A DNA stretch of 64,000 nt from Sphaerisporangium perillae (GTDB lineage Bacteria > Actinomycetota > Actinomycetes > Streptosporangiales > Streptosporangiaceae): the NCBI RefSeq assembly GCF_023276435.1, contig NZ_JALLPO010000030.1, forward strand, positions 1 through 64,000. Reading direction: 5' to 3'. The notes beneath the pieces are model-generated. The model did no database searches. It saw nothing but the letters and a program-made list of their open reading frames with translations, and was not told the origin of the DNA. A program made the translations under genes and the position numbers. This document shows, piece after piece, positions 1 to 64,000 of the stretch (position 1 is its first letter; each line of letters starts with the position of its first letter).

Positions 1-171
1 CAGGCCCGCACAAGACCGGCATATTTCTGCCGTGACCACGGCCGCGCGATGCTCAGGCACGGTCCAGCTCAGCCAGCTCGCCCGAAAACGGTCGGCTGGG
101 ATGCCCCACTTAACACCAGCCTCCTAGTCCTCTCGGGTCCGCCGTGAGCACGTCTCTCTGACGAGTGGCGA

Positions 172-1935
172 CTATCTGTACTGACAGACGACGTCGACCA
201 GGGCGGGACGACCCGTGCCGAGCACATGCTCAGCCGCCTTGCGGACCTCGGCGACCACCTGCGACGGGTCGACGACCGGGCCGGCGGCATACCACCCGAA
301 ACCGCGCGCGATGGCCGCGAAGTCCGGCGCGGGCTCGTCGATCGCCATGCCGATGTGCGCACGGTCGACCGGCGTGCCCCGTTGAGCCGCCACCGTTTCC
401 TGGTGCTCCCAGTCGTTGTAGTACGCGCGGTTGTTGAACATCACGACGAGCATGGGCAGCTCGTAGCGACTGGCGACCCACAGCGCTCCTACGTCGTACA
501 TCAGATCACCGTCGGGCTGAATGTCCACAACGAGCCGGCCGGTGCCCTTGTGCGCAAGCGCCACACCGAGGGAGATGCCGATCTGCGTCGCCGTGCCAAG
601 TTGGCGGCCTGGGTGGCGGTGCGGCAGGTCGAAGTCCCACAGCCGATAGGCCCACTCGGACGCCGAGCCCGCGGTCAGCACCCAGTCGTGCTCCTGTACG
701 ACCTCCCAGACTGCCGCGGCCAATTTCGCCGTGGAGATGGGTTCCTCGTCGGCCTTGGCATGAGCGCGTTCAGCCCACTTCGTGAACAGCGCGTCGTGTC
801 GCGCACGCAGGTCGTCACGCCAGGCCTGCCGGGTTTCGGCCCGAGCCGGCGACTCCTCCGCGAGCAGGCGCCGGCACTCCTCGATGAGGAGGGGCAATGC
901 CACCGAGGTGTCCGCGACAACCTGGCAGTCGGCAGGGATCAGCTGCGAATAGTCCTCGCTCCAGGACGAGATGCCGACGTCGCCGAAACCGAGGTCCAGC
1001 ACCCGGCAGTCCGGACGCAACCGCGAGACTGACTGTCGAGCCGCGCCATCGGTGGACTGCGTCGCCTTGGCCATGTCCTTGACGTCGACGAACAGAACGC
1101 AGTCGCTGTCTTCGATGGCGTCGGTATCCGTCACCGCGAGCGGGTGGCGGTTCGGGAAGTTCAGACGGTACCGCGTGTCGATCGCGCCGATGCCGACGAG
1201 CTCGGCCAACGTCACCAGGTGCCCGAAGGAGTCGTGGTCACGTCCGGGATAGCCGAGGACCATGACCGGACGCTCGGCCGCGCAGAGGATCTGTGCGAGC
1301 CGGCGGAGTTCGGCCGGGTCGGGGCCCATGGGCGCGGGGGCGAGGGCCCTGGCCGCCACCTCGTGGACGGGCACGGGCGTCTCGACACGATCCTCCTGCA
1401 GGCCGGCGTCCAGAGCGATGTACACGGGGCCCTGCGGTGCCGCCGTCGCGATGCGGTGGGCCCGGGAGATGATGTCGGGCATGCTAATCAGGGAGCGCGG
1501 CTCATGATCCCATTTGGTGTAGTTCCGTACTGCTTCGCCCTGCACGTTTGCCGAGTGGATCCAGTCGAACCACGGCCGACGCCGCTCGTGCGCCGCCGGG
1601 CCGGAGCCGCCGAACACCATCACGGGGACGCGATCGATGTAGGCGTAGTAGATGCCCATCGTGCCCTGTAGCAGTCCGACGAGGTCATGCAGGATCACCG
1701 CCATCGGCTTGCCGGTTGCCTTCGCATAGCCGTGTGCGAGACCGACCGCGATCTTCTCGTGGGGGCACTCGATCATCGGCATGTCATCCCCGCCGTAATT
1801 GACGAGCGAGTCGTGCAGCCCGCGGAAGGTGGCACCCGGGTTGAGAGCTATGAACGGCAACTCCAACTGCCGAAGGACGTCCACCATGACATCCGAGCCC
1901 CATACAGGCTCGTCGTACGGCGCATGGTTAGGCAC
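172..1935 (-). CDS. ThDP-dependent decarboxylase-type enzyme (acetolactate synthase / benzoylformate decarboxylase superfamily)
   Basis: 587 residues, the usual length for three-domain thiamine diphosphate enzymes. The N-terminal PYR domain shows the conserved Glu in ECPHEKIAVGLAHGYAKATG. The C-terminal PP domain has the ThDP/Mg motif, starting at PDGDLMYD and ending about 25 residues later at FNN. Family knowledge: such enzymes decarboxylate 2-oxo acids or carry out carboligation. The exact substrate cannot be read. The start is GTG 1935; an ATG ten bases downstream is out of frame. It is the last gene of a minus-strand run after the solute-binding protein and the aldehyde dehydrogenase. A decarboxylase giving an aldehyde followed by a dehydrogenase would turn a 2-oxo acid into the acid one carbon shorter; this is inference. 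It is cytoplasmic. Confidence 0.85.
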   Translation of the reverse strand: MPNHAPYDEPVWGSDVMVDVLRQLELPFIALNPGATFRGLHDSLVNYGGDDMPMIECPHEKIAVGLAHGYAKATGKPMAVILHDLVGLLQGTMGIYYAYIDRVPVMVFGGSGPAAHERRRPWFDWIHSANVQGEAVRNYTKWDHEPRSLISMPDIISRAHRIATAAPQGPVYIALDAGLQEDRVETPVPVHEVAARALAPAPMGPDPAELRRLAQILCAAERPVMVLGYPGRDHDSFGHLVTLAELVGIGAIDTRYRLNFPNRHPLAVTDTDAIEDSDCVLFVDVKDMAKATQSTDGAARQSVSRLRPDCRVLDLGFGDVGISSWSEDYSQLIPADCQVVADTSVALPLLIEECRRLLAEESPARAETRQAWRDDLRARHDALFTKWAERAHAKADEEPISTAKLAAAVWEVVQEHDWVLTAGSASEWAYRLWDFDLPHRHPGRQLGTATQIGISLGVALAHKGTGRLVVDIQPDGDLMYDVGALWVASRYELPMLVVMFNNRAYYNDWEHQETVAAQRGTPVDRAHIGMAIDEPAPDFAAIARGFGWYAAGPVVDPSQVVAEVRKAAEHVLGTGRPALVDVVCQYR

Positions 1936-1995
1936 CGGAGCACCCCGTTCTGCTAGCGGAAAGTAGTGGCGCAGTCAATCTCGTCAGCCCGAGCA

Positions 1996-3507
1996 TCACA
2001 GACGACTTCCCTGACGGACGCTTGCCGTCGGTGCTGGACCCATGGCCAGGAGCACGCTCTTCTCGTGCGTGTAGGTCTGAAGCTCGTCCATCGCCCGCTC
2101 CTTGCCGATGCCGCTCTGCTTGTAGCCTCCGAAGGGTGTGAGCGCGGGCCGCCTATTGTGGTCGTTGATCCAGACAAGCCCCGCTTGCAGCCGCCGGGCG
2201 GTCCTGTGAGCAGTATCGAGATCCTTGGTCCACACGCTCGCTGTGAGCCCATAGACGACGTCGTTGGCGAGCCTGATGACCTCTTCCTCGTCGTCCCATC
2301 GGAACAGACACGTCACAGGCCCGAAGATTTCCTCCTGCACAAGGGCCGAGTCGTGGCGGGCCTGCTCGAAGACGGTCGGCTGGATGTAAAGGCCGTCCCG
2401 AAGGTCCTCACGGTCCACGGCCGATCCGCCTGTCAGGAGCTTGGCCCCCTCGTCCACCGCCTCGGCGATGAAGCGCAATATGCGGTCGTACTGCGGCCGC
2501 GACACGATCGATCCCATGTCCGCCTTCTCGTCCCACGGCAGACTCGGGTGGAGGGCCTCGACCCGCGCGACCAGCCGGTCACGGAACTCGTCGTAGAGGT
2601 CAGCGTGGACGAAGATGCGCGTCGACGAGCCGCAGGACTGGCCTTGGTGAACGAAGTTCATCCCGATCACCGCGCCTTCGACGGCACGCTCCAGGTCGGC
2701 ATCGGGGTAGACGATGAAGGGGTTCTTCCCGCCCATTTCCAGTGTCACCGGTTTCACCGTGTCCGCGCCTCCGGCGAGAACGAGACGCCCGGTCGGCAGG
2801 CTGCCCTTGAAATGGATCTTGTTGACCTTCGGGTGGCGGACGAGAGGTGCGCCCGCTCCGGTGCCAGAACCGGTGACGATGTTGAGCACGCCCGGTGGCA
2901 GGAGGTCTTCCGCGGCCTTGCCGACTTCCAGCGTGCTGAGGGAGGTGAACTCGGACGGCTTGAACACCAGGGTGTTCCCAGCCGCAAGGACAGACCCGAC
3001 GACTTGCGCCGCGAACATGAAGGGATGGTTGAACGGCATCATGACGCCGACCACTCCCCAGGGCTCGCGCACGGTGTAGTTGAACGAGTTCGAGTCCAGA
3101 GGGATGGTGCGGCCGCCGATTGTGGGGATCAGCCCGGCATAGGTGCGCATCATGTTGACCCCCGCCGCGACATCAGCGCGCATCTTGCGCAACGTGCTGC
3201 CGTTGTCGACGACATCGATCATGGCAAGACGGTCACTGTCACGTTCGAGCCTGTCGGCGAGCGCAAAGAGCACGTCGGCGCGCTGCTTGGGCGACGTGTC
3301 GCTCCATGTCGACGTGAAGGCCTCGGACGCCGCGCAAACGGCCATGTCCACATCCACGGGGCCGGCCGACGGAAGCGTGGCGATCAATTCACCGGTCGCC
3401 GGACACCAGGTTTCCAGGGTGTCACCTTCGGTCGCCTGCACCCATTCGCCGCCGATGAACATTGCGTCAGGCGCGCGGCGGTTCAGTTTGGGGTATCGGG
3501 TTGTCAT
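1996..3507 (-). CDS. NAD(P)-dependent aldehyde dehydrogenase
   Basis: 503 residues, full length for the ALDH superfamily. Visible landmarks are the PWGVVGVMMPFNHP oxyanion/cofactor region, the general base in LEMGGKNPF, the nucleophilic Cys in GQSCGSS, and the late EEIFGPV and PFGGYKQSGIGKE blocks. It oxidises an aldehyde to a carboxylate with NAD(P)+. Substrate specificity is not readable. The ATG follows GAGAGGTGAACC, a good ribosome binding site. It lies between the ThDP enzyme and the solute-binding protein on the same strand, which suggests that it processes the aldehyde made by the former. No separate operator was seen just upstream, so transcription probably reads through from 4636. 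Confidence 0.93.
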   Translation of the reverse strand: MTTRYPKLNRRAPDAMFIGGEWVQATEGDTLETWCPATGELIATLPSAGPVDVDMAVCAASEAFTSTWSDTSPKQRADVLFALADRLERDSDRLAMIDVVDNGSTLRKMRADVAAGVNMMRTYAGLIPTIGGRTIPLDSNSFNYTVREPWGVVGVMMPFNHPFMFAAQVVGSVLAAGNTLVFKPSEFTSLSTLEVGKAAEDLLPPGVLNIVTGSGTGAGAPLVRHPKVNKIHFKGSLPTGRLVLAGGADTVKPVTLEMGGKNPFIVYPDADLERAVEGAVIGMNFVHQGQSCGSSTRIFVHADLYDEFRDRLVARVEALHPSLPWDEKADMGSIVSRPQYDRILRFIAEAVDEGAKLLTGGSAVDREDLRDGLYIQPTVFEQARHDSALVQEEIFGPVTCLFRWDDEEEVIRLANDVVYGLTASVWTKDLDTAHRTARRLQAGLVWINDHNRRPALTPFGGYKQSGIGKERAMDELQTYTHEKSVLLAMGPAPTASVRQGSRL

Positions 3508-3571
3508 GGTTCACCTCTCGCCCTTTCGGACGCTCCTTCTCAGGCCGGCATCGCATATCAGGCGAAACGCG

Positions 3572-4636
3572 TCACGGCGCGAGGATCTTACTGATCTCCT
3601 CGGTTGCCTTCGTCACGACGTCCTGATCGGCGGGCTTGACGATGAACGCGAGCTTCGCGGTCGCCGGCACGCCGTCCGGGACATCGGTGTTTCCTTTGTA
3701 CTCGTACTTCAGTTGCTGCGCCTGACCTTCGGCGCCGCCCCACCATGAAAGGAAGCAAGCGGCGGCATTAGGATGCTGCGCCCCCTTCAGGAGTACGCCG
3801 TATTTGTCTTGCGAGGAGACCACATCCAGATAATGGATGGCGACCGGAGCGCCGGCCTTCTGCTGCTCGACGACGGCCGAGGCGGTCGCGCTCGTCGAAA
3901 GAAGTGCCTCGCCGCTCACGACCTTGGCGATGCTGTCCGTCGTCCCATTGATCACTAGCGGTTTGTCGGTCTCATTGAACTTGCCGAACCATGCCACGGT
4001 CTTGGGCTCGCCCCAGGCCACCGCCAGAACGCCGAGGTAGATTCCCCGTGGATCGACGACGACTTTGTTGCTCCATTTCGGGTCCACGAGCTCGTCCCAT
4101 GTGCGCGGCAGCGAGGACTCTTGGGACAATTTCGGGTTGTAGGCCACACCCAGGGCGTCCCGGAAGACCCGGAAGGTTGTTATACCATTGTGGTTCAGTA
4201 TCAGAGCCTGGGGTATCCCGAGTTTCTGGTAGTCGACATCACGCACCAACTTCTGAATGAACAGCGGGTCGGCCGACGCCAGGTCCGTCGTCGTCGCGTC
4301 GACACTCAACGCACGACGGGCTTGGACCTCGGTCACGACGCGTTGAGTCACATCCGCCGGTTTCATCGAGGTGTACTTTACCTTGATCCCCGGGTGCGCC
4401 TTTTCGAATGGTGCGACTTCTTTCGCGAAAACTTCCGGATCCGTCCTGGAGACGTAATTGACAGATCCTTCCTTGTTTCCCGCCTCACAGGCGCCCTGTG
4501 CGGTCAAGGACAGGCGGTCGGTCGACGACGGGGCGCCCGCTCCGGAGCCGCCTCCACACCCCGTGACAAGCAATGCGACGCCCGTGGCGCAGGAAAATGC
4601 CCCGACCCATCGATTGGGTGCTCTGTAGGCGGACAT
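3572..4636 (-). CDS. Extracellular solute-binding lipoprotein of an ABC importer
   Basis: 354 residues with an N-terminal lipoprotein signal: a hydrophobic stretch ending in VTGCGGGSG, so the Cys would be lipidated and the protein held on the outer face of the membrane. The rest resembles the Fe(III)/polyamine-type family 1 solute-binding proteins, for example the stretch EKAHPGIKVKYTSMKPADV. The start ATG is preceded by GGAGGATCG. No ATPase or permease is adjacent; the best partners are the ATPase and fused permease at 15073-17981, which share the same operator type. The ligand is unknown; iron, phosphonates, polyamines or opine-like compounds are all possible for this class. Confidence 0.88.
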   Translation of the reverse strand: MSAYRAPNRWVGAFSCATGVALLVTGCGGGSGAGAPSSTDRLSLTAQGACEAGNKEGSVNYVSRTDPEVFAKEVAPFEKAHPGIKVKYTSMKPADVTQRVVTEVQARRALSVDATTTDLASADPLFIQKLVRDVDYQKLGIPQALILNHNGITTFRVFRDALGVAYNPKLSQESSLPRTWDELVDPKWSNKVVVDPRGIYLGVLAVAWGEPKTVAWFGKFNETDKPLVINGTTDSIAKVVSGEALLSTSATASAVVEQQKAGAPVAIHYLDVVSSQDKYGVLLKGAQHPNAAACFLSWWGGAEGQAQQLKYEYKGNTDVPDGVPATAKLAFIVKPADQDVVTKATEEISKILAP

Positions 4637-4754
4637 CGATCCTCCATTGCATGGGATGAAGCCGGTTCGAAAACCGGCGCACCATTGGGGATTGGAGAGC
4701 CTCTGCCGGCTCTCCCTAGGGGGACGTCATTGTCGACACCGAAGCTACATGTCC

Positions 4755-4791
4755 GCTGCACTGTGTGCAACCACTTTTCATCTGATGCAAT
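4755..4791. promoter_or_regulatory. 37-bp operator, copy 1
   Basis: Aligns without gaps to the other five copies. The element consensus is TTGC-N7-GAA-N7-TTC-N7-GCAA. This copy keeps GCACTG on the left, TTTTCA in the middle and GCAAT on the right, with the GAA position changed. It sits nearer the solute-binding protein gene. Confidence 0.6.
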
Positions 4792-4908
4792 GATGTGACG
4801 AGGCGGCGTAAGGTCGCGCCCATGCGCTGTGGACGTCGTGCCACTGTGAGCAGGGATGTTACCCTCTGGCAATAGTCGCGCCGCGCGTAGGAAACAATTT
4901 TCCCGGGT

Positions 4909-4945
4909 CTTGCACTAGACGCAACGGCTTTTCAGTGCATGCAAG
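4909..4945. promoter_or_regulatory. 37-bp operator, copy 2
   Basis: Has intact TTGCACT and GCAAG ends and a central TTTTC, with GCA in place of GAA in the left half. It lies about 107 bases before the M24 start codon. Confidence 0.6.
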
Positions 4946-5051
4946 ATAGCTATATCGTTCGTCGTATCGGCGGTGTTTGCCCGACCGTCTCACACCACTC
5001 ATCGAGGGCCGACGGTCTGAACAACCCACGCCAACCAGGGACGGGAGAGTC

Positions 5052-6182
5052 ATGGCAGTGAGCCCGGCAGAGATCGCCGCTCGGCACGAGCGGCTTCGGC
5101 GCGGTATGGAGGCAGCGCACCTGGACGCTGTGCTGGTGGGTGAGAAGTACAACTACTGGTACCTGAGCGGACATCAGACCCGCGAAATCGAGAAGGTCAT
5201 GCGACCGATGCTCTTCCTCGTTCCGCTCGATGGTGATCCGGTGGCGGTGGTGTACCGGCAGCAGGGCTCGAGCGTGCAGGCCAAGGTGCCGGCGGCCCGT
5301 ATCTACGGCTATGAGGACGTGCCGTTCGACGTGGAGCTGCTCGAACAGGCGCTGCGTGAGAGCGGGCTCGAGCGCGGACGCATCGGCATGGAGCTTGGCG
5401 AGAACCACCGGCTGGGCCTGCCTTATACGGATCTGCGGTCTCTGCAGGAGGCGCTGCCCGCGATGACGATCGCGGACGCCGGCCCTGTCCTCGACGGCCT
5501 GCGTCTGCACAAGAGCGAGTACGAGATCGCCACACTGCGGGCCGCGGCCGACATGAGCCTGCTGGCCTGGTCCGCGGCGACCAAGCAGTTCCGGTCGGGC
5601 CAGACCGAGGCCGACTTCGCGACCTTGATGGCCGTCGAACTGTCGCGGGTGGGCAGCAACTTCGACGTCGCCGGCCACGTCAGCACCGCGACCAGCGTCG
5701 GTGACCGCACCGCCCCGCTGCGCCCGGGCGACACGATCTGGTGCGACTTCGGCGCGACGCTGGACGGCTACCAAGCCGATGTGGCACGGCGTGCGGTGCT
5801 CGGCGAGCCCACGAAGGAACACCTCGCCGTCCAGGAGTGCATCGCGACCCTGCATGCACGGACGTTGCAGGCGGTCCGGCCCGGAGCGCTCGCCAGCGAC
5901 GTCGCCCGCGCCTGCAGCGAGGCGATGGTGGACGCCGGCCTGCCGCCGCTGAGCGGCCGCAAGCGCATCGGGCACGGGCTCGGCCTCAATGCGGGCGAGT
6001 CGCCATCACTGAGCCTGCTGGACGCGACGGTGCTCGAACCCGGCGTGGTGATCTGCGTGGAGCCGCGCTACCTGCTCCCGACCGGCGAGAAGATCCACAT
6101 CGAGGACGTCGTGGTGGTGACCGAGGACGGATACGAACCCATCTCGCAGGGCTGCGGAACCCTGACCGTCATCGACGTCTGA
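5052..6182 (+). CDS. M24-family metallohydrolase (Xaa-Pro peptidase / creatinase / ectoine-hydrolase type)
   Basis: 376 residues from ATG 5052, which follows GGGAGAGTC; the frame is open further upstream but that part has no family character. The pita-bread fold metal ligands are all present in order: Asp in CDFGATLDGY, Asp in QADVAR, His in GHGLGLN, Glu in CVEPRYLLP and Glu in HIEDVVVV. The N-terminal creatinase-like domain covers roughly residues 10-140. Family members cleave Xaa-Pro bonds, creatine, or ectoine-like rings. It heads an operon with an ornithine-cyclodeaminase-family gene 24 bases downstream. That pairing also occurs in ectoine catabolism, but no deacetylase partner is present, so an amide-hydrolase role on an unknown substrate is inferred. 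Its first about 60 bases and leader are duplicated at 17984-18060. Confidence 0.9.
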   Translation: MAVSPAEIAARHERLRRGMEAAHLDAVLVGEKYNYWYLSGHQTREIEKVMRPMLFLVPLDGDPVAVVYRQQGSSVQAKVPAARIYGYEDVPFDVELLEQALRESGLERGRIGMELGENHRLGLPYTDLRSLQEALPAMTIADAGPVLDGLRLHKSEYEIATLRAAADMSLLAWSAATKQFRSGQTEADFATLMAVELSRVGSNFDVAGHVSTATSVGDRTAPLRPGDTIWCDFGATLDGYQADVARRAVLGEPTKEHLAVQECIATLHARTLQAVRPGALASDVARACSEAMVDAGLPPLSGRKRIGHGLGLNAGESPSLSLLDATVLEPGVVICVEPRYLLPTGEKIHIEDVVVVTEDGYEPISQGCGTLTVIDV

Positions 6183-6206
6183 CCCACACTTGATTGGAGG
6201 ATCGCT

Positions 6207-7166
6207 ATGCAACAGCCGCGCTACGTCTCCAGTTCGGTCTGCGAACAGGTGCTGACCCCGGCCCGCGCGGTCGAGCTCGCAGAGCTCGCCCTCTCCTGGG
6301 AGGCGCGTGACCGGGTGCATTACCCGATGCCGCGGGCGCTGCGGATGAGGCCGCCGGATCACGCGCTGCGCTTTCACTCCAAGGCGGCCGCACTGCCTGA
6401 GCTCGGTGTGGCCGGATGCCGGATCGTCGGCTATCGCGCCGAGCCTGACGGCACGCGTCCGGGGGCGGATCTCGCGACCCGGCTCGTCGTGCTCGTGGAT
6501 CTCGAGACCGGGGTACCGCTGGCCATCGTGGACGAGCACTACAACTACTCGCTGCGAACGGCCGCGAGCGTCGGCGTGGCGGCGCGGCGGCTGGCCAACA
6601 CGCCCGCGCGGCTGGGCGTGATCGGCGCGGGTGTGGTGGCCCGGGCGAGCGTCGCGGTGCTGCTGGCAGCCGTACCGGTGGCCGAGGTCGCGCTGTCGTC
6701 CCGGACTCCGCAGCGCTGTGCCGAACTGGCCGAACTGTCCCGCTCGCTGACCGACGCGGAGGTGCGGGTGCACGACTCGGCGGAGCCGGTCCTGGACGGC
6801 TCCGATCTGATCGTCACGGCGACGACCGCACGCGCGCCAATCGTCCGGGGACCGCTGCGGCCCGGCGTGTTGCTCTGCGCCATCGGGTCGAACGAGCTCG
6901 ACGCCGCGGCGTACCTCTCCTGCGACCGTTTGATCGTTGACGACTGGGCCCAGACAGAGGAGGCGGCCGATGTCGCCGGGCTGCTCGCGGCCGGGCATCC
7001 GATCAAGGAGCGGCTGGCGGGGGAGCTGTCGGGGCTGGTCGGCGGTAGCGTGCCCGGTCGTCGGCGCCCTGATGAGACGATCATCGTGCGCACCGAAGGA
7101 CTCGCCTCGCAGGACCTGCTGTTCGCCCACTGGGCGTGGCGGGAAGCCGAAAGGCTGGGGTTGTGA
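6207..7166 (+). CDS. Ornithine cyclodeaminase / mu-crystallin family protein
   Basis: 319 residues. A Rossmann nucleotide-binding motif GVIGAGVVARA lies near residue 130, preceded by the family segment YNYSLRTAASVGVAARRLA containing the conserved Arg. Family members are NAD(P)-dependent ornithine cyclodeaminases, alanine dehydrogenases or ketimine reductases. Which reaction applies here cannot be told. A TTGGAGG ribosome binding site precedes the ATG. The stop overlaps the GTG start of the next gene, so translation is probably coupled. Context with a RidA imine deaminase (11414) suggests that imine or enamine chemistry is part of the pathway; this is inference. Confidence 0.9.
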   Translation: MQQPRYVSSSVCEQVLTPARAVELAELALSWEARDRVHYPMPRALRMRPPDHALRFHSKAAALPELGVAGCRIVGYRAEPDGTRPGADLATRLVVLVDLETGVPLAIVDEHYNYSLRTAASVGVAARRLANTPARLGVIGAGVVARASVAVLLAAVPVAEVALSSRTPQRCAELAELSRSLTDAEVRVHDSAEPVLDGSDLIVTATTARAPIVRGPLRPGVLLCAIGSNELDAAAYLSCDRLIVDDWAQTEEAADVAGLLAAGHPIKERLAGELSGLVGGSVPGRRRPDETIIVRTEGLASQDLLFAHWAWREAERLGL

Positions 7167-8527
7167 CCGCAGTCACCTCCGCGGTCGATGGACTGGCGTG
7201 CCGGGCCGCGCGTGGCGCGGCCGGCCTCGACGTCACGGCGCTGGACTCGGGCGTGCTGGTCTCCGTCAAAGCTCACCTTCTGGACTGCCTGGGGATGATC
7301 CTCGCCGGCGCCGCCGACGAGAGGGTCGGGCGTGCAGTGGCGGCGCCCGGACCGGCGGACGTCCCTTTCGTGCTCAGCCTGGCGTGTAGCGCTCTCGGGC
7401 TGGACGACTTCGACGAGGCGACGCGAGCGCATCCGGGCGCGGTGCTCGTCCCGGCATTGGCAGGGGCGGCGGTCGCCGCCCGGCACAAGGTCAGCGGCGC
7501 CGACATGGCCGCCGCCCTCGTCGCCGGCTACCAACTCTTCGGCGGTCTCGGGAAGGCGGTGGACGCGGGTACCCTTCACCTGCGCGGTCATCACCCGTCC
7601 TCCTTCCTTGGCGTGCCGACTTCGGCCCTGGCGGTCTGCCGCATGCTGCGCTCCGACGTCGCGACGAGCACCGACGCGATCGGCATCGGCGCGTCGCTGT
7701 CCTGCGGCATCACCGAGTTCGACGAGCGCGAGACGATGCGCGCAGTCCAGACCGCATGGGCGGCCAGTGCGGGGCTGCGGGCCGCCCGGCTCGCCGAGGC
7801 GGGATTCCATGCCTCGCCGGCAGCCCTCGAAGCGCCCGGCGGGCTGGTCGGCCGGACCGGCACGTCGGCCGATGCGCCGGCCGCCGCCGAGCTGCCGACC
7901 GGCCCGCCGTGGCACATCGAGCAGGTGAGCTTCAAGCCCTACCCACATTTCAGCGACCTCCATCCGGTCTCGGCCGTTCTGATCGACATGCTGGGTGATC
8001 AGCGGCTGCCCCCGGAACAGGTCGAGGTGATCGGGGTGCGGCTGACGCCGAGCGCGGCGTCCCGGCTGTTCGACGACTTCCCCCCGCAAAACGCGAAGCA
8101 GGCCAAACGGTCGGCCCGCTTCGCGCTGGCCAGCTGCGTGGTCGCGGCCCACCGGGTCGGCCGGGGCTCTGCGCTGCTCGGCGCCTTCTCCCCCGAGCGG
8201 CTGGCGGATGCGGACGTGCTCGACCTCGCGGCGCGGATCACGGTCATGGCTGATCTCCCGCCGCAGGGGGCGACAGGCTCCGTGACCGTCACCCTCACGG
8301 ACGGGCGCACCTGGTCGGGTGACGCCGGCGGCTATCCCGGTGACGGACGAGACCCGGCCTTGCGGTGGGGTTGGTCCGACGCCGTCGCCCGCTACGGCGA
8401 CCTCTGCACCGCGGCGAGCCCCGACCCTCAGCTCGGTTCGGCGCTGCTCGACATGGTCGACGGCCTCGAGCGCGTCGACGACGTGCGTCCCGCGTTACAG
8501 CGGCTCCGCCGGCTGGTACTGCGCTAA
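7163..8527 (+). CDS. MmgE/PrpD family protein
   Basis: 454 residues from GTG 7163, whose GTGA overlaps the previous stop; a longer in-frame start at 7136 would overlap the upstream gene by 31 bases and is less likely. MmgE/PrpD hallmarks are seen in AHLLDCLGMILAGAADE near the N-terminus, FDEATRAHPGAVLVPALAG, LRGHHPSSFLGVPTSALAV and FKPYPHFSDLHPVSAVL. The family includes 2-methylcitrate dehydratase, cis-aconitate decarboxylase and itaconate-related enzymes, acting on small di- or tricarboxylic acids. Specific activity is not readable; no methylcitrate cycle genes are nearby, so a role in the local catabolic route is more likely. Confidence 0.88.
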   Translation: MTAVTSAVDGLACRAARGAAGLDVTALDSGVLVSVKAHLLDCLGMILAGAADERVGRAVAAPGPADVPFVLSLACSALGLDDFDEATRAHPGAVLVPALAGAAVAARHKVSGADMAAALVAGYQLFGGLGKAVDAGTLHLRGHHPSSFLGVPTSALAVCRMLRSDVATSTDAIGIGASLSCGITEFDERETMRAVQTAWAASAGLRAARLAEAGFHASPAALEAPGGLVGRTGTSADAPAAAELPTGPPWHIEQVSFKPYPHFSDLHPVSAVLIDMLGDQRLPPEQVEVIGVRLTPSAASRLFDDFPPQNAKQAKRSARFALASCVVAAHRVGRGSALLGAFSPERLADADVLDLAARITVMADLPPQGATGSVTVTLTDGRTWSGDAGGYPGDGRDPALRWGWSDAVARYGDLCTAASPDPQLGSALLDMVDGLERVDDVRPALQRLRRLVLR

Positions 8528-8579
8528 CCCATCCACCCGGACGACACCCCGCCGGGCGGACCTCATGACTGGAGTGTGA

Positions 8580-9326
8580 ATGGATCTCGGACTGCACGGA
8601 CGCGCATACATAGTGACCGGCGCGAGCCGCGGGCTTGGCAGGGCCACGGCGCAGGCCCTCGTCGACGACGGGGCGAACGTGATCGTCTCCGGCAGGACGG
8701 CGCAGCACGTCGAGCGGGCTGCGACCGAGCTCGGCAAGGGAGCGGTCGGCGTCGTCGCGGACAATGCCGATCCGCAGACGCCGCAGCTACTGATCGATCG
8801 CGCGCGGCAGGAGTTCGGCCGGCTGGACGGCCTGCTGGTCAGCGTCGGCGGGCCGCCCAGCGGAGCGTTCAGCCAGATCGACGACCGGCAGTGGCGGGAC
8901 TCGTTCGAGACGCTCTTCCTCGGTGCGGTGCGGCTGGTCCGGGCCGCGACGCCGGCGCTCGAGCCGGGAGCGGCGATCGCTCTCGTGCTGTCCAGCTCGG
9001 TGCGCTCGCCGCTTGCCAACCTCACCCTCTCCAACGCCTTCCGCCCGGGGCTGGCGATGCTTGTCAAGCAGCTGGCCGACGAGCTGGGCCCCGGTGGCGT
9101 GCGGGTGATGGCTCTGGTGCCCGGCCGCATCTTGACCGAGCGCACTGCCGCGCTCGATGCCGGTGACCCTGATGCCCGGCGGCGGAGCGAGGCGGCGATC
9201 CCCTTACGTCGCCTCGGTGAGCCGGCCGAGTTCGGACGAGTGGCCGCCTTCGTGCTGTCACCCGCGGCGTCGTATCTCACCGGTTCGGTCGTCACCGTGG
9301 ACGGTGGTGTGATCCGTGCCCTCTGA
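8580..9326 (+). CDS. Atypical short-chain dehydrogenase/reductase family protein
   Basis: 248 residues, typical SDR length. The cofactor motif is clear: VTGASRGLGRATAQAL, with a following VSGRTAQHVE. The C-terminal part (PAASYLTGSVVTVDGG) is also typical. The active site is not: after the Ser-rich strand LSSSVRSPL, the position expected for the catalytic Tyr-x3-Lys reads SNAFRPGL, so both Tyr and Lys are missing. Such proteins occur in the family but may bind cofactor without classical reductase chemistry. GGAG precedes the ATG. It sits 52 bases after the MmgE/PrpD gene in the same operon. Confidence 0.88.
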   Translation: MDLGLHGRAYIVTGASRGLGRATAQALVDDGANVIVSGRTAQHVERAATELGKGAVGVVADNADPQTPQLLIDRARQEFGRLDGLLVSVGGPPSGAFSQIDDRQWRDSFETLFLGAVRLVRAATPALEPGAAIALVLSSSVRSPLANLTLSNAFRPGLAMLVKQLADELGPGGVRVMALVPGRILTERTAALDAGDPDARRRSEAAIPLRRLGEPAEFGRVAAFVLSPAASYLTGSVVTVDGGVIRAL

Positions 9327-9333
9327 GCGGGGG

Positions 9334-10062
9334 ATGACCGTTCGAGATCGCAACGCGATGGTGGTCCTGCTCGCAGTGAACAGCGGACTCACCGACGCCG
9401 CCGGCTATCTGACGCTCGGCGGGGCATTCTCCAGCGTGATGACCGGCAACATGGTGCTGCTCGGTCTGTCCTTAGGCTCGGCCGCGGGCATGCTGGCCCT
9501 GCACGCCGGGGCGGCTGTGCTCGCCTTCGTGTGCGGGTGCGCGATCGGCACCAGGATCGCCGGCACCGCCCGTACCGATGACCCGATCTGGCCGCGTGCC
9601 GTCACCCGGGCGCTTACGTTGCAGGCTGCGGCGATGGCGATCTACGCGGTGGCGTGGTGGGGTGCCGGGGGCCGGACCGGCCCTGTGTTGCAGGTCGTGC
9701 TGCTGGCGGTGAACGCGCTCGCACTCGGCGTGCAAAGCAGTGCCGTCCAGCGCTTCGGTGTGCCGGGGCTGTCGACCACATACCTGACCGGCACGCTCAC
9801 GACCGTGGTGAGCCGCTTGGTCTCGGGCCGGCCGTTGCGCGAGATCGGGCACAGCCTGGCCATCCTCACGGCGCTCATCGCGGGCGCGGTGGTAGGCACG
9901 CTGATTGCGGTGCACGCCCGCATCTGGGTGCCGGCGGCACAGCTGGCGTTGCTGGGCTTGGTCGTCTGCCGGGTCGCCGCCCGTGACAGGAGGCTCAGCC
10001 CTGCCCATGCGGATGGACCTGACGGCGGGGGACGGGCAAGGCGAGAAACGGCTGACCGGTAG
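9334..10062 (+). CDS. DUF1275 (YoaK-family) membrane protein
   Basis: 242 residues from ATG 9334 after GCGGGGG; an in-frame GTG at 9316 overlapping the SDR stop is a possible alternative. Several hydrophobic helices are visible, with the DUF1275 signature GYLTLGGAFSSVMTGNMVLLGL near the N-terminus and STTYLTGTLTTVVSRL in the middle. The family is an integral membrane protein group of unsettled function, probably transport. It closes the five-gene operon that starts at 5052. Confidence 0.85.
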   Translation: MTVRDRNAMVVLLAVNSGLTDAAGYLTLGGAFSSVMTGNMVLLGLSLGSAAGMLALHAGAAVLAFVCGCAIGTRIAGTARTDDPIWPRAVTRALTLQAAAMAIYAVAWWGAGGRTGPVLQVVLLAVNALALGVQSSAVQRFGVPGLSTTYLTGTLTTVVSRLVSGRPLREIGHSLAILTALIAGAVVGTLIAVHARIWVPAAQLALLGLVVCRVAARDRRLSPAHADGPDGGGRARRETADR

Positions 10063-10189
10063 CGGCTAGAAACGATCTATTTGCGCTTAGCGGCCGGGCG
10101 GGCGCCAGACTTACCCAGCGGCTAACGGCGGCGATCAACCGGATGGCCTTGATCCGGATACTCCGGGCTCTGCTCACCGGAGGTCGCAG

Positions 10190-10226
10190 ATTGCACTGGA
10201 TGAAAATGCTGTTCGTGATACGCAAT
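10190..10226. promoter_or_regulatory. 37-bp operator, copy 3 (upstream of iclR-type gene)
   Basis: A perfect match to TTGC-N7-GAA-N7-TTC-N7-GCAA with A/T at both ends, forming an inverted repeat. It lies 163 bases before the IclR start, which suggests autoregulation. Confidence 0.7.
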
Positions 10227-10300
10227 GCTGGTGAGACACTAGAGGAGGCGACGTCAGTCGCGCCCGCAAGGCTGACGACGCTTTCTCGCATTGACGATCC

Positions 10301-10326
10301 ATGAGGGTTATGAGGGTTATGAGGGT
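10301..10326 (+). repeat. Three tandem copies of a 9-bp unit
   Basis: ATGAGGGTT occurs twice and a third unit is cut after ATGAGGGT. The repeat lies in the 327-base leader (10063-10389) before the IclR gene. Its function is unknown; it could be a slippage-prone tract. Confidence 0.75.
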
Positions 10327-10389
10327 CCATGAAGGTAATCTCGTGACAGCGTTAAGGCTGGCACGCCGCCGGATGCAGAGAGTTGGTGC

Positions 10390-11175
10390 GTGACCGTGGT
10401 TCAGCGGCAGACCGGACAGGCCTCGCCCGCCGAAGGGCAGGGCGGCGTGCGGGCGGTGACGCGGGCCCTTGACCTGCTCATCGAGCTGAGCAGCTGGGAC
10501 CGTCCGGTGGGGCTCACCGAGCTGGCCCGCCGGGTCGACCTGCACCCGACCACCGCGCTGCGGCTGCTGGAGTCGTTGCGTACGCGCCGCTTCGTCCACC
10601 AGACGGCCGACCGGTCCTATGTCCTGGGCAGTCAGACCTTCGAGGTGGGCAGCGCGTTCTTGCGTAACGTGTCGATCTGGTCGCAGGCCAACCAACTGGC
10701 CGATCAGTTGGCGGCGTCCACCGGCGAAACGGCGAGCGTCGGCGTGCTCGACGGCGGTCAGATCCTGTACATCGCGATAGCGCGTGGCCAGCATGACGTG
10801 GGAATCGCGTCCGCGGCGGGAACCAGGCACCCGGCCTACTGCACCTCGCTCGGCAAGGCCATCATGGCCGAACTCCCGGCGGAGTCGGTGGCGCAGATAC
10901 TGCGCGACGACCCTCCGGTGCGGCTCACCCCCAAGACCCTGGTCGACATGGATTCGCTCTTCCGCGAACTGGGACTGGTCCGCAAGCGCGGATACGCGGT
11001 CGACAACGAAGAGCGGACGCCCGGCGTGCTGTGCGTCGGCGCCGCCATCCGCGACCACCAGGGCAAGCCCGTCGGCGCGCTGTCGATCTCCGGCCCCGCG
11101 ACACGGATGCGCGAGAAGGGGATCGCCGAACTCGGACGGTCCGTCGCGACCTCGGCGCAGGCGTTCTCCGCCTAG
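10390..11175 (+). CDS. IclR-family transcriptional regulator
   Basis: 261 residues from a GTG start. It has an N-terminal winged helix-turn-helix (GLTELARRVDLHPTTALRLL, about residues 40-60) and the C-terminal IclR effector domain (ETASVGVLDGGQILYI, HPAYCTSLGKAIMAEL, GYAVDNEERTPGVLCVGAAI). IclR proteins bind palindromic operators as dimers or tetramers and respond to small acids. An operator copy lies in its own leader, and five more are spread over the neighbouring catabolic genes, so this is the best candidate regulator of the block. A broken second copy of its gene lies at 14285-14480. Confidence 0.92.
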   Translation: MTVVQRQTGQASPAEGQGGVRAVTRALDLLIELSSWDRPVGLTELARRVDLHPTTALRLLESLRTRRFVHQTADRSYVLGSQTFEVGSAFLRNVSIWSQANQLADQLAASTGETASVGVLDGGQILYIAIARGQHDVGIASAAGTRHPAYCTSLGKAIMAELPAESVAQILRDDPPVRLTPKTLVDMDSLFRELGLVRKRGYAVDNEERTPGVLCVGAAIRDHQGKPVGALSISGPATRMREKGIAELGRSVATSAQAFSA

Positions 11176-11241
11176 CCTCCTAAGTGTCCACTGGAAATAG
11201 GGCTGTACTGTCAGCCGACATCGGTCCATCCCCAAGCGGAT

Positions 11242-11278
11242 ATTGCACTGAATGAAATGAAGTTCCGTACAACGCAAT
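11242..11278. promoter_or_regulatory. 37-bp operator, copy 4 (upstream of ridA-type gene)
   Basis: Matches the consensus with ATTGCAC and ACGCAAT ends and GAA in the left half; the right-half TTC is shifted by one base. It lies 135 bases before the RidA start codon. Confidence 0.65.
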
Positions 11279-11413
11279 AGCTGTGTATCGTCTCGCATGC
11301 CGGAAGCGTCGCCGATGAGCCGTCCGCTCAGCAGACCGGCCGCAGTGTTCGCTTCCTTCCCTACCGATGCCCTCCAGGCATCGCGGATCATTCATCCCCG
11401 CAGAGGAGACACG

Positions 11414-11887
11414 ATGTCCCGGCGTGCAATGAGCAAGGCCGATGATCACGACCTGCCGGCGACTCGGCGGTCGACGTCGCCCTACCTTCGCAATGTCGTG
11501 TACGACGGCGTAATGCATGTCAGCGGACAGCTGCCCTACGACGGCGACGCGATCACGGTGACCGGCGCGGTGGGCCGCGACGTCACGGTCGACGAGGCGA
11601 AGGAGGCCGCCCGGTTGTGCGCGCTGAACGTGCTCGCCGTCGTCAACGCGGAGCTCGGCGGCCTCGCGCGCATCCGCCAGGTCCTGCGGGTGACCGGATA
11701 CGTGGCATGCGAGCCGGGCTTCGGTGGCCAGCCACAGATCATGGACGCGGCGAGCGCCGTCTTCCTGGAACGACTCGGCGAGCGGGGCAGGCACGCGCGA
11801 ACCGCGCTCGGTGTCGCCGCTCTTCCCCGTAACGCCCCCGTAGAGATCGACGTGACGCTCGCGGTTGATACCAGGTTCGTTCAGTAG
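11414..11887 (+). CDS. RidA / YjgF-family protein
   Basis: 157 residues from ATG 11414, preceded by GAGGAGACACG; the open frame continues upstream to 11297 but without family character. RidA features are YDGVMHVSGQLP near the N-terminus and RTALGVAALPRNAPVEIDVTLAV at the C-terminus, with the conserved Arg and Glu. RidA proteins hydrolyse reactive enamine/imine intermediates to keto acids and ammonia. This suits a pathway with amino- or imino-compounds, as the ornithine-cyclodeaminase-family neighbour also hints. The 3' end overlaps the convergent gamma-glutamyltransferase gene by 7 bases. Confidence 0.9.
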   Translation: MSRRAMSKADDHDLPATRRSTSPYLRNVVYDGVMHVSGQLPYDGDAITVTGAVGRDVTVDEAKEAARLCALNVLAVVNAELGGLARIRQVLRVTGYVACEPGFGGQPQIMDAASAVFLERLGERGRHARTALGVAALPRNAPVEIDVTLAVDTRFVQ

Positions 11888-13479
11888 CCTCCCACCGCGG
11901 CCGAGTCCGATCGGGGATCCGCGGCCCCCGCGAGCCGCGCTCCGTCCGAGGCGATCAGCTGGGCGTGGCCGAACGGGTGGGCGAACGGCGCCTCCATCCG
12001 GACCTCGTGGCCGCGCGACCGTAGTCCCTGCGCCCAGCCGGCCGGCGCCTGGCCTTCGACGGCGACCCGCACCCGGCCTTGGAATCCCCAGGTGTCGAAC
12101 GACGTCTCGTCGCCGGCACCGCGCAGCACCCACCGCCCGGCCGCGAGGGCCGCGGCCGGGTCCTGCCCGCTGACGAGCAGCCGCGCGATCAACTGCAGGA
12201 CGATCTGCGGTTGCGAGTCACCGCCTCGGGTGCCGAGCACGGCGCGGAACTCCCCCGCCTCGTCGGTGACCAGCGCGGGAGCCAAGGTGTGGGCGGGCCT
12301 GCGGCCGGCCCGGTATTCACCCGGATGCCCGGGGACCAGGCTGAACCCGATGCCGCGGTTGTGCAGCCAGATCCCGGTCTCGGCCACGACCAAGCCGGAG
12401 CCGAAGCTCATGCAGTTGGACTGGATCAACGAGACGACCGTCCCGTCGGCGTCGACCGCGCACAGGTACGTCGTGCCGCCGCGGCGGTATGAATCAGACA
12501 GGTCGGCGACCCGGTCGGGGTCGATGCCGGCGCGCCGCGGCCCGAGCCGGTCCAGCCCGATCAAGCGCGCCCCGTCGGATCCATCGAAGAGCACCTCCGG
12601 ACGATCGTGTGCGGCCTGGCGGATCGCCTCGATGAGCAGGTGTGCCCACCGAGGGTCGTCGGCATCGGGGCCGAGCCCGGCCTGCTCCGCGAGCCATGCC
12701 GCGCCGAGAGTGACGTATCCCTGGCTCGGCGGTGCCGGCGTCCATAGCCGTGCGCCCCACACGTTCAGGGAGAGCGGCGCACTCCATTCGGCCTGGTCGG
12801 TGCGAAGGTCGTCCTCAGTGAACAGCCCGTTGCCCAGGTCCAGCAGACCGGACCCGAACTCGCCCTCGTAGAAGCCGCTACGGCCGTACTCGCCTATCGC
12901 GGCCAGGACCCGCGCGGCGCCGGGCCGGCGCACGAGCTGCCCGGCACGCAGCCGGCCACCGGTGGTCATCGCGGCGGCGTCCGGCGACCTTGCCGCACGC
13001 CGGGTCACCGCCTCGGCGAGATAGCCGGAGGCGGTGAATCCGTCGGCTGCGTAGCGGCCGGCCGGCGCGAGCAGCTCGGCCAGGTCCAGACGCGCGTAGC
13101 GGCTGTGCAGTGCGAGCCAGCCGTCCACGCAGCCCGGCACCGTCACGCTGCGCACGTCGCCGTCGCGCGGCATATGCGGCTGCCCCTCTGCGCGTAGCTC
13201 CTGGGCATCTGCGCCGGAACCGGCCCGTCCGGCCGCGATCAGCACCTCGGGGGTCTCGCCGCGACGCTGCACGATCGCGAACAGGTCACCGCCGAGACCG
13301 CACTGGTTCGGCAGGGTGACGGTCAAAACGGCATTGGCGGCAATGGCCGCGTCGATCGCGGATCCGCCCCGGCGGAGCATGGCCACCCCCGCCTCCGTCG
13401 CAAGTGCGTCGACGGTACTGACCATGGCCGTAGGGGCATACAACGTATGGGCGGGAACCAGCGGCGGAGTCATCGTCAC
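11881..13479 (-). CDS. Gamma-glutamyltransferase family Ntn hydrolase
   Basis: 532 residues without an obvious signal peptide, so probably cytoplasmic, unlike many secreted GGTs. The N-terminus shows MVSTVDALATEAGVAMLRRGGSAIDAAIAAN and GLGGDLFAI, typical of the family. The autocatalytic nucleophile is the first Thr in GGTTYLCAVDADG near residue 340, followed by NCMSFGSG and GTRGGDSQPQ. It would process itself into two subunits and hydrolyse gamma-glutamyl or related amide bonds. Its start overlaps the stop of the upstream RraA gene by ATGA. Related enzymes hydrolyse acyl-amides and cephalosporins, so the substrate is open. Confidence 0.9.
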   Translation of the reverse strand: MTMTPPLVPAHTLYAPTAMVSTVDALATEAGVAMLRRGGSAIDAAIAANAVLTVTLPNQCGLGGDLFAIVQRRGETPEVLIAAGRAGSGADAQELRAEGQPHMPRDGDVRSVTVPGCVDGWLALHSRYARLDLAELLAPAGRYAADGFTASGYLAEAVTRRAARSPDAAAMTTGGRLRAGQLVRRPGAARVLAAIGEYGRSGFYEGEFGSGLLDLGNGLFTEDDLRTDQAEWSAPLSLNVWGARLWTPAPPSQGYVTLGAAWLAEQAGLGPDADDPRWAHLLIEAIRQAAHDRPEVLFDGSDGARLIGLDRLGPRRAGIDPDRVADLSDSYRRGGTTYLCAVDADGTVVSLIQSNCMSFGSGLVVAETGIWLHNRGIGFSLVPGHPGEYRAGRRPAHTLAPALVTDEAGEFRAVLGTRGGDSQPQIVLQLIARLLVSGQDPAAALAAGRWVLRGAGDETSFDTWGFQGRVRVAVEGQAPAGWAQGLRSRGHEVRMEAPFAHPFGHAQLIASDGARLAGAADPRSDSAAVGGY

Positions 13480-14123
13480 AGGTGGCCGAACCGCTCAAGC
13501 GCAGTGAGCAGCGGCATGCCGTCCCGGATCACGGCCCGGGAGACCTCCTCGGTGCCCGCCCATTCGGTCACCTTGTCCTGCACACGCCGCAGTTCGGCGG
13601 ACGGGATCGCGATAACGCCGTCCTCGTCGGCGACCACGATGTCTCCCGGCGCCACGGTGATCCACTCCTGCAGGCCGCCCCGAACCTGCACCGGCACCTG
13701 GTGGGCGGTCACTTTCCACCGCCCGATCGCCTGTGCCGGCGTCCGGTAGCGCGCGACGACCGGCAGTCCGAGCTCGCGTAGGTAGCCGGTGTCGCGCACG
13801 CCACCGTCCACCACCACTCCGACGCAGCCGCGGGCGTTCATCGCCTCGGCGAGCAGGTCGCCGAAGCAGCAGACGCCTTGGATGTCGGTGCCGGCCCACA
13901 CGGGCACGACTCCCGGCGGCATCCCGTCGATCGCGCCCAGCTTGGCCCGGTCACCTGTCTCGCTCGTGGTGACTGAACGACCCCCGATGGTGTAGGCGGG
14001 ACCGGCGAAGCGCGGGTAGGGGGTGATAGGCCCGATCTTGTCGGAAAGCACCGGGGGCAGCATGCCGAAGCTGTCGAACACGTCGGCGATCACGGCCGTA
14101 CCTGCCTTGAGCAGCAGTTCCAT
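13476..14123 (-). CDS. RraA-like protein (HMG-aldolase / oxaloacetate decarboxylase type)
   Basis: 215 residues from ATG 14123, preceded by AAAAGGTGACCAGA; GTG 14132 is an alternative. The family signature is clear: TAVIADVFDSFG near the N-terminus, GDLLAEAMNARGCVGVVVDGGVRDTGYL in the middle and PGDIVVADEDGVIAIP near the C-terminus. Bacterial members cleave 4-hydroxy-4-methyl-2-oxoglutarate or decarboxylate oxaloacetate; others bind RNase E. In this context a pyruvate-yielding aldolase role is likelier (inference). An operator copy lies about 95 bases upstream. Confidence 0.88.
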   Translation of the reverse strand: MELLLKAGTAVIADVFDSFGMLPPVLSDKIGPITPYPRFAGPAYTIGGRSVTTSETGDRAKLGAIDGMPPGVVPVWAGTDIQGVCCFGDLLAEAMNARGCVGVVVDGGVRDTGYLRELGLPVVARYRTPAQAIGRWKVTAHQVPVQVRGGLQEWITVAPGDIVVADEDGVIAIPSAELRRVQDKVTEWAGTEEVSRAVIRDGMPLLTALERFGHL

Positions 14124-14218
14124 TCTGGTCACCTTTTCGGATGGACGTCGGTACGCCCAGGTCTCTGGGCGGGACTCGGACCGACCGCGACGGAATCGGC
14201 CGCCGGTCGGTCTCGGCT

Positions 14219-14255
14219 ATTGCACTGTGCGAAATAGCTGTTCATAGAACGCAAT
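14219..14255. promoter_or_regulatory. 37-bp operator, copy 5
   Basis: A perfect match to TTGC-N7-GAA-N7-TTC-N7-GCAA. It serves the minus-strand RraA/GGT pair and also marks the start of the duplicated, decayed iclR copy. The bases after it up to about 14290 match those after copy 3 at 10227-10265. Confidence 0.7.
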
Positions 14256-14284
14256 GCTGAATGAGACACTACACGAGGCGACGT

Positions 14285-14480
14285 CAGTCGCGCTCCCGCC
14301 GGTGGCGCAGATACTGCCCGACGACCCTCCGGTACGAATCACCCCGAGACCCTGGCCGACATGGATTCGCTCTGGCGCGAACCGGGACTGGTCCGCAAGC
14401 GCGGCTACGCGGTCGACAATGAAGAGCGGACGCCCGGCGTGCTGCTGGTCGGCGCCGCCATCCGCGACCACTGGCCATTG
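14285..14480 (+). pseudogene. Remnant of a second iclR-type gene (3' part only)
   Basis: Bases 14299-14472 closely match 10888-11060 of the IclR gene, including the codons for VAQIL.DDPPVR and KRGYAVDNEERTPGVL. The leader also matches, but the DNA between leader and this point is missing, so the helix-turn-helix half is gone. One base is lost inside a C run (CACCCCGAGACC versus CACCCCCAAGACC), which breaks the frame. No function as a protein is expected. Confidence 0.75.
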
Positions 14481-14631
14481 CGGTCTCCCGCGTCACCGAC
14501 CTGACCGCCCAAGAGGCCACCCCTGCCGGGCCCGTACCGCTGCGACCCGTGACCGTCCTGCGTCTCACATGACGAGAATGCGGGAGTCCAGGAAATGGAA
14601 CTGTATCAATCCGGAAACCGTCAATAAACTT

Positions 14632-14668
14632 GTTTCGCTGTACGAAAGGTATTTCCGTAGAACGCAAT
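14632..14668. promoter_or_regulatory. 37-bp operator, copy 6
   Basis: Aligns with the other copies (GAA, TTCC, ACGCAAT kept; left end TTTC instead of TTGC). It is followed by a decayed copy of the ridA leader and then by the ABC ATPase gene, which it may control. Confidence 0.6.
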
Positions 14669-14830
14669 GACGCGATAGGGTCCCCACATGCTGGCAGCAT
14701 CCTCGATGAGCTGGCCGCGCAGCAGGCCGGCTCAACCATTCGCCCTTCCTTGCCGATGCCTTCCCGGCATCGCGGATAAGTCATCCCCGCAGAGGAGGCG
14801 CAATGTCGCGGCGCGTAGCGAGGAAGCGCG
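14669..14830 (+). pseudogene. Remnant of a second ridA leader and start
   Basis: This stretch repeats 11279-11440: both have the same spacing (about 135 bases) from operator to ATG and share the run CATCCCCGCAGAGGAGRCRC before the start. Only the first codons (MSRR) survive; the following frame has no RidA character. Confidence 0.7.
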
Positions 14831-14904
14831 TTATCAAGGGCTTTTCTGGCGCGCGGTGCGTGGCCAAGGGCAACACTGACCAGGCGACCTCCATGGATCG
14901 GGCG

Positions 14905-15000
14905 CGAGACTGTCCGCCGGCACCACTCCGCACGATCAGGTCGCTCTGGGCAAGGTGTCGTCGGAGATCACCAAGGCGCTGTCCAATTTGAGGACGGGCG
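14905..15000 (+). pseudogene. Possible C-terminal remnant of a solute-binding protein gene
   Basis: One frame reads TTPHDQVALGKVSSEITKAL, which resembles the last residues of the solute-binding protein at 3572 (KPADQDVVTKATEEISKIL). It lies directly upstream of the ABC ATPase, where such a gene is normally found. The match is short and the call is tentative. Confidence 0.35.
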
Positions 15001-15072
15001 GCTGCCGGAGCGCCACAGCTTCGGTCGGCGGCCGCCCGAATCCCGACCACCACCACCGTCGTAAGGATCGCG

Positions 15073-16212
15073 ATGAGCGCTATCAAGATCAACCGGCTCT
15101 GCCACACCTATGCCACGAAGAACAAGACCGTGACGGCGGTTGACGACGTGACCCTCGACATCGGCGACAACGAGTTCTTCACCCTGCTCGGGCCGAGCGG
15201 GTGCGGCAAGACGACCACGCTGCGGTGCATCGCCGGTTTGGAGCAGCCGACGTCCGGATCGATCGAGTTGGGTGGCGTGGTGGTGGTATCCGACCGCGTC
15301 GTTGTGCCGACGCACCGACGCGACATCGGGATGGTCTTCCAGGACTACGCGGTCTGGCCGCACATGTCGGTCTTCGACAACGTCGCCTTCCCATTGCGGA
15401 TCGGCCGGAAACTGCGCCGCGCCGAGATCGCCGAGCGGGTGGAGCAGGCGCTCGAGTTGGTGAATATGAGCCAGTACATCGACCGCCGCGCGACTCAGCT
15501 GTCCGGTGGGCAGCAGCAGCGCCTGTCTCTCGCGCGCGCTCTGGTGCGTCAGCCGAAGGTCCTGCTGCTCGACGAGCCGCTGTCGAACCTGGACGCGAAA
15601 CTGCGCGAGCAGATGCGCAGCGAGCTGCGGCTAATCCAGCAGAGGATCGGGATCACCGCCGTCTTCGTGACGCACGACCAAGTCGAGGCGCTGTCTCTGT
15701 CGACCCGGATCGCGGTGATGAGCAGTGGCCGCGTCGTACAGGAAGGCACCCCGCGCGAGATCTACCTGGAGCCCAACAGCGAGTTCGTGGCCAACTTCGT
15801 CGGCGCGACGTCCTTCGTCGCTGGGCGGGTGCTCATCTCGAGCCCGGTCACGCTCACTGTCCAGACTGAGCTCGGCACCCTCAACTGCCGTCCCCACCCC
15901 GACGTCCCCACGGGCGCGTCCGCCATCGTCGCGCTTCGCCCGGAGTCCTTGGTCGTCACGGACAGTCCCACGCAGAGCGACAACTGCTTCGCCGGCGAGG
16001 TGGAACTGAGCCTGTTCGTCGGTGACGGGGTCGATTACCGGATCAAGGTCGGTGACCAGTCCCTGCGCGCGCGAGGAAGCGCTCGCGCCCAGTTCGACGC
16101 CGGAGACACGGTGTACGTCAACGCGGCCACCGACGACTGCGTGGTGCTGCTCGCCGACCCCGACGGGGCCAAGGCGGTTATGGACGCGACGGACGTGGAG
16201 AGCGACCGATGA
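15073..16212 (+). CDS. ABC transporter ATP-binding protein (spermidine/Fe-type, with TOBE region)
   Basis: 379 residues. It has Walker A GPSGCGKTT near residue 40, Q-loop MVFQDYAVWPHMSVFDN, signature LSGGQQQRLSLARAL, Walker B VLLLDEPLSNLD and the H-loop THDQVEAL. The about 150-residue C-terminal part is a TOBE-like regulatory region, as in PotA/FbpC-type importers. The ATG follows AAGGATCGCG. The stop overlaps the permease start (ATGA). It energises import together with the fused permease and, most likely, the lipoprotein at 3572. Confidence 0.95.
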   Translation: MSAIKINRLCHTYATKNKTVTAVDDVTLDIGDNEFFTLLGPSGCGKTTTLRCIAGLEQPTSGSIELGGVVVVSDRVVVPTHRRDIGMVFQDYAVWPHMSVFDNVAFPLRIGRKLRRAEIAERVEQALELVNMSQYIDRRATQLSGGQQQRLSLARALVRQPKVLLLDEPLSNLDAKLREQMRSELRLIQQRIGITAVFVTHDQVEALSLSTRIAVMSSGRVVQEGTPREIYLEPNSEFVANFVGATSFVAGRVLISSPVTLTVQTELGTLNCRPHPDVPTGASAIVALRPESLVVTDSPTQSDNCFAGEVELSLFVGDGVDYRIKVGDQSLRARGSARAQFDAGDTVYVNAATDDCVVLLADPDGAKAVMDATDVESDR

Positions 16213-17981
16213 CCGACCTGAGCACCCGCCCGCCACAGGCACCGCCGGCGCAACCCGCGCGCGTCCGGGGCCGTCGCTGGCGGCGCCCCAACGTGCAGGG
16301 CGTAATCAACGTGATCACGGTGCTCGTGCTGATGTACTTTGTCATCGGCCCCATCCTGATGCTGCTGTTGGCCAGCTTCCAGGACACCTCCGCAGGCGTG
16401 ACGGTCCGCCCGCCCTTCCCCTGGAGCCTGACCAACTTCACCGGCGTGCTGGGGGATGCCCGGACTTACCAGGTGCTCGGCACCACGCTGCTCTTCGCCG
16501 CCGCCTGCCTGTTCTTCTCGTTCGTGGTGAGCCTTGTCTTCGCGTGGCTGATCGAGCGCACCGACCTGCCGGCGCGCGGGCTCATCTACGTGCTGGTGAT
16601 CGCTCCGACGGGCATGCCCGGGATCATCTCCGCGATCGCCTGGGGGCTGCTGCTCAACCCGACCAACGGCTATCTCAACGTCGCCCTGCGCAGCGCGTTC
16701 GGCCTGCAGGGGCACGGCCCGTTGAACGCGTACTCGCTGCCAGCCATGATCTTGGTCCAGGGGCTTGCGCTCGTGCCGCTGACGTTCCTGTTGATCACCG
16801 CGTCGCTGCGGAACATGAGCGCCAGCCTCGAGGATGCCGCGCGCACATCCGGGGCCGCGCCGTGGACCATCCTTCGCAAGGTCAGCCTCCCCTTGCTCCG
16901 GCCGGTTCTGATCGGCGCTGGGATCTACCAGTTCGTCACGGTGATCGAGGCGGTCGACATCCCGCTTGTCCTGGGCCTACCCGGCAAGGTCACGGTGTTC
17001 AGCACGGAGGTCTACCGGGTCACGCATCCGGCCTTCGGCCTGCCCGACTACGGTGCGTCCAGTACCTACGGCATCCTGCTCCTCGCGCTGGCGGTGGCGC
17101 CGCTGCTCATCTACAACCGGACCGTCCGCAATGCCCAGGACTACGCGACCGTGACGGGCAAGGCCTTCCGGCCCAGGCGGCAACGCCTTGGCCGGTGGCG
17201 GTGGGTCGCGTTCGGGGCCAGCCTGCTGTACGCCGCCGTCTCATTCATCCTTCCTCTGCTCGTCCTGCTCTATGCCAGCCTCCAGCCGTACCTCGGTCCG
17301 ATCAGCTGGGCCAGCCTGCGGCAACTGACCCTGGCCGGCTACCACAAGACGATCTCGTCAGGTCTGTTCGGGTCCAGCCTCGAGCACACCCTCATCATCG
17401 GACTCGCGGCCTCGCTCGCGGCAATGGTGCTCTCGGTGTCGCTCTCATGGATCATCGTCCGGTCGAAGTCGCGGTTCGCGTGGATGGCGGACACGCTGGC
17501 CTTCATCCCGCACGCCATCCCCGGTGTCGTGATCGCCCTCGCCGTCATGCTCATCTACCTGATGCTGCCGGTACCGCTCTACGGCACCGTCTGGATCATC
17601 GTGGTGGCAATGGCCACGCAGTACATCAGCCTGGCAACGCGGCTCACGACGGGCGGCATCGCACAGATCCAGCAGGGCCTCGAAGAGGCGGCCAGGGCAA
17701 GCGGTGCGCGGCCGTCGCAGGTCTGGCGGCACGTGCTGCTGCCACTGCTGCGCCCCGTCCTGCTCAATGGGTTCCTGCTCGTCTTCCTTGCGTCGATCAA
17801 GAACCTCACCCTTCCGCTGATGCTGCAGTCCTCCGACAACGTGGTCATCTCCACGCTGATTTGGAATCGCTGGGACTACGGGGACGTGACAGGCGCCGCC
17901 GTCCTCAGCGTCCTGCTGACCGCCGTCACCGTCACCGCCGCCCTTCTCCTGCGCCGGCTGAGCGGCAGCGAGGAGATCTGA
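16209..17981 (+). CDS. Fused ABC importer permease (two MetI-like domains)
   Basis: 590 residues with about twelve hydrophobic helices. Two copies of the inner-membrane permease motif are visible: EDAARTSGAAPWTILRKVSLP near residue 210 and EEAARASGARPSQVWRHVLLP near residue 500. So one chain carries both halves of the channel, as in FbpB- or PhnU-like importers. It overlaps the ATPase stop by four bases and forms an operon with it. Substrate is unknown. Confidence 0.93.
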   Translation: MTDLSTRPPQAPPAQPARVRGRRWRRPNVQGVINVITVLVLMYFVIGPILMLLLASFQDTSAGVTVRPPFPWSLTNFTGVLGDARTYQVLGTTLLFAAACLFFSFVVSLVFAWLIERTDLPARGLIYVLVIAPTGMPGIISAIAWGLLLNPTNGYLNVALRSAFGLQGHGPLNAYSLPAMILVQGLALVPLTFLLITASLRNMSASLEDAARTSGAAPWTILRKVSLPLLRPVLIGAGIYQFVTVIEAVDIPLVLGLPGKVTVFSTEVYRVTHPAFGLPDYGASSTYGILLLALAVAPLLIYNRTVRNAQDYATVTGKAFRPRRQRLGRWRWVAFGASLLYAAVSFILPLLVLLYASLQPYLGPISWASLRQLTLAGYHKTISSGLFGSSLEHTLIIGLAASLAAMVLSVSLSWIIVRSKSRFAWMADTLAFIPHAIPGVVIALAVMLIYLMLPVPLYGTVWIIVVAMATQYISLATRLTTGGIAQIQQGLEEAARASGARPSQVWRHVLLPLLRPVLLNGFLLVFLASIKNLTLPLMLQSSDNVVISTLIWNRWDYGDVTGAAVLSVLLTAVTVTAALLLRRLSGSEEI

Positions 17982-17983
17982 GC

Positions 17984-18060
17984 AGCCCGCACCAACCAGG
18001 ACGGAGAAGTCATGGCAGTGAGCCCGGCAGAAGTCGCAGCTGAGCACGAGCAGCTGCGAC
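17984..18060 (+). pseudogene. Duplicated 5' end of the M24 hydrolase gene
   Basis: This stretch copies the leader and first codons of the M24 gene at 5022-5110: CACCAACCAGGACGGAGAAG before the ATG, then MAVSPAE.AA.HE.L. Similarity ends after about 17 codons and the frame runs into unrelated sequence. The rest of the 346-base stretch 17982-18328 holds nothing recognisable. Confidence 0.75.
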
Positions 18061-18328
18061 CGGTCCGGGTGGCCGGCCGCGGACGTGGACAGCTGATCGC
18101 TTATGTGGCTCGCGAATCTCGCGAGCCCCATGGGCGATTCCGGGAAAGCGTGCAGGCTGAGGTCAGGTCGATCATCCAGCAGATCGCTCGTGTTTGCAGG
18201 TGGCCTCCGAACCTGTGGGTGCCGATAAATCATCCGCCCAGGTCGGCCTTGATCGGCGATCTCTGGTACGACCGCTGGCCGCCCCTCTGTCTTCACCTGG
18301 ACAGGCGCGGACGGCATCATGATCTGTC

Positions 18329-19231
18329 GTGCTGCTGCGCCTGGCCTACCTCGCTGCCACCAGCGCCTTCGCCCTGCTGCGCCTCCTGTCGATGAGCGAC
18401 CGGGACAAGGACATCGAGATCCTTGCCCTGCGGCACCAACTGCTCGTACTGCAACGCCAGGTCGGCAAGCCCACGTTCACCGATACCGACCGCGCTGTCC
18501 TCGCCTGCCTGCTCCGCCACCTCCCGATGGACACGGTGAGCTCGCGGCGCTGGGCATCACGGTCGCCGCCTCCACCGTCTGGGAGATCCTTCGCGAGCAC
18601 GGCATCCCACCCACACCCCAACGGCAGAGCACGACCCTGGGCAGACTTCCGGCGCAGCCAGGCCGACGCCCTGCTTGCCTGCGATCTCTTCGAGGTCCGT
18701 ACGCTGACCGGCACACGGCTGTACGTCTTCGCGGTCATCGAGCACTCCACGAGGCGCATTCGGATCCTCGGCTCCACCGCGCACCCCGCCGCACAGTGGG
18801 TGGTGCAGCTCGGACGCAACCTCGTCATGGACCTCGAGGACGTGGGAAGCAGGGCCTGGTTCCTGATCCGGGACCGCGACTCGAAATTCACGGCCGCCTT
18901 CGACGCCCTGCTGGCCGACGCCGGACTGAAGGTCGTCACCACCGGCATCCAGATACCCCGAATGAACTCCATCACGGAGCGCTGGATACAGACCTGCCGC
19001 CGCGAGCTCCTGGACCGCACATTGATCTGGAACCAGAGCCACCTCCTACACGCGCTCCGCGAGTTTGAAACCTTCTACAACCGGCATCGGCCGCACAGAA
19101 TCCTGGACCAAGCCGCTCCGCTCCGCCCACTACCCCGACCGATCAGCGAACCAGCACAGCTCAGGCACCTGAAGGTCCGCCGACGTGACCGCCTCGGCGG
19201 GATCCTTCACGAGTACCAACACGCCGCCTGA
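18329..19231 (+). pseudogene. Degenerate transposase with integrase (rve, DDE) core
   Basis: The frame starts normally (SMSDRDKDIEILALRHQLLVL) and keeps the catalytic residues of a DDE integrase core: Asp in LACDLFEV, Asp in IRDRDSKF, Glu in NSITERW, then FYNRHRPHR near the end. Between about 18530 and 18650 the reading frame shifts: HGELAALGITVAASTVWEIL lies in another frame, and the segment that should link it to the N-terminal part is missing. So the gene has an internal deletion plus compensating shifts and is probably dead. No terminal inverted repeats were identified. Confidence 0.75.
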
Positions 19232-19398
19232 CCAGGCCGGATGAGCCGTCCTCGGGTCTCGACGAGGCAAGACCGACCGCCTCGTCCAAGTGCTCAAGGA
19301 TGCCCGCAAGGGCCGTGACCTGGCCCTCAGTCGAGGGATTTCTCCGGGTTCGCACCTGCCGTACAGTCACGGTGGGCCGACCAGCAGAGGTGATCGCT

Positions 19399-20581
19399 AT
19401 GCCGCCGTACGGGATTGTTTCATTCGTCGGGCGCGCGGCGGAGTTGGCGAGGCTGGATGCGGAGCTGGACGAGGTGCGGGCGGGATCGCCGCGGATTGTG
19501 TTGGTCGATGGGCAGCCGGGGATCGGCAAGACGGCACTGGTCCGGCACTTTCTGGGCCGCAGTCCCGGTCTCACTGCGCTGTGGGCGAGCGGGGAGCAGA
19601 ACGAGTCGAGGCTGTCGTACGGGACCGTCGACCAGTTGTACAGGACGGACGCCGTCCCGGCGGACCCGTTGGAGGTGGGGGCGGGCCTGCTGGAGATGCT
19701 GGGCGACCTTCAAGATCGCGGCGAACTCGTCGTGGTCGTCGACGACGCGCACTGGGCGGACATCGCCTCGCTGCATGCGATCACCTTCGCGTTGCGGCGG
19801 CTGCGTGCCGATCGGATCATGGCGATCGTCATCGTGCGCGACCCCGCCGACCACCACCTGCCGGAAGGCCTGCGCCGGATGCTCGCGGCGGAGTCCACTT
19901 TGCGGATATCGCTCGCCGGGCTCGACGTCGAAGAGGTCCAGGGATTGAGTGAGACGCCGTTGCCGCTGCGGGTGGCCTCGCGGTTGCGCGCACACACGCG
20001 GAAATCCGCTCCATGCCCGTGCTCTGCTCGAACAGGTGCCCGGAGAGCTTCTCGCCGATCTCGCGTCCCCGCTGCCGGCGCCTCGTTCGTACGCGATGCT
20101 GGTGCTGTCCCGCCTTGCCGGCTGTGACGCCCCTACCCAGCGGCTGGTGGAGGCCATGTCGGTGCTCGGTGTGTCCGCTCCGCTGTGGCGGGCCGCGCGG
20201 CTGGCGGGCCTCGCGGATCCGGTGGCCGCGCTTGATCAGGCGGTGGCGGCGCACCTGCTGGTGGAACGCTCCACAGATCACGGGATCGTGGTCGCTTTTC
20301 CCCATCCGCTGGTCCAGGCCGCGGTCTACCAGGATCTGGGACCCGCACGCCGCACGTCGCTGCACGGCGGGGCGGCCGAGCTCGCCGATGATGAGCTGGC
20401 TCGGCTGAACCATCGCCTGCATTCGACCGGTCACCCCGACGACACGCTGGTGGCGGAGCTGGCGGCCTTCGCCCGGCGGGAAGCAGGTGCGGGCCTGTGG
20501 TCCAGCGCCGCCGTTCACCTCACCCGCGCCGCACGGTTGGCTACCGCCGAGGACGAACAAGTTCGGCTGACCGCTGACGCA
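19399..20581 (+). pseudogene. Frameshifted and truncated LuxR-type AAA ATPase regulator
   Basis: The reading starts at ATG 19399 with FVGRAAELARLDAELDEV, Walker A GQPGIGKTAL and Walker B LVVVVDDAHWAD, as in large ATP-binding LuxR regulators (LAL/MalT-like). Near 19995 one base is lost: the first frame ends as ASRLRAHTRK, while HTRGNPLHARALLEQVPGEL continues in another frame. The second frame runs to about LTADA near 20581, where group II intron sequence takes over. The C-terminal helix-turn-helix is absent. Inactive on two counts. Confidence 0.75.
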
Positions 20582-20884
20582 AGGGTGCAAGCGAGAATGG
20601 TGCGCGCCCGAAGACGCGGCGATCGAGATGCGGTGCGTCAGCTGCGCAAGCAGCTACGCCGGCTGCCCAGCGTGGATCCCCAAGACCCGCGCTACCGGCG
20701 GCTGCAACGCGCCGAGGTGGAGGTCCACCACGTCCGAAAACTCGCAGACCTCACCCGGCCGGGACGACCACAGCCCGCGTGGGCACAGCTCATGGTCAAG
20801 AGGCGACGCAAGACCCTCGTAGTCTGCCAGCCCTGCCATGCTGCCATCCACACGCGGAAACCAACCGCGGCACCCACGGAGTAG
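20582..20884 (+). pseudogene. Fragment of group II intron reverse transcriptase/maturase
   Basis: The frame reads RARRRGDRDAVRQLRKQLRRLPSVDP, the segment that in these proteins comes just before the YADD active site. It then jumps straight to the C-terminal HNH-type part (VEVHHVRKLADL, KRRRKTLVVCQPCHAAIH). The YADD region and maturase domain are deleted, so it cannot be active. It is in frame with the preceding LuxR fragment only by chance. Confidence 0.75.
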
Positions 20885-20892
20885 TCACTGGA

Positions 20893-20926
20893 GAGCTGGA
20901 TGATCGAAACGATCACGTCCGGTTCG
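20893..20926 (+). ncRNA. Group II intron domain V
   Basis: The short hairpin has the classical pattern: GAGCTGGATGATC, a GAAA tetraloop, then GATCACGTCCGGTTC. It is the catalytic core of the ribozyme and the most conserved intron part. A domain VI-like stem follows, ending near CCGGTACCCAC at 20991. Confidence 0.8.
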
Positions 20927-21092
20927 GGCCGGAGGCCGCTGGAAAAGGACCTGCATATCAGGCACCTCGTCAGCGGCCTACCGGTACCCACGGATGAGGT
21001 TTTCGGCAACCGCAGGGTTGGCATGGCCGTTCGTCTGGCTGAGCCGCCGTAGCAAGACGACGGTCACTCGGCACCGGTGACCTGGCAGGTTC

Positions 21093-21123
21093 CCCCGCAT
21101 CCCCCGCAGTGAGGGATGCGGGG
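21093..21123. terminator. Strong hairpin, possible bidirectional terminator
   Basis: Perfect 11-bp inverted repeat (CCCCGCATCCC / GGGATGCGGGG) with a 9-base loop, without a clear U tract. It lies downstream of the minus-strand gene at 21171. Confidence 0.5.
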
Positions 21124-21170
21124 CACTCGCCGTCACGGAGGCGGCACTGGTCTGTGGCGTCGCCATCCGA

Positions 21171-21977
21171 TCACCTGTCGGGTGAACCTCCGGCGGTTGG
21201 GTCGATCATGCTGGTGAACAGGTCGATCGCGGAGCTCTGGAGGGTCGCGAGCGTGTGCTCCAGCATCGTGCGGACGGCGGCTCGCCGCAGGTCGTCGAGC
21301 TCGTGGGAATTGTCCGTCTTGAACCAGACTTTCATGGCGGCTCCAAGAGCGGAGAGCATGGCCAAGTGTCCGACCGCCGTGCTGGCGGCGTGCCAGATGG
21401 CGCCATCGACGGATCTGACGCTCTCCCAGACGGCCGTCTCCTTGATGGCGCGCTTTCGCGCGCCGCCGGCGATACCGTAGAGGCGAAAGCCCTCTGATCT
21501 GCCGGGAGCACTCAAGGTTGGAATTCGGTGAAGGGTCTGCTTGACCTTGACGCGCGCTTTCTGAGCCGTACGGGCATCCACGATCGGTTCCAGGCCCCGA
21601 AGCCTGGCGGCGTCTTCGGTGGACAGATGTCTGGTGGCATGCTCGGTGGAGGAAGCGAGGTAGAGGTCCAGCCACGTCACCAGATACGTGCGGACCAGCC
21701 AGTCCAGCGCCAGGTACGAACGCGCCCCGTCCTTGCCGTCGCCCGCAGTCCCCACAAGGCGAGGGATCAACGGTTTCAACTGTTGCCGGAGCTCGTAGGG
21801 AAGCAGGTCGTTGATCTTGCGTCCGTAGCTGCCCAGGACAGGGGAAACGCACTCCGGATGGTCGCTGTGAGTTTCACCCGTGAGATAAGCCACCGCTTCC
21901 GTCAGGCACATCACTTGTCCGGGGGCGTCGTGTTTGCCGACGCCGAGCTCCAAAGTGGCGAGGTCCAAGTCACGCAT
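21171..21977 (-). CDS. Hypothetical protein
   Basis: 268 residues from ATG 21977. I do not recognise a named family. It starts MRDLDLATLELGVGKHDAPG and looks like an alpha-helical soluble protein without signal peptide or membrane segments. Codon composition and length support a real gene. The reading frame upstream (about 21985-22135) also looks coding but lacks a start and seems to be the end of a broken partner gene. A strong hairpin lies after the stop. Confidence 0.7.
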   Translation of the reverse strand: MRDLDLATLELGVGKHDAPGQVMCLTEAVAYLTGETHSDHPECVSPVLGSYGRKINDLLPYELRQQLKPLIPRLVGTAGDGKDGARSYLALDWLVRTYLVTWLDLYLASSTEHATRHLSTEDAARLRGLEPIVDARTAQKARVKVKQTLHRIPTLSAPGRSEGFRLYGIAGGARKRAIKETAVWESVRSVDGAIWHAASTAVGHLAMLSALGAAMKVWFKTDNSHELDDLRRAAVRTMLEHTLATLQSSAIDLFTSMIDPTAGGSPDR

Positions 21978-22567
21978 GGGGTCTCCAGAACGATGCGAAC
22001 GCCGACCGCGTCGGCTCCGTGGCTAGGGGCGGGTTGGTTCAGTTCTGCTGCGAACGCCTCGTGGGCGTCGGGGCTGTACAGGACGAAGCGTCCATCGCCG
22101 ACTGCTGTTTCACCGGGCAGCTGGTCGTCAATGCCTGGGCGAGTTCATGTGCGGGCCGGCCGATACGGCTGCCAGCGACGGCCGGCTGAGGTGGCACTGG
22201 TCGTAGCGGAAACCGTCCCCGACCCGGTGGATCGAAGGACGAATGTCAGGGTTGTGGTTGGCGAACCAACCTGACAAGTGGGGCAATGCCGACGGCGGGG
22301 CGGAAGGTCCGCAGGAGCAGGCATAAGGCATCTCCGGGGATCCGGTTGGGGACCCCGGTGGCGGCCAAGCTCCGGTGATCCGCGGTTCTCCACGCACTGC
22401 GCGTGGAGCGGGTCGTCACCCGAGGCAGCCGCAGCGGGCGGGATGCCGTCCAGCCAGTCGGGGCTTGTCACTGGAACTCGTGACCCGCCCCGGCGGCTAG
22501 CGATTCGCCCGTTCAATCGTCGATTGTCCGACGGAATGAAGTGCAGGTTCCTGTGTGGCCCTAATGT
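21978..22567. other. Intergenic stretch with possible broken small gene
   Basis: 590 bases without a confident gene. On the minus strand, one frame from about 22135 to 21980 reads plausibly (LPGETAVGDGRFVLYSPDAH), preceded in another frame by a 22128-22397 open frame. This could be a frameshifted small gene upstream of 21977. No family was recognised. Confidence 0.3.
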
Positions 22568-22912
22568 TCAGCGCCGGTAGTGCAGGGTGGGGGCGATGTC
22601 GTCGTATGCCGTCTCGTCGCCCGCGAGCCAGGCCTTGGTCCTGATCGCCAGCCGGGCCTTGTCGGCGGCGCGGATGCCCCGAAGGAGGCTCCGGTAGCCG
22701 GTCTGGGCACGGCAGATGCCGCAGCAGCAGGAGCGGATCCCGGTCCAGCGGAACTCCCAGGTGCAGCGCTCGTGGATGCTGGCGAGATCCTCCTTAAGGG
22801 AGGTGGGCAGGTCGCAGGCGGACCCGGCGCCATGGTGGTGGCAGGCCTGGCGGGCCAGGTCACCGTGCCACAGCTTGATGATGAGCGGCTTGGTCTTGTC
22901 GGTGCGGGACAT
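22568..22912 (-). CDS. Small cysteine-containing hypothetical protein
   Basis: 114 residues from ATG 22912, chosen because GGAGG lies about ten bases before it; the open frame extends further upstream (to 23239) but that part is Arg-rich shadow sequence. The protein has a Cys-rich knot CCCGICRAQTGYR near residue 70 and scattered His/Cys (ACHHHGAGSACDLP, ERCTWEF), hinting at metal binding. No known function was recognised. Confidence 0.6.
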   Translation of the reverse strand: MSRTDKTKPLIIKLWHGDLARQACHHHGAGSACDLPTSLKEDLASIHERCTWEFRWTGIRSCCCGICRAQTGYRSLLRGIRAADKARLAIRTKAWLAGDETAYDDIAPTLHYRR

Positions 22913-23235
22913 GTGGTGCAACGCCTCCGGATGCCGGTCGGCGCGCCGTACCTGGGAGCGGGGTACGGCTGACGCCGTTGGTCGGTGGCATCGCGTGGTC
23001 GCCGCATGGCACGGTCCCTTCCTGTCGAGGCTCTCGTCGTTCAGCAGCCGCGCTGGCTCGGTTCGACGACCCCGGCCGGCCATATGGTGATCTCCTGAAG
23101 CTTCGGCTTGCGCAGGTGCGCAGTAAAGTCGGCAGGCCGGACAATCCTCTCGTATTCGGAGCGGCTCTTGGCGGTCATGCTGGCCTCGGGTGTAGTACCG
23201 CGTAGCGCGGTTGAGCCAGTCCTGGGAGTCGCTGA
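22913..23235. other. Intergenic stretch, nothing recognised
   Basis: 323 bases between two minus-strand genes. No RNA gene, repeat or convincing frame was seen. Confidence 0.4.
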
Positions 23236-24873
23236 TCACTCGTCGTGTCCACCAGGGTTCGGTCGCCCCAGGGCAGCCAGGAAGCGAACGCCTTCGGCGT
23301 GGTGGAGCTCAAAATTGATCTGCGGAGGGTTGACGTCGTACCACTTCTCGTCATCCCCCAGATTGGTCGCGATCTCGGGATCTTCGCCCCAGGCGTGGTC
23401 GGGGAACCGGTCCTCTTCGCCGAAGACAGCGGCCAGGATGCGGTCGCTGAACCTGTACGGGAGATGCGAGGCGGCGAACTCCGGGAGGGGAGCGCGGGAG
23501 AGGGTCATCTCCCGATCCCATGCCTCGTCGGAGTAGTCCTCCCACGCGATGTTGAGCCCGGGCCGGATCTCCGCGATGGCCTCGAAACCCCTCCCGCTGG
23601 AGTAGCCGCCGCCGTCGTAGTCGTAGGAGACGGAGATGAATGTGCGGTTGGTGACAGGGGAGGGGAAGCGGTAACGGTGTTCCACCGGAACAAGCACCCA
23701 GTCACCGTCAACCTGGGCGGAGAAGTGGGGAACCCCGTTGATCCGGAACATCACTGGAACCAGGTTGCTGTCCAGCACGCCGAGCAGGCAGTCCTCCTCG
23801 TGGGTGAAGAAATCCTCGTTCAGCCTGTCTTTCGCATCGTCGCGGTTGAGATCGGCGCTGAAGCGGATGGCGTCGGCGACCGCGAACGGGGCGTCGGTGG
23901 TGATGTCCACCGCCGCGTACGGGTCGAACGTGAGCAGGTCGGGGACGGCCTGGAGGGCGAGGGCCAGCGGGTCGTCGCCCGAGCCGACCGGGCCCAGGGC
24001 GGTGACGGTCTGCGTGCCGTCCTTCCCGGCCCTGACCAGTTCCAGAATCTTTTTGCGGATGCGCAGTGCGTACTCACGGCTGTCGGCGACATGGACGGTG
24101 AGGAATGACTCCAGGGGCAGGGTCGAGACCTGCTCCTCCCAGTGCTCGTCGAACAATTCCGGGCCCTGGTAGGTCGCGATCAGTCGCCACGGCTCACCCC
24201 ATCCTCCTTCGAGGATTTCCGGGGGTACGGCGGGCAGCAGGCGGGGTGTGACACCGCCGTAGTGGCGGCACAGGAACTCTCGCCGGCCGTCATAGGGGCG
24301 GGTGTAGAAGGCGAGGTCGTGGTCACGGGCCAGGAGGTGGTCGTGGAAGGCGGGCTCGCCGTACCGGGTGCCGCTGGTCTTGAGCGCGGCCAGCAGGAAC
24401 TGCCGTGCTCGCCGCGCGTTGAGCGTCTGTACGGGATGCCGGCGAGACTCCTCGTCATCGCCCCAGTTGACGGTGAAGGCGTCGACGAGGTCGTCGAAGT
24501 CGTTCTCGTCGTCGGGATCGAAGTCGTCGTCGTCCGGTTCTGCGTCCTCGTCCTGGAGTGTGTCCTCCGGCTCCTCACCGATCGTCTCCTCCAGTCGCGG
24601 ATTGGGGTTGGGGAACACGCCGATCAGGGCGGCGGAGTCGTATCGGTCGCTGAAGACCCTCTTCCAGCGCGGCTGCGACGGGTCGGCCGTGAGGGCGAAC
24701 ACCCGGCCGTCGACGGCCCGGTAGAAGGCCAGGTCACTTCCCCGTTCGAGCCACTCGTCGAACTCCTGGTCTGTTCCACGCCGTCCCTCAGGGGTGATCT
24801 CAGCCGTAGCGAACAGCTGCCTGGCTTCGGTGATGTCCATGCCGATTTGTCCTTCTTCCCGCGAAACTGTCAT
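23236..24873 (-). CDS. Large acidic hypothetical protein, paralogous to the upstream gene
   Basis: 545 residues from ATG 24873, whose ATGA overlaps the stop of the preceding gene; ATG 24840 (MDITEARQ) is an alternative. It is strongly acidic, with an Asp/Glu run near residues 105-125. A segment near residue 300 (SGDDPLALALQAVPDLLTFDPYAAVDI) matches the neighbour's DDPLAAALNRVPDLLTFPSEAAVEI, so the two proteins share a domain. No signal peptide or membrane segment. Function unknown. It appears to be co-transcribed with the 445-residue gene and a Cys-rich mini-protein. Confidence 0.8.
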   Translation of the reverse strand: MTVSREEGQIGMDITEARQLFATAEITPEGRRGTDQEFDEWLERGSDLAFYRAVDGRVFALTADPSQPRWKRVFSDRYDSAALIGVFPNPNPRLEETIGEEPEDTLQDEDAEPDDDDFDPDDENDFDDLVDAFTVNWGDDEESRRHPVQTLNARRARQFLLAALKTSGTRYGEPAFHDHLLARDHDLAFYTRPYDGRREFLCRHYGGVTPRLLPAVPPEILEGGWGEPWRLIATYQGPELFDEHWEEQVSTLPLESFLTVHVADSREYALRIRKKILELVRAGKDGTQTVTALGPVGSGDDPLALALQAVPDLLTFDPYAAVDITTDAPFAVADAIRFSADLNRDDAKDRLNEDFFTHEEDCLLGVLDSNLVPVMFRINGVPHFSAQVDGDWVLVPVEHRYRFPSPVTNRTFISVSYDYDGGGYSSGRGFEAIAEIRPGLNIAWEDYSDEAWDREMTLSRAPLPEFAASHLPYRFSDRILAAVFGEEDRFPDHAWGEDPEIATNLGDDEKWYDVNPPQINFELHHAEGVRFLAALGRPNPGGHDE

Positions 24874-26207
24874 TCCTCCACCACGCCCTCGTCGGGGCGG
24901 TCCAGATAACCCCAGGCCGCCACACGGCGGTCGAACTCCTCCCTGTCACAGCGGGCGACGAGGACATCGCCGCCCTCGTCCCAGGCGGCCCAGGCGATGT
25001 GGAGGTCGCCGCGGACGTTCCCCAACCCGGTCCACCAGTGGCTGTTGGAGATCGGGGAGCCGCCGTCGAAGCCGTAGGAGTCTTCGGAGAAGTAGTCGGC
25101 CGGCATGGGCAACGGGGGGAAGCTCTGATGGGGATCCATCGGGATGAGGGCCCAGCGCCCATCGAACTCCGCCGCCAGGTGCAGGATGCCGTTGATGTGG
25201 ATGCGGACGGCGGCCAGCCCGTCGTACCAGCCGTAGGTGCGCTCGTCCTCGCGCGGCCGGCCGCGGTCGCATGCGGCGTTGTGGTCTTCCCAGTCCTCCT
25301 CGTCCCAGTCGTCATCGTCGTCCGGAAGCTCGTAGTCGTCGTACTCGTAAAGTTCCTCCACGCAGTAGAACTCGTCGAAGACCGGCTGGACGAGGTCGGC
25401 GACATGCTCGGCTTCCTCGGCAGGGCACTCGATCTCCACCGCGGCCTCGGACGGGAAGGTCAGGAGATCCGGCACCCGGTTGAGGGCGGCGGCCAGGGGG
25501 TCGTCGGGGACCGGGCCGAGATCGATCACTTCGACGGGGTCCTTTGCGTGTCGGCTGAGCAGCTCCAGGCGGTCGTCGCGGACATGCAGGACCCGCGAGA
25601 ACCTCCTGCCGAACATGCGCCAGGCGCGTACGGTGAGCAGGACCTCCCCGGTCTCGCCTAGGGGCCGGCTGGGATACAGGCAGTCCTCGACGAGCCGTTC
25701 CGGCTTGGGCGGAGCAGGAAGTCGGGGAGTGGGAGCCATCGAAGCAGGAGGCGGGAGACTGGGGACAGGCTGCGCGGCGGCCCGCGCTTCTTCGGGTTCC
25801 GGTACGGCAGGCGTCACCGGTTCCCGGTCCCGTGCGGCGGATGCCGTGGGTTCCTGCGGGGCAGGCTGTTCGGCGGAGGTGTCCGACCGCCAGCCCGCCA
25901 GGGAGCAGGAGCCGTCGGCGCAGGAGAACACGGCCAGGCAGTTGTAACTCCAGGCGTAGACCACGTCCTGGCCGGACCGGCGGCCCAGCTCGCAGGCCTC
26001 CTCGTGGGTCAGCCCGGTGACCGCGAACGCCGGGGTCATGTGGCCCGGCTCGCCGTACTCGGCCGGCCGGGAGCCGTCCGTTCCGGCACCGCCGATGACG
26101 TGGATGGGGGTTTTGGCGGGTGCGGGCCGTGCCCCCGAGGCGGTGCCGATGCCGGCGGATACGACCGTGATCCGCTGGTCGTCGATCCGGACACGAATGG
26201 ACGTCAT
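24870..26207 (-). CDS. Hypothetical protein with Pro/Ala-rich linker and acidic C-terminal half
   Basis: 445 residues from ATG 26207; ATG 26240 is possible but adds a Pro-rich tail. The N-terminal about 115 residues form a possible small domain with three cysteines (YNCLAVFSCADGSCSLAGW). A Pro/Ala-rich linker follows (about 125-180), then a domain shared with the next gene and a very acidic loop (ELPDDDDDWDEEDWEDH). No family was recognised. Its stop overlaps the next start by ATGA, so the two are translationally coupled. Confidence 0.8.
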   Translation of the reverse strand: MTSIRVRIDDQRITVVSAGIGTASGARPAPAKTPIHVIGGAGTDGSRPAEYGEPGHMTPAFAVTGLTHEEACELGRRSGQDVVYAWSYNCLAVFSCADGSCSLAGWRSDTSAEQPAPQEPTASAARDREPVTPAVPEPEEARAAAQPVPSLPPPASMAPTPRLPAPPKPERLVEDCLYPSRPLGETGEVLLTVRAWRMFGRRFSRVLHVRDDRLELLSRHAKDPVEVIDLGPVPDDPLAAALNRVPDLLTFPSEAAVEIECPAEEAEHVADLVQPVFDEFYCVEELYEYDDYELPDDDDDWDEEDWEDHNAACDRGRPREDERTYGWYDGLAAVRIHINGILHLAAEFDGRWALIPMDPHQSFPPLPMPADYFSEDSYGFDGGSPISNSHWWTGLGNVRGDLHIAWAAWDEGGDVLVARCDREEFDRRVAAWGYLDRPDEGVVEE

Positions 26208-26243
26208 CGTTTTCCTTGCGGGAGGGGGTTCGGGGATCAAGGA

Positions 26244-26351
26244 CTAGCGAGAGCGACGGTGCTGCTGGTCGGCGCACGAGCAGCGGCTGCCACTGCACAG
26301 GTCGCAGCGTCCGTTGTTGCAGTACATGCAGGTTCCGTAGCCGTTTCCCAT
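26244..26351 (-). CDS. 35-residue cysteine-rich mini-protein
   Basis: The ATG at 26351 follows GAGGGTTGGCGC, a fair ribosome binding site. The product has seven Cys in 19 residues: CMYCNNGRCDLCSGSRCSC, after MGNGYGT. The spacing CxxC-x4-CxxC suggests a zinc knuckle or treble-clef remnant. It ends 36 bases before the next gene, so it likely heads the three-gene unit. Evidence is composition, ribosome binding site and position only; no family is named. Confidence 0.55.
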   Translation of the reverse strand: MGNGYGTCMYCNNGRCDLCSGSRCSCADQQHRRSR

Positions 26352-26639
26352 GCGCCAACCCTCTGCTGACTTAGGCGCGACGAACATATCCACCTGAACC
26401 ACCAAGCAATCTGAAACGCATGTGAACTTAGTACACAATATACCATGGGCCGCGGCCAGGTGGGCGCAACGGCTGGACTGCCTGAGGGCTTTCAGGGCTT
26501 TCGTGATGCTCGTGGAAGTGTGTCGGGGCGGCGTCCGGCGCCGTACCGGCTGGGCACGGCCTTTCGATCCTGAAGGCGGCCGGAGTCGGCGTGCTCCCCT
26601 CCATAGCATGGAGACCGAACCTGGAGAGAAGGTTGGGTC

Positions 26640-26864
26640 GTGGGAGGCAAGAGGCGCAGGTTTGATCCGGAGTTCCGGGCGGGAGCGGTGCGCATCGTCA
26701 AGGAGACCGGCAAGCCCGTCTCACAGATCGCGCGCGATCTTGATATCAACCGGTACACGCTGCACAACTGCCGGCCTCAAGCCGAGGAGTGGATCAGCGC
26801 TCGCGGACTGACAGGGATGCTCACCGAGCATCCGCTCGACGCACCGATCTACGAGTGGCCGTAG
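26640..26864 (+). pseudogene. IS3-type transposase OrfA remnant
   Basis: The frame starts at GTG with GGKRRRFDPEFRAGAVRIVKE and a helix-turn-helix (VSQIARDLDINRYTLHNC), as in the OrfA of IS3-family elements. After about 45 residues the similarity stops and unrelated residues follow. No OrfB is present, and 26865-27087 contains nothing else recognisable. Confidence 0.6.
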
Positions 26865-27087
26865 ACGGCGGGTACTCCGACCGAACAAGCCGGAACACTC
26901 AACTTCTGACTTCATCGGCCTTTTACCACCGCACACCAGGAGCACGAGCACTATGAGAACGGTGCTGTTGACTGAGCAGCGCACCTTGAGCACGGATATA
27001 TGCAAGCCGGCACGGTGGGGACCACCTGGGGACCACACGTCATGCACGTAGCCGAACAACCCGTACGTCGCCAGACGTCGTGCGTGG

Positions 27088-28286
<1,199 letters not shown>

Positions 28287-28448
28287 CTGAAACCTCCGCT
28301 CTCTCCGCACCGGATCGGCGACCGGCGTCGGCCACGTCCGCGTCGGAACCTACGGCTGGACAAGGCGCTCGCAGTCAGCCGGTCGTGCAGCGCGCTCACC
28401 AGGCCGGCCACGGCGCTCTCATGAGCCGAATTTGATGCTCAACGGTTC

Positions 28449-29939
28449 CTAGCGCCCGGCTCGGAGGGAGTTGATCATCTCGGTGGTCGGGCCGATGTCC
28501 AGAGGACAACTGTGCGCCTTGTCGTCGATGAGTGTCAGCCGTGGCGCCGTCCTGGTGGCTGCCGGCCAGGGTGTGCCGTCGGGGCTGCTCGGCACACCGG
28601 TCCGGGCGAACTCCGTCCAGGCGTGTGCGAGTGTGCCGGACACGTGGGCGTCCACCTCGTCGTAGTCCTCGGCCGGGAGGAGGTGGCCGAACGCATAGGG
28701 GAGCTCGGAACAGTGGAACGCGAGCATGCCCGTCGCGCGGTTGCCGGGGGAGACGCGCACAAAACGGTAGGCGTAGGTCGTGCGGCCCAGATCGGTGAAC
28801 CGCAGGTAGGAGGCCAGTGCCGGCTCCGTCCAGATGGCACTGGTGAACAACTCCGCCAACGCCTCGTAAGGACTGCCCGTGAGCCGGCCCAGGATGTCGT
28901 CGGCTCGCTGTCCGCCTAGGACGGTGGCCATTCTCGCCAGCGTGGCGGGCGTGTAGAGCTCGGCTGGATTCACCGTGCCGGGCGGCGCTCCGTAGGGGCC
29001 ACCGGGCCTGATGAAGAATCGTGCCTCATCCCCGGTGTGACCGAACAGCACCGGAACATCCGCCTCCCAGCAGGACAGATCCGGGCCGACGACCTGGCCG
29101 TCCTCGGTGGGGAACCAGACCAGATTGGCCGGCGTGTGCACCTCGCCGGGCGGCGGCATGGTGCCTGACAGCAGGCGGGACGCCTGTCGCACCTGGTCCA
29201 CCGGCACCTGGCGCAGATGCTCGATATCGCTGCCACCCAGCTGCTCGAACAACCGGGTACTGGCCTCGACGACGCGCTCGCGCGCCGAGTGGGGCAGGGC
29301 CGCGGGCAGTTCGAAGCCCGCGCTTTGCAGGATGGCGCGGTGGAACAAGCCCCGGGCGGTGGGCGTGGCGAGCAGGGTGCGCGCCGCGCTTGCGCCGGCG
29401 GACTGGCCGAAGATGGTGACGTTGCCGGGGTCACCGCCGAAGGCGGTGATGTTGCGGGACACCCAGTCCAGCGCCGCGACCCAGTCCCGGACGGCGGCGT
29501 TTCCACCAGCCTCGGGATGGTCCAGGAAGCCGAACGCACCGAGCCGGTAGTTGAACGACACATAGGTCACACCACGTTGGGCGATGGACGTGCCGTGGTA
29601 ATCCGGCATGGACCCGGCCCCGTTGAGGAAGCCGCCGCCGTGGATCCAGACCATGACCGGCCGGCGGGCCTGTGGGTCGAGGCTCGCGGTCCAGACGTTG
29701 AGGTAGAGACAGTCCTCGCTCTGCTGCGCCCCGAGAATCGCGCCGTTGTCCGCGGTCTGGATCGCGGCGTTGCCGAAGGACGTCGCGTCGCGCACACCGT
29801 CCCACGCCGCGGGCGGCCGCGGTGCTGCCCAGCGCAGGTTCCCCACGGGCGGGGCGGCATAGGGCACGCCCCGGAACCGGAACACCCCCCGCCGCTGGTT
29901 GCCTTCAAGGATGCCTTGTTCGACACGGACTTGAGTCAT
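28449..29939 (-). CDS. Type-B carboxylesterase
   Basis: 496 residues from ATG 29939; the open frame upstream of that belongs to shadow sequence. It has FRGVPYAAPPVG at the N-terminus, the HGGGF oxyanion hole, the nucleophile elbow GQSAGAS (about residue 180), the acid in GHTGDEARFF (about 300) and the His in AFHCSELPYAFG (about 400). It hydrolyses carboxylic esters; no signal peptide is seen, so it is cytoplasmic. The start overlaps the stop of the GlcG/HbpS gene by ATGA, and it is the last gene of the regulator-cupin-GlcG-esterase run. Confidence 0.93.
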   Translation of the reverse strand: MTQVRVEQGILEGNQRRGVFRFRGVPYAAPPVGNLRWAAPRPPAAWDGVRDATSFGNAAIQTADNGAILGAQQSEDCLYLNVWTASLDPQARRPVMVWIHGGGFLNGAGSMPDYHGTSIAQRGVTYVSFNYRLGAFGFLDHPEAGGNAAVRDWVAALDWVSRNITAFGGDPGNVTIFGQSAGASAARTLLATPTARGLFHRAILQSAGFELPAALPHSARERVVEASTRLFEQLGGSDIEHLRQVPVDQVRQASRLLSGTMPPPGEVHTPANLVWFPTEDGQVVGPDLSCWEADVPVLFGHTGDEARFFIRPGGPYGAPPGTVNPAELYTPATLARMATVLGGQRADDILGRLTGSPYEALAELFTSAIWTEPALASYLRFTDLGRTTYAYRFVRVSPGNRATGMLAFHCSELPYAFGHLLPAEDYDEVDAHVSGTLAHAWTEFARTGVPSSPDGTPWPAATRTAPRLTLIDDKAHSCPLDIGPTTEMINSLRAGR

Positions 29940-30370
29940 GGCGTCTCTCCCGGATCGGCGACGAAGCCACCGTGTTCGATGGCGAAGACCGCGCAGGCTT
30001 CGTCGTTGGCGGGGTTGTCGCCGCTGACGCCGACCGCCGCAAGGACGGCACCCTCGCTGTCGCGGACGAGCACCCCGCCCGGCACCGGCACGACACGACC
30101 TTCGGACAGGGCGGCCAGCGCGGTGAAGAACGCCGGCGCGGTGGCCGCGCGTTCGGCCAGCGCGCGGCTGCCGAGTCCCATGCCCAGGGCTCCCCATGCC
30201 TTCGCCTGGGCGATCTGCGGGCGCAGGATCCCGCTGCCGTCCTGCCGTTTGAGAACCAACAGGTGCCCGCCCGGGTCGAGCACGGCCACCGTCAGCGGTG
30301 CGCATCCGAGCGCGGCGCCCTGGCGGAGCGCGTCGTCGACCATCGTCGAGGCTTGCTCAAGTGACAGCAT
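29936..30370 (-). CDS. GlcG/HbpS-family protein
   Basis: 144 residues from ATG 30370, right after the previous stop; an in-frame GTG at 30397 is possible. The family pattern is seen in PLTVAVLDPGGHLLVLKRQDGSGILRPQIAQAKAWGALG and PVPGGVLVRDSEGAVLAAVGVSGDNPANDEACA. GlcG/HbpS proteins are small; HbpS binds haem, while GlcG is linked to glycolate use, and others occur in catabolic operons with unclear roles. Overlap with both neighbours shows tight operon structure. Confidence 0.85.
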   Translation of the reverse strand: MLSLEQASTMVDDALRQGAALGCAPLTVAVLDPGGHLLVLKRQDGSGILRPQIAQAKAWGALGMGLGSRALAERAATAPAFFTALAALSEGRVVPVPGGVLVRDSEGAVLAAVGVSGDNPANDEACAVFAIEHGGFVADPGETP

Positions 30371-30371
30371 C

Positions 30372-31298
30372 TCAGCTCGACTGCCCGGCCGGCTCACGGT
30401 CCTCCGCGGGAAACTCGTCCAGGTCGTATTCCTGCGACTCGGCCGCGGGCAGCACCACCGGGGGAAGGCCGATCAGGAACAACTCCAGGGGCGAGGACCC
30501 GGCGGTCAGGTCCAGCGTCTCGCCCGCGTCGGCCTGGATCGCGGTCAGGTAGCCGATCTGGTCGCCATCGCATTCACCGTCGCCGGAGAGCACGGTGAGC
30601 AGGCGGCGGGCCTTCGGATCGACGGACGACCATCGAGCCCCAGGCTGGAGCTTGACCATCTCGACCCACACGGCGCGCTCCGAGAACGCGCCCAGCCACT
30701 TGTGATCCACGCCCTTGGCCTCCTCGACGGGAAGCCATTCGAACCGCTTCGGGTCCGCGACGACGGGATGCGTGTACCGCGGGCGGGGATACTTCAGGTG
30801 CTCGCCGAAGACGTGTTCCCAGATGGTGTTCAGGCCCCATTGCCGGGTGCCGTCCGGGCGGACGTAATACGGACCGTCGAAGTGGCCCCCGGCCTCGATC
30901 AGTTCCTGCCTCGCCTGGCGGCGTTGCTCGATGCTCATGAAGCCGTAGCCGGACGCGCCGCCGAACTGCAGGGTCAGGCCGAGTGGCTCGCCGGGCGCCA
31001 TGCCGTTCATCGGCGATTCCTGGGGTCCGTAGGACAGTCCCTCGGGGAAGTAGCCGACCTGGCCCTCCTTGAGCACGACGCCGCGTCCGTAGGTCGTGTT
31101 GTCGCCGACCAGCGGCAGCCGGATCTGGTCGAAGTTGTGCCGGTGCCGCGGCATCGACCACTCGTCCTGCTGCTTGGCGAGTACGTACATGAAGTTGTCC
31201 GGTGAGTCGGGCTCGCCCTTGAGCAGGTGCTGGAAGTACAGGGTTCCGCTGGGGTGGTCCTTAATCCAGTCGTCCTCGTCGAAGTGAACGATCTTCAT
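30372..31298 (-). CDS. Cupin-fold protein
   Basis: 308 residues; the ATG follows GGAGGAACAG. The N-terminal half has a cupin metal site (MPRHRHNFDQIRLPL near residue 50) and a later Gly-rich strand (GVVLKEGQVGYFPEGLSYGPQ). The C-terminal half resembles a second cupin barrel. It could be a dioxygenase, isomerase or binding protein; the reaction cannot be named. It lies between the GntR-type regulator and the GlcG/HbpS gene. Confidence 0.75.
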   Translation of the reverse strand: MKIVHFDEDDWIKDHPSGTLYFQHLLKGEPDSPDNFMYVLAKQQDEWSMPRHRHNFDQIRLPLVGDNTTYGRGVVLKEGQVGYFPEGLSYGPQESPMNGMAPGEPLGLTLQFGGASGYGFMSIEQRRQARQELIEAGGHFDGPYYVRPDGTRQWGLNTIWEHVFGEHLKYPRPRYTHPVVADPKRFEWLPVEEAKGVDHKWLGAFSERAVWVEMVKLQPGARWSSVDPKARRLLTVLSGDGECDGDQIGYLTAIQADAGETLDLTAGSSPLELFLIGLPPVVLPAAESQEYDLDEFPAEDREPAGQSS

Positions 31299-31317
31299 CT
31301 GTTCCTCCAGTGATCGG

Positions 31318-32127
31318 TCAGGTCGCGGCCGAGCTGAGCCTGGCGTTGAGCAGGCCGGCCAGCAGTCGCGCGTAACCGGGGTCCGCGATCTGGATCCTCT
31401 TCGCCTGCGGGGTCGACAGGATCAGGCGTGCCGCGTGCGCGGAGTGCGCGTCGACGGCCTCGGCCGCCCGCTCCGGGGAGCGGCTCTCCACGGCCTCGAC
31501 GATCGCGAGCCGGTCCGCGTGCAGGCCCCCGGAGACCCGCCGCCATTCGGACACGCGCCCGCCGCTCAATTCGGCGGCCAACTCCACCTGGACATCGGCG
31601 AGTAGGCGGCACAAGGGGATGAGCAACGCATTGTGGGAGATCTCCGACAGTCGCCGCATGAAGGCCCTGAGGTCCTCGATCGTGCGGTCGATGTCGTCGA
31701 TCACCGCCAGCTTCTCGGCCGCCTCCCGAAGGGAGGCGATCTCGGCGTCGGTCGACTCCTGGACGGCCAGCTGGGCGGCATACCTGTTCAGGGCGCCGAG
31801 CAGGCCGAGTAGCTCGCGGGCGCCGACGCCTTCCAGCCGCACCACGGAGGCAATGGACATGCCGATCATGGTGTCGGATTCGGCGGTGACGAACGAGCCG
31901 GCGCCGTGACGGACGTCGACCAGCCCGATGGTGGCCAGGACGCGAACCGCCTCGCGGATCGTCGCGCCGCTGACGCCGTACTGCTCGGCCAGTTCCCGCT
32001 CCGCCGGCAGCCGCGAGCCGTTCGGCAATTCGGCGCTGAGAATGCGTTCCCGCAGGTCGTCGACGATCTGGTCGGCGATCCGGCTGCGCCCGATCCTGCG
32101 GTCGGCTCCGCTGCTTGTTGACTCCAC
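31318..32127 (-). CDS. GntR-family regulator, FadR type
   Basis: 269 residues from GTG 32127; the frame stays open to 32202 but would run into the divergent promoter. The winged helix is typical: SRIADQIVDDLRERILSAEL, LPAERELAEQYGVSGATIREAVRVL and GLVDVRHGAGSFV. The all-helical FCD effector domain follows. It is expected to bind a small acid and repress the divergent operons on either side. A candidate operator lies between it and the ADP-ribosylglycohydrolase-like gene. Confidence 0.9.
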   Translation of the reverse strand: MESTSSGADRRIGRSRIADQIVDDLRERILSAELPNGSRLPAERELAEQYGVSGATIREAVRVLATIGLVDVRHGAGSFVTAESDTMIGMSIASVVRLEGVGARELLGLLGALNRYAAQLAVQESTDAEIASLREAAEKLAVIDDIDRTIEDLRAFMRRLSEISHNALLIPLCRLLADVQVELAAELSGGRVSEWRRVSGGLHADRLAIVEAVESRSPERAAEAVDAHSAHAARLILSTPQAKRIQIADPGYARLLAGLLNARLSSAAT

Positions 32128-32160
32128 GTCTCTCGACGCTAGGCCACAAGGAAACTCGCT

Positions 32161-32195
32161 GTCAACAGGTGACGAGGACACTAGGTGACTTGTAC
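32161..32195. promoter_or_regulatory. Candidate FadR-type operator in the divergent promoter
   Basis: Contains GTCA-N5-TGAC (32161-32173) and, at 32180-32190, ACTAGGTGACT, which recurs upstream of the SnoaL-like gene at 39597. The intergenic gap is only 107 bases, so binding here would affect both genes. Confidence 0.5.
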
Positions 32196-32234
32196 ATTGC
32201 AAGCCTGGCTGTCCGAACTCGACGAGGAGTGGCC

Positions 32235-33575
32235 GTGGAGTACCTGCCCGAAGGCGAGAAGCCCAGCCCCGTCAGTCAGGAACCTTGGGCGTTGGCCGGC
32301 AACGAGCTGCGGCAGGCCATCGAGACCGGCCACGACGTCGCCGGCCTGCGGCCCCGCCTCGACTCGTTGTCCCCACGGGACGAGGCCGAGTTGCTGGAGC
32401 TGCACCGGGAGATCCTGACCCGGCCGCGGACTGCGGACTGGCCGCACACCGAGACGTCGGCACTGGAGGAGATCGAGGCGGCGCTCCCGCAGGACGCCGC
32501 GTCACCAACCGTGCCCACCGCGCCCACCGTGCTCGGCGACCGGATCCACGGCGCGTGGCACGGCCGCATCATCGGCAACATCATGGGCAAACCCTTCGAG
32601 ATCGGCCCCACCCGGGAGTCGATCCGCGGCTATCTGGAGGCGAAGGGCGCCTATCCGCTCACGGGATTCGTACCTTTCGACGACCTCGCCGAACGCGACC
32701 GACTCGGTCGGTGGGGCTTCGAGGGCATCACGGCCGGCCGAATCCACGGGTCGGTCCGCGACGACGACATCGACTACACGGTGCTGGGTCTGCACCTGCT
32801 GGAGACCTACGGCACCACCTACACGGCCCGCGACGTGGCGGCCGAGTGGCTCGCCCGCTTCCCCGTGTACCAGCTCTACACCGCCGAACGCGCGACCTAC
32901 CAGAACCTGATTCGCGGGGTGCCGCTGGCACAGGCCGGGGAACACCACAACCCGTACCGCGAATGGATCGGCGCGCTCATCCGCGCCGACATCTTCGGTT
33001 TCGCCGCACCCGGCCACCCGCGAAAGGCCGCTCTGCTGTCCTATCAGGACGCCGCACTGAGCCATCGGGCCAACGGGATCTATGGCGCGATGTGGGCCGC
33101 CGCCCTGATCTCCTCGGCGTTCACCGCCGCCACCCCGGAGGAATCCGTTGCGGAATCCCTTCGTCACGTGCCCGCCTCCTCCCGGCTCGGCACCGAGATC
33201 CAGACCGTGCTCGCGCAGTTCCGCCGCGGCATGGACTGGGAGAAGTGCCTGGACGACCTGCACGCACGGCACTCCGGAATGAGCTGGGTGCACACCATCA
33301 ACAACGCCGGCGCACTCACCGCGGCTCTGCTGTGGGGTGAGGGAAGGTTCGGCGAGACGGTCGGGCTGGCCGTGCAGTCCGGGTTGGACACCGACTCGAT
33401 CGGTGCCACCGCGGGCGCCTGGGCCGGGGCGTACCTGGGTCTGTCCGGAATTCCCACCGTCCTCGTGGACCCCCTCGAAGACCGCTGCCGCAGCGGGGTC
33501 TTCGGTTTCGGGGACCTCGCCATCTCGTCGCTCGCCGAGCGGACCCTCGCACTCGTCGAGCCCCAGCCGAAATAG
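32235..33575 (+). CDS. ADP-ribosylglycohydrolase (DraG) superfamily protein
   Basis: 446 residues from GTG 32235, preceded by GACGAGGAG; the frame is open to 32115 but would overlap the divergent regulator. The DraG fold is indicated by RIHGAWHGRIIGNIMGKPFE, the acidic metal motif VRDDDIDYT and the C-terminal GLDTDSIGATAGAWAGAYLG, whose Asp residues bind two metal ions. Such enzymes cleave N- or O-glycosidic ribose bonds. An extra N-terminal about 110 residues precede the domain. Together with esterases and a transporter it probably serves a catabolic pathway for a glycoside or nucleoside-like compound (inference). Confidence 0.85.
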   Translation: MEYLPEGEKPSPVSQEPWALAGNELRQAIETGHDVAGLRPRLDSLSPRDEAELLELHREILTRPRTADWPHTETSALEEIEAALPQDAASPTVPTAPTVLGDRIHGAWHGRIIGNIMGKPFEIGPTRESIRGYLEAKGAYPLTGFVPFDDLAERDRLGRWGFEGITAGRIHGSVRDDDIDYTVLGLHLLETYGTTYTARDVAAEWLARFPVYQLYTAERATYQNLIRGVPLAQAGEHHNPYREWIGALIRADIFGFAAPGHPRKAALLSYQDAALSHRANGIYGAMWAAALISSAFTAATPEESVAESLRHVPASSRLGTEIQTVLAQFRRGMDWEKCLDDLHARHSGMSWVHTINNAGALTAALLWGEGRFGETVGLAVQSGLDTDSIGATAGAWAGAYLGLSGIPTVLVDPLEDRCRSGVFGFGDLAISSLAERTLALVEPQPK

Positions 33576-33611
33576 CACCGCACAACCGGATCCCTAAAAG
33601 GACGTCACGAG

Positions 33612-34886
33612 ATGACCCAAGACACCCCCCTGGAAGCCTCGGGCACCGCCACCGCCACCGCACTCGCACGGCCCCGGAAACTCTTCACCCCCAGCCTCGC
33701 CCTGTTCAACTTCGGCGCCGCCGTGGCGGTCCTCACACCCGTCCGGCTCACGCTGGCGCTGAAGGTTCAGGAGCTCGTCGGAAACCAGGACAAGGCGGCC
33801 GCACTGGGGCTGGTCACGGCCGTCGGCGCGGTGTTCGCGATCATCTGCTCCCCGCTCGCGGGGCGCCTGTCGGACCGCACGACCTCGCGCTTCGGCATGC
33901 GCCGGCCGTGGATCATCGGCGGCGCGACCGGCGGCGCCGTGTGCCTACTGGTGATAGGCGCCGCGGACTCGCTGTGGATGGTAGTGCTGGGCTGGTGTCT
34001 CGCCGAGGTCTTCATCAACTCCGCGACGGCCGCCGCCACCGCGACCGTCGCCGACCAGGTCCCGCCCGAAGGCCGCGGGCGCGTCTCCGGGATCGTCGGA
34101 CTCGGCCTGCCGGCGGCGGTCCTGACCGGTTCGGTCATCGTGAACGCGTTCGCGAGCAGCGTCACCCGGTTCGTCGTTCCCGGTGCTCTGATGCTGGTGT
34201 TCGCGGTGTTGCTCATCCTGAACCTGTCCGACCGCAGGCTCCACGAGCGCCCGGCGAAGTTCGACCTGAAGGAGTTCGCGAGCTCCTTCGTGTTCAACCC
34301 GCGGCGCAACCCGGACTTCGGCTGGCTGTGGATCGGCCGGTTCGCGGTCATGTTCGGCAGCAGCGGAGTCCAGACCTACCAGGTCTATCTGCTCACCGAC
34401 CGGTTCGGGCTGAGCGGCTCGGCGCTCACGGGCGTCATCGTGATGGCGAACACGGGAGCCGCGATCGCCATGATCGTGTCCAGCTACCTCATGGGCATGC
34501 TTTCGGACCGCCTCCGTCGCAGGAAGCCGTTCGTCGCGGCGGGTTCGGTGTTCATCGCGCTGGGGCTCGCCATGATCGCCTTCGCTCCCGATCCGACGCT
34601 GGTGATCGCCGCGGGACCGGTCGTCGGCTTCGGCGCCGCCGGCTTCCTCGCGGTCGATCTCGCGCTGGCCACCCAGGTCCTCCCGGACCGCGGCGACACC
34701 GCGAAGGACCTCGGCGTGCTGGTGATCACCAACGGGCTCCCGCAGTCCGTCGTACCGGTCATCGCGCCGGCCGTCATCGCCATGGGCACCGCGAGCATCA
34801 GCGGTTACTCCCTGCTCTACGTCATGGGCGCGGTGAGCGCGATCCTCGGGGCGGTCTGCGTCTACCGCATCAAGGGAGTTCGCTGA
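33612..34886 (+). CDS. MFS transporter
   Basis: 424 residues with about twelve hydrophobic helices. The loop GRLSDRTTSRFGMRRPWIIGGA between helices 2 and 3 is the MFS motif A, and a related MLSDRLRRRKPFVAAGS occurs in the second half. The type resembles sugar/glycoside-cation symporter-like MFS members. AAAGGACGTCACGAG precedes the ATG. It is the second gene of the plus-strand operon and likely imports the substrate of its neighbours. Confidence 0.9.
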   Translation: MTQDTPLEASGTATATALARPRKLFTPSLALFNFGAAVAVLTPVRLTLALKVQELVGNQDKAAALGLVTAVGAVFAIICSPLAGRLSDRTTSRFGMRRPWIIGGATGGAVCLLVIGAADSLWMVVLGWCLAEVFINSATAAATATVADQVPPEGRGRVSGIVGLGLPAAVLTGSVIVNAFASSVTRFVVPGALMLVFAVLLILNLSDRRLHERPAKFDLKEFASSFVFNPRRNPDFGWLWIGRFAVMFGSSGVQTYQVYLLTDRFGLSGSALTGVIVMANTGAAIAMIVSSYLMGMLSDRLRRRKPFVAAGSVFIALGLAMIAFAPDPTLVIAAGPVVGFGAAGFLAVDLALATQVLPDRGDTAKDLGVLVITNGLPQSVVPVIAPAVIAMGTASISGYSLLYVMGAVSAILGAVCVYRIKGVR

Positions 34887-34928
34887 CCCTGTCGGCCTGC
34901 CGACCACAACCATCCAGAAGGAGTCTCG

Positions 34929-36467
34929 ATGAACACCGGCCCGCTTCCCGTGGCCATGACGTCAGCGGGCGCGGTACGCGGCCGCACCGAGGACGGCCTG
35001 GCCGTGTTCCGCGGCATTCCGTTCGCCCAGCCGCCGGTCGGTGAGGCCCGCTTCGCGGCGCCGCGCCCCGCCGTACCTTGGGATGGCGTCAGGGACGCGT
35101 TCGCGTTCGGTCCGCCGCCTCCGCAGACCCCCATGCGACCGGGCGCGCCCGTGGGCCCGGAGGATGCGGACGATTCCCAGGATTGGCTGACGGTGAACGT
35201 GTGGACGCACGCGCCCGATCGGGCCGTACGGCGCCCGGTGATGGTGTGGATCCACGGTGGCGCCTACCAATCCGGTGCCTCGGCGAGTCCCGTCTACAAC
35301 GGCACCCGGCTTGTCCGTGAGCGGGACGTGGTCGTCGTGACCTTCAACTACCGTGTCGGCATGGAGGGGTTCGCCCGGCTCCAGGGTGCCCCGGCCAACC
35401 GCGGCCTGCTCGACCAGGTCGCCGCGCTGCGCTGGGTCCAGGAGAACATCGACGCCTTCGGAGGCGACCCGGATCAGGTCACTGTTTTCGGCGAGTCCGC
35501 CGGCGCCGGATCCATCGCGGCGCTCCTGGCCATGCCCAGTGCCAAGGGCCTGTTCCGGCGGGCCATCGCGCAGAGCGTGCCCGGGGTCTTCCTCTCCGAC
35601 GCGCTGGCAGCGGACATAGCGGCCGCCCTGGTCCAGGACCTCGGTCTGCGTCCGACCGCTGCCGACCTCTGCGCCGTCGACCCGCACAAACTCGCCGGTG
35701 TCCCCTCGACGTTGCGGCTCACGATGGCGCGGTACGCGGACCGCTGGGGACCGGTCGCGCACACCGTCACGCCTTTCTCACCGGTCGTGGACGGAGAAGT
35801 GCTGCCACAGGCACCCTGGAGTGCCCTGGCGAGTGGCACCGCGCGTGAGGTGCCTCTGATCGTCGGCCACAATCGCGACGAGTACCGGTTGTTCCTCGCG
35901 GCCAGCGGGCGGCTGGGCCGGATCACGGACGAGCAGGCCGCCACGGCTCTGCGCGTGTTCGGGCCCGGGTCGGAGCCGGAATCGGCCTACCGGGCCGCAT
36001 TCCCCGACGCCTCCGCCGAGCACCTGTACGAACTCGTCCAGTCCGACTGGAACTTCCGCATGCCCTCGCTCCACCTCGCGCAGGCCCACATCGCCGGCGG
36101 CGGGCGTGCCCACGTGTACGAGCTGACCTGGCCTGCCCCGGCGAACGGGGGCCTCCTGGGTGCCTGCCACGCACTGGACGTACCCCTCACCTTCGGCGAG
36201 TTCGGCGAGTTCGGCGGGATCTCCATCAACCTGTTCGGACCCGGGCCCTCGCCCGAGGCGGAGGCCCTCTCCGCGTGGATACGTTCAGCCTGGACGGCCT
36301 TCGCCGTCGAAGGCTCCCCAGGCTGGCCCGCCTACGACCCCGACCGGCGCCTGGTCCAGGTCCTGGACACCGAGACCTCGACCACGGCCTACCCGGAGGA
36401 GGCCTCACGTCACCTTTGGCAGCACCACACCTTCGACGCGCTTCCCCTGCTGGCCACGGGACAGTGA
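34929..36467 (+). CDS. Type-B carboxylesterase (second copy type)
   Basis: 512 residues; the ATG follows AGAAGGAGTCTCG. It has FRGIPFAQPPVG, the HGGAY oxyanion hole, nucleophile elbow FGESAGAGS (about residue 190), acid in GHNRDEYRLF (about 320) and His in ACHALDVPLTFG (about 410). It is a paralogue of the esterase at 28449 but not a recent duplicate. Cytoplasmic. Having one type-B esterase in each divergent operon suggests that the substrate carries more than one ester bond or that there are two related substrates. Confidence 0.92.
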   Translation: MNTGPLPVAMTSAGAVRGRTEDGLAVFRGIPFAQPPVGEARFAAPRPAVPWDGVRDAFAFGPPPPQTPMRPGAPVGPEDADDSQDWLTVNVWTHAPDRAVRRPVMVWIHGGAYQSGASASPVYNGTRLVRERDVVVVTFNYRVGMEGFARLQGAPANRGLLDQVAALRWVQENIDAFGGDPDQVTVFGESAGAGSIAALLAMPSAKGLFRRAIAQSVPGVFLSDALAADIAAALVQDLGLRPTAADLCAVDPHKLAGVPSTLRLTMARYADRWGPVAHTVTPFSPVVDGEVLPQAPWSALASGTAREVPLIVGHNRDEYRLFLAASGRLGRITDEQAATALRVFGPGSEPESAYRAAFPDASAEHLYELVQSDWNFRMPSLHLAQAHIAGGGRAHVYELTWPAPANGGLLGACHALDVPLTFGEFGEFGGISINLFGPGPSPEAEALSAWIRSAWTAFAVEGSPGWPAYDPDRRLVQVLDTETSTTAYPEEASRHLWQHHTFDALPLLATGQ

Positions 36468-36471
36468 TGTC

Positions 36472-37344
36472 TTGCGCCAAGCCGACCTCACCGCCGCGCA
36501 GTCGTCGTCGTTCACCATGCTGCTCCACGACGTGCGACGCGTGGCGGGGGTGGACCTCACCGTGGGCACTCTCATGGCCGCCGACACCGACCACGTCGTC
36601 ATCGACCGGCTCGTGGGCGTCACCACCGAGGGCCTGCGCAACCTGCGCGTCGCCGTCGGCACGGGGCTGGGCGGCAAGGCGATGCTCCTGGCCAAGCCGG
36701 TGCAGGTCCAGGACTACTGCCACGCGGGAGGGATCACCCACGACTACGACGCCGCAGTGCGCCGCGAGCAGATCCGCGCCGCCTTCGCCGTCCCGTTCCG
36801 GGTGCCCCAGGGTCCTCGGGGCGTTATCTGGGGCGCACTACGCCACGAGCACGTCTTCGGTGACCGCGTCATCGGCGACGTCATGACCGTCGTGCGCGCC
36901 CTTGAGCGGGAACTGGCCGAAGACCTGGCCCTGAACGGGCGCCTGGAACACCTGCGGGCCGCTGCCGGAGGGACCAGGGGCGACGGTCGTGCGGCCGGGG
37001 ACCCGGTGACGAGCGTGGCCGAGCGCCGCCGGCTCGTCGGCATCTGCTCGGAACTCGCGCATATCGCGTCCACGATGGACGGACACCAACGGCAGCAGAT
37101 CGACGCCCTCGTCCGGCGCCTGACCGACGAGGCCCTGGGGGAGGCAGCGCGGGTCGGACTCACCGCCCGTGAACGGGAGATCATCGCCGAGGCCGCGCAC
37201 GGCGCGACGAACCGGGAGATCGCCGCGAAGCTCGGAATCGGCGCCGAAACCGTGAAGTCGAGCCTCAAGTCGAGCATGCGCAAGCTCGGCGTGTCCAACC
37301 GTGCCGCCCTGGTGGCCGCCGCCCTCTGCCAGAAAACCCGTTGA
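36472..37344 (+). CDS. GAF-type sensor with LuxR helix-turn-helix
   Basis: 290 residues from TTG 36472, five bases after the esterase stop; ATG 36517 is an alternative and the ATG overlapping the stop is out of frame. The N-terminal part (about 1-150) resembles a GAF domain. The C-terminus is a LuxR-type DNA-binding domain: LTAREREIIAEAAHGATNREIAAKLGIGAETVKSSL. Family members sense small molecules and activate nearby operons. A perfect hairpin follows its stop, so it ends the operon beginning at 32235. Confidence 0.82.
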   Translation: MRQADLTAAQSSSFTMLLHDVRRVAGVDLTVGTLMAADTDHVVIDRLVGVTTEGLRNLRVAVGTGLGGKAMLLAKPVQVQDYCHAGGITHDYDAAVRREQIRAAFAVPFRVPQGPRGVIWGALRHEHVFGDRVIGDVMTVVRALERELAEDLALNGRLEHLRAAAGGTRGDGRAAGDPVTSVAERRRLVGICSELAHIASTMDGHQRQQIDALVRRLTDEALGEAARVGLTAREREIIAEAAHGATNREIAAKLGIGAETVKSSLKSSMRKLGVSNRAALVAAALCQKTR

Positions 37345-37346
37345 AC

Positions 37347-37378
37347 CGCGTGCGCCCCCCATTCGGGGGGCGCACGCG
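37347..37378. terminator. Perfect 14-bp hairpin terminator
   Basis: CGCGTGCGCCCCCC pairs with GGGGGGCGCACGCG across a 4-base ATTC loop, starting two bases after the LuxR-type stop. No U tract, as usual for actinomycete hairpins. Confidence 0.75.
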
Positions 37379-37423
37379 CGTGACGTGTTGCCATGGCGCC
37401 GGTCCGCTCCCACACTGATCCCC

Positions 37424-38704
37424 GTGAACAACGACCTCGACCGTTCCCCAACACCGGAAGCACCGGTAGCAGGCCAGACCGCCCGGACGATGTCGCGGGG
37501 CACCCGTGTCGGGCGCATCGCCCGCGGCGCGCTCCTGGCGGCGGCCGCGATCGTCGCCATCTTCGTCCTGATCGGGCAGCTTTCGGCGGTCCTGCCGGTC
37601 GGCTGGTGGTCGCCGGTCCTGTCCGTCCCGGCTGTCCAGACGCCCCTGCTCATCAGCGCCATCATGCGGGACATGGTGGGGTCGTGGAACGTCGTGCTGA
37701 CGGCCCTGGCCGTGGGCGTGGGCGTGTTCGCGCTGCGCCGCGGCGGCCGGCGCCGGCTGCCCGTCGCCGTCTCGGCGATGAGCGGAACGGCTCTGCTGCT
37801 GGTCCTGATCACAACCACCGTGCAGGTGTTCTCGGTGCACGACGCGACCGGCCAGTGGTTCGCGTTCTCGCCGGCCACCCCGGGGAGCTCCGTCGGCCGG
37901 GGGCCCGACAAGACCGTCACGTACGCCACACTCGGCGGCGAGCAGTTGAGGGCGGACCTGTACCTGCCGAAAACGTCGTCAGCGGCCCCGCTGGTCGTCA
38001 GCATCCACGGCGGCGGCTTCATCGGGGGCAACCGCGGCCCCACGCCGTACCTGAGTTGGCTGGCTGACAACGGATACGCGGTCCTCGACGTCGACTATCG
38101 GCTGGCCACTGCGACCTCGCACACCTGGAACACCGCCGACGCCGACGTCGCCTGCGCCATGACCTGGGCCACCGTGCACGCCTCCGAGTACCGCTGGGAC
38201 CTGGACAAGGTCGCCACCTTCGGCGGGTCCGCGGGCGGCAACCTGGCCGTCAACGTCGCCTACAAGATCGAGGCGGGCACCCTGACGCCCAGTTGCGGCA
38301 CCGCGGCACAACTGCCGCGGGTGAAGGCCGTGATCGCCTCGTACCCCGTGGTCGACATGACGGCCTCCGTGGGCGACAACGCGTTCGGCGAGCAGGTCGG
38401 TGACTGGTACGTCGGCGGTACCCCCGCCCGGTACCCGCAGCGCTACGAGGCCATCGACTCCGCCAACCAGATCACCCCGGCCGCCCCGCCGACCCTGCTC
38501 CTCCAGGGCGGCCGGGACCACCTCGTCTTCGCCGACCACACGAAGGCGTTCGCCGACAGGCTGACCGCGGCCGGCATCACTTGCCGCTATGTCGAGCTCC
38601 CCTTCCTGGAACACGCCTACGACTCGTCTTCCGTCAACATCGGCACGAAGGCCACGAGAGCGCTGATGCTGCCATGGCTCCAGAAGTACGTCGAGGGTGG
38701 ATGA
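37424..38704 (+). CDS. Membrane-anchored alpha/beta hydrolase (HSL-like)
   Basis: 426 residues from GTG 37424; the frame upstream reads through the terminator hairpin and is rejected. The N-terminus has three hydrophobic helices (about residues 35-55, 80-100 and 115-135), so the catalytic domain is tethered to the membrane. Catalytic features are SIHGGGFIGGN (oxyanion), GGSAGGN (nucleophile Ser), GGRDHLVF (Asp) and LEHAYD (His). It is probably an esterase/lipase of the HSL group. It is separated from the LuxR gene by a strong hairpin, so has its own promoter. Confidence 0.88.
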   Translation: MNNDLDRSPTPEAPVAGQTARTMSRGTRVGRIARGALLAAAAIVAIFVLIGQLSAVLPVGWWSPVLSVPAVQTPLLISAIMRDMVGSWNVVLTALAVGVGVFALRRGGRRRLPVAVSAMSGTALLLVLITTTVQVFSVHDATGQWFAFSPATPGSSVGRGPDKTVTYATLGGEQLRADLYLPKTSSAAPLVVSIHGGGFIGGNRGPTPYLSWLADNGYAVLDVDYRLATATSHTWNTADADVACAMTWATVHASEYRWDLDKVATFGGSAGGNLAVNVAYKIEAGTLTPSCGTAAQLPRVKAVIASYPVVDMTASVGDNAFGEQVGDWYVGGTPARYPQRYEAIDSANQITPAAPPTLLLQGGRDHLVFADHTKAFADRLTAAGITCRYVELPFLEHAYDSSSVNIGTKATRALMLPWLQKYVEGG

Positions 38705-38799
38705 CCGTCTCCCCTCCTGGGCCCGCCGCCGACCTGTGTCGGTGGAGTAACGACACGGCCGACGGCTCGGCGGACGAAGTCAGATGGGCTTGGCCGTGG

Positions 38800-39117
38800 T
38801 CACGGCGCAGCCGACGATCCACTCGGGCAGGATGCGGGGCATAGGCCGCCGCGTTGCTGGCTGTGTCGCTGCTGGGTGCGGGCGGGCGCGAGCGTGATGA
38901 CCAACTGCTGTAGTTGGGCGGTGCTCATGCCGGTCAGCCGCGGGTCGGCCAGCCGGTACAGCATGGCCTGGCGCCGCTGCGCGGCGCCTTCGGGCTCGCT
39001 CACCGGTGGCGGCATGGCAGGTCCATCGGCCGGCGTCCGCACGGGCAATCTCTGCGCCTGGTCAGCCTCGCCCAATGCCGGCTCGGCAACGTGGAGGAAG
39101 GGCTGGAGCGGCGGCAC
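38800..39117 (-). pseudogene. Possible transposase N-terminal remnant
   Basis: One frame reads MLYRLADPRLTGMSTAQLQQLV, similar to the N-terminal part of helix-turn-helix transposases common in actinomycetes, then loses resemblance after about 40 residues. No catalytic domain follows. Recognition is from memory of the family and is weak. Confidence 0.3.
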
Positions 39118-39120
39118 GCG

Positions 39121-39597
39121 TCAACTCCGCAGCGGAATGCTGAGAGGGAAGGCCATCTCGAACCGGTGCTCGGCGAAGCGCCAGATCCCGTCCTCGCCGC
39201 TCTCGCACCGGACGTGCACCCTGCCCACCCGCAGTTGGGCATGGGACTCCGACACCGCCGGCTCGAACGCGTAGGTGGTCATGACGGCCTCGGCCCCGGC
39301 GCGGCTCTCACCGTCGGGGAAGACCTGGAGGTTGGCCCACTGGTGGCACGTCCGCCGCCGGGCGTCGGCGAACCGAGCCCGGTAGTACGTCTCGATCGCC
39401 TCCCGACCACGGATGACGTCGCCGGACGGAGGGATGAAGGCGCAGTCGGCGGTGAACAGCCCGGCGACGTCCTCCGAGCGCCGGCCGTCGATCGCGGCAC
39501 CGAAGCGGGTGAGCAGGGTCGCGATGCCGTCATGCACGCTACCGCAGGTAAGGGACGGTGCGCCGGCGGCCCGGGGGCTCGGCGAGGTGGGAACCAT
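39121..39597 (-). CDS. SnoaL-like / NTF2-fold protein
   Basis: 158 residues from ATG 39597, which follows AAAGGACGAGCCGAC; the frame is open to 39672. The NTF2-like pattern is GIATLLTRFGAAIDGRRSEDVAGLFTADCAFIPPSG, then IRGREAIETYYRARF. Such small cone-shaped proteins are isomerases, cyclases or hydrolases of hydrophobic compounds, or have unknown function. The promoter carries a motif also found in the GntR regulator promoter, linking it to the esterase locus. Confidence 0.8.
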   Translation of the reverse strand: MVPTSPSPRAAGAPSLTCGSVHDGIATLLTRFGAAIDGRRSEDVAGLFTADCAFIPPSGDVIRGREAIETYYRARFADARRRTCHQWANLQVFPDGESRAGAEAVMTTYAFEPAVSESHAQLRVGRVHVRCESGEDGIWRFAEHRFEMAFPLSIPLRS

Positions 39598-40149
39598 GTC
39601 GGCTCGTCCTTTCTGAAACAGCCGTCGAGAACTTCCGGGTGCGCCGGGAGAAGGTGTTGTCCACGGCCTCATCCCTAGTCACCTAGTCACTTAGGGTCCA
39701 GCCAGGTTAACAGGCCGAGGGCACGCGAACCACCGCCGGATTTCCCTTCCGGCCGACCCCCCAACCGCTTCTACGTCCGCCCCTTTGGGGGCATCGACGG
39801 CAGGAGCGTGGGGCGCTCCGGCCGCGTGCTGATGCGCCCGGTTGACCGTGGAGTCCACACTCGTCGTCCACGCCTCGTGTCAGGGTCGGGGGCCCATTCG
39901 GTGTCGCGGAGTTGGGCTTGCCGGTGGAGCCGTCATGACCTGGAGACCACAGGGCCGACGCTGGCCGAAACGGGGGCCGCATTTGTCCATGGTCAACTCC
40001 ATGTCGACCCTGACTGACCCGGCTGCGATCAAGCTCAGGGATGGTTTAGCTGATCGGCACGAGACCGCAAGTCGGCGCGCCGTTCGCCCGGGTGTGACGC
40101 CCTGCGGGCGTAGACCGGATCCCGGTCACCGTCGACATGGGAGGTTCCA
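39598..40149. other. Intergenic stretch
   Basis: 552 bases between the SnoaL-like gene and the YVTN remnant. Apart from the operator at 39673-39696 no gene, RNA or repeat was recognised. Confidence 0.4.
39673..39696. promoter_or_regulatory. Candidate FadR-type operator upstream of the SnoaL-like gene
   Basis: Contains a direct repeat CTAGTCAC-CTAGTCAC flanked by CCCTA and TAGGG. On the minus strand it holds ACTAGGTGACT, identical over 11 bases to the site at 32180-32190. Confidence 0.5.
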
Positions 40150-40164
40150 GTGCTTGCGCGTTGG

Positions 40165-40455
40165 ATGAGAAACACGAGTGAGAATCCCCGCCGGGAACCG
40201 GCGGATCGGCGACATCGGCGACATCGGCGCGGATGGCCGTCCGGCATCCGGCACCTTGCGACTGTGGCGGCCATCGCGGTGGGGTCGGCGGCAACGATGT
40301 CGGTGACGTCCGCGACTGTCGCCTCCGCACAGGTTCAGGAGTTCGCCTACGTCGCCAACCAAGGCTCGAACACCGTGTCGGTGATCGATACCACGACCAA
40401 CACCGTCACCGCCACCGTCACCGTCGGCTCTCCACCCAACTCAGCGGCCGTCTGA
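40165..40455 (+). pseudogene. Truncated secreted YVTN beta-propeller protein
   Basis: The frame from ATG 40165 encodes an Arg-rich start, a hydrophobic export segment (ATVAAIAVGSAATM) with a possible cleavage after ASAQ, and then a single YVTN blade AYVANQGSNTVSVIDTTTNTV. A normal member has many blades; here a TGA ends the frame within the second. The remainder of the gene is absent, and the convergent HerA-like gene begins 35 bases on. Could be expressed as a 96-residue secreted peptide, but truncation is likelier. Confidence 0.6.
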
Positions 40456-40489
40456 CCTTACGAGGAAGGCGCCGCTCTGCTGTCTGGGG

Positions 40490-42025
40490 TCAGCGTCGAC
40501 TGCGTCGGGCCGTGCCGAAGATGGATCTGCTGATCTCCCGGCCGAGGGCGGACGCCGCCGACCGTGCCAGGGACCGGAACTCCTTCGACTCCAGCACGTT
40601 CTCCAGCACGGACTGCCTCGGTTCGTGTTCCCGCTCCCTGTCGCCCTTCTTCTCCGGCTCGCGCGGGCCTTCGGGAGCGGGTTGCGCGGGAGTCTCGGCG
40701 GGCTGCTGCGCGGCCAGCTTCGCCGACAGGATCTCATAGGCCGACTGGCGGTCGACTGCCGTGCCGTACTTCCGCTGAAGCGGCGAGGCGGCGATGACTC
40801 CCTGGACCACGTCCGGGCTCGACGGCGCCATGAGCGTCTGAGGGGCACGCAGACGCGTCCACGCCACGGGGGTCGGCGCGCCCGTCTCCGACAGGACCGT
40901 GACGACGGCCTCGCCGATGCCGAGCCCAGTGAGCAGCCGCTCCAGGTCGTAGGAGGACGTGGGGAAGGTCGACACGGTGGCCTTGAGCGCCTTGGCATCC
41001 TGCGGGGTGAAGGCGCGCAGGGCGTGCTGTACACGCGCGCCGAGCTGGGCCAGCACATCGGCCGGGACGTCCTCGGGTGTTTGGGTGACGAAGAACACGC
41101 CCACGCCCTTCGACCGGATCAGCCGCACGGTCTGGGCGATCGACTGCAGGAACGCCTTGGACGCGCCGCCGAACAGCAGATGCGCCTCGTCGAAGAAGAA
41201 CACGAGCTTCGGCTTGTCGACATCGCCCACTTCGGGGAGCACATGGAAGAGATCGGCGAGCAACCACATCAGGAAGGTGGAGAAGAGCTGCGGCCGGTCC
41301 TGCACGGCGGGCAACTCCAGAACGGAGATCACCCCATGGCCGTCCCCCGTCACCCGGAGCAGGTCGCGCACGTCGAACTCCGGCTCGCCGAAGAACGCTT
41401 CGGCCCCCTGAGCCTCGAAGTTGGTCAATGCGCGCAGGATGACTCCCGCCGTCGTCGTCGACAGCCCGCCGATCCCGCTCAACGCCTCGGGAGTGGCGGT
41501 CAGGTAACGGATGACCGCGATCAGGTCCTTGACGTCGAGCAGGGGCATTCCGTTCTTGTCGGCGAAATAGAAGATCAGTCCGAGCGACGAATCCTGCGTC
41601 TCGTTGAGCCCGAGGACCTTGGCGAGCAGGGTCGGCCCGAAGGCGGTCATGGTGGCGCGGATCGGAACGCCGGCCCCCAGACCGCCCAGAGAGAGGAACT
41701 CCACCGGACAGGCCGTGGGGTGCCATGTCTGCCCCACCTCGGCGGCACGCGAGGTGACGCGCTCGGAGGCGGTGCCCGGCGAGGCCAGCCCCGACAGGTC
41801 GCCCTTGATGTCGGCGAGGAAGACCGGTACCCCCTGGGCCGCGAGCTGCTCCGCCACGAGTTGGAGCGTCTTGGTCTTTCCCGTTCCCGTGGCCCCGGCC
41901 ACCAGTCCGTGCCGGTTCAGCATGCTTAGAGAGATCCGGATCTGCTCTGAGGCATCGGCGGTGCCGTCCTCACGCACCAGGGCCCCGAGTTCCAGTGCCG
42001 GTCCCTGGAGGTCGTACCCCTTCAT
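40490..42025 (-). CDS. HerA-like (DUF853) ATPase
   Basis: 511 residues. Walker A is GATGTGKTKTLQ near residue 45 and Walker B LVFFFDEAHLLFGG near residue 280, with FVTQTPEDVPADVLAQLGARVQHALRAFT behind, all typical of the DUF853/HerA-C family. HerA-type ATPases translocate DNA, and DUF853 members are widespread, with unclear function. A charged, Pro-rich C-terminal tail (about residues 430-470) precedes a basic end. The gene stands alone. Confidence 0.9.
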   Translation of the reverse strand: MKGYDLQGPALELGALVREDGTADASEQIRISLSMLNRHGLVAGATGTGKTKTLQLVAEQLAAQGVPVFLADIKGDLSGLASPGTASERVTSRAAEVGQTWHPTACPVEFLSLGGLGAGVPIRATMTAFGPTLLAKVLGLNETQDSSLGLIFYFADKNGMPLLDVKDLIAVIRYLTATPEALSGIGGLSTTTAGVILRALTNFEAQGAEAFFGEPEFDVRDLLRVTGDGHGVISVLELPAVQDRPQLFSTFLMWLLADLFHVLPEVGDVDKPKLVFFFDEAHLLFGGASKAFLQSIAQTVRLIRSKGVGVFFVTQTPEDVPADVLAQLGARVQHALRAFTPQDAKALKATVSTFPTSSYDLERLLTGLGIGEAVVTVLSETGAPTPVAWTRLRAPQTLMAPSSPDVVQGVIAASPLQRKYGTAVDRQSAYEILSAKLAAQQPAETPAQPAPEGPREPEKKGDREREHEPRQSVLENVLESKEFRSLARSAASALGREISRSIFGTARRSRR

Positions 42026-42571
42026 CAGCCCCCCCGATCGCTTCTGCCGCGCCGACGGCGCCGTGTTGGATCCGTCTCTCCTTCGGCAAGGCGACTCGAG
42101 ACGTCCTCCGGCTCGCTTGTGCGGCCAGTACGTCTCACGCGTCTGTTACGGACGTACTGCCTGCCCCGGGCGGATGCGCCGAGCGGCTCCCCACCATGTT
42201 GTTACCCATCTTCGACAGCCACACTGATCTTGGCGCGAAGTTGTTCTAGGGTGCGTTCGGGTCCCAGGATCATCCGACGCAGTTGGGGCACGGCTGGGCT
42301 CCAGCACCTGGCCCGCAGAAGCGGTGATGACTCAGAGAGCCTCTCAGCGCCCTACCTGGTTTCTACACTCTGATTTCGGACCGATCGGCGCCGTGTTCGG
42401 GAGCCACTTCGTGATCACTGAAGCATGATCTGAACGCGAGTCGGAGGCCACCTCGGCTGCCCGAGATGCTCGCCCAGGCTCGCGTGTCCAGCGCGTCGGC
42501 ATTGTTCGAGGCGTCCACCGACTGGATCTACAAGATCGCCTGGGGTGAAGACCGGGACACCCGCGCGTGCG
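42026..42571. other. Intergenic stretch
   Basis: 546 bases between two minus-strand genes. A short plus-strand frame from 42466 (ASALFEASTDWIYKIAWG) is open but not recognised. No RNA or repeat was seen. Confidence 0.35.
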
Positions 42572-44401
42572 TCAGCGGTGGACGACGTCTGGGGTGTCCT
42601 CTTCCATCAGGAAGCCGCCGGATTGGTGGTGCCATAGGCGGGCGTAAGGCCCTTGGGCCTGGAGGAGTTCGCGGTGATCGCCCTGTTCCACGATGCGGCC
42701 CTGGTCGAGTACGACCAAGCGGTCCATGCGGACGACGGTGCTCAGCCGGTGGGCGACCACGAGGGCGGTACGGTCACGCATCAGGCCCCACAGGGCTTCC
42801 TGGACGAGGATCTCGCTTTCGGAGTCCAGCGCGCTCGTTGCCTCGTCCAGCAACAGGATCGGCGTGTCACGCAGGATGGCGCGGGCGAGGGCGACGCGCT
42901 GCCGTTGGCCGCCGGAGAGTTTCACGCCGCGCTCCCCGACCAGCGTGTCGAAGCCGTCCGGCAGAGCTTCGGCGAACTCTGTGACGTGCGCCGCCTGCGC
43001 GGCCTGGTAGATCTCGGCGTCGGTGGCGCCCGGCCGGGCGAACGCGATGTTGTCGCGCAACGACCGGTGGAACATGGCGGGCTCCTGGGGGACGTACGCG
43101 ATCAGGCTGCGTAGGTCGGCTTGGCGGAGCCGGGTGATGTCCTGGCCGCCGATCAGAATCCGGCCGCCGTCGATGTCCATGAGGCGGAGCAGCAGCCGGG
43201 TGAGGGTGCTCTTGCCCCCGCCGGACCGGCCGACCAGGCCGATCTTGGTGCCGGTGGGGATGTCCAGGTCCAGGTCGTCGAACAGGAGTGGATGGCCGGC
43301 GTGCGCGAACGCCACCCGCTCGAACCGGACGCCTGCATCGGCCGGGCGCAGCGGCTGCGGGTCCTCCGGGTCGACCACATCCGGCGGCGTGAGGAGAAGC
43401 TCGGTGAACTGGGCGGCCTCAGTGAGCACGCTCTCCATGCGACGGTAGATCTGGTTGAACTCGAACATGATGCTGATCGTGTTCGTGTAGTAGGTGAACG
43501 TCACCACGATCGCCTCCACGCCCAGGCCACCGCGGAGGGTGACGGCGAGGAGCAGGCCGATGGTGCTGGTGAGGACCGACAGCGGTGCGACGATGGTGTC
43601 CACCCGGAGGTTGCCGTAGTCCCAGGAACGGAGCGACAGTCTGCGCTGCTCGGCGAGCCGGGCTCGGTGCTCCACTTCCTCGCGGTCCTCGGCGGCGAAC
43701 GCGCGGACCGTCTCCATGTTGGCCAGCACGTCGGCGACGTGCCCGGACACCCGTACCTTGGCGGCCTCACGCTGGTCCACCAGCCTCTGGCGACGGCGAA
43801 TGAACGGGGCGACGAGGAAGCCGGTGACGATAATGAGGCCCACGAGCACGAAGACCAGTAGCGGGTGATACCGCCACAGCACCACCGAGGCGAACGCCAG
43901 CGGCACCACCTTGGCGACGATCGAAAAGGTGAGCGTGTCCATGAAATCCTCGAACCCGCTGGAGAAACTCAGCACCCGCTTGGTCAGCGAGCCGGCGAAG
44001 TTGTCGTGGAAGAACGCGGCGTCCTTGGCCAGCAACTTCTCCATGCCCGTCGCACCGAGTTCCTCGATGCCCCGGGCATCCGCACGGTTCAGGAAGTGCA
44101 GACCTGCCCGCCACAGCACCTCGCCCGTGAGCAGCAGCGCACCGAAGCCGAGCACGTACGGCATGAGCACGGCGATGGTGCCGGCCCCGCCATCGGACAG
44201 ATGCCCCACGATCCCGGCCACCGCCAGCGGCGCCAGGTAGAACAGGCAGATGTTCCCCAAGGCCGGCAAGATCAGCGCAGGCGCCGCGACCCGCCACTGG
44301 TTCAGCAGTTCACCGCTGTAGTACTGAAGCGCCAGCAGAACGGCCGACCTTCGGGCGGAGGATTTGTCTCCGGGTGAATGAAGTGATCCCAGCACAGCCA
44401 T
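42572..44401 (-). CDS. ABC exporter with fused membrane and ATPase domains
   Basis: 609 residues. About six hydrophobic helices lie in the first 330 residues (for example LPALGNICLFYLAPLAVAGIVG). The ATPase half has Walker A GLVGRSGGGKSTL, Q-loop YVPQEPAMFHRSLRDNIAFARPG, signature LSGGQRQRVALARAIL, Walker B ILLLDEATSALD and the H-loop VAHRLSTV. It is a half-size exporter that should work as a dimer. The substrate is unknown (lipid, peptide or drug). No partner gene is adjacent. Confidence 0.92.
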   Translation of the reverse strand: MAVLGSLHSPGDKSSARRSAVLLALQYYSGELLNQWRVAAPALILPALGNICLFYLAPLAVAGIVGHLSDGGAGTIAVLMPYVLGFGALLLTGEVLWRAGLHFLNRADARGIEELGATGMEKLLAKDAAFFHDNFAGSLTKRVLSFSSGFEDFMDTLTFSIVAKVVPLAFASVVLWRYHPLLVFVLVGLIIVTGFLVAPFIRRRQRLVDQREAAKVRVSGHVADVLANMETVRAFAAEDREEVEHRARLAEQRRLSLRSWDYGNLRVDTIVAPLSVLTSTIGLLLAVTLRGGLGVEAIVVTFTYYTNTISIMFEFNQIYRRMESVLTEAAQFTELLLTPPDVVDPEDPQPLRPADAGVRFERVAFAHAGHPLLFDDLDLDIPTGTKIGLVGRSGGGKSTLTRLLLRLMDIDGGRILIGGQDITRLRQADLRSLIAYVPQEPAMFHRSLRDNIAFARPGATDAEIYQAAQAAHVTEFAEALPDGFDTLVGERGVKLSGGQRQRVALARAILRDTPILLLDEATSALDSESEILVQEALWGLMRDRTALVVAHRLSTVVRMDRLVVLDQGRIVEQGDHRELLQAQGPYARLWHHQSGGFLMEEDTPDVVHR

Positions 44402-44808
44402 CCGCCCCTCTGAATGCCCACCGCTATGGCCATGTTGCCGTAGGGGGTGCGGAAGGAGCGAACGGTTTTCGCCGGCCCAGCGACCGACGTTGCCCGGAAC
44501 CGGGTGACGACGCCCGTGCGCAAGCCCGAACAGCCACGCAGGCCGGAATACGGTATTCCCCGGTCATCGCCAAAATGCCTGGCTTTAGGGATCCCTGCTT
44601 TGGTTGCCCGGAGGTCAAAGGAGTCCGCCGGATGCGGCGCTCAACGCGTACACCGACATCCAGCACTTACCGGAAAGCCGTGTGCGTGCCGAACCCGGCG
44701 GCACCCGCTTTCGGGTGCTGCTCCCTGTCACATCCGAGTAGTCTTCGCACCCGTCCGAGATCGAGCGCGCGTCCGGGTGTAGATAGCGTTGCCCGTGCTC
44801 AGCGAGCC
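44402..44808. other. Divergent intergenic region
   Basis: 407 bases between the ABC exporter and the plus-strand DUF6461-like gene; presumably holds promoters for both. No specific motif was identified. Confidence 0.35.
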
Positions 44809-45951
44809 ATGACCGGCGATCTTTCTGAGCACGTGCCGATTGGGACCGTCATGACCTCTTCTTTCACCGCGTACGAACGATTGCGGCATCTGTTTCCCGA
44901 CCAGTGCTGCCTGACCTGGATCAGAACCGGCGAATCCGATGCCGCGTTCGCCGATCTGGTCTGCTCTTTTGGTGGTGCCCCCTCCACCGTTCACGCCGCC
45001 ACCTGGGACGAGGTGGAGGGCGAGGCGTATGAGGACCTGGACGAGGAGGCCGATGGCATCATGCTCGCCGCCCGGCACAGCCCGTGGACGGTCGTGATGG
45101 AGCCTTTCAACGCCCGGGGAACCAGCATGCGGATGCTGCGCGAGGTGGCGGCCGGCAGCCAGGCGTACAACGTCTGGTGGACGGTGAACCGCCAGGTGAG
45201 CGTCAGCTATGTGGCCGACGGTGAGCTCGTCGCCACTTTCGAGCCCGCCAATTTGGAAGCCATCACGCCGAGGTCCGGCCGCGACTGGCTGGCCGGACTG
45301 GCGGTGACGGAAGAGCAGTGGCGCCGGAACTGGTTCGCCGCGGCGCTGGCCGCCGGTGAGGAGCTGTCCGGGGTACGCCTGGACGGACAGTGGCTCAAGC
45401 AGGAACATCTGGGCGTCCAGTTGTACCCGCTGCCCTCGCGCGCGGTGACATCCGCGGATCTTCTGGATGCGGACATGCGCGCCATCGCCGAGCGCGATCC
45501 CCGAATCGGGGTGATCGCCGCCGACCCCACCCCCGACAAGCTGCCCGAGATCATCCGCGTCGCCGCCGAACTGGCCGTCGCCACCACCGGGCTGGAAGGC
45601 CCGCTGATCGACGAGGCGATGCGGTTCATCGCGGCCGGCGACCGCGGCAAGGAGGCACAGGAGGTACGCGGCCGTCTCTTCCGCCTTCGGGACCGGTACC
45701 GGGCCGAGGCCCGGCGCGGGCCCGACCTGGTTCCGGGCCACGACTCCGAGCACGGACCCCTGCTCAAGGAGCGAGCCGTACAGGCGCTCATCTACGCCCT
45801 CAAATCCGACGTGGATCTCGCCGAGGCCGCTCAGGACACCGTCCAGGCCGCCGGAGAGACCCACCTCAGCGAGGAGAACGGCGACCACCAGCGGGAGCGC
45901 GTCCTCAACGTCATCACCTATTACCTCCGCACCGGGATGAGTCCGCGGTAA
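44809..45951 (+). CDS. DUF6461-like protein
   Basis: 380 residues from ATG 44809; ATG 44851 is an alternative (MTSSFTAYERLRHLFPD). The N-terminal about 170 residues resemble the actinobacterial DUF6461 group (WIRTGESDAAFADLVCSFGG, then WWTVNRQVSVSYVADGELVATFEP). The C-terminal part is helical and charged and looks like a separate module (AEAAQDTVQAAGETHLSEENG). Soluble, no signal peptide. Function unknown. Confidence 0.7.
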   Translation: MTGDLSEHVPIGTVMTSSFTAYERLRHLFPDQCCLTWIRTGESDAAFADLVCSFGGAPSTVHAATWDEVEGEAYEDLDEEADGIMLAARHSPWTVVMEPFNARGTSMRMLREVAAGSQAYNVWWTVNRQVSVSYVADGELVATFEPANLEAITPRSGRDWLAGLAVTEEQWRRNWFAAALAAGEELSGVRLDGQWLKQEHLGVQLYPLPSRAVTSADLLDADMRAIAERDPRIGVIAADPTPDKLPEIIRVAAELAVATTGLEGPLIDEAMRFIAAGDRGKEAQEVRGRLFRLRDRYRAEARRGPDLVPGHDSEHGPLLKERAVQALIYALKSDVDLAEAAQDTVQAAGETHLSEENGDHQRERVLNVITYYLRTGMSPR

Positions 45952-45959
45952 AGCCCCAT

Positions 45960-46135
45960 GCCCGTACGGCGTCGGCCGGCACACCCATGTAGGGGGCCTG
46001 GCTCAAATGCGGTTCGATCACTGGAATGTGCGCTACTGCCGAGGCGGCCGCTGCGCCAGAGAAGACCCAGCGCCACCCGCTGTGGTGGCCGGTCGAGGTG
46101 GCGGTCGGGCCGGACATGACGTCGAACCACGCCAC
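45960..46135 (-). pseudogene. 5' fragment of a small membrane protein gene
   Basis: The frame from ATG 46135 reads GWRWVFSGAAAASAVAHIPVI and PHLSQAPYMGV, resembling the first helix region of an actinobacterial membrane protein of unknown function. After that it changes to unrelated residues, so only the first about 50 codons survive. Confidence 0.35.
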
Positions 46136-46341
46136 GGACGCATCATGAGGTCGCTTTCCCCGGAATGCCGGTGGACAGGGAGACTCGGGTCATAGCCGCC
46201 TGCGGCTCCATCCCCGTCAGACTGTGCACACCGGTGCCCTTGTGCGCGACGTCGTCGGCGCCACCCAGGCCCGCGCCCTCACCATCGGCCTCGACCTCGC
46301 CGACGAGGCGTTCCTGTACGGCAACCGCGCCGGCCTCGGCC

Positions 46342-46491
46342 GACTGGATCCCAGCCGTGACCGCGCCAGCGGCAACAGCGGTCTGGGCCTGGCGATAGCC
46401 CGCGAGATCGCATCCGCGCACGACGGTCGCCGACACCCCGGAGCCGGGCGCATACGTGATCATCGAACTGCCGCGCCTGTCCAGCCACTGA
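46342..46491 (+). pseudogene. C-terminal fragment of a sensor histidine kinase
   Basis: One frame reads RLDPSRDRASGNSGLGLAIAR, the G-box of a HATPase domain, up to EIASAHDG. After a one-base loss the next frame gives VADTPEPGAYVIIELPRL and a stop, the usual end of such kinases. The sensor, phosphoacceptor and N-box parts are missing. Confidence 0.6.
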
Positions 46492-46537
46492 CCTGGTACG
46501 ACCGGGATTCCACAATCGGCCTGGCGCTGCGTCGTTC

Positions 46538-46894
46538 TCAACGTGGAGAAGGGGGTCTACCAGCGGTGGGAGGCCGTTGCTTCTGGAAGATGTTGCAGAC
46601 GCGATGTCTCTTTCTGCAGGAAGAGCTCTGAATATTGGTCATTCCGTCCATGTTCGTACTCGATACGTTCTGCAGGCCGCGTTGAATGGTGGTGTTGAAA
46701 ACTCTCAGGTCATTCTTGGTGTGTTTGCCGTTTCCGATGTTCAGGTTGACAGGACCGTGATCGTCGGTAAGGACGGTCGCTTTGGAGTTCTCGCCGCTCG
46801 CCACAACACTCGCGCTCGCCTGCGGCGACGCGATGACCGCCGGTATCACGATCACAAGCGCGGTCAGCGTCAGCCGCCGCACTTTCCCGCCCAT
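46538..46894 (-). CDS. Small secreted peptide of unknown function
   Basis: 118 residues from ATG 46894; starts at 46930 and 46942 are also in frame. A signal peptide is clear: a KVRR n-region, the hydrophobic LTLTALVIVIPAVIA and a cleavage site near ASA. The mature part contains Asn/Ser/Thr-rich sequence (NLNIGNGKHTKNDLRVFNTT) and two Cys (CRKRHRVC). Local GC content is lower than in neighbouring genes. The C-terminal about 15 residues may be read-through from decayed sequence. No family recognised. Confidence 0.5.
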   Translation of the reverse strand: MGGKVRRLTLTALVIVIPAVIASPQASASVVASGENSKATVLTDDHGPVNLNIGNGKHTKNDLRVFNTTIQRGLQNVSSTNMDGMTNIQSSSCRKRHRVCNIFQKQRPPTAGRPPSPR

Positions 46895-47393
46895 GCTGAC
46901 AAGCGGATTCTCCGCACAATGGCGAGTCATTTCGGTGCACACCTGCCCTTTCGGTTACTTTGTGGCGGGCACTTACGTCAGTTGTATATCGGCGACATTA
47001 GTCCCCATACCCCGCGACCAAGCGTCAGTCCCGGTCCGAATGATGCACGGGCCAGATGGTTACCCGCCCTTTGTCATCGCGACGGCCGCCGATGTCAGGT
47101 GATGCCGCCGCCCCGCCCGCCGCCGCCCGCGCCGCCGCTGAGCCGCCTTTCCCACCCAAGCCCTGCGGGGCGCACCCGCAGCCCGTCAGCCGGCGGGTGA
47201 CTCGATCTCGCGCTCGATCCAGCGGTAGACGTCGGCCGTCGCCCGGTCGCGGCCGATCGGATACCACATCCGGGAAAATACGTACATCTCCCTGATCTCC
47301 TTCCTTGCCGACGTATTGCGGGATAAGAACGAAACCAGCGCCGGGAACCTGGGGGACGGTGCCCGCGAAGACACCTGCGACAGGGAGGCCCGC
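46895..47393. other. Intergenic stretch
   Basis: 499 bases before the copper-amine-oxidase-like gene. It includes a low-complexity GCC-rich run near 47100-47150. Nothing else was recognised. Confidence 0.35.
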
Positions 47394-48977
47394 ATGAGCT
47401 CGGAGGTACGCATCGTCATCGAAAAGGTGCCTGAACCCCCGCGGGTGACCGAGCGCGTGCGGGCAGCGCTTGCCGACAACCATCAGGTGGCCGCCCGCCT
47501 GGACGGGGCGGATCCGAGCAGGCTGATCGTCACCGCCGATGTGCTCGGCGACCACGATGACGAGCCCGGGGCGCAGACCACGGCCCAGGCCGGCGCCGCC
47601 CCGTTCCGCGCCACGGTGTTCGACCCGGTCGCAAACCGGGGGATCGAGCTGCGCGGCCACCTCGACCGGCCGGAGGAGGCCGAGGTGCGTTCCAGCACCC
47701 GCCGGCCGCTGCCCACGTCCGCCGAGGTGGAGGCCGCCGTGCGGACCCTGCGGACCGATGCCCGTTTTCCCGCCGATGCGATCGTGTACCGGTCCATGCC
47801 GCCGCTCGCCGACGTCGAGCGGCCCGACGGGAGTCGTGCCCGCCGCCTCACGCTCGGGATCTACCGACCCTCGGGCACCCCGCGCCATCGCATCGTGGCC
47901 GTCGACATCGCCGCCGGCGAGGTGGACTGGGAACCGGCAGGCGTGGCCGCCCACACCGACGGTGACCACGGCGACTGCGAGGAGCGACTGCCGGCCGAGG
48001 TGCTGCCGCTGCGCGACCGGGGCGGTCCCGCGATGGTCCGGATGCGAGTGATCTCCGGCGGCGAGGAGCTGTGGAACCTGGTCGTGGTGCGGCCGCGTGA
48101 CTCGGCCCCCGCGGGAAACGGGTCGGGGGTGGAACTGCGTCAGGTGCGTTACCGCGGTCGGCTGGTGCTGCGCCGGGCGCACGTGCCGATCCTCAACGTG
48201 CGATACGACGACGGCACCACCTTCCGTGACTGGCAGAACACCGAGACCCGCTTCCGCGCCGTCGGCCAGGATCCGGTCGGCTGGGGGTGGCGGGTGTGCG
48301 ACCGGCCGCCGCAGACGATCCTGGAGTCCGGCACCGACGCCGGGGCGTTTCAGGGCGTGGCCTTCTACTACGACGATGACGATGGGGAGGTGCGGATCGT
48401 CAGCGAGTTGGAGGCGGGCTGGTACCGGTATGTGTCGGACTGGCGGCTAGCCCTCGACGGGACGATCAAGCCGCGGTTCGGATTCGGCGCCATCAAGAAC
48501 CCGATGACCTGCCAGCGGCACCATCATCACGCCTACTGGCGATTCGACTTCGACATCGGCGGGTCCAGGGCCGACGTGGTCGAGCAGGGCCACGCGGTCT
48601 CCGGCGTCGGCGACGAGGGGTGGGCCCCGATCACGCGGGAGACCAAGCGTCGCCGGGGGGCCGCGGCCCGGCACTGGCGGGTCCGGGACAAGTCCAGCGG
48701 GTACGGCTACCGGATCGTGCCCGGGGAGCACGACGGCACCGCCGACGCCTTCGGCATCTCCGACCTGTGGTTCCTGCGCAACCATCCGGACGAGCTGACC
48801 GACGACCCGCTCATGGACGACCGCGCCCACCTGGACGCGTTCCTGAACGGGGAGGACATCGCCGCCACCGACGTCGTCGTCTGGTACGGGGGCCATTTCG
48901 TGCACGACCAGCACCACGACCCGCAGCCCCACCAGGGCCACATCGTCGGCCCCGATTTGATCCCCATGGTCTGGTGA
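47394..48977 (+). CDS. Copper amine oxidase-like protein
   Basis: 527 residues from ATG 47394, which follows CAGGGAGGCCCGC. The C-terminal half follows the copper amine oxidase plan: AGWYRYVSDWRLALDGTIK aligns with the usual cofactor strand, keeping the Tyr that becomes topaquinone but with Trp and Arg in place of the usual Asn and Asp/Glu. RHHHHAYWRFDFDI supplies the copper HxH, and HFVHDQHHD near the C-terminus could supply further ligands. Known members oxidise primary amines to aldehydes; the altered cofactor motif makes activity uncertain. No signal peptide. Confidence 0.7.
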   Translation: MSSEVRIVIEKVPEPPRVTERVRAALADNHQVAARLDGADPSRLIVTADVLGDHDDEPGAQTTAQAGAAPFRATVFDPVANRGIELRGHLDRPEEAEVRSSTRRPLPTSAEVEAAVRTLRTDARFPADAIVYRSMPPLADVERPDGSRARRLTLGIYRPSGTPRHRIVAVDIAAGEVDWEPAGVAAHTDGDHGDCEERLPAEVLPLRDRGGPAMVRMRVISGGEELWNLVVVRPRDSAPAGNGSGVELRQVRYRGRLVLRRAHVPILNVRYDDGTTFRDWQNTETRFRAVGQDPVGWGWRVCDRPPQTILESGTDAGAFQGVAFYYDDDDGEVRIVSELEAGWYRYVSDWRLALDGTIKPRFGFGAIKNPMTCQRHHHHAYWRFDFDIGGSRADVVEQGHAVSGVGDEGWAPITRETKRRRGAAARHWRVRDKSSGYGYRIVPGEHDGTADAFGISDLWFLRNHPDELTDDPLMDDRAHLDAFLNGEDIAATDVVVWYGGHFVHDQHHDPQPHQGHIVGPDLIPMVW

Positions 48978-49387
48978 CCCACCTCAGCGGTGCGATCCCC
49001 GATCCAGCGCTGCCTGGACAGCGCCGCACAAGATTGGGCCGTGGGTGACGGACCGAGCCGCCGGCCCGGCTTTTGATCGTCTGACCCAGGTCTGACCCTC
49101 GGACCGGCCGTCACCTTCCGTCCCGGACCGGCACGAGTGACCCACGCCCGGCTCGACCGTCCTCGCCGGAGGCCGGTCCGTGGTGAACGCTGAGTAGCCG
49201 TCGACGGTCGGCGGCCCCCCGGCGTATGGCGGCCGCTCATCTTGCTCCGCCTGCCGTTGGGCGGCAACCGGCGTCCGCTCGACGCATGGAGTGCCGCCTG
49301 AGCCTGTGAGACGTCGGCTTCAAGGTCATGATTCGAGGAGCCAATGCGTTTTGTCCGGCTACGTGCAATGTAGGAGGAAAAGTCGCA
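48978..49387. other. Intergenic stretch
   Basis: 410 bases between two plus-strand genes. No gene, RNA or repeat recognised beyond the ribosome binding site at its end (TAGGAGGAAAAG). Confidence 0.4.
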
Positions 49388-52300
49388 ATGTCCCCCACCC
49401 CCACCTCCCCCAACGCACCTGTCCCTACCACTGGGCCGGCGTTCCGCCCGTCCCGCCGTGCGGTCCTGGCCGGCGCCGGAGCCGCCTTCGCCGCCACGCT
49501 CATCCCCACCACCGCCACGCACGCCCGAGCCGACGATGCCCGCGACGGCGGCAAGACCTCCGTCGCGTCTGGTACCGACTTCGCCGTCGCAGTCTCACCC
49601 GACGGCCGCATGCTCGCCCTGGACATGCTCGGCGTCCTGTGGATCTGCTCCGCCTCCGGCGGCACCGCCCGCCGGCTGACCAGCGATCTGTACGACATCG
49701 CCCAGCCAGACTGGTCCCCGGACGGATCCACCATCGTGTTCCAGTCGTACCGCGACGGTGTCTTCAACCTGTGGACGATCCGGCCTGACGGGTCCGCGAT
49801 CAACCAGCTGACCACCGGGCCGTTCGACCATCGCGAGCCCCGGTACAGCCCGGACGGGCGCACCATCGCCTACTCGTCCGATGCCGGCGGCGGCTACGGC
49901 ATCCACCTGCTCGACGTCGCCACCGGCGCGACCCGTGTCCTGGCAGACTCCTCGGCCGAGGAGTACGAGCCGGCCTGGTCACCCGACGGGAGCGAAATCG
50001 CGTTCGTCGTCGCCGACACCAGGATCGACGTCGTGGACATGGCCACCGGCGCCCGCAGCACCAAGGTGACCGTCCCCGCCGGTCAGGTCATCCACCAGCC
50101 GTCCTGGACGCCGAACGGGACCGACGTCGCCTACCATCTCTTCCACGACGGCGCGAACGACCTGGCGGGCACCGCGGGCGCGCTTGTCACCGGCGAGGAG
50201 GTCTTCCCGTTCAGGGCCGGGTTCACTCCGGACGGGCGCTACTACTACACCTCCGCCGGCACCATCCGGACCCGCCGCCTCGGCTCCACGTCCGCAGGCA
50301 CGGTCGGCTTCACCGCCGCACTCACCGCGACGACCCCGAAGTACAAGAAGAGCGTCCGCGTGTTCGACGCGCCCGGGTCGTTCCCGGTCATGGGCATCGG
50401 CAGCCCGACCATGTCCCCGGACGGCTCCACCATCGCGTTCCGCGCACTCAACGACATCTACCTGATGCGCATCGGGCACGAGCCGACCCCGCTGTTCGGC
50501 GACCGGTGGTGGAAGGCCGACCCGGACTTCTCCCCGGACGGGCGGCAACTGGTGTTCGTCAGCGACCGCACCGGCACCCTCAACGTCTGGGTCCGCGACC
50601 TCGCCACCGGCACCGACCGGCAACTGACTCATCTGACAGACTCCGCCGCCCTCTCGGTCCGGTGGTCACCGAACGGGAAGGAGATCGCCTACCTGGACCA
50701 GGACGGCGCGCTGTGGGTTCTGGACGTCGCCACCGGTGACATCCAGAAGGTCTTCGACGCGACCTTCGAACCCGGTCGGCCGACCTGGTCGCCGGACGGG
50801 AAGACGATCGCCTTGGCTGCGGTCGTGCCGTACTCGCGACGCTACCGTGAGGGCCTGTCCAAGATCCTTCTCGTCGACCGGGCGACAGGCGCCGGTACGT
50901 ACGTGGACCCGGCCCCGCACCGATCGCTGCAGACCCGCGGCGACGACGGCCCCGTCTGGTCACCGGACGGCACCATGCTCGCCTTCGCCATGGAGTCGCT
51001 GCTGTGGGTCCTGCCGGTCGACAGGACCGGACGGCCCACGGGCCCTGCCCGCCAGGTCACCCGAGAGCTGTCCGACGCCCCGGCCTGGGCCGGCGACTCC
51101 GCCACCCTGCTCTACCTCAACGGCGCGCGGCTGAGGACCGTCCGCATCGACGGCAAGCCGGGCCGGTCCATCCCGGTCCGGCTGTCCTGGCGCAACGATC
51201 CCGGTCCCGAACAGGTCGTCGTCCACGCCGGCCGCATGTGGGACGGCGTCTCCGCGACCGTCGCCCGCGATGTCGACATCATCGTGCGCGGTCAGCGCAT
51301 CGCGGCGATCGAGCCGCACCGGGACGGACGGCCAGGCACCCTCGTCGACGCCGGTGACAAATTCGTCATGCCCGGCCTGATCGACATCCACCACCACCGC
51401 GAGATGCAGGGATACGCCTACGGGTCCCGGCAAGGGCCGCTGTGGCTCGCCCTCGGCATCACGACGACCCGCTCACCCGGCTCGCCCGCCTTCCACATGG
51501 TCGAGGAGCGCGAGTCGGTCCAGTCCGGGGTGCGGCTCGCGCCGCGCTACCTGGGCACCGGTGAGGCCATCGATGGGCCGCGCATCTACTACAACTTCAT
51601 GCGCCCGACGTTCTCTCACCAGCAGTTGCGGCTCGAGCTCGAACGGGCCGCCGGCCTCGACTACGACCTGATGAAGTGCTACGTGCGGCTTCCCGTCGCC
51701 TGGCACAAGGAGGTCATCGGCTGGGCCCACCGTCAGGGCAAACCGGTCACGTCCCACTACCACTACCCGGCGATCGCGATGGGGGGAGACGGAACCGAGC
51801 ACGTCGGTGCGACCAACAGGTTCGGCTACTCACGCACCGTCACCAATGTCGGCTCGGCCTACTCGGACGTCATCTCCATGTTCAACGCGTCGAAGATGGC
51901 GCGCACCCCCACCCTGTTCGGCTGCAGCACCCTCTACAGGGAGGACACCTCGCTGGTCACCGACGAGCGGGTCCAGCGGCTCTACCCGAACTGGCGGATG
52001 GCGAAGCTACAGGCCTCCGTCACCGCCGCGCAGACCACCGACCAGACGGTGGTCCGGGCGAACCTCGCCAACCAAGTCGCGCAGCTCGTGGCGATGATCC
52101 GCGGTGGCGGCGTCGTCACAGCCGGCACCGACGCACCGATCGATCACCTCGCGGTCAGCCTGCACATGAACCTGCGGGCCATGGTGAAGTACGGCCTGAC
52201 CCCGCTGGAGACGCTGACCGCCGCGACCAGTACGTCGGGGACGTATCTCGGCCTGCCGCTGGGCAGGATCGGCAAAGGCATGTACGCCGACCTGGCCATC

Positions 52301-52561
52301 GTCGACGGCGATCCGCTGTCCCGCATCGAGGACGCCGCGAACGTCGCCGGCGTCGTCGTCGGCGGGAGGTACCACACGGTCGAGCGGCTGCTCGCGCCGT
52401 ACCCGTCGTCCACGACCACCGACCAGGCCGTGCCCGCTGCCCTGGCATCCCGGGGCAAGGTCAAGGCCCGTGTCCCCGCCCACCCGAGTACCGCGGGCTT
52501 CTGGTGGAACCACCCCGCCGAGCTGGAGAAAGCCCGCGTCTCCTGCGGCCACGACCACTGA
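49388..52561 (+). CDS. TAT-exported TolB-type propeller fused to an amidohydrolase
   Basis: 1057 residues from ATG 49388, with AGGAGG about 11 bases before it. A TAT signal is present (SRRAVLAGAGAAFAATLIP). Residues about 60-590 contain repeated PDWSPDGSTIVFQS-like blades of a WD40/TolB propeller. The C-terminal about 420 residues are an amidohydrolase: VMPGLIDIHHHREMQG metal site, SHYHYPAIAM, and TAGTDAPIDHLAVSLH near the end. It should act outside the cytoplasm on an amide or peptide-like substrate, with the propeller giving substrate selection. The two-domain layout is a known actinobacterial architecture. Confidence 0.92.
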   Translation: MSPTPTSPNAPVPTTGPAFRPSRRAVLAGAGAAFAATLIPTTATHARADDARDGGKTSVASGTDFAVAVSPDGRMLALDMLGVLWICSASGGTARRLTSDLYDIAQPDWSPDGSTIVFQSYRDGVFNLWTIRPDGSAINQLTTGPFDHREPRYSPDGRTIAYSSDAGGGYGIHLLDVATGATRVLADSSAEEYEPAWSPDGSEIAFVVADTRIDVVDMATGARSTKVTVPAGQVIHQPSWTPNGTDVAYHLFHDGANDLAGTAGALVTGEEVFPFRAGFTPDGRYYYTSAGTIRTRRLGSTSAGTVGFTAALTATTPKYKKSVRVFDAPGSFPVMGIGSPTMSPDGSTIAFRALNDIYLMRIGHEPTPLFGDRWWKADPDFSPDGRQLVFVSDRTGTLNVWVRDLATGTDRQLTHLTDSAALSVRWSPNGKEIAYLDQDGALWVLDVATGDIQKVFDATFEPGRPTWSPDGKTIALAAVVPYSRRYREGLSKILLVDRATGAGTYVDPAPHRSLQTRGDDGPVWSPDGTMLAFAMESLLWVLPVDRTGRPTGPARQVTRELSDAPAWAGDSATLLYLNGARLRTVRIDGKPGRSIPVRLSWRNDPGPEQVVVHAGRMWDGVSATVARDVDIIVRGQRIAAIEPHRDGRPGTLVDAGDKFVMPGLIDIHHHREMQGYAYGSRQGPLWLALGITTTRSPGSPAFHMVEERESVQSGVRLAPRYLGTGEAIDGPRIYYNFMRPTFSHQQLRLELERAAGLDYDLMKCYVRLPVAWHKEVIGWAHRQGKPVTSHYHYPAIAMGGDGTEHVGATNRFGYSRTVTNVGSAYSDVISMFNASKMARTPTLFGCSTLYREDTSLVTDERVQRLYPNWRMAKLQASVTAAQTTDQTVVRANLANQVAQLVAMIRGGGVVTAGTDAPIDHLAVSLHMNLRAMVKYGLTPLETLTAATSTSGTYLGLPLGRIGKGMYADLAIVDGDPLSRIEDAANVAGVVVGGRYHTVERLLAPYPSSTTTDQAVPAALASRGKVKARVPAHPSTAGFWWNHPAELEKARVSCGHDH

Positions 52562-52740
52562 CGCTCCTGCGGCGTCCCGAGGGTGCCCGTGCGGTCTCCA
52601 CCGCCGCACCGAATCCGATCGGGCATCGTTTCGCACTCGGCGCTTCGCCAGGCGGTATCCGTTCTGGCGGCGACCGTCGTACGCGGCCGGCCGGACAGGG
52701 TCCGGTCGGCCGTTCCGCCGAGGCGAATTGACGTGCGTCG

Positions 52741-53388
52741 TCAAAGTTCGCCGCTCTCGATCGCCTCCTTGAGGCCGGCCTGCGTCTCCTGGTGGGCCGC
52801 GACGCCGTTTTCGACGGTGAAGTCGATGAGCAGGATGCCGGCCTCGAACAGGAGGTGCTCGGTGACCCGGGTCCGCCCGTTGCCCAGGTCCTCGAAAACG
52901 ATCTTCTGGTGGGTGACGATGTTGGGCAGTGACCAGCTGTCGGTCTCGTAGTAGAAGCCGTCGGGGTGGATGCGCTGTTGTCCGTGCGTCTTGCTGGTGA
53001 CGGGCACGCCGGCGACCGGGATCTCCTCGATCGCGGTGAAATTGAGGTAACGCGTGCCGGCCTCGGTCCAGTCCTTGTGCGTCACGATCCGCTTGAGGAA
53101 GGAATGCCTGCCGATGTGATTGGCGAAGTTCGAGTACACCTCGAAGACGTGTTCTATGGGGGCGTTGATCTCGATCGAGATGTCGCGCTCGGCCCGGCTT
53201 CGTCCGGTGTAGGGGAGGGGCGCGGTGGCGACCTCATAGAACCGGTAGAAGTCCCAGGCGGCCTGCCATTCGGCTGCGAGCTGGGCGTCGGTCTCGGGCG
53301 TGTCAGCCCGGGCGGGACCCGGGAACGCGGTCAGGAGGAGGGCGGCGGCGAGCAGTTGGGCGGTGAGGAATCGGACGAGCTGCTTCAC
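52741..53388 (-). CDS. Secreted SRPBCC (START-like) protein
   Basis: 215 residues. The N-terminal LVRFLTAQLLAAALLLTAFP and ARADT mark a signal peptide with cleavage near ARA. The body shows the SRPBCC pattern: DISIEINAPIEHVFEVYSNF and WTEAGTRYLNF, ending in LLFEAGILLIDFTVENGVA. Such helix-grip proteins bind lipids or other hydrophobic ligands. The gene stands alone, between the amidohydrolase and the acetyltransferase. Confidence 0.8.
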   Translation of the reverse strand: MKQLVRFLTAQLLAAALLLTAFPGPARADTPETDAQLAAEWQAAWDFYRFYEVATAPLPYTGRSRAERDISIEINAPIEHVFEVYSNFANHIGRHSFLKRIVTHKDWTEAGTRYLNFTAIEEIPVAGVPVTSKTHGQQRIHPDGFYYETDSWSLPNIVTHQKIVFEDLGNGRTRVTEHLLFEAGILLIDFTVENGVAAHQETQAGLKEAIESGEL

Positions 53389-53428
53389 ATGGCCTCACGA
53401 TGACAGGGGCGAAACGACGTTAACTGCC

Positions 53429-54079
53429 TTATACCTCATGTGATCGTGATTCAGGAGACCCCGCCGAACGGGAGGCATCGACCTCGGCCGATGCGGAAGA
53501 GCGGGACGCGCGCCACATGGGATACATGACCGGGCCGCCGGGCAGCCGGAGCAGCTCCGGCATGTCGGCATAGCCGTGGCGGAGATAGAGGCGGCGGCTC
53601 GCCTCACTGCTGGCCTCCAGGTAGGCGGGCATCTCTTGGGCGTCGAGCCGCCCGTGGTGCTCCTCCAGCAGCAGGCTGCCGAGGCCGCGGCCGGTCTTTC
53701 CTCGTGCCAGGGCGATGAACGCCAGGTAGTGGTGCGGCTCGTGGGGGTGGAGCTTGTCCATCTGCTGCCCTAAGACGCCGTACCGTTCGGCGTGTTCCCC
53801 GGCGAAGGAGGCGATCGCCTCCTCCTGGCCGGGGATCTCGGGGAACGGCGCGGTGAACCACACCGCGACGCCGGCGAGCGCGCCTGACTCGCGGATCCCG
53901 TAGACATCGCCGTGGTCGAGCGCGTGCGCGACGTGCATGGTGAAGAAGCGCCGCTGGATCGGCAGGCGGTCCCGCACCGGCGGGACGAGCCAGCGGGTGA
54001 TCGCATCGGAGCCGAACGTGTCGGCGATGAGCTCGCCGGCCAGGGCCGCGTCCCTCATCCGGGTGATCTCGGCCGTCAC
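53429..54079 (-). CDS. GNAT-family N-acetyltransferase
   Basis: 216 residues from GTG 54079, whose GTGA overlaps the stop of the permease gene. The acetyl-CoA-binding motif is seen as ALARGKTGRGLGSLLLEE near residue 135, followed by PAYLEASSEASRRLYLRHGY. The frame upstream of the GTG is shadow sequence within the permease. The substrate is unknown; coupling to an amino-acid/polyamine permease suggests an imported amine is acetylated (inference). Confidence 0.87.
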   Translation of the reverse strand: MTAEITRMRDAALAGELIADTFGSDAITRWLVPPVRDRLPIQRRFFTMHVAHALDHGDVYGIRESGALAGVAVWFTAPFPEIPGQEEAIASFAGEHAERYGVLGQQMDKLHPHEPHHYLAFIALARGKTGRGLGSLLLEEHHGRLDAQEMPAYLEASSEASRRLYLRHGYADMPELLRLPGGPVMYPMWRASRSSASAEVDASRSAGSPESRSHEV

Positions 54080-55548
54080 TTGGTGCCTCCACTGACGGCC
54101 TGGGCGCCGAGGCCGATGTTGGCGTACACCTTGGGCCTCGTCGCCTTCAGCACACGGGCCCACGCGACGCCGAAGGCGATGGCGACGACGAAGATGCCGG
54201 GCAGGATCCATCGGATGGCCGAGTCGGGGGCGACCCCGAGGACCGTGTCGAAGTTGATCAGTGTCAGTCCGATGATCACGCCTAGCGCCAGGGCCGCCAG
54301 GGCCGGGGCGACGCGTGTCCGCCATGCCGTCTCCCCCCGAGGGTCGCGGGCGAAGAAGACGATCACCGCGATGGAGGTGACGGTGAGCAGGGTCAGCAGC
54401 CCGAGGCCGCCGAAGGCGCCGAAAGTGAAGAACAGCTTCGTGACCGGGTCGAGGCCGAAGATCGCGTAGGCGCTGATCACGATCAGCCCGAGCGCCGTCT
54501 GCAGCACCGATCCGGCCGTCGGGGCGGCGGTGCGGGCCGAGGTGCGCCCGAACACCGAGGGGAGCACGTTCTCGCGGCCCAGGGCGAAGATGTAGCGGGC
54601 CGTGGTGTTGTGAAAGGCGATCATGCAGGCAAGGCTGCTGGTCACGAACAGTACGGAGCCGACGGTGGCGATGGTGGAGCCCAGGTGGGCGGACGCCTGG
54701 TTGAAGATCAGCACGGTCCCCTGCTCGGATGCCGCCTTGACGATTCCGTCCGGCCCGGTCGGCAGCGTCTGGGCCCAGGCGGAGACCGCGTACAGAACTG
54801 CGATGATCGCGATGCCCAGGTAGGTGGCGATGGGCACGGTCCTGTTGCGGTCCTTGGACTCCTCGGCGAAGACCACCGACGACTCGATGCCGGCGAACCC
54901 CGCGACGACGGTGGCGAGCGCGGCGCCCACGCCGGGCACGAACAGCGAGCCGGGAGTGAAGCCCTCGAAGCTGATGCCGCTCGGGGCGGCGTGACTCAGG
55001 TCGCCGAGGCCGAACAGCAGAACGATGGCGATCTCGCTCACCAGCAGGACGGAGAGGATCCTGCCGTTGACGTCGACCCGCAGCAGGCCGAGCAGGCCGG
55101 TCAGCGCCCACGCCACCAGCGCGATCACCCACCACGCGGGCGAGGCGCCGAACCAGTCGAGGAGCAGTGGCTCGGCCGCCGACCCGATGATGCCGTAGAG
55201 GCCCAGTTGCAGCGCGTTGTAGGCCAGCAGTGCCACCCACGCCGTCGCCACGCCGGTCGTCCGGCCGAGTCCTTGGGCGGCATAGGCGTAGAAGGCGCCC
55301 GCGTTCACCACGTGCCTGGCCATCGTCACGTACCCGACGGCGAAGAGCGTGAACACCGCGCCCAGCATCAGGAACGCGAACGGCACACCGATGACGCCCG
55401 TCACCGCGTACGCCGTCGGGACCGAACCCGCGACGACCATCAGCGGCGCCGCCGCGGAGATGACGAAGAACACGATCGACGGGACACCGAGCCGATCTTC
55501 GGCCAGGGCGGCGGAGACGGCGCTGGGCCGTTGCTCTGTGAGGGACAT
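54076..55548 (-). CDS. APC-family amino acid/polyamine permease
   Basis: 490 residues from ATG 55548, preceded by CGGAGCTCCAG. About twelve to fourteen hydrophobic helices. The first helix FFVISAAAPLMVVAGSVPTAYA and FAGIESSVVFAEESKDRNRTVP in the middle are typical of the amino acid-polyamine-organocation superfamily. The C-terminus overlaps the acetyltransferase start. Substrate unknown. Confidence 0.9.
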   Translation of the reverse strand: MSLTEQRPSAVSAALAEDRLGVPSIVFFVISAAAPLMVVAGSVPTAYAVTGVIGVPFAFLMLGAVFTLFAVGYVTMARHVVNAGAFYAYAAQGLGRTTGVATAWVALLAYNALQLGLYGIIGSAAEPLLLDWFGASPAWWVIALVAWALTGLLGLLRVDVNGRILSVLLVSEIAIVLLFGLGDLSHAAPSGISFEGFTPGSLFVPGVGAALATVVAGFAGIESSVVFAEESKDRNRTVPIATYLGIAIIAVLYAVSAWAQTLPTGPDGIVKAASEQGTVLIFNQASAHLGSTIATVGSVLFVTSSLACMIAFHNTTARYIFALGRENVLPSVFGRTSARTAAPTAGSVLQTALGLIVISAYAIFGLDPVTKLFFTFGAFGGLGLLTLLTVTSIAVIVFFARDPRGETAWRTRVAPALAALALGVIIGLTLINFDTVLGVAPDSAIRWILPGIFVVAIAFGVAWARVLKATRPKVYANIGLGAQAVSGGTK

Positions 55549-55582
55549 CTGGAGCTCCGTGGGGTGGGGGGCGGGAAGTGGG

Positions 55583-56224
55583 TCACCGGCGGCTGATGAC
55601 GGCTTGGCCGACGGCGACCTTGGTCTGGGCGATGAGTCTCTGCAGCGGTACGGGCAGCGTGGCGGTCGTGGCGGCCACGAACGCGGGATCGTGCTCCCAC
55701 AAGACCCGCTGGTCACAGCCGGTGGCGGCCAGGAGCCCGTAGAGGACGCAGTCCATGACCACCGGAGGCTTGCGCCGCTGGACGGCGAGGTTGAGGCGGG
55801 CGAGCGGCCACGCCGCAGTATTCGTGTCCACGGGGGCCGCGGGCTGCTGTCTCAACAGGTGCCTTGCCGGCGGGTTGAGCAGTTTCGCGGCCACCATCCT
55901 GGCCCGGACGTCGGCGTAGATCGTACGGGCGAAGAAGAGGAGCCACGTGCCCACCGGATGTTGCGGCTCGGCGATGATGTGGCCGAGCACCTTCTGTGTG
56001 AGCGGATCGCCAGTGGCGTCCTGGGCGGTCGCCCAGAGGCGGTCCTGGCCCGAGGCGAGGTCGACGGTCACACGCTCGGCGAGCATCAGCTCCGCCAGGA
56101 CGGCGCCCGCCAGCCCCAGGCTCGTGAGGCGGGGATGTAGCCGCGCGTGACCCGTCACGTTGTCGTGCAGGACAAAGTAGAGATCGTCGACCAGTGACGG
56201 GCCCAAAAGATCACCTTCAGCCAC
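55583..56224 (-). CDS. GPP34-family (GOLPH3-like) protein
   Basis: 213 residues from GTG 56224; the frame is open further upstream, but only this start fits family length. It shows DLLGPSLVDDLYFVLHD, GLAGAVLAELMLAERV and the C-terminal ATLPVPLQRLIAQTKVAVGQAVI. GPP34 proteins are many in actinomycetes and are thought to bind phosphoinositide-like lipids at membranes, with unclear roles. Upstream (56225-56520) is an AT-richer gap separating it from the RiPP cluster. Confidence 0.8.
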   Translation of the reverse strand: MAEGDLLGPSLVDDLYFVLHDNVTGHARLHPRLTSLGLAGAVLAELMLAERVTVDLASGQDRLWATAQDATGDPLTQKVLGHIIAEPQHPVGTWLLFFARTIYADVRARMVAAKLLNPPARHLLRQQPAAPVDTNTAAWPLARLNLAVQRRKPPVVMDCVLYGLLAATGCDQRVLWEHDPAFVAATTATLPVPLQRLIAQTKVAVGQAVISRR

Positions 56225-56520
56225 GAACGGCGATGATATAGGCGAATTGTTTGATCTGTCATGGACGAACGTTCTGCCCATTAGGCGACAACACGTTTTA
56301 TATCCCACAATAAGCAGATATGTGCCGGAATGTTGTCCTTTTAGGTTGCCCCCTTACCTCCTGTTCCGGACAAAGACGACTCCTCGAGCGGACGTGATCA
56401 GGTTGTGCCGGCCGTTCGAATTCTGTGGTGGACGGTCCTTAGGCGGTGCCGCGCCTCGGTGGGCTGGAGCCCGCTTTGGGGTGGCGTGCCCATCAGCGGG
56501 TCCGGGCCCCGGCCAGCCGG

Positions 56521-57675
56521 TCACCCCCCTTGGCGCGCCTGCTCCGCGGCGGCGAACCGTCGGAGCGCATCGAGGGCCGACAGGCCATAGAGGTCCTCCA
56601 CGGCGTTGGCCAGCAGGTGGCACAGCCGGAACCTGTCGAGCGGGGTCAGGCCCATCCGGGTGAGGTGCAGGTAGGTGTAGTTGAGCAGCACCCGGTAGCG
56701 CAGGAAGGCGGGGTTCGCGAAGACCGCCTCGTGGTAGGCCGGGCTGTCGAAGATGAGGCGCTGCAACTCGTTCGGATCCCGCCGCGGCACCGGCAGGTCG
56801 CCGAGCCGGGCCTCGAACGCCTCGCCCGGCTTGGTCATCGGCTGGGCCAGCCGGCCGTCCTCCATCAGCGTGCCCGCCCGGGCGCGGTACCGCTCCAGCA
56901 GCGCGGACCACTCCCGCACGAACGGCACGGGCGGGGCGGCCGGGTCGTCCAGCGCGGCGACCACCTCCCGCACCCGCCCGGTCAGGGCCGCGCGCCGCTC
57001 CCGGAAGTCGCGCTCGAAGGCGGCCCGGGTCGCCTCGGGATCGGCCGCCCAGGTGATGAACCCCTCCGCGTGCATGCGGTAGGAGACGTAGCTGCGGGTG
57101 ATGGGGTGCGAGGTGTGCGCGACGGTCAGCATGAGGCTCATCGCCACGCCGAGCCTGCCGTCCCGGCCCGCGCGCACGTGGTCGAGCATGGCGAACAGCA
57201 GCGGGGTGCTGTCGGTGTAGAACGCGGCGAGCAGGTCCACCGCCTCGTCGCCGCCGAGGACGTGCCGCCGCGAGTCGTACGGCGCGTCGCGGATGGAGTT
57301 GTCCGGCGGCCACGGCGTGAGCGGCCCGTGCTCCTGCTCCCGTACGGCGAGCAGGCGGTGCCGGGTCAGACTCTCAGCCGGATCGAGCACGGTCGTGGAG
57401 GGGTGCTCGCGCAGATGGCCTCCGACGACCTGCTCAATACGCGGGCGCACCACCGCCTGCCAGACCCGCGGCGCGGCCTTGACGTTGATCCGCAGGTGCG
57501 GGCCCTGCCTCCAGTGGCGCAGCACGTACGCCGCCTCCACCTGGCCGCGCAGCCTGTCGAACAGCGGCCGTACGGCGTCGAGCAGCAGGCCGTCCTTGTC
57601 GGGGGCGTGGTAGTAGACGTGGACGCAGTGCCAGGTCGGGGCGTCCTGGGCGGGCGAGCCGGTCAGGGGGATCAC
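56521..57675 (-). CDS. Thiopeptide-type cyclase (pyridine synthase-like, TbtD type)
   Basis: 384 residues from GTG 57675, whose GTGA overlaps the previous stop. The N-terminal TWHCVHVYYHAPDKDGLLL and YVLRHWRQGPHLRINVKA match the thiopeptide-type bacteriocin biosynthesis (SpaB C-terminal-like) domain, and the C-terminal NYTYLHLTRMGLTPLDRFRLCHLL is typical of the larger members. In thiopeptide pathways the last such protein forms the pyridine ring by a formal [4+2] cycloaddition between two dehydroalanines and releases the leader. Assignment rests on position and size; the reaction is inferred. Confidence 0.78.
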   Translation of the reverse strand: MIPLTGSPAQDAPTWHCVHVYYHAPDKDGLLLDAVRPLFDRLRGQVEAAYVLRHWRQGPHLRINVKAAPRVWQAVVRPRIEQVVGGHLREHPSTTVLDPAESLTRHRLLAVREQEHGPLTPWPPDNSIRDAPYDSRRHVLGGDEAVDLLAAFYTDSTPLLFAMLDHVRAGRDGRLGVAMSLMLTVAHTSHPITRSYVSYRMHAEGFITWAADPEATRAAFERDFRERRAALTGRVREVVAALDDPAAPPVPFVREWSALLERYRARAGTLMEDGRLAQPMTKPGEAFEARLGDLPVPRRDPNELQRLIFDSPAYHEAVFANPAFLRYRVLLNYTYLHLTRMGLTPLDRFRLCHLLANAVEDLYGLSALDALRRFAAAEQARQGG

Positions 57676-58691
57676 CTCCGGGAGTCGATGCGGCCGGCCA
57701 GGTCGGCGAGGGCGCGGGCGAGCAGGAAGGACACGTGGTGCTCGGTCCCGGCCCGCAGGCCCAGCCGGTTGTGGAACAGGTGGGCGCACCGCAGCAGGAC
57801 CAGCGGAACCGTGCGGCGCTCGGGCGGCACCGCCATGGCGAGGAAGGCGTGCGGGGAGCCCGAGTCGGACGGCGCGCACCTGCCCGCCGCGTGCAGCGCG
57901 GCGAGGTCGTCGCGCAGGCCGCGCACCGAGGACGCCCACGCGCCGAGCAGGCCGCCGCCGGACTCCGGAAGGTCCCACAGCCCGCGGGTCTGCGCGAGCA
58001 GGGCATCCCTGCGGCGCAGCCAGTCGTCCTCCCCGCCTGGGATCTCGGGCCGCCGGCCCGCCTCCCGGGCCGCCGCGGCGAACCGGCGCGTGGCGGCGGG
58101 CAGGTCGGGCTCGCAGGCGGCGAGCGCGATGGTGAGCGCGGCCAGCCCGATCGCGGCGCGCCGCTCCATTCCGGCCCCCGCGCGCAGCACGTCGAGCGCG
58201 AGCGCGCTCGACACCGTGAAGTGCCGCTCCGCGGCGGAGACGCAGGCGGCGCCGCCGTAGGCCGCGTGCTCCGGCCGGTAGGCGATGAACTCCACCGAAT
58301 CGGTGCGGTGCAGCCGCTCGTCATACCGCTCGCGCCGCTCGCCCCTGGCGACGGTCGCCGCGAAGGCGCGGTACGCCTCCAGGTCGACCGGGGGAGAGGG
58401 GCGCGCGGCGAAGTGGGCCGCCGCCCGCTCGCGCACCAGGTCGCGGGCGTGCGCCGCCCGCGAGGGATCGGGGACCTCCACCCGCAGCCGCACGTGCTGG
58501 CCGCCCTCCCAGTAGCGCAGGAAGAAGTGGCCGCGCGCCGTCCCGTCGGCGGCCAGCTCCCGCACCACCGGCTCCACCACGCCGGTGACCAGGGCGTCGA
58601 GGTCGCCGAAGTGGAACAGGTGGGCGCTGACCCAGCGGCCCGCGGCCCCCTGGTCCGCGCCCGTCCGCGCGCCCGTCCGCGTGCCCGTCAT
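57672..58691 (-). CDS. Lantibiotic dehydratase C-terminal-type protein (glutamate elimination, TbtC type)
   Basis: 339 residues from ATG 58691, overlapping the LanB stop by ATGA. After a Thr/Gly-rich tail it reads WVSAHLFHFGDLDALVTGVVEP and GHFFLRYWEGGQHVRLRVEV, the SpaB_C fold. In split dehydratase systems the partner of the glutamylating enzyme removes glutamate to give Dha/Dhb; this placement directly after LanB supports that role. The very long open frame covering both this gene and antisense-like sequence up to 60959 is a high-GC artefact. Confidence 0.82.
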   Translation of the reverse strand: MTGTRTGARTGADQGAAGRWVSAHLFHFGDLDALVTGVVEPVVRELAADGTARGHFFLRYWEGGQHVRLRVEVPDPSRAAHARDLVRERAAAHFAARPSPPVDLEAYRAFAATVARGERRERYDERLHRTDSVEFIAYRPEHAAYGGAACVSAAERHFTVSSALALDVLRAGAGMERRAAIGLAALTIALAACEPDLPAATRRFAAAAREAGRRPEIPGGEDDWLRRRDALLAQTRGLWDLPESGGGLLGAWASSVRGLRDDLAALHAAGRCAPSDSGSPHAFLAMAVPPERRTVPLVLLRCAHLFHNRLGLRAGTEHHVSFLLARALADLAGRIDSRR

Positions 58692-61339
58692 CGGCCCGGC
58701 CCCGCGGAGAGCTGGACGACGTACTCGGTGACCCGTCTCCCGGCGCCGTACAGGGGGGCGTCGGCCGGGTCGGGCAGGGCCTCCTCCAGCACCACCAGCG
58801 CCCCCGGGTCGCGCAGCGAGCGCAGGAACCCGGTCAGCAGGAGCATGTCGCTCACGTCGACGTACATGGGCTTGCGGTCCTTGCTGAGCAGCCCCACCAG
58901 CAGGCCGTCCCCGAGGTCGACCACCCGCGCGAAGAAGCGGCGGGGCATGCCGTGCCCTGCCAGCCATCCGGCCAGCCGCGGCAGATATGCGGCCTCGCCC
59001 TCGCCCTTGGCGGGCGCGGGGAAGTCGCCGGCCCGCAGCCGCCAGGCCGCCCGGGCGAGCGTCACGCGTCCGACGTCCATCCGGGGCCAGCGTTCCACGT
59101 CGCCCGCGGCCGGCATCTCGCCGCGGGTGCGGAAGACCCAGCCGGGCACCATCGCCGTGGACGGCTCGCCGAACGCCCGCACGAGGAACTGCAGCCACGG
59201 CGGCAGCCAGTGCTGGGCGGTCATCCCCAAGTGGACCGGCCGGACCGCGCGGCCCTTGCCGTCGTGCAGCGCCAGCCGGTCGCACCCGGGGTCGTAGCCG
59301 ACGGTGAGGTCCGCGGGCGCGAGGGGCGGCAGGTCCGCGTCCCCGGCCGTGAACGGGTGGTTCAGGGCGAGGTCGGCCGTCGCCGTGCGCAGGTTGAGCC
59401 CGCCGCCCACGAGCCCCCGGCACTCGGCCACCAGCACGTCGCCCTGCGGGGCCCGCAGCTCCGGGGCGGGCGGGGCCTCCCCACCGGCCAGCCCGACCAG
59501 CCGATGCAGCCGCGACAGCCCCCTGCCGTACCCGGCCGAGATCGAGTTGACGACGGCGCGCACGCCGTCCGGCCGGTCCGGTACGGCCTGCAGGTAGCAG
59601 CAGATCGACCCGGGCGGCCGGGCGAAGCGCGGCAACGAGGCGGTGAAGCCGGCCAGGCGGGCGGCCGTGACGTCGACCACGGCCTCCGGCGCCGAGGGGC
59701 CGGCCCCCGCCAGCTCCCAGAACCTCCGCCGCAGCTCGGACAGCTCGCGCAGGCCCGGCGGGGGCTCCTCGCCAGGCACCACGCGCGGCGCGGCCACGGG
59801 ATTGCGCAGCATCTCGCGCAGCAGCGCGCCGCCCGCCCCGGGGACCCCGGCGTGGACCTCGTGGTAGAGGTCCAGGGCCGGGATCCGGCCGCCGGGGCCG
59901 TGCCGGTCGAGGAAGAAGGCGGTGACGGCGATCTTGACCGGCAGGTCGGGGTCGAACAGGCCGAGCAGGCGGCGCACGGCGTCGAGGTCGTCGCACACCC
60001 CCCGCCAGGCCGCCGCGCTCAGCCGTCCCGCGACGCCGGGCATGACGGCGCTGTGCCAGAGCAGGTTCTTGCCGGGCAGCGACGGCCCGGCCGTCCCGGC
60101 CGGCAGCACCTCCTCCAGTGCCTCCCGCACCACCGCCGCGGGGCCGGCGAACTCTCCCTGCGGCGCCGGGTGCGGGTGCTCGGCAGGCGATGACGGCGGG
60201 TGGCCGGCTGCCTCCCGCAGTGCCTCGGCCATCCGGCCGACGGCCGCCGCGTACGGCGACGCGCCGGCCTCGGCGAGCCAGGACGCCAGCAGGCCCACCG
60301 GGCCGGCCGACTGCTCGTCGTACGGCGGGACCAGCTCCAGCAGACCCGCGTCGACCAGCGCCTCGATTCCGGGGGCCCCGGCGACCGTGGGGAAGGGGTG
60401 TCCGCGTACCCAGTCGAGGGCCTGCCGTACGCCGGGGCTCGCGGGCACGCTGGAGAGCGGCTCGGTGGGGCCGGGGCCGAGGAACCACACCCGGCCGCCG
60501 TCGTCGGCCGCGGAGGGGTTGACCCGTAGCAGCGCCCGCTCGCGCACGGGCCGGTGCCGGGTGAGCGCCGACCACAGCGGGCGCAGGACCGCCCGGTCGA
60601 GCTCGGCGACCTCGCGCCAGAGCGGCTCGCCGCTGGTCCATACGGCGGGACCGCCCGCCGTCCAGCGGCCGAGCCCGCTGAGGGTGAACGTGGCGTACGG
60701 GCTGGTCTTGACCGTCGCCCTCGCGACGTACCTCGCCAGCCGCAGCAGCTCCTGCCGGTCCGGTGGGCGGTCCGCCGGCCCGGCGAGCCAGGCGTCGAGG
60801 CGGGCGGCCAGCACCGGGCTGCCCTGGGCGACCCCGCGCCGGAAGCCGTCGTCGGCCACCGCCTCGCGCAGCAGCGCGGCCTTCTCCCGCGACTCCTCCG
60901 CCAGCACGGCGGGCAGCGCGGTCCGCAGCGCGTCCGCGCGGTCCCTCCGGGCGGTCCACTCCCTGACCCGCGCGGCAAGCTCCTCCGGGAGAGCGGCCAG
61001 CACCTCGGCGGAGGCGGCCCGGCCGGACGGGCGGCGTCCGGAGAACACCGCGCGCCGCAGCGCGACCAGCCCGGGCTTAAGCGGGCCGCCCGCCGCGCCA
61101 CCGATCACCTCGTGCAGCGGGCCGGAGAGCTCGGCGCCCTCCCGCCGCAACCACTCGGTCAGGTCCGCGAGCCGGTCCACGATCTCCCACGTGCGGGTAC
61201 AGCGCATCCGGTCGAGCCCCGCCAGGGGCAGGCCCGCGACGCGGACCGCGAAGACCGGCGACACGGCATAATTTCGATCGGCGAGCCTTATCGGGTCGCC
61301 GCCCCCGGCAGCGGGGGCGGCCTGCGTTACATGAGTCAA
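58688..61339 (-). CDS. LanB-type tRNA-dependent glutamylating dehydratase
   Basis: 883 residues from TTG 61339; GAGGAG lies nine bases before it, and a nearby ATG (61332) is out of frame. The lantibiotic dehydratase N-terminal domain is recognised from YVARATVKTSPYATFTLSGLG (about residue 205), FFLDRHGPGG (about 495) and the C-terminal VGLLSKDRKPMYVDVSDML. LanB proteins use glutamyl-tRNA to activate Ser/Thr side chains of the precursor. The elimination domain is a separate gene downstream, as in thiopeptide clusters. It follows the precursor gene after a strong hairpin. Confidence 0.9.
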   Translation of the reverse strand: MTHVTQAAPAAGGGDPIRLADRNYAVSPVFAVRVAGLPLAGLDRMRCTRTWEIVDRLADLTEWLRREGAELSGPLHEVIGGAAGGPLKPGLVALRRAVFSGRRPSGRAASAEVLAALPEELAARVREWTARRDRADALRTALPAVLAEESREKAALLREAVADDGFRRGVAQGSPVLAARLDAWLAGPADRPPDRQELLRLARYVARATVKTSPYATFTLSGLGRWTAGGPAVWTSGEPLWREVAELDRAVLRPLWSALTRHRPVRERALLRVNPSAADDGGRVWFLGPGPTEPLSSVPASPGVRQALDWVRGHPFPTVAGAPGIEALVDAGLLELVPPYDEQSAGPVGLLASWLAEAGASPYAAAVGRMAEALREAAGHPPSSPAEHPHPAPQGEFAGPAAVVREALEEVLPAGTAGPSLPGKNLLWHSAVMPGVAGRLSAAAWRGVCDDLDAVRRLLGLFDPDLPVKIAVTAFFLDRHGPGGRIPALDLYHEVHAGVPGAGGALLREMLRNPVAAPRVVPGEEPPPGLRELSELRRRFWELAGAGPSAPEAVVDVTAARLAGFTASLPRFARPPGSICCYLQAVPDRPDGVRAVVNSISAGYGRGLSRLHRLVGLAGGEAPPAPELRAPQGDVLVAECRGLVGGGLNLRTATADLALNHPFTAGDADLPPLAPADLTVGYDPGCDRLALHDGKGRAVRPVHLGMTAQHWLPPWLQFLVRAFGEPSTAMVPGWVFRTRGEMPAAGDVERWPRMDVGRVTLARAAWRLRAGDFPAPAKGEGEAAYLPRLAGWLAGHGMPRRFFARVVDLGDGLLVGLLSKDRKPMYVDVSDMLLLTGFLRSLRDPGALVVLEEALPDPADAPLYGAGRRVTEYVVQLSAGPGR

Positions 61340-61370
61340 CGGAACGCGCTCCTCGTGTGGTTCGCCGGGG

Positions 61371-61405
61371 GGCCGAGGGCGCCCGTGGCGTGGGCGCCCT
61401 CGGCC
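61371..61405. terminator. Perfect 14-bp hairpin between precursor and LanB genes
   Basis: GGCCGAGGGCGCCC pairs exactly with GGGCGCCCTCGGCC across a 7-base loop. On the transcribed minus strand it lies 66 bases after the precursor stop and 31 bases before the LanB start. It is well placed to act as an attenuator or RNA-stabilising end so that the peptide is made in excess over enzymes. Confidence 0.7.
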
Positions 61406-61471
61406 CTGCTCATCTCACCGGCGGGCCTGTGGGCTCACCGGTCCCGATCGCCGCCCTGGGCGTCGCGGGGC

Positions 61472-61651
61472 TTACGCCTCCGGCGCCCAGCAGCTGGTGG
61501 CCGACAGGTAGGACGAGCAATAGCCGGTGTAGGAGGAAGCGCCGGTCTCGATGGTGCCGTGGCCCTCCACCACGATGGAGTCGGCGGACAGCACGTCGAT
61601 GGAGTCCACCTCCAGACCGCGCAGGTCGAGCTTCAGGCCGTCGTTGTTCAT
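61472..61651 (-). CDS. Thiopeptide-like RiPP precursor peptide
   Basis: 59 residues from ATG 61651 with AAGGAGACAAAC directly upstream, too short for most gene finders. The leader (1-38) is acidic (LKLDLRGLEVDSIDVLSADS) and ends in EGHGTIETGA, very like the AGHGM.EVGA end of known thiopeptide leaders, so cleavage after Ala38 is expected. The core, 39-59, has Ser at 39, 40, 46, 47, 50 and 53, Thr at 42 and 52, Cys at only 45 and 54, Tyr at 41, 44 and 48, and the C-terminal tail WAPEA. Known thiopeptide cores are much richer in Cys. It lies between the SagB and LanB genes. Confidence 0.85.
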   Translation of the reverse strand: MNNDGLKLDLRGLEVDSIDVLSADSIVVEGHGTIETGASSYTGYCSSYLSATSCWAPEA

Positions 61652-61725
61652 GTTTGTCTCCTTCTGAGAATGGTCACTGCGTCTTCGCTTGGGCGCGGGC
61701 CGTGAACCATGTGGTCACGGCGTCA

Positions 61726-63402
61726 TCAGGGAGTGGGCGTCACCTCCTCGCGTGAGCCGGGCGGGATCTGGCGGGCCAGGAGCGGCCCGCCGGTCAGGGG
61801 CGTGCCCATCACCAGGAAGGACAGGCTCCGCAGCGGGGTTCCGGCGATCCCGAGCACCTCGTCGGTGGTGTCGTTCACGCCGTCGGAGTGGATGCGCGCG
61901 GCCAGGCCCAGCGCGGCGGCGGCCAGCGCGGCCCGCTGGGTGACCAGGCCCGCCTCGATCTGCTGCAGGCGGTACCACCGGTCGCCGAACAGGCCGACGC
62001 CCGCCAGCGGGTCGCCCACGGGGACGAGCACGGCGGCGGCCCCGCGCAGCGCGAGCCGGGTGTTGGCCAGCAGGCGTCCGGTGGCCACGGCGGCCACCCG
62101 GTCCGCGCCGGCGACCTCGCCCAGCACCCGCGCCTCCGGGTCGTACCAGTACGCGCCGCGGGGCAGCCCGTCCACCCTCAGGGCCAGCAGGCACACGGCG
62201 GTCGCCGCGGGTCCCTCCCCGGCTCCGGGCAGGTCGCCGGGGTACCCGCCGCCCGCGGCCGCCAGGATCGCGCCGAGCGCGCCTCCCGGGAAAGGGGCGG
62301 GCCGGTACCCGGCCGGCGGGGACGCGCGTCGCGGCACCCCCGCCGCCGGCCGCACCCCGGGTGCCGGCTCCGGCGCGGGGACGGTGGCGCCGGGCTCCAC
62401 CGGCGGGCAGGGCAGCAGCCGAGCCGGAGAGGAGGGGCCGGGGGCGTGGCCGACCGTGCCGGCCCGGTGCAGGGCGGCGGCCGGGCCCTCGAGCATCGGC
62501 AGGGGGAGCGGCGCGCTCTCCCTGGCGGCCGGTCGCCAGAGTGGCGGGCCGTCCACGGGGCACGGCGCGCCGTCCGGGGCCGCGAGGGGCCTGAGCGGCG
62601 TGCCCGGGTCGCCCGCGGTCCGAGACCGGGGGAGGGGCGCGGCGTCCCGGGCGGTGCCGTGCGATCCCGCGGCGAGTCCGGATGGCAGCGTGAGCGTGAG
62701 CACGGCCAGCGCGGCCTCCCGCGCGCCGTCGAGCCCGAGCAGGCGGTCGACCTCCCCGTCCGGGAACCGCAGGTGGGCACGGGTGGCCAGGCCCAGCCGC
62801 CCGGCGACGGCCAGCGCCTGGGCGAGGAGCACGCCGGTCTCCTGGCACATCAGGCGGTAGCCGAAGTCGCCGTACTTGAACATCGACCGCCAGAACACCG
62901 CGGACAGCACGAGCGTGACGTCCGGCGCCGGCGAGTCCGCGAGCAGGCCGGTGAGAGCCGGGGTGTGGTCGCCCTCCCGCACGCGTTCCAGCGCGTGGTG
63001 CACCGGGTCGTAGTGGTACAGGGCGGCGGGCAGACCGGGGACGCGGGGTTCCCCGGCCGCGACGTACGCCTCGATGGGGTACAGCCCGCCCCCCGAGGGC
63101 GCCGGGCGGCCGGCGAGGAGGATCGGCGGCTCGCCCAGCGGGCCGCCGAGGTCGTCCAACTGGTGGAACCACACGACCCTGGCCACGCCGAGCAGCTCCC
63201 GCAGGAGCTCGCCGATCAGGTCGAGGGCCGCGCCCTCCCGGGTGGTGCCCCAGGGCAGGACGGCGCGCTCGGCCTCCGGGTAGCGCTTGTGCCGGGTGGG
63301 GGCGTTGGCCCGGTCGATGGAGAGCGGGCCCCGGTTCCGCATCGCGGCCAGGTAGCGGCGGGTGGCGTCGCCGGGCGCGTTCGTCGCCGTGGTGCCGTGC
63401 AT
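61726..63402 (-). CDS. SagB-type FMN dehydrogenase (azoline oxidase, TbtE type)
   Basis: 558 residues; the ATG follows GAGGCAGACCGG. The N-terminal half shows nitroreductase/SagB features: RAVLPWG, RPAPSGGGLYPIEAYVAAG, LYHYDPVHHALERV and VFWRSMFKYGDFGYRLMCQETG. The C-terminal half repeats a nitroreductase-like pattern (WYRLQQIEAGLVTQRAALAAAALGL). A Pro/Ala-rich linker joins them (about 295-370). It oxidises azolines made by YcaO to azoles with FMN. It lies 59 bases after the YcaO stop. Confidence 0.87.
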   Translation of the reverse strand: MHGTTATNAPGDATRRYLAAMRNRGPLSIDRANAPTRHKRYPEAERAVLPWGTTREGAALDLIGELLRELLGVARVVWFHQLDDLGGPLGEPPILLAGRPAPSGGGLYPIEAYVAAGEPRVPGLPAALYHYDPVHHALERVREGDHTPALTGLLADSPAPDVTLVLSAVFWRSMFKYGDFGYRLMCQETGVLLAQALAVAGRLGLATRAHLRFPDGEVDRLLGLDGAREAALAVLTLTLPSGLAAGSHGTARDAAPLPRSRTAGDPGTPLRPLAAPDGAPCPVDGPPLWRPAARESAPLPLPMLEGPAAALHRAGTVGHAPGPSSPARLLPCPPVEPGATVPAPEPAPGVRPAAGVPRRASPPAGYRPAPFPGGALGAILAAAGGGYPGDLPGAGEGPAATAVCLLALRVDGLPRGAYWYDPEARVLGEVAGADRVAAVATGRLLANTRLALRGAAAVLVPVGDPLAGVGLFGDRWYRLQQIEAGLVTQRAALAAAALGLAARIHSDGVNDTTDEVLGIAGTPLRSLSFLVMGTPLTGGPLLARQIPPGSREEVTPTP

Positions 63403-63462
63403 CCGGTCTGCCTCGCTTCCTTGCCGGTTCTGCGGATTCCTGGTGAGCGGGGGCGGCCGCGG

Positions 63463-64000
63463 TCAGGGGAAGGGGTGCGGGTACGGGTTCAGCTGGTCGG
63501 GCCGCAGGTCGTCGTCCCGGTAGCCGAGCCGCCGGGGCAGGGACAGCAGCCGCGGCAGGCCGTGGGTGCGCCGGTGCCGGTGCCCGAACGTCATGGGCAT
63601 CGCCCCCGGCACGATGACCTTCGCGGCGGAGAAGCCACCCGCCCGGGCCTCGGGAGAGGTGATGTCGACGGCGATCACGTCCAGGCCGCTCGCCAGGTAG
63701 CGCCCGGCCAGCTCGGCGAGGTCCGCCGTCAGGTCGTCGTGCTCGGGCCAGCCGAGCCGCGCCGTGACCTCCGCCACCGTGAGCGCGGGCCCCTCCAGCG
63801 GGAGGAAGCCCAGCCGCCCGGACGCCTCCGGGTGGCCGTAGAGCAGGGGATGGTGCTCCAGGAGCCGCACCTGGCCGGAGTCGGCCGCCAGCCGGGCCGC
63901 CTGCTCCGGGTCGTACCGCTCGATGTGCCCCTCCAGCATCGGGCCGAGGTCGTCGAGCGCCCGGCGCAGCGCCTCCTCCGGCGACAGGTGGGCGGCGGTG
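63463..64000 (-). CDS. YcaO-domain cyclodehydratase, C-terminal part (gene runs off the window)
   Basis: The last 178 codons are present; the start lies beyond 64000. The YcaO family is recognised from SGLDVIAVDITSPEA, VIVPGAMPMTFGHRHRRTHG and the Pro-rich C-terminus NPYPHPFP, which is important for catalysis in azoline-forming YcaO proteins. It would use ATP to cyclise Cys (and perhaps Ser/Thr) of the precursor to azolines. An E1-like/RRE partner (TbtF type) is not seen and would be expected just outside the window. Confidence 0.88.
   Translation of the reverse strand, partial: TAAHLSPEEALRRALDDLGPMLEGHIERYDPEQAARLAADSGQVRLLEHHPLLYGHPEASGRLGFLPLEGPALTVAEVTARLGWPEHDDLTADLAELAGRYLASGLDVIAVDITSPEARAGGFSAAKVIVPGAMPMTFGHRHRRTHGLPRLLSLPRRLGYRDDDLRPDQLNPYPHPFP

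Follow-up and report, generated by a model that had tools for sequence, protein, structure and literature searches.

A minimal seven-gene thiopeptide-type operon of Sphaerisporangium perillae with a proposed pyritide-like second ring-closure site and a predicted 41-membered ring

Three groups of described systems come closest to the operon considered here, namely the thiomuracin and GE2270 pathways (Tbt and Pbt), the lactazole pathway (LazA-F) and the pyritide pathway of Micromonospora rosaria (MroA-D). Known thiopeptides were stated to be 26- to 35-membered as of 2020, and in the same available text the lactazole enzymes are described as tolerating engineered ring sizes from 14 to 62 (PMC7210931). 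Lactazole itself is azole-poor and stems from a minimal cluster, and its second serine (Ser12) is followed by Cys13 near the C-terminus (PMC7210931). Pyritides with rings of 14 and 17 members are reported, and the available text presents the M. rosaria cluster as having no azole genes and its precursors as having no Cys (PMC9247985). The pyritide enzymes are described as reading the leader together with a C-terminal tripeptide that directly follows the second Ser. Natural pyritides show a prevalence of Thr at the position preceding that Ser, and MroD can close engineered substrates into rings as large as 68 members (PMC9247985). The operon described below has the enzyme set of the thiomuracin and GE2270 pathways and, like lactazole, a minimal cluster with an azole-poor core; as in the pyritides, its proposed second Ser can be preceded by a non-azole residue and has a conserved C-terminal motif right behind it.

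The window, i.e., the whole stretch of DNA analysed, comprises bases 1-64000 of a 125-kb contig (G000:C45) of a 9.3-Mb genome, and its end falls inside a seven-gene operon, F-G-E-A-B-C-D, the remainder of which is complete on the same contig. All seven genes are open frames on the minus strand and encode an RRE/ocin-ThiF protein, a YcaO protein, a SagB-type dehydrogenase, a precursor, a glutamylating enzyme, an elimination protein and a pyridine synthase. The last 7.5 kb of the window run from the 3' part of the YcaO gene to the larger second Lant_dehydr_C protein, and all the members listed by a first-pass annotation of this DNA (YcaO, SagB dehydrogenase, 59-residue precursor, split LanB, SpaB_C elimination protein and a larger SpaB_C-like protein, in one direction) can be found there. 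That annotation had suggested sequencing beyond position 64000 for the start of the YcaO gene and an RRE/E1 partner; the YcaO gene is indeed complete there, a TOMM leader-binding domain is fused to it, and an ocin-ThiF-like gene precedes it.

Gene F, located before G and beyond the window, encodes the ocin-ThiF-like protein, of which residues 11-89 match PbtF (PDB 8t19, E 1.2e-9). The part of G inside the window (63463..64000, minus strand) matches the YcaO cyclodehydratase family (PF02624, 7.8e-17), and the whole protein reaches 278 bits for PF02624, 328 bits for TIGR03604 and 116 bits for TIGR03882, the last two models marking the fusion of YcaO to the leader-binding domain; on the 5' side, domain matches begin at about 65.2 kb of the contig and the open frame reaches 65.8 kb. 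Gene E (61726..63402, minus strand) encodes a SagB-type azoline dehydrogenase (TIGR03605, 139 bits) with two nitroreductase-like stretches and structure matches to McbC and other SagB-type proteins. Gene B (58688..61339, minus strand; TTG start assumed) encodes a TbtB-like split LanB, i.e., a glutamyl-tRNA-dependent Ser/Thr glutamylation enzyme with a Lant_dehydr_N domain, and residues 25-877 of its 883 align with PDB 6ec7 (E 3.4e-106), which we take to be TbtB. Gene C (57672..58691, minus strand) encodes the glutamate elimination protein (Lant_dehydr_C, 130 bits; TIGR03891, 86 bits), and its stop codon overlaps the GTG start of D (GTGA). Gene D (56521..57675, minus strand) encodes the [4+2] pyridine synthase: it scores 506.5 bits with the TbtD_PbtD_pyrid model (NF045556, cut-off 325), its residues 12-368 align with TbtD (5wa3, E 4e-62), and TbtD and PbtD are both matched end to end. 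A pyridine synthase of the TbtD/PbtD kind (D), an azole-forming YcaO with leader-binding partner and azoline dehydrogenase, and a split glutamylation/elimination dehydratase (B and C) can thus all be found, and given the matches of F to PbtF, of B to 6ec7, of D to TbtD and PbtD and of the NCBIfam models, the operon is, as judged from its genes, a complete thiopeptide machinery, and at the level of genes it fits the definition of a thiopeptide cluster. The earlier assignment as a thiopeptide-type cluster is supported.

The precursor gene A (61472..61651, minus strand), preceded by the ribosome site AGAAGGAG, encodes 59 residues, with a leader (1-38) ending in GHGTIETGA and a core (39-59) that reads SSYTGYCSSYLSATSCWAPEA. 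The core contains two Cys (45 and 54), six Ser (39, 40, 46, 47, 50 and 53), two Thr and three Tyr, the same composition as counted in the first-pass annotation, which had also considered the leader end, GHG..E.GA ahead of Ser, in keeping with the class; the thiomuracin precursor of the locus L191 has the same leader end. With the thiazolyl peptide model for thiomuracin/GE37468 and GetA (NF033399), the precursor reaches 18.6 bits, below the curated cut-off of 29. On comparative grounds the precursor is real: of 340 other genomes in the bacterial family, 15 have the same one, with gene order kept, which is not due to chance.

A precursor search in 341 genomes of the bacterial family yielded matches in 17, including the window's own; 16 of these share the core and the remaining one (G253) is of a sister type. 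A further member, in a Catenulispora bin (L100) outside this sample, brings the total to 17. At the level of the order, a profile of 13 precursors matched 39 of 345 genomes at E ≤0.001, namely those 16 again, the four sister genomes G008, G241, G253 and G257 (all at E 5e-17 or below) and a further 19 whose weaker matches (no better than E 2e-8) are taken for leaders of other thiopeptides; the phylum sample of 396 genomes gave the window's own and one weak match in a 450-aa frame (E 5.5e-5), and nothing else. F-G-E-A-B-C-D occur in the same order and direction in 14 of the 16 other loci (13 of 15 family loci plus the Catenulispora bin), the other two (L066 and L069) being cut by contig ends. 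Across the 17 members the consensus of the core is S S x x [GPS] Y C S S Y [LM] x A [TMCN] S C W [AVT] [PT] E x, in which Ser39, Ser40, Tyr44, Cys45, Ser46, Ser47, Tyr48, Ala51, Ser53, Cys54, Trp55 and Glu58 are invariant. From Microbispora, Nonomuraea and Herbidospora to the Catenulispora bin, the core hardly changes, which suggests that the product probably does something specific. Strains in which both the precursor and the D protein of the family occur include Microbispora bryophytorum DSM 46710, Nonomuraea thailandensis DSM 46694 and Herbidospora mongoliensis NBRC 105882.

That the cluster might be silent or decayed and yield no product has to be considered, as relatives do lose the operon: in one locus (L088) what is left is a fusion of residues 1-127 of F with residues 263-378 of D, and in five others (L073, L074, L079, L089 and L090) the operon is reduced to pieces. 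Here, all the genes are open, and pN was lower than pS in each of the seven comparisons made of the precursor (7 of 16 relatives; dN/dS 0.28-0.53, and 0.22-0.72 in the 21-residue core, where numbers are small), so that such decay seems very improbable.

Six flanking proteins of the window's genome, including those of the DrrAB transporter genes next to F and of an amino-acid permease gene at 54076-55716, were tried as parts of the cluster and rejected: in the other 15 loci of the family, taken as stretches some 20 kb long, five of the six had no match. The exception is a DrrA-like gene (42% identical) in one of the 15 loci (L062), also directed away from F and about 2.2 kb off. Flanking frames of at least 120 aa in the relatives recur in at most 3 of the 15 loci. 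On this basis, the cluster is taken to consist of the seven genes, and the neighbourhood therefore gives no hint of a target. Among these seven, no resistance gene, transporter or tailoring enzyme can be found, the lack of a tailoring gene in the conserved set being a difference from the thiomuracin and GE2270 clusters.

The relationships of the pyridine synthases were examined in a tree of 72 rows from 75 distinct D proteins, together with a quick tree of all 75. The D proteins of the window family form a 19-row clade (100/99) nested in a 32-row clade (98/96). TbtD, added via L191 (a locus whose D frame contains the TbtD stretches and whose precursor core, SCNCFCYICCSCSSA, is of the thiomuracin type), falls outside the 32-row clade, the support of which is then 98/99; PbtD and LazC are absent from these trees. 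The pyritide D proteins, including that of M. rosaria (L136), form a separate clade of 7 rows (100/100), and the nearest outlier to the window family by tree is L114 (85/94). Because it has azole genes (YcaO and SagB in the operon) and two invariant Cys, in contrast to M. rosaria, and because its D protein does not group with those of pyritides, the cluster is, on this reading of its genes, not a pyritide cluster.

One reading gives D no part in ring formation: D would be inactive or have another function, and the product would be a linear, dehydrated and azole-bearing peptide resembling goadsporin or the dehydrazoles. Dehydrazoles, as described in the available literature, do combine Ser dehydration with azoles, and the operon is known so far from its genes. 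Against this, D scores 506 bits with the TbtD/PbtD equivalog model and aligns with TbtD from end to end, and 58 columns are invariant over 23 aligned D proteins, Tyr334 (P0002 numbering) among them. Tyr319 is given in the available part of a review as a key catalytic residue of TbtD. When the L191 frame is numbered from its ATG, position 319 falls on the Tyr within CTYLHL, which is aligned with Tyr334 of D, invariant in all 23. A linear product is thus improbable, and the product is very probably a pyridine-centred, azole-poor macrocyclic peptide of the thiopeptide kind.

Which Ser would close the ring can be approached through the sister precursors. The remaining 13 rows of the 32-row clade led to 10 distinct sister precursors; L120 and L118 (a precursor-like frame with no first Ser) were dropped before this count, L118 being also left out of the tree, and a precursor was looked for and not found in L079, L081 and L091, nor in two rows of the window family, L073 and L074. 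Of the ten, eight carry x-Ser-Cys near the C-terminus, with x being G, G, I, P, G, T, G and G, and the other two (L082 and L083) have Pro-Ser-Phe instead of Ser-Cys. In four of the ten (L075, L077, L078 and L115, the last from Saccharothrix), if Thr is not counted, no Ser stands ahead of the tail other than the first one and that of x-Ser-Cys, preceded by Gly or Ile; L077 has one extra Ser as its last residue. As only two Ser are on offer in these four precursors, that of x-Ser-Cys would be the second alkene there, and its counterpart in the window is, by the motif, Ser53. The corresponding motif in the window is Thr52-Ser53-Cys54-Trp-Ala-Pro-Glu, of which Ser, Cys, Trp and Glu are invariant in the 17 members, and its T-S-C-W resembles the T-S-W of the precursors in L087, L127, L130 and L137.

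Ring size follows from the spacing of the two Ser, with Ser1 and Ser10 giving 26 members. The same relation predicts 41 members for the window family (Ser39 and Ser53), 32 for L075 and L078, 38 for L077 and 47 for L115, as compared with 29 by the same count for the thiomuracin-type core of L191. It returns 14 and 17 for two pyritides, as published (PMC9247985), values far from the 41 predicted here.

The first-pass annotation had favoured a small ring, in which the pyridine would join Ser39 (or Ser40) to Ser46 behind a thiazole from Cys45. A variant of this reading, as in lactazole, would use Ser47 behind an oxazole from Ser46; the ring would have 20 members (or 17 or 23), with a long tail. 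Cys45-Ser46-Ser47 is just as invariant (17 of 17) and would provide the classic thiazole-Dha pair; rings of 14 and 17 members do exist among the pyritides (PMC9247985), and L114 has Cys-Ser-Cys at the aligned place, which would give it a 35-membered ring rather than the 56-membered one of the motif reading. However, Ser46 has no counterpart in the four two-Ser sister precursors, and the conserved Ser-Cys-Trp-Ala-Pro-Glu end would be left without an evident role. Because of the invariant Cys45-Ser46 and of L114, the small ring keeps some weight, but we regard it as unlikely, though less so than a linear or a missing product; by comparison with the relatives, an unusually large ring is the more likely.

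Other points that speak against Ser53 concern the residues around it. Pro-Ser-Phe in L082 and L083 does not agree with the motif, L118 and L120 lack the first Ser, and, in the available text on lactazole, LazC appears to need an azole (oxazole) before the second Dha, while the Cys behind the second Ser could be changed to Ala (PMC7210931). Here, that preceding residue can be Met or Asn in the family, and Gly, Ile or Pro in the sisters. Likewise, Thr before the second Ser is described as no help to MroD, 6 of 10 Thr variants being poor substrates or non-substrates (PMC9247985). Residue 52 is Thr in 6 of the 17 members and Met in another 6, with Cys occurring in 3 and Asn in 2; Ser46 has an azole-forming residue, Cys45, before it, and Ser53 has Thr before it here, Met or Asn in 8 of 17 members and Cys in 3. 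In favour of Ser53, the three members with Cys-Ser-Cys at residues 52-54 (L067-L069, two distinct cores) show the pattern also found at Ser11 of the thiomuracin precursor (L191). The other 14 of 17 differ from thiomuracin and GE2270 in having a residue other than Cys ahead of the proposed second Ser, and the window core has only two Cys. The premise of the first-pass annotation that a thiazole must stand before the second dehydroalanine would therefore fail if the second alkene is at Ser53, as residue 52 is T, M or N in these 14 members and all eight sisters with the motif have G, I, P or T there.

Taken together, we propose, with a probability of about 0.68, a minimal seven-gene thiopeptide-type pathway in which a pyridine formed from Ser39 and Ser53 would close a 41-membered ring, all the chemical steps and the choice of Ser53 being deduced from comparison. 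The leader would be bound by F and the leader-binding part of G. G, with E, would convert Cys45 and Cys54, and perhaps also Ser40 or Ser47, into azoles, and B and C would convert Ser39, Ser53 and probably some of Ser46 and Ser47 into dehydroalanines. D would then join Dha39 and Dha53 in a formal [4+2] cycloaddition and expel the leader (residues 1-38) as an amide, leaving a pyridine inside the ring, a thiazole from Cys54 adjoining it, and a Trp-Ala-Pro-Glu-Ala tail. Thr52, before the second alkene, need not be an azole, so that an ordinary amino acid would stand on that side of the pyridine, as in pyritides. The calculated [M+H]+ of a product with a pyridine and two thiazoles is 2122.80, lowered by 18.01 per additional dehydration, and the leader amide (residues 1-38, Met included) would have 3950.99 Da; the 41-membered and the small ring would not differ in mass.

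The window family looks like a natural combination of azole genes with its own C-terminal motif at the second site, in which Met or Asn before this site would be tolerated. The hybrid thiopeptide/pyritide character and azole-poor core suggested in the first-pass annotation find support, and the cluster is, by its gene content and tree, a thiopeptide cluster with a proposed pyritide-like second site, with a D clade apart from those of pyritides and thiomuracin. More tentatively, and at somewhat less than even odds, the family may be a separate branch between thiopeptides and pyritides, in which azoles are made but the choice of the second alkene depends on a Ser-Cys motif at the C-terminal end (in many cases Ser-Cys-x-Ala-Pro) rather than on an azole in front of it. 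Ring size would thus be varied freely by nature (predicted 20 to 47, 56 if L114 follows, and 41 here), and the invariant Tyr-Cys-Ser-Ser-Tyr, as Tyr-thiazole-(Dha/Ser)2-Tyr, would be an active face with its own target. If right, natural thiopeptide rings would exceed, without engineering, the size range stated in 2020, and a natural enzyme clade would unite thiazole chemistry with motif-guided, azole-independent ring closure, the property for which pyritide enzymes are of interest in building peptide libraries.

Six pieces of the core, sought by their letters in open-licence PubMed Central text, gave no match there, in line with the first-pass annotation, to which no compound with this core was known. 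In the same body of text, no thiopeptide with a 41- or 38-membered ring was found, 38-membered referring there to a macrolide, and the host names combined with thiopeptide returned GE2270 congeners of Nonomuraea jiangxiensis among the matches listed.

Regarding the mRNA, the gap of 139 nt between A and B contains a hairpin (61370..61406, minus strand) of 15 bp with a 7-nt loop, with a z of -3.6 against shuffles of the window's own gap, to which this control applies. A hairpin of 12-17 bp can be found within 140 nt 3' of A in all 17 family members; its arms vary between members while pairing is retained, and it is probably a partial terminator or an mRNA-processing hairpin favouring the precursor mRNA.

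Among relatives, the seven-gene thiopeptide-type cluster, or a related one, can be found reduced to various extents. In locus L088 (genome G154), a deletion scar at about 5986-6713 joins residues 1-127 of the RRE/ocin-ThiF protein F directly to residues 263-378 of the pyridine synthase D (numbering of the L062 copy), and all cluster content between these two points is missing. Incomplete remnants of the same or a related type occur in the fetched stretches of L073, L074, L089 and L090, from the Herbidospora group, and of L079 from Nonomuraea aurantiaca; these consist of either the elimination protein C with D only, the D tail only, or D together with pieces of F and of the split LanB protein B. 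Such partial remains suggest that the cluster has been lost repeatedly among relatives.

Precursors with Asp-Cys repeats belong to a Saccharothrix group (loci L115, L117, L118 and L120) whose adjoining D proteins fall in the same D clade as the window family; for the L115 precursor, SCDCGGECDCDCDCTGSCEAIA, a 47-membered ring is predicted. The precursor-like frame of L118, with a core devoid of Cys and Ser, looks decayed. L076 (genome G008) harbors two precursors close together (3857-4343), SSVSSAPSCIKAEFDDPI and SSSTSSFGSCLKAEFDDPI, each with one Cys; rings of 20 and 23 members with one thiazole may form from them.

Pyritide-type precursors with the C-terminus (T/K)SW(L/V)(I/V) are found in L087/L123, L126, L127, L130, L133 and L137, from Microbispora, Nonomuraea, Herbidospora and Sphaerisporangium melleum, and in the tree their D proteins lie within the clade of M. 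rosaria D. In L138 and L165 (Actinomadura oligospora and Microtetraspora), the core ends in SYMV or SHMV, and these are possibly additional pyritide types.

Elsewhere in the window, 49328-52561 encodes a protein of 1077 aa that combines propeller repeats with an amidohydrolase domain; it has no link to the cluster.
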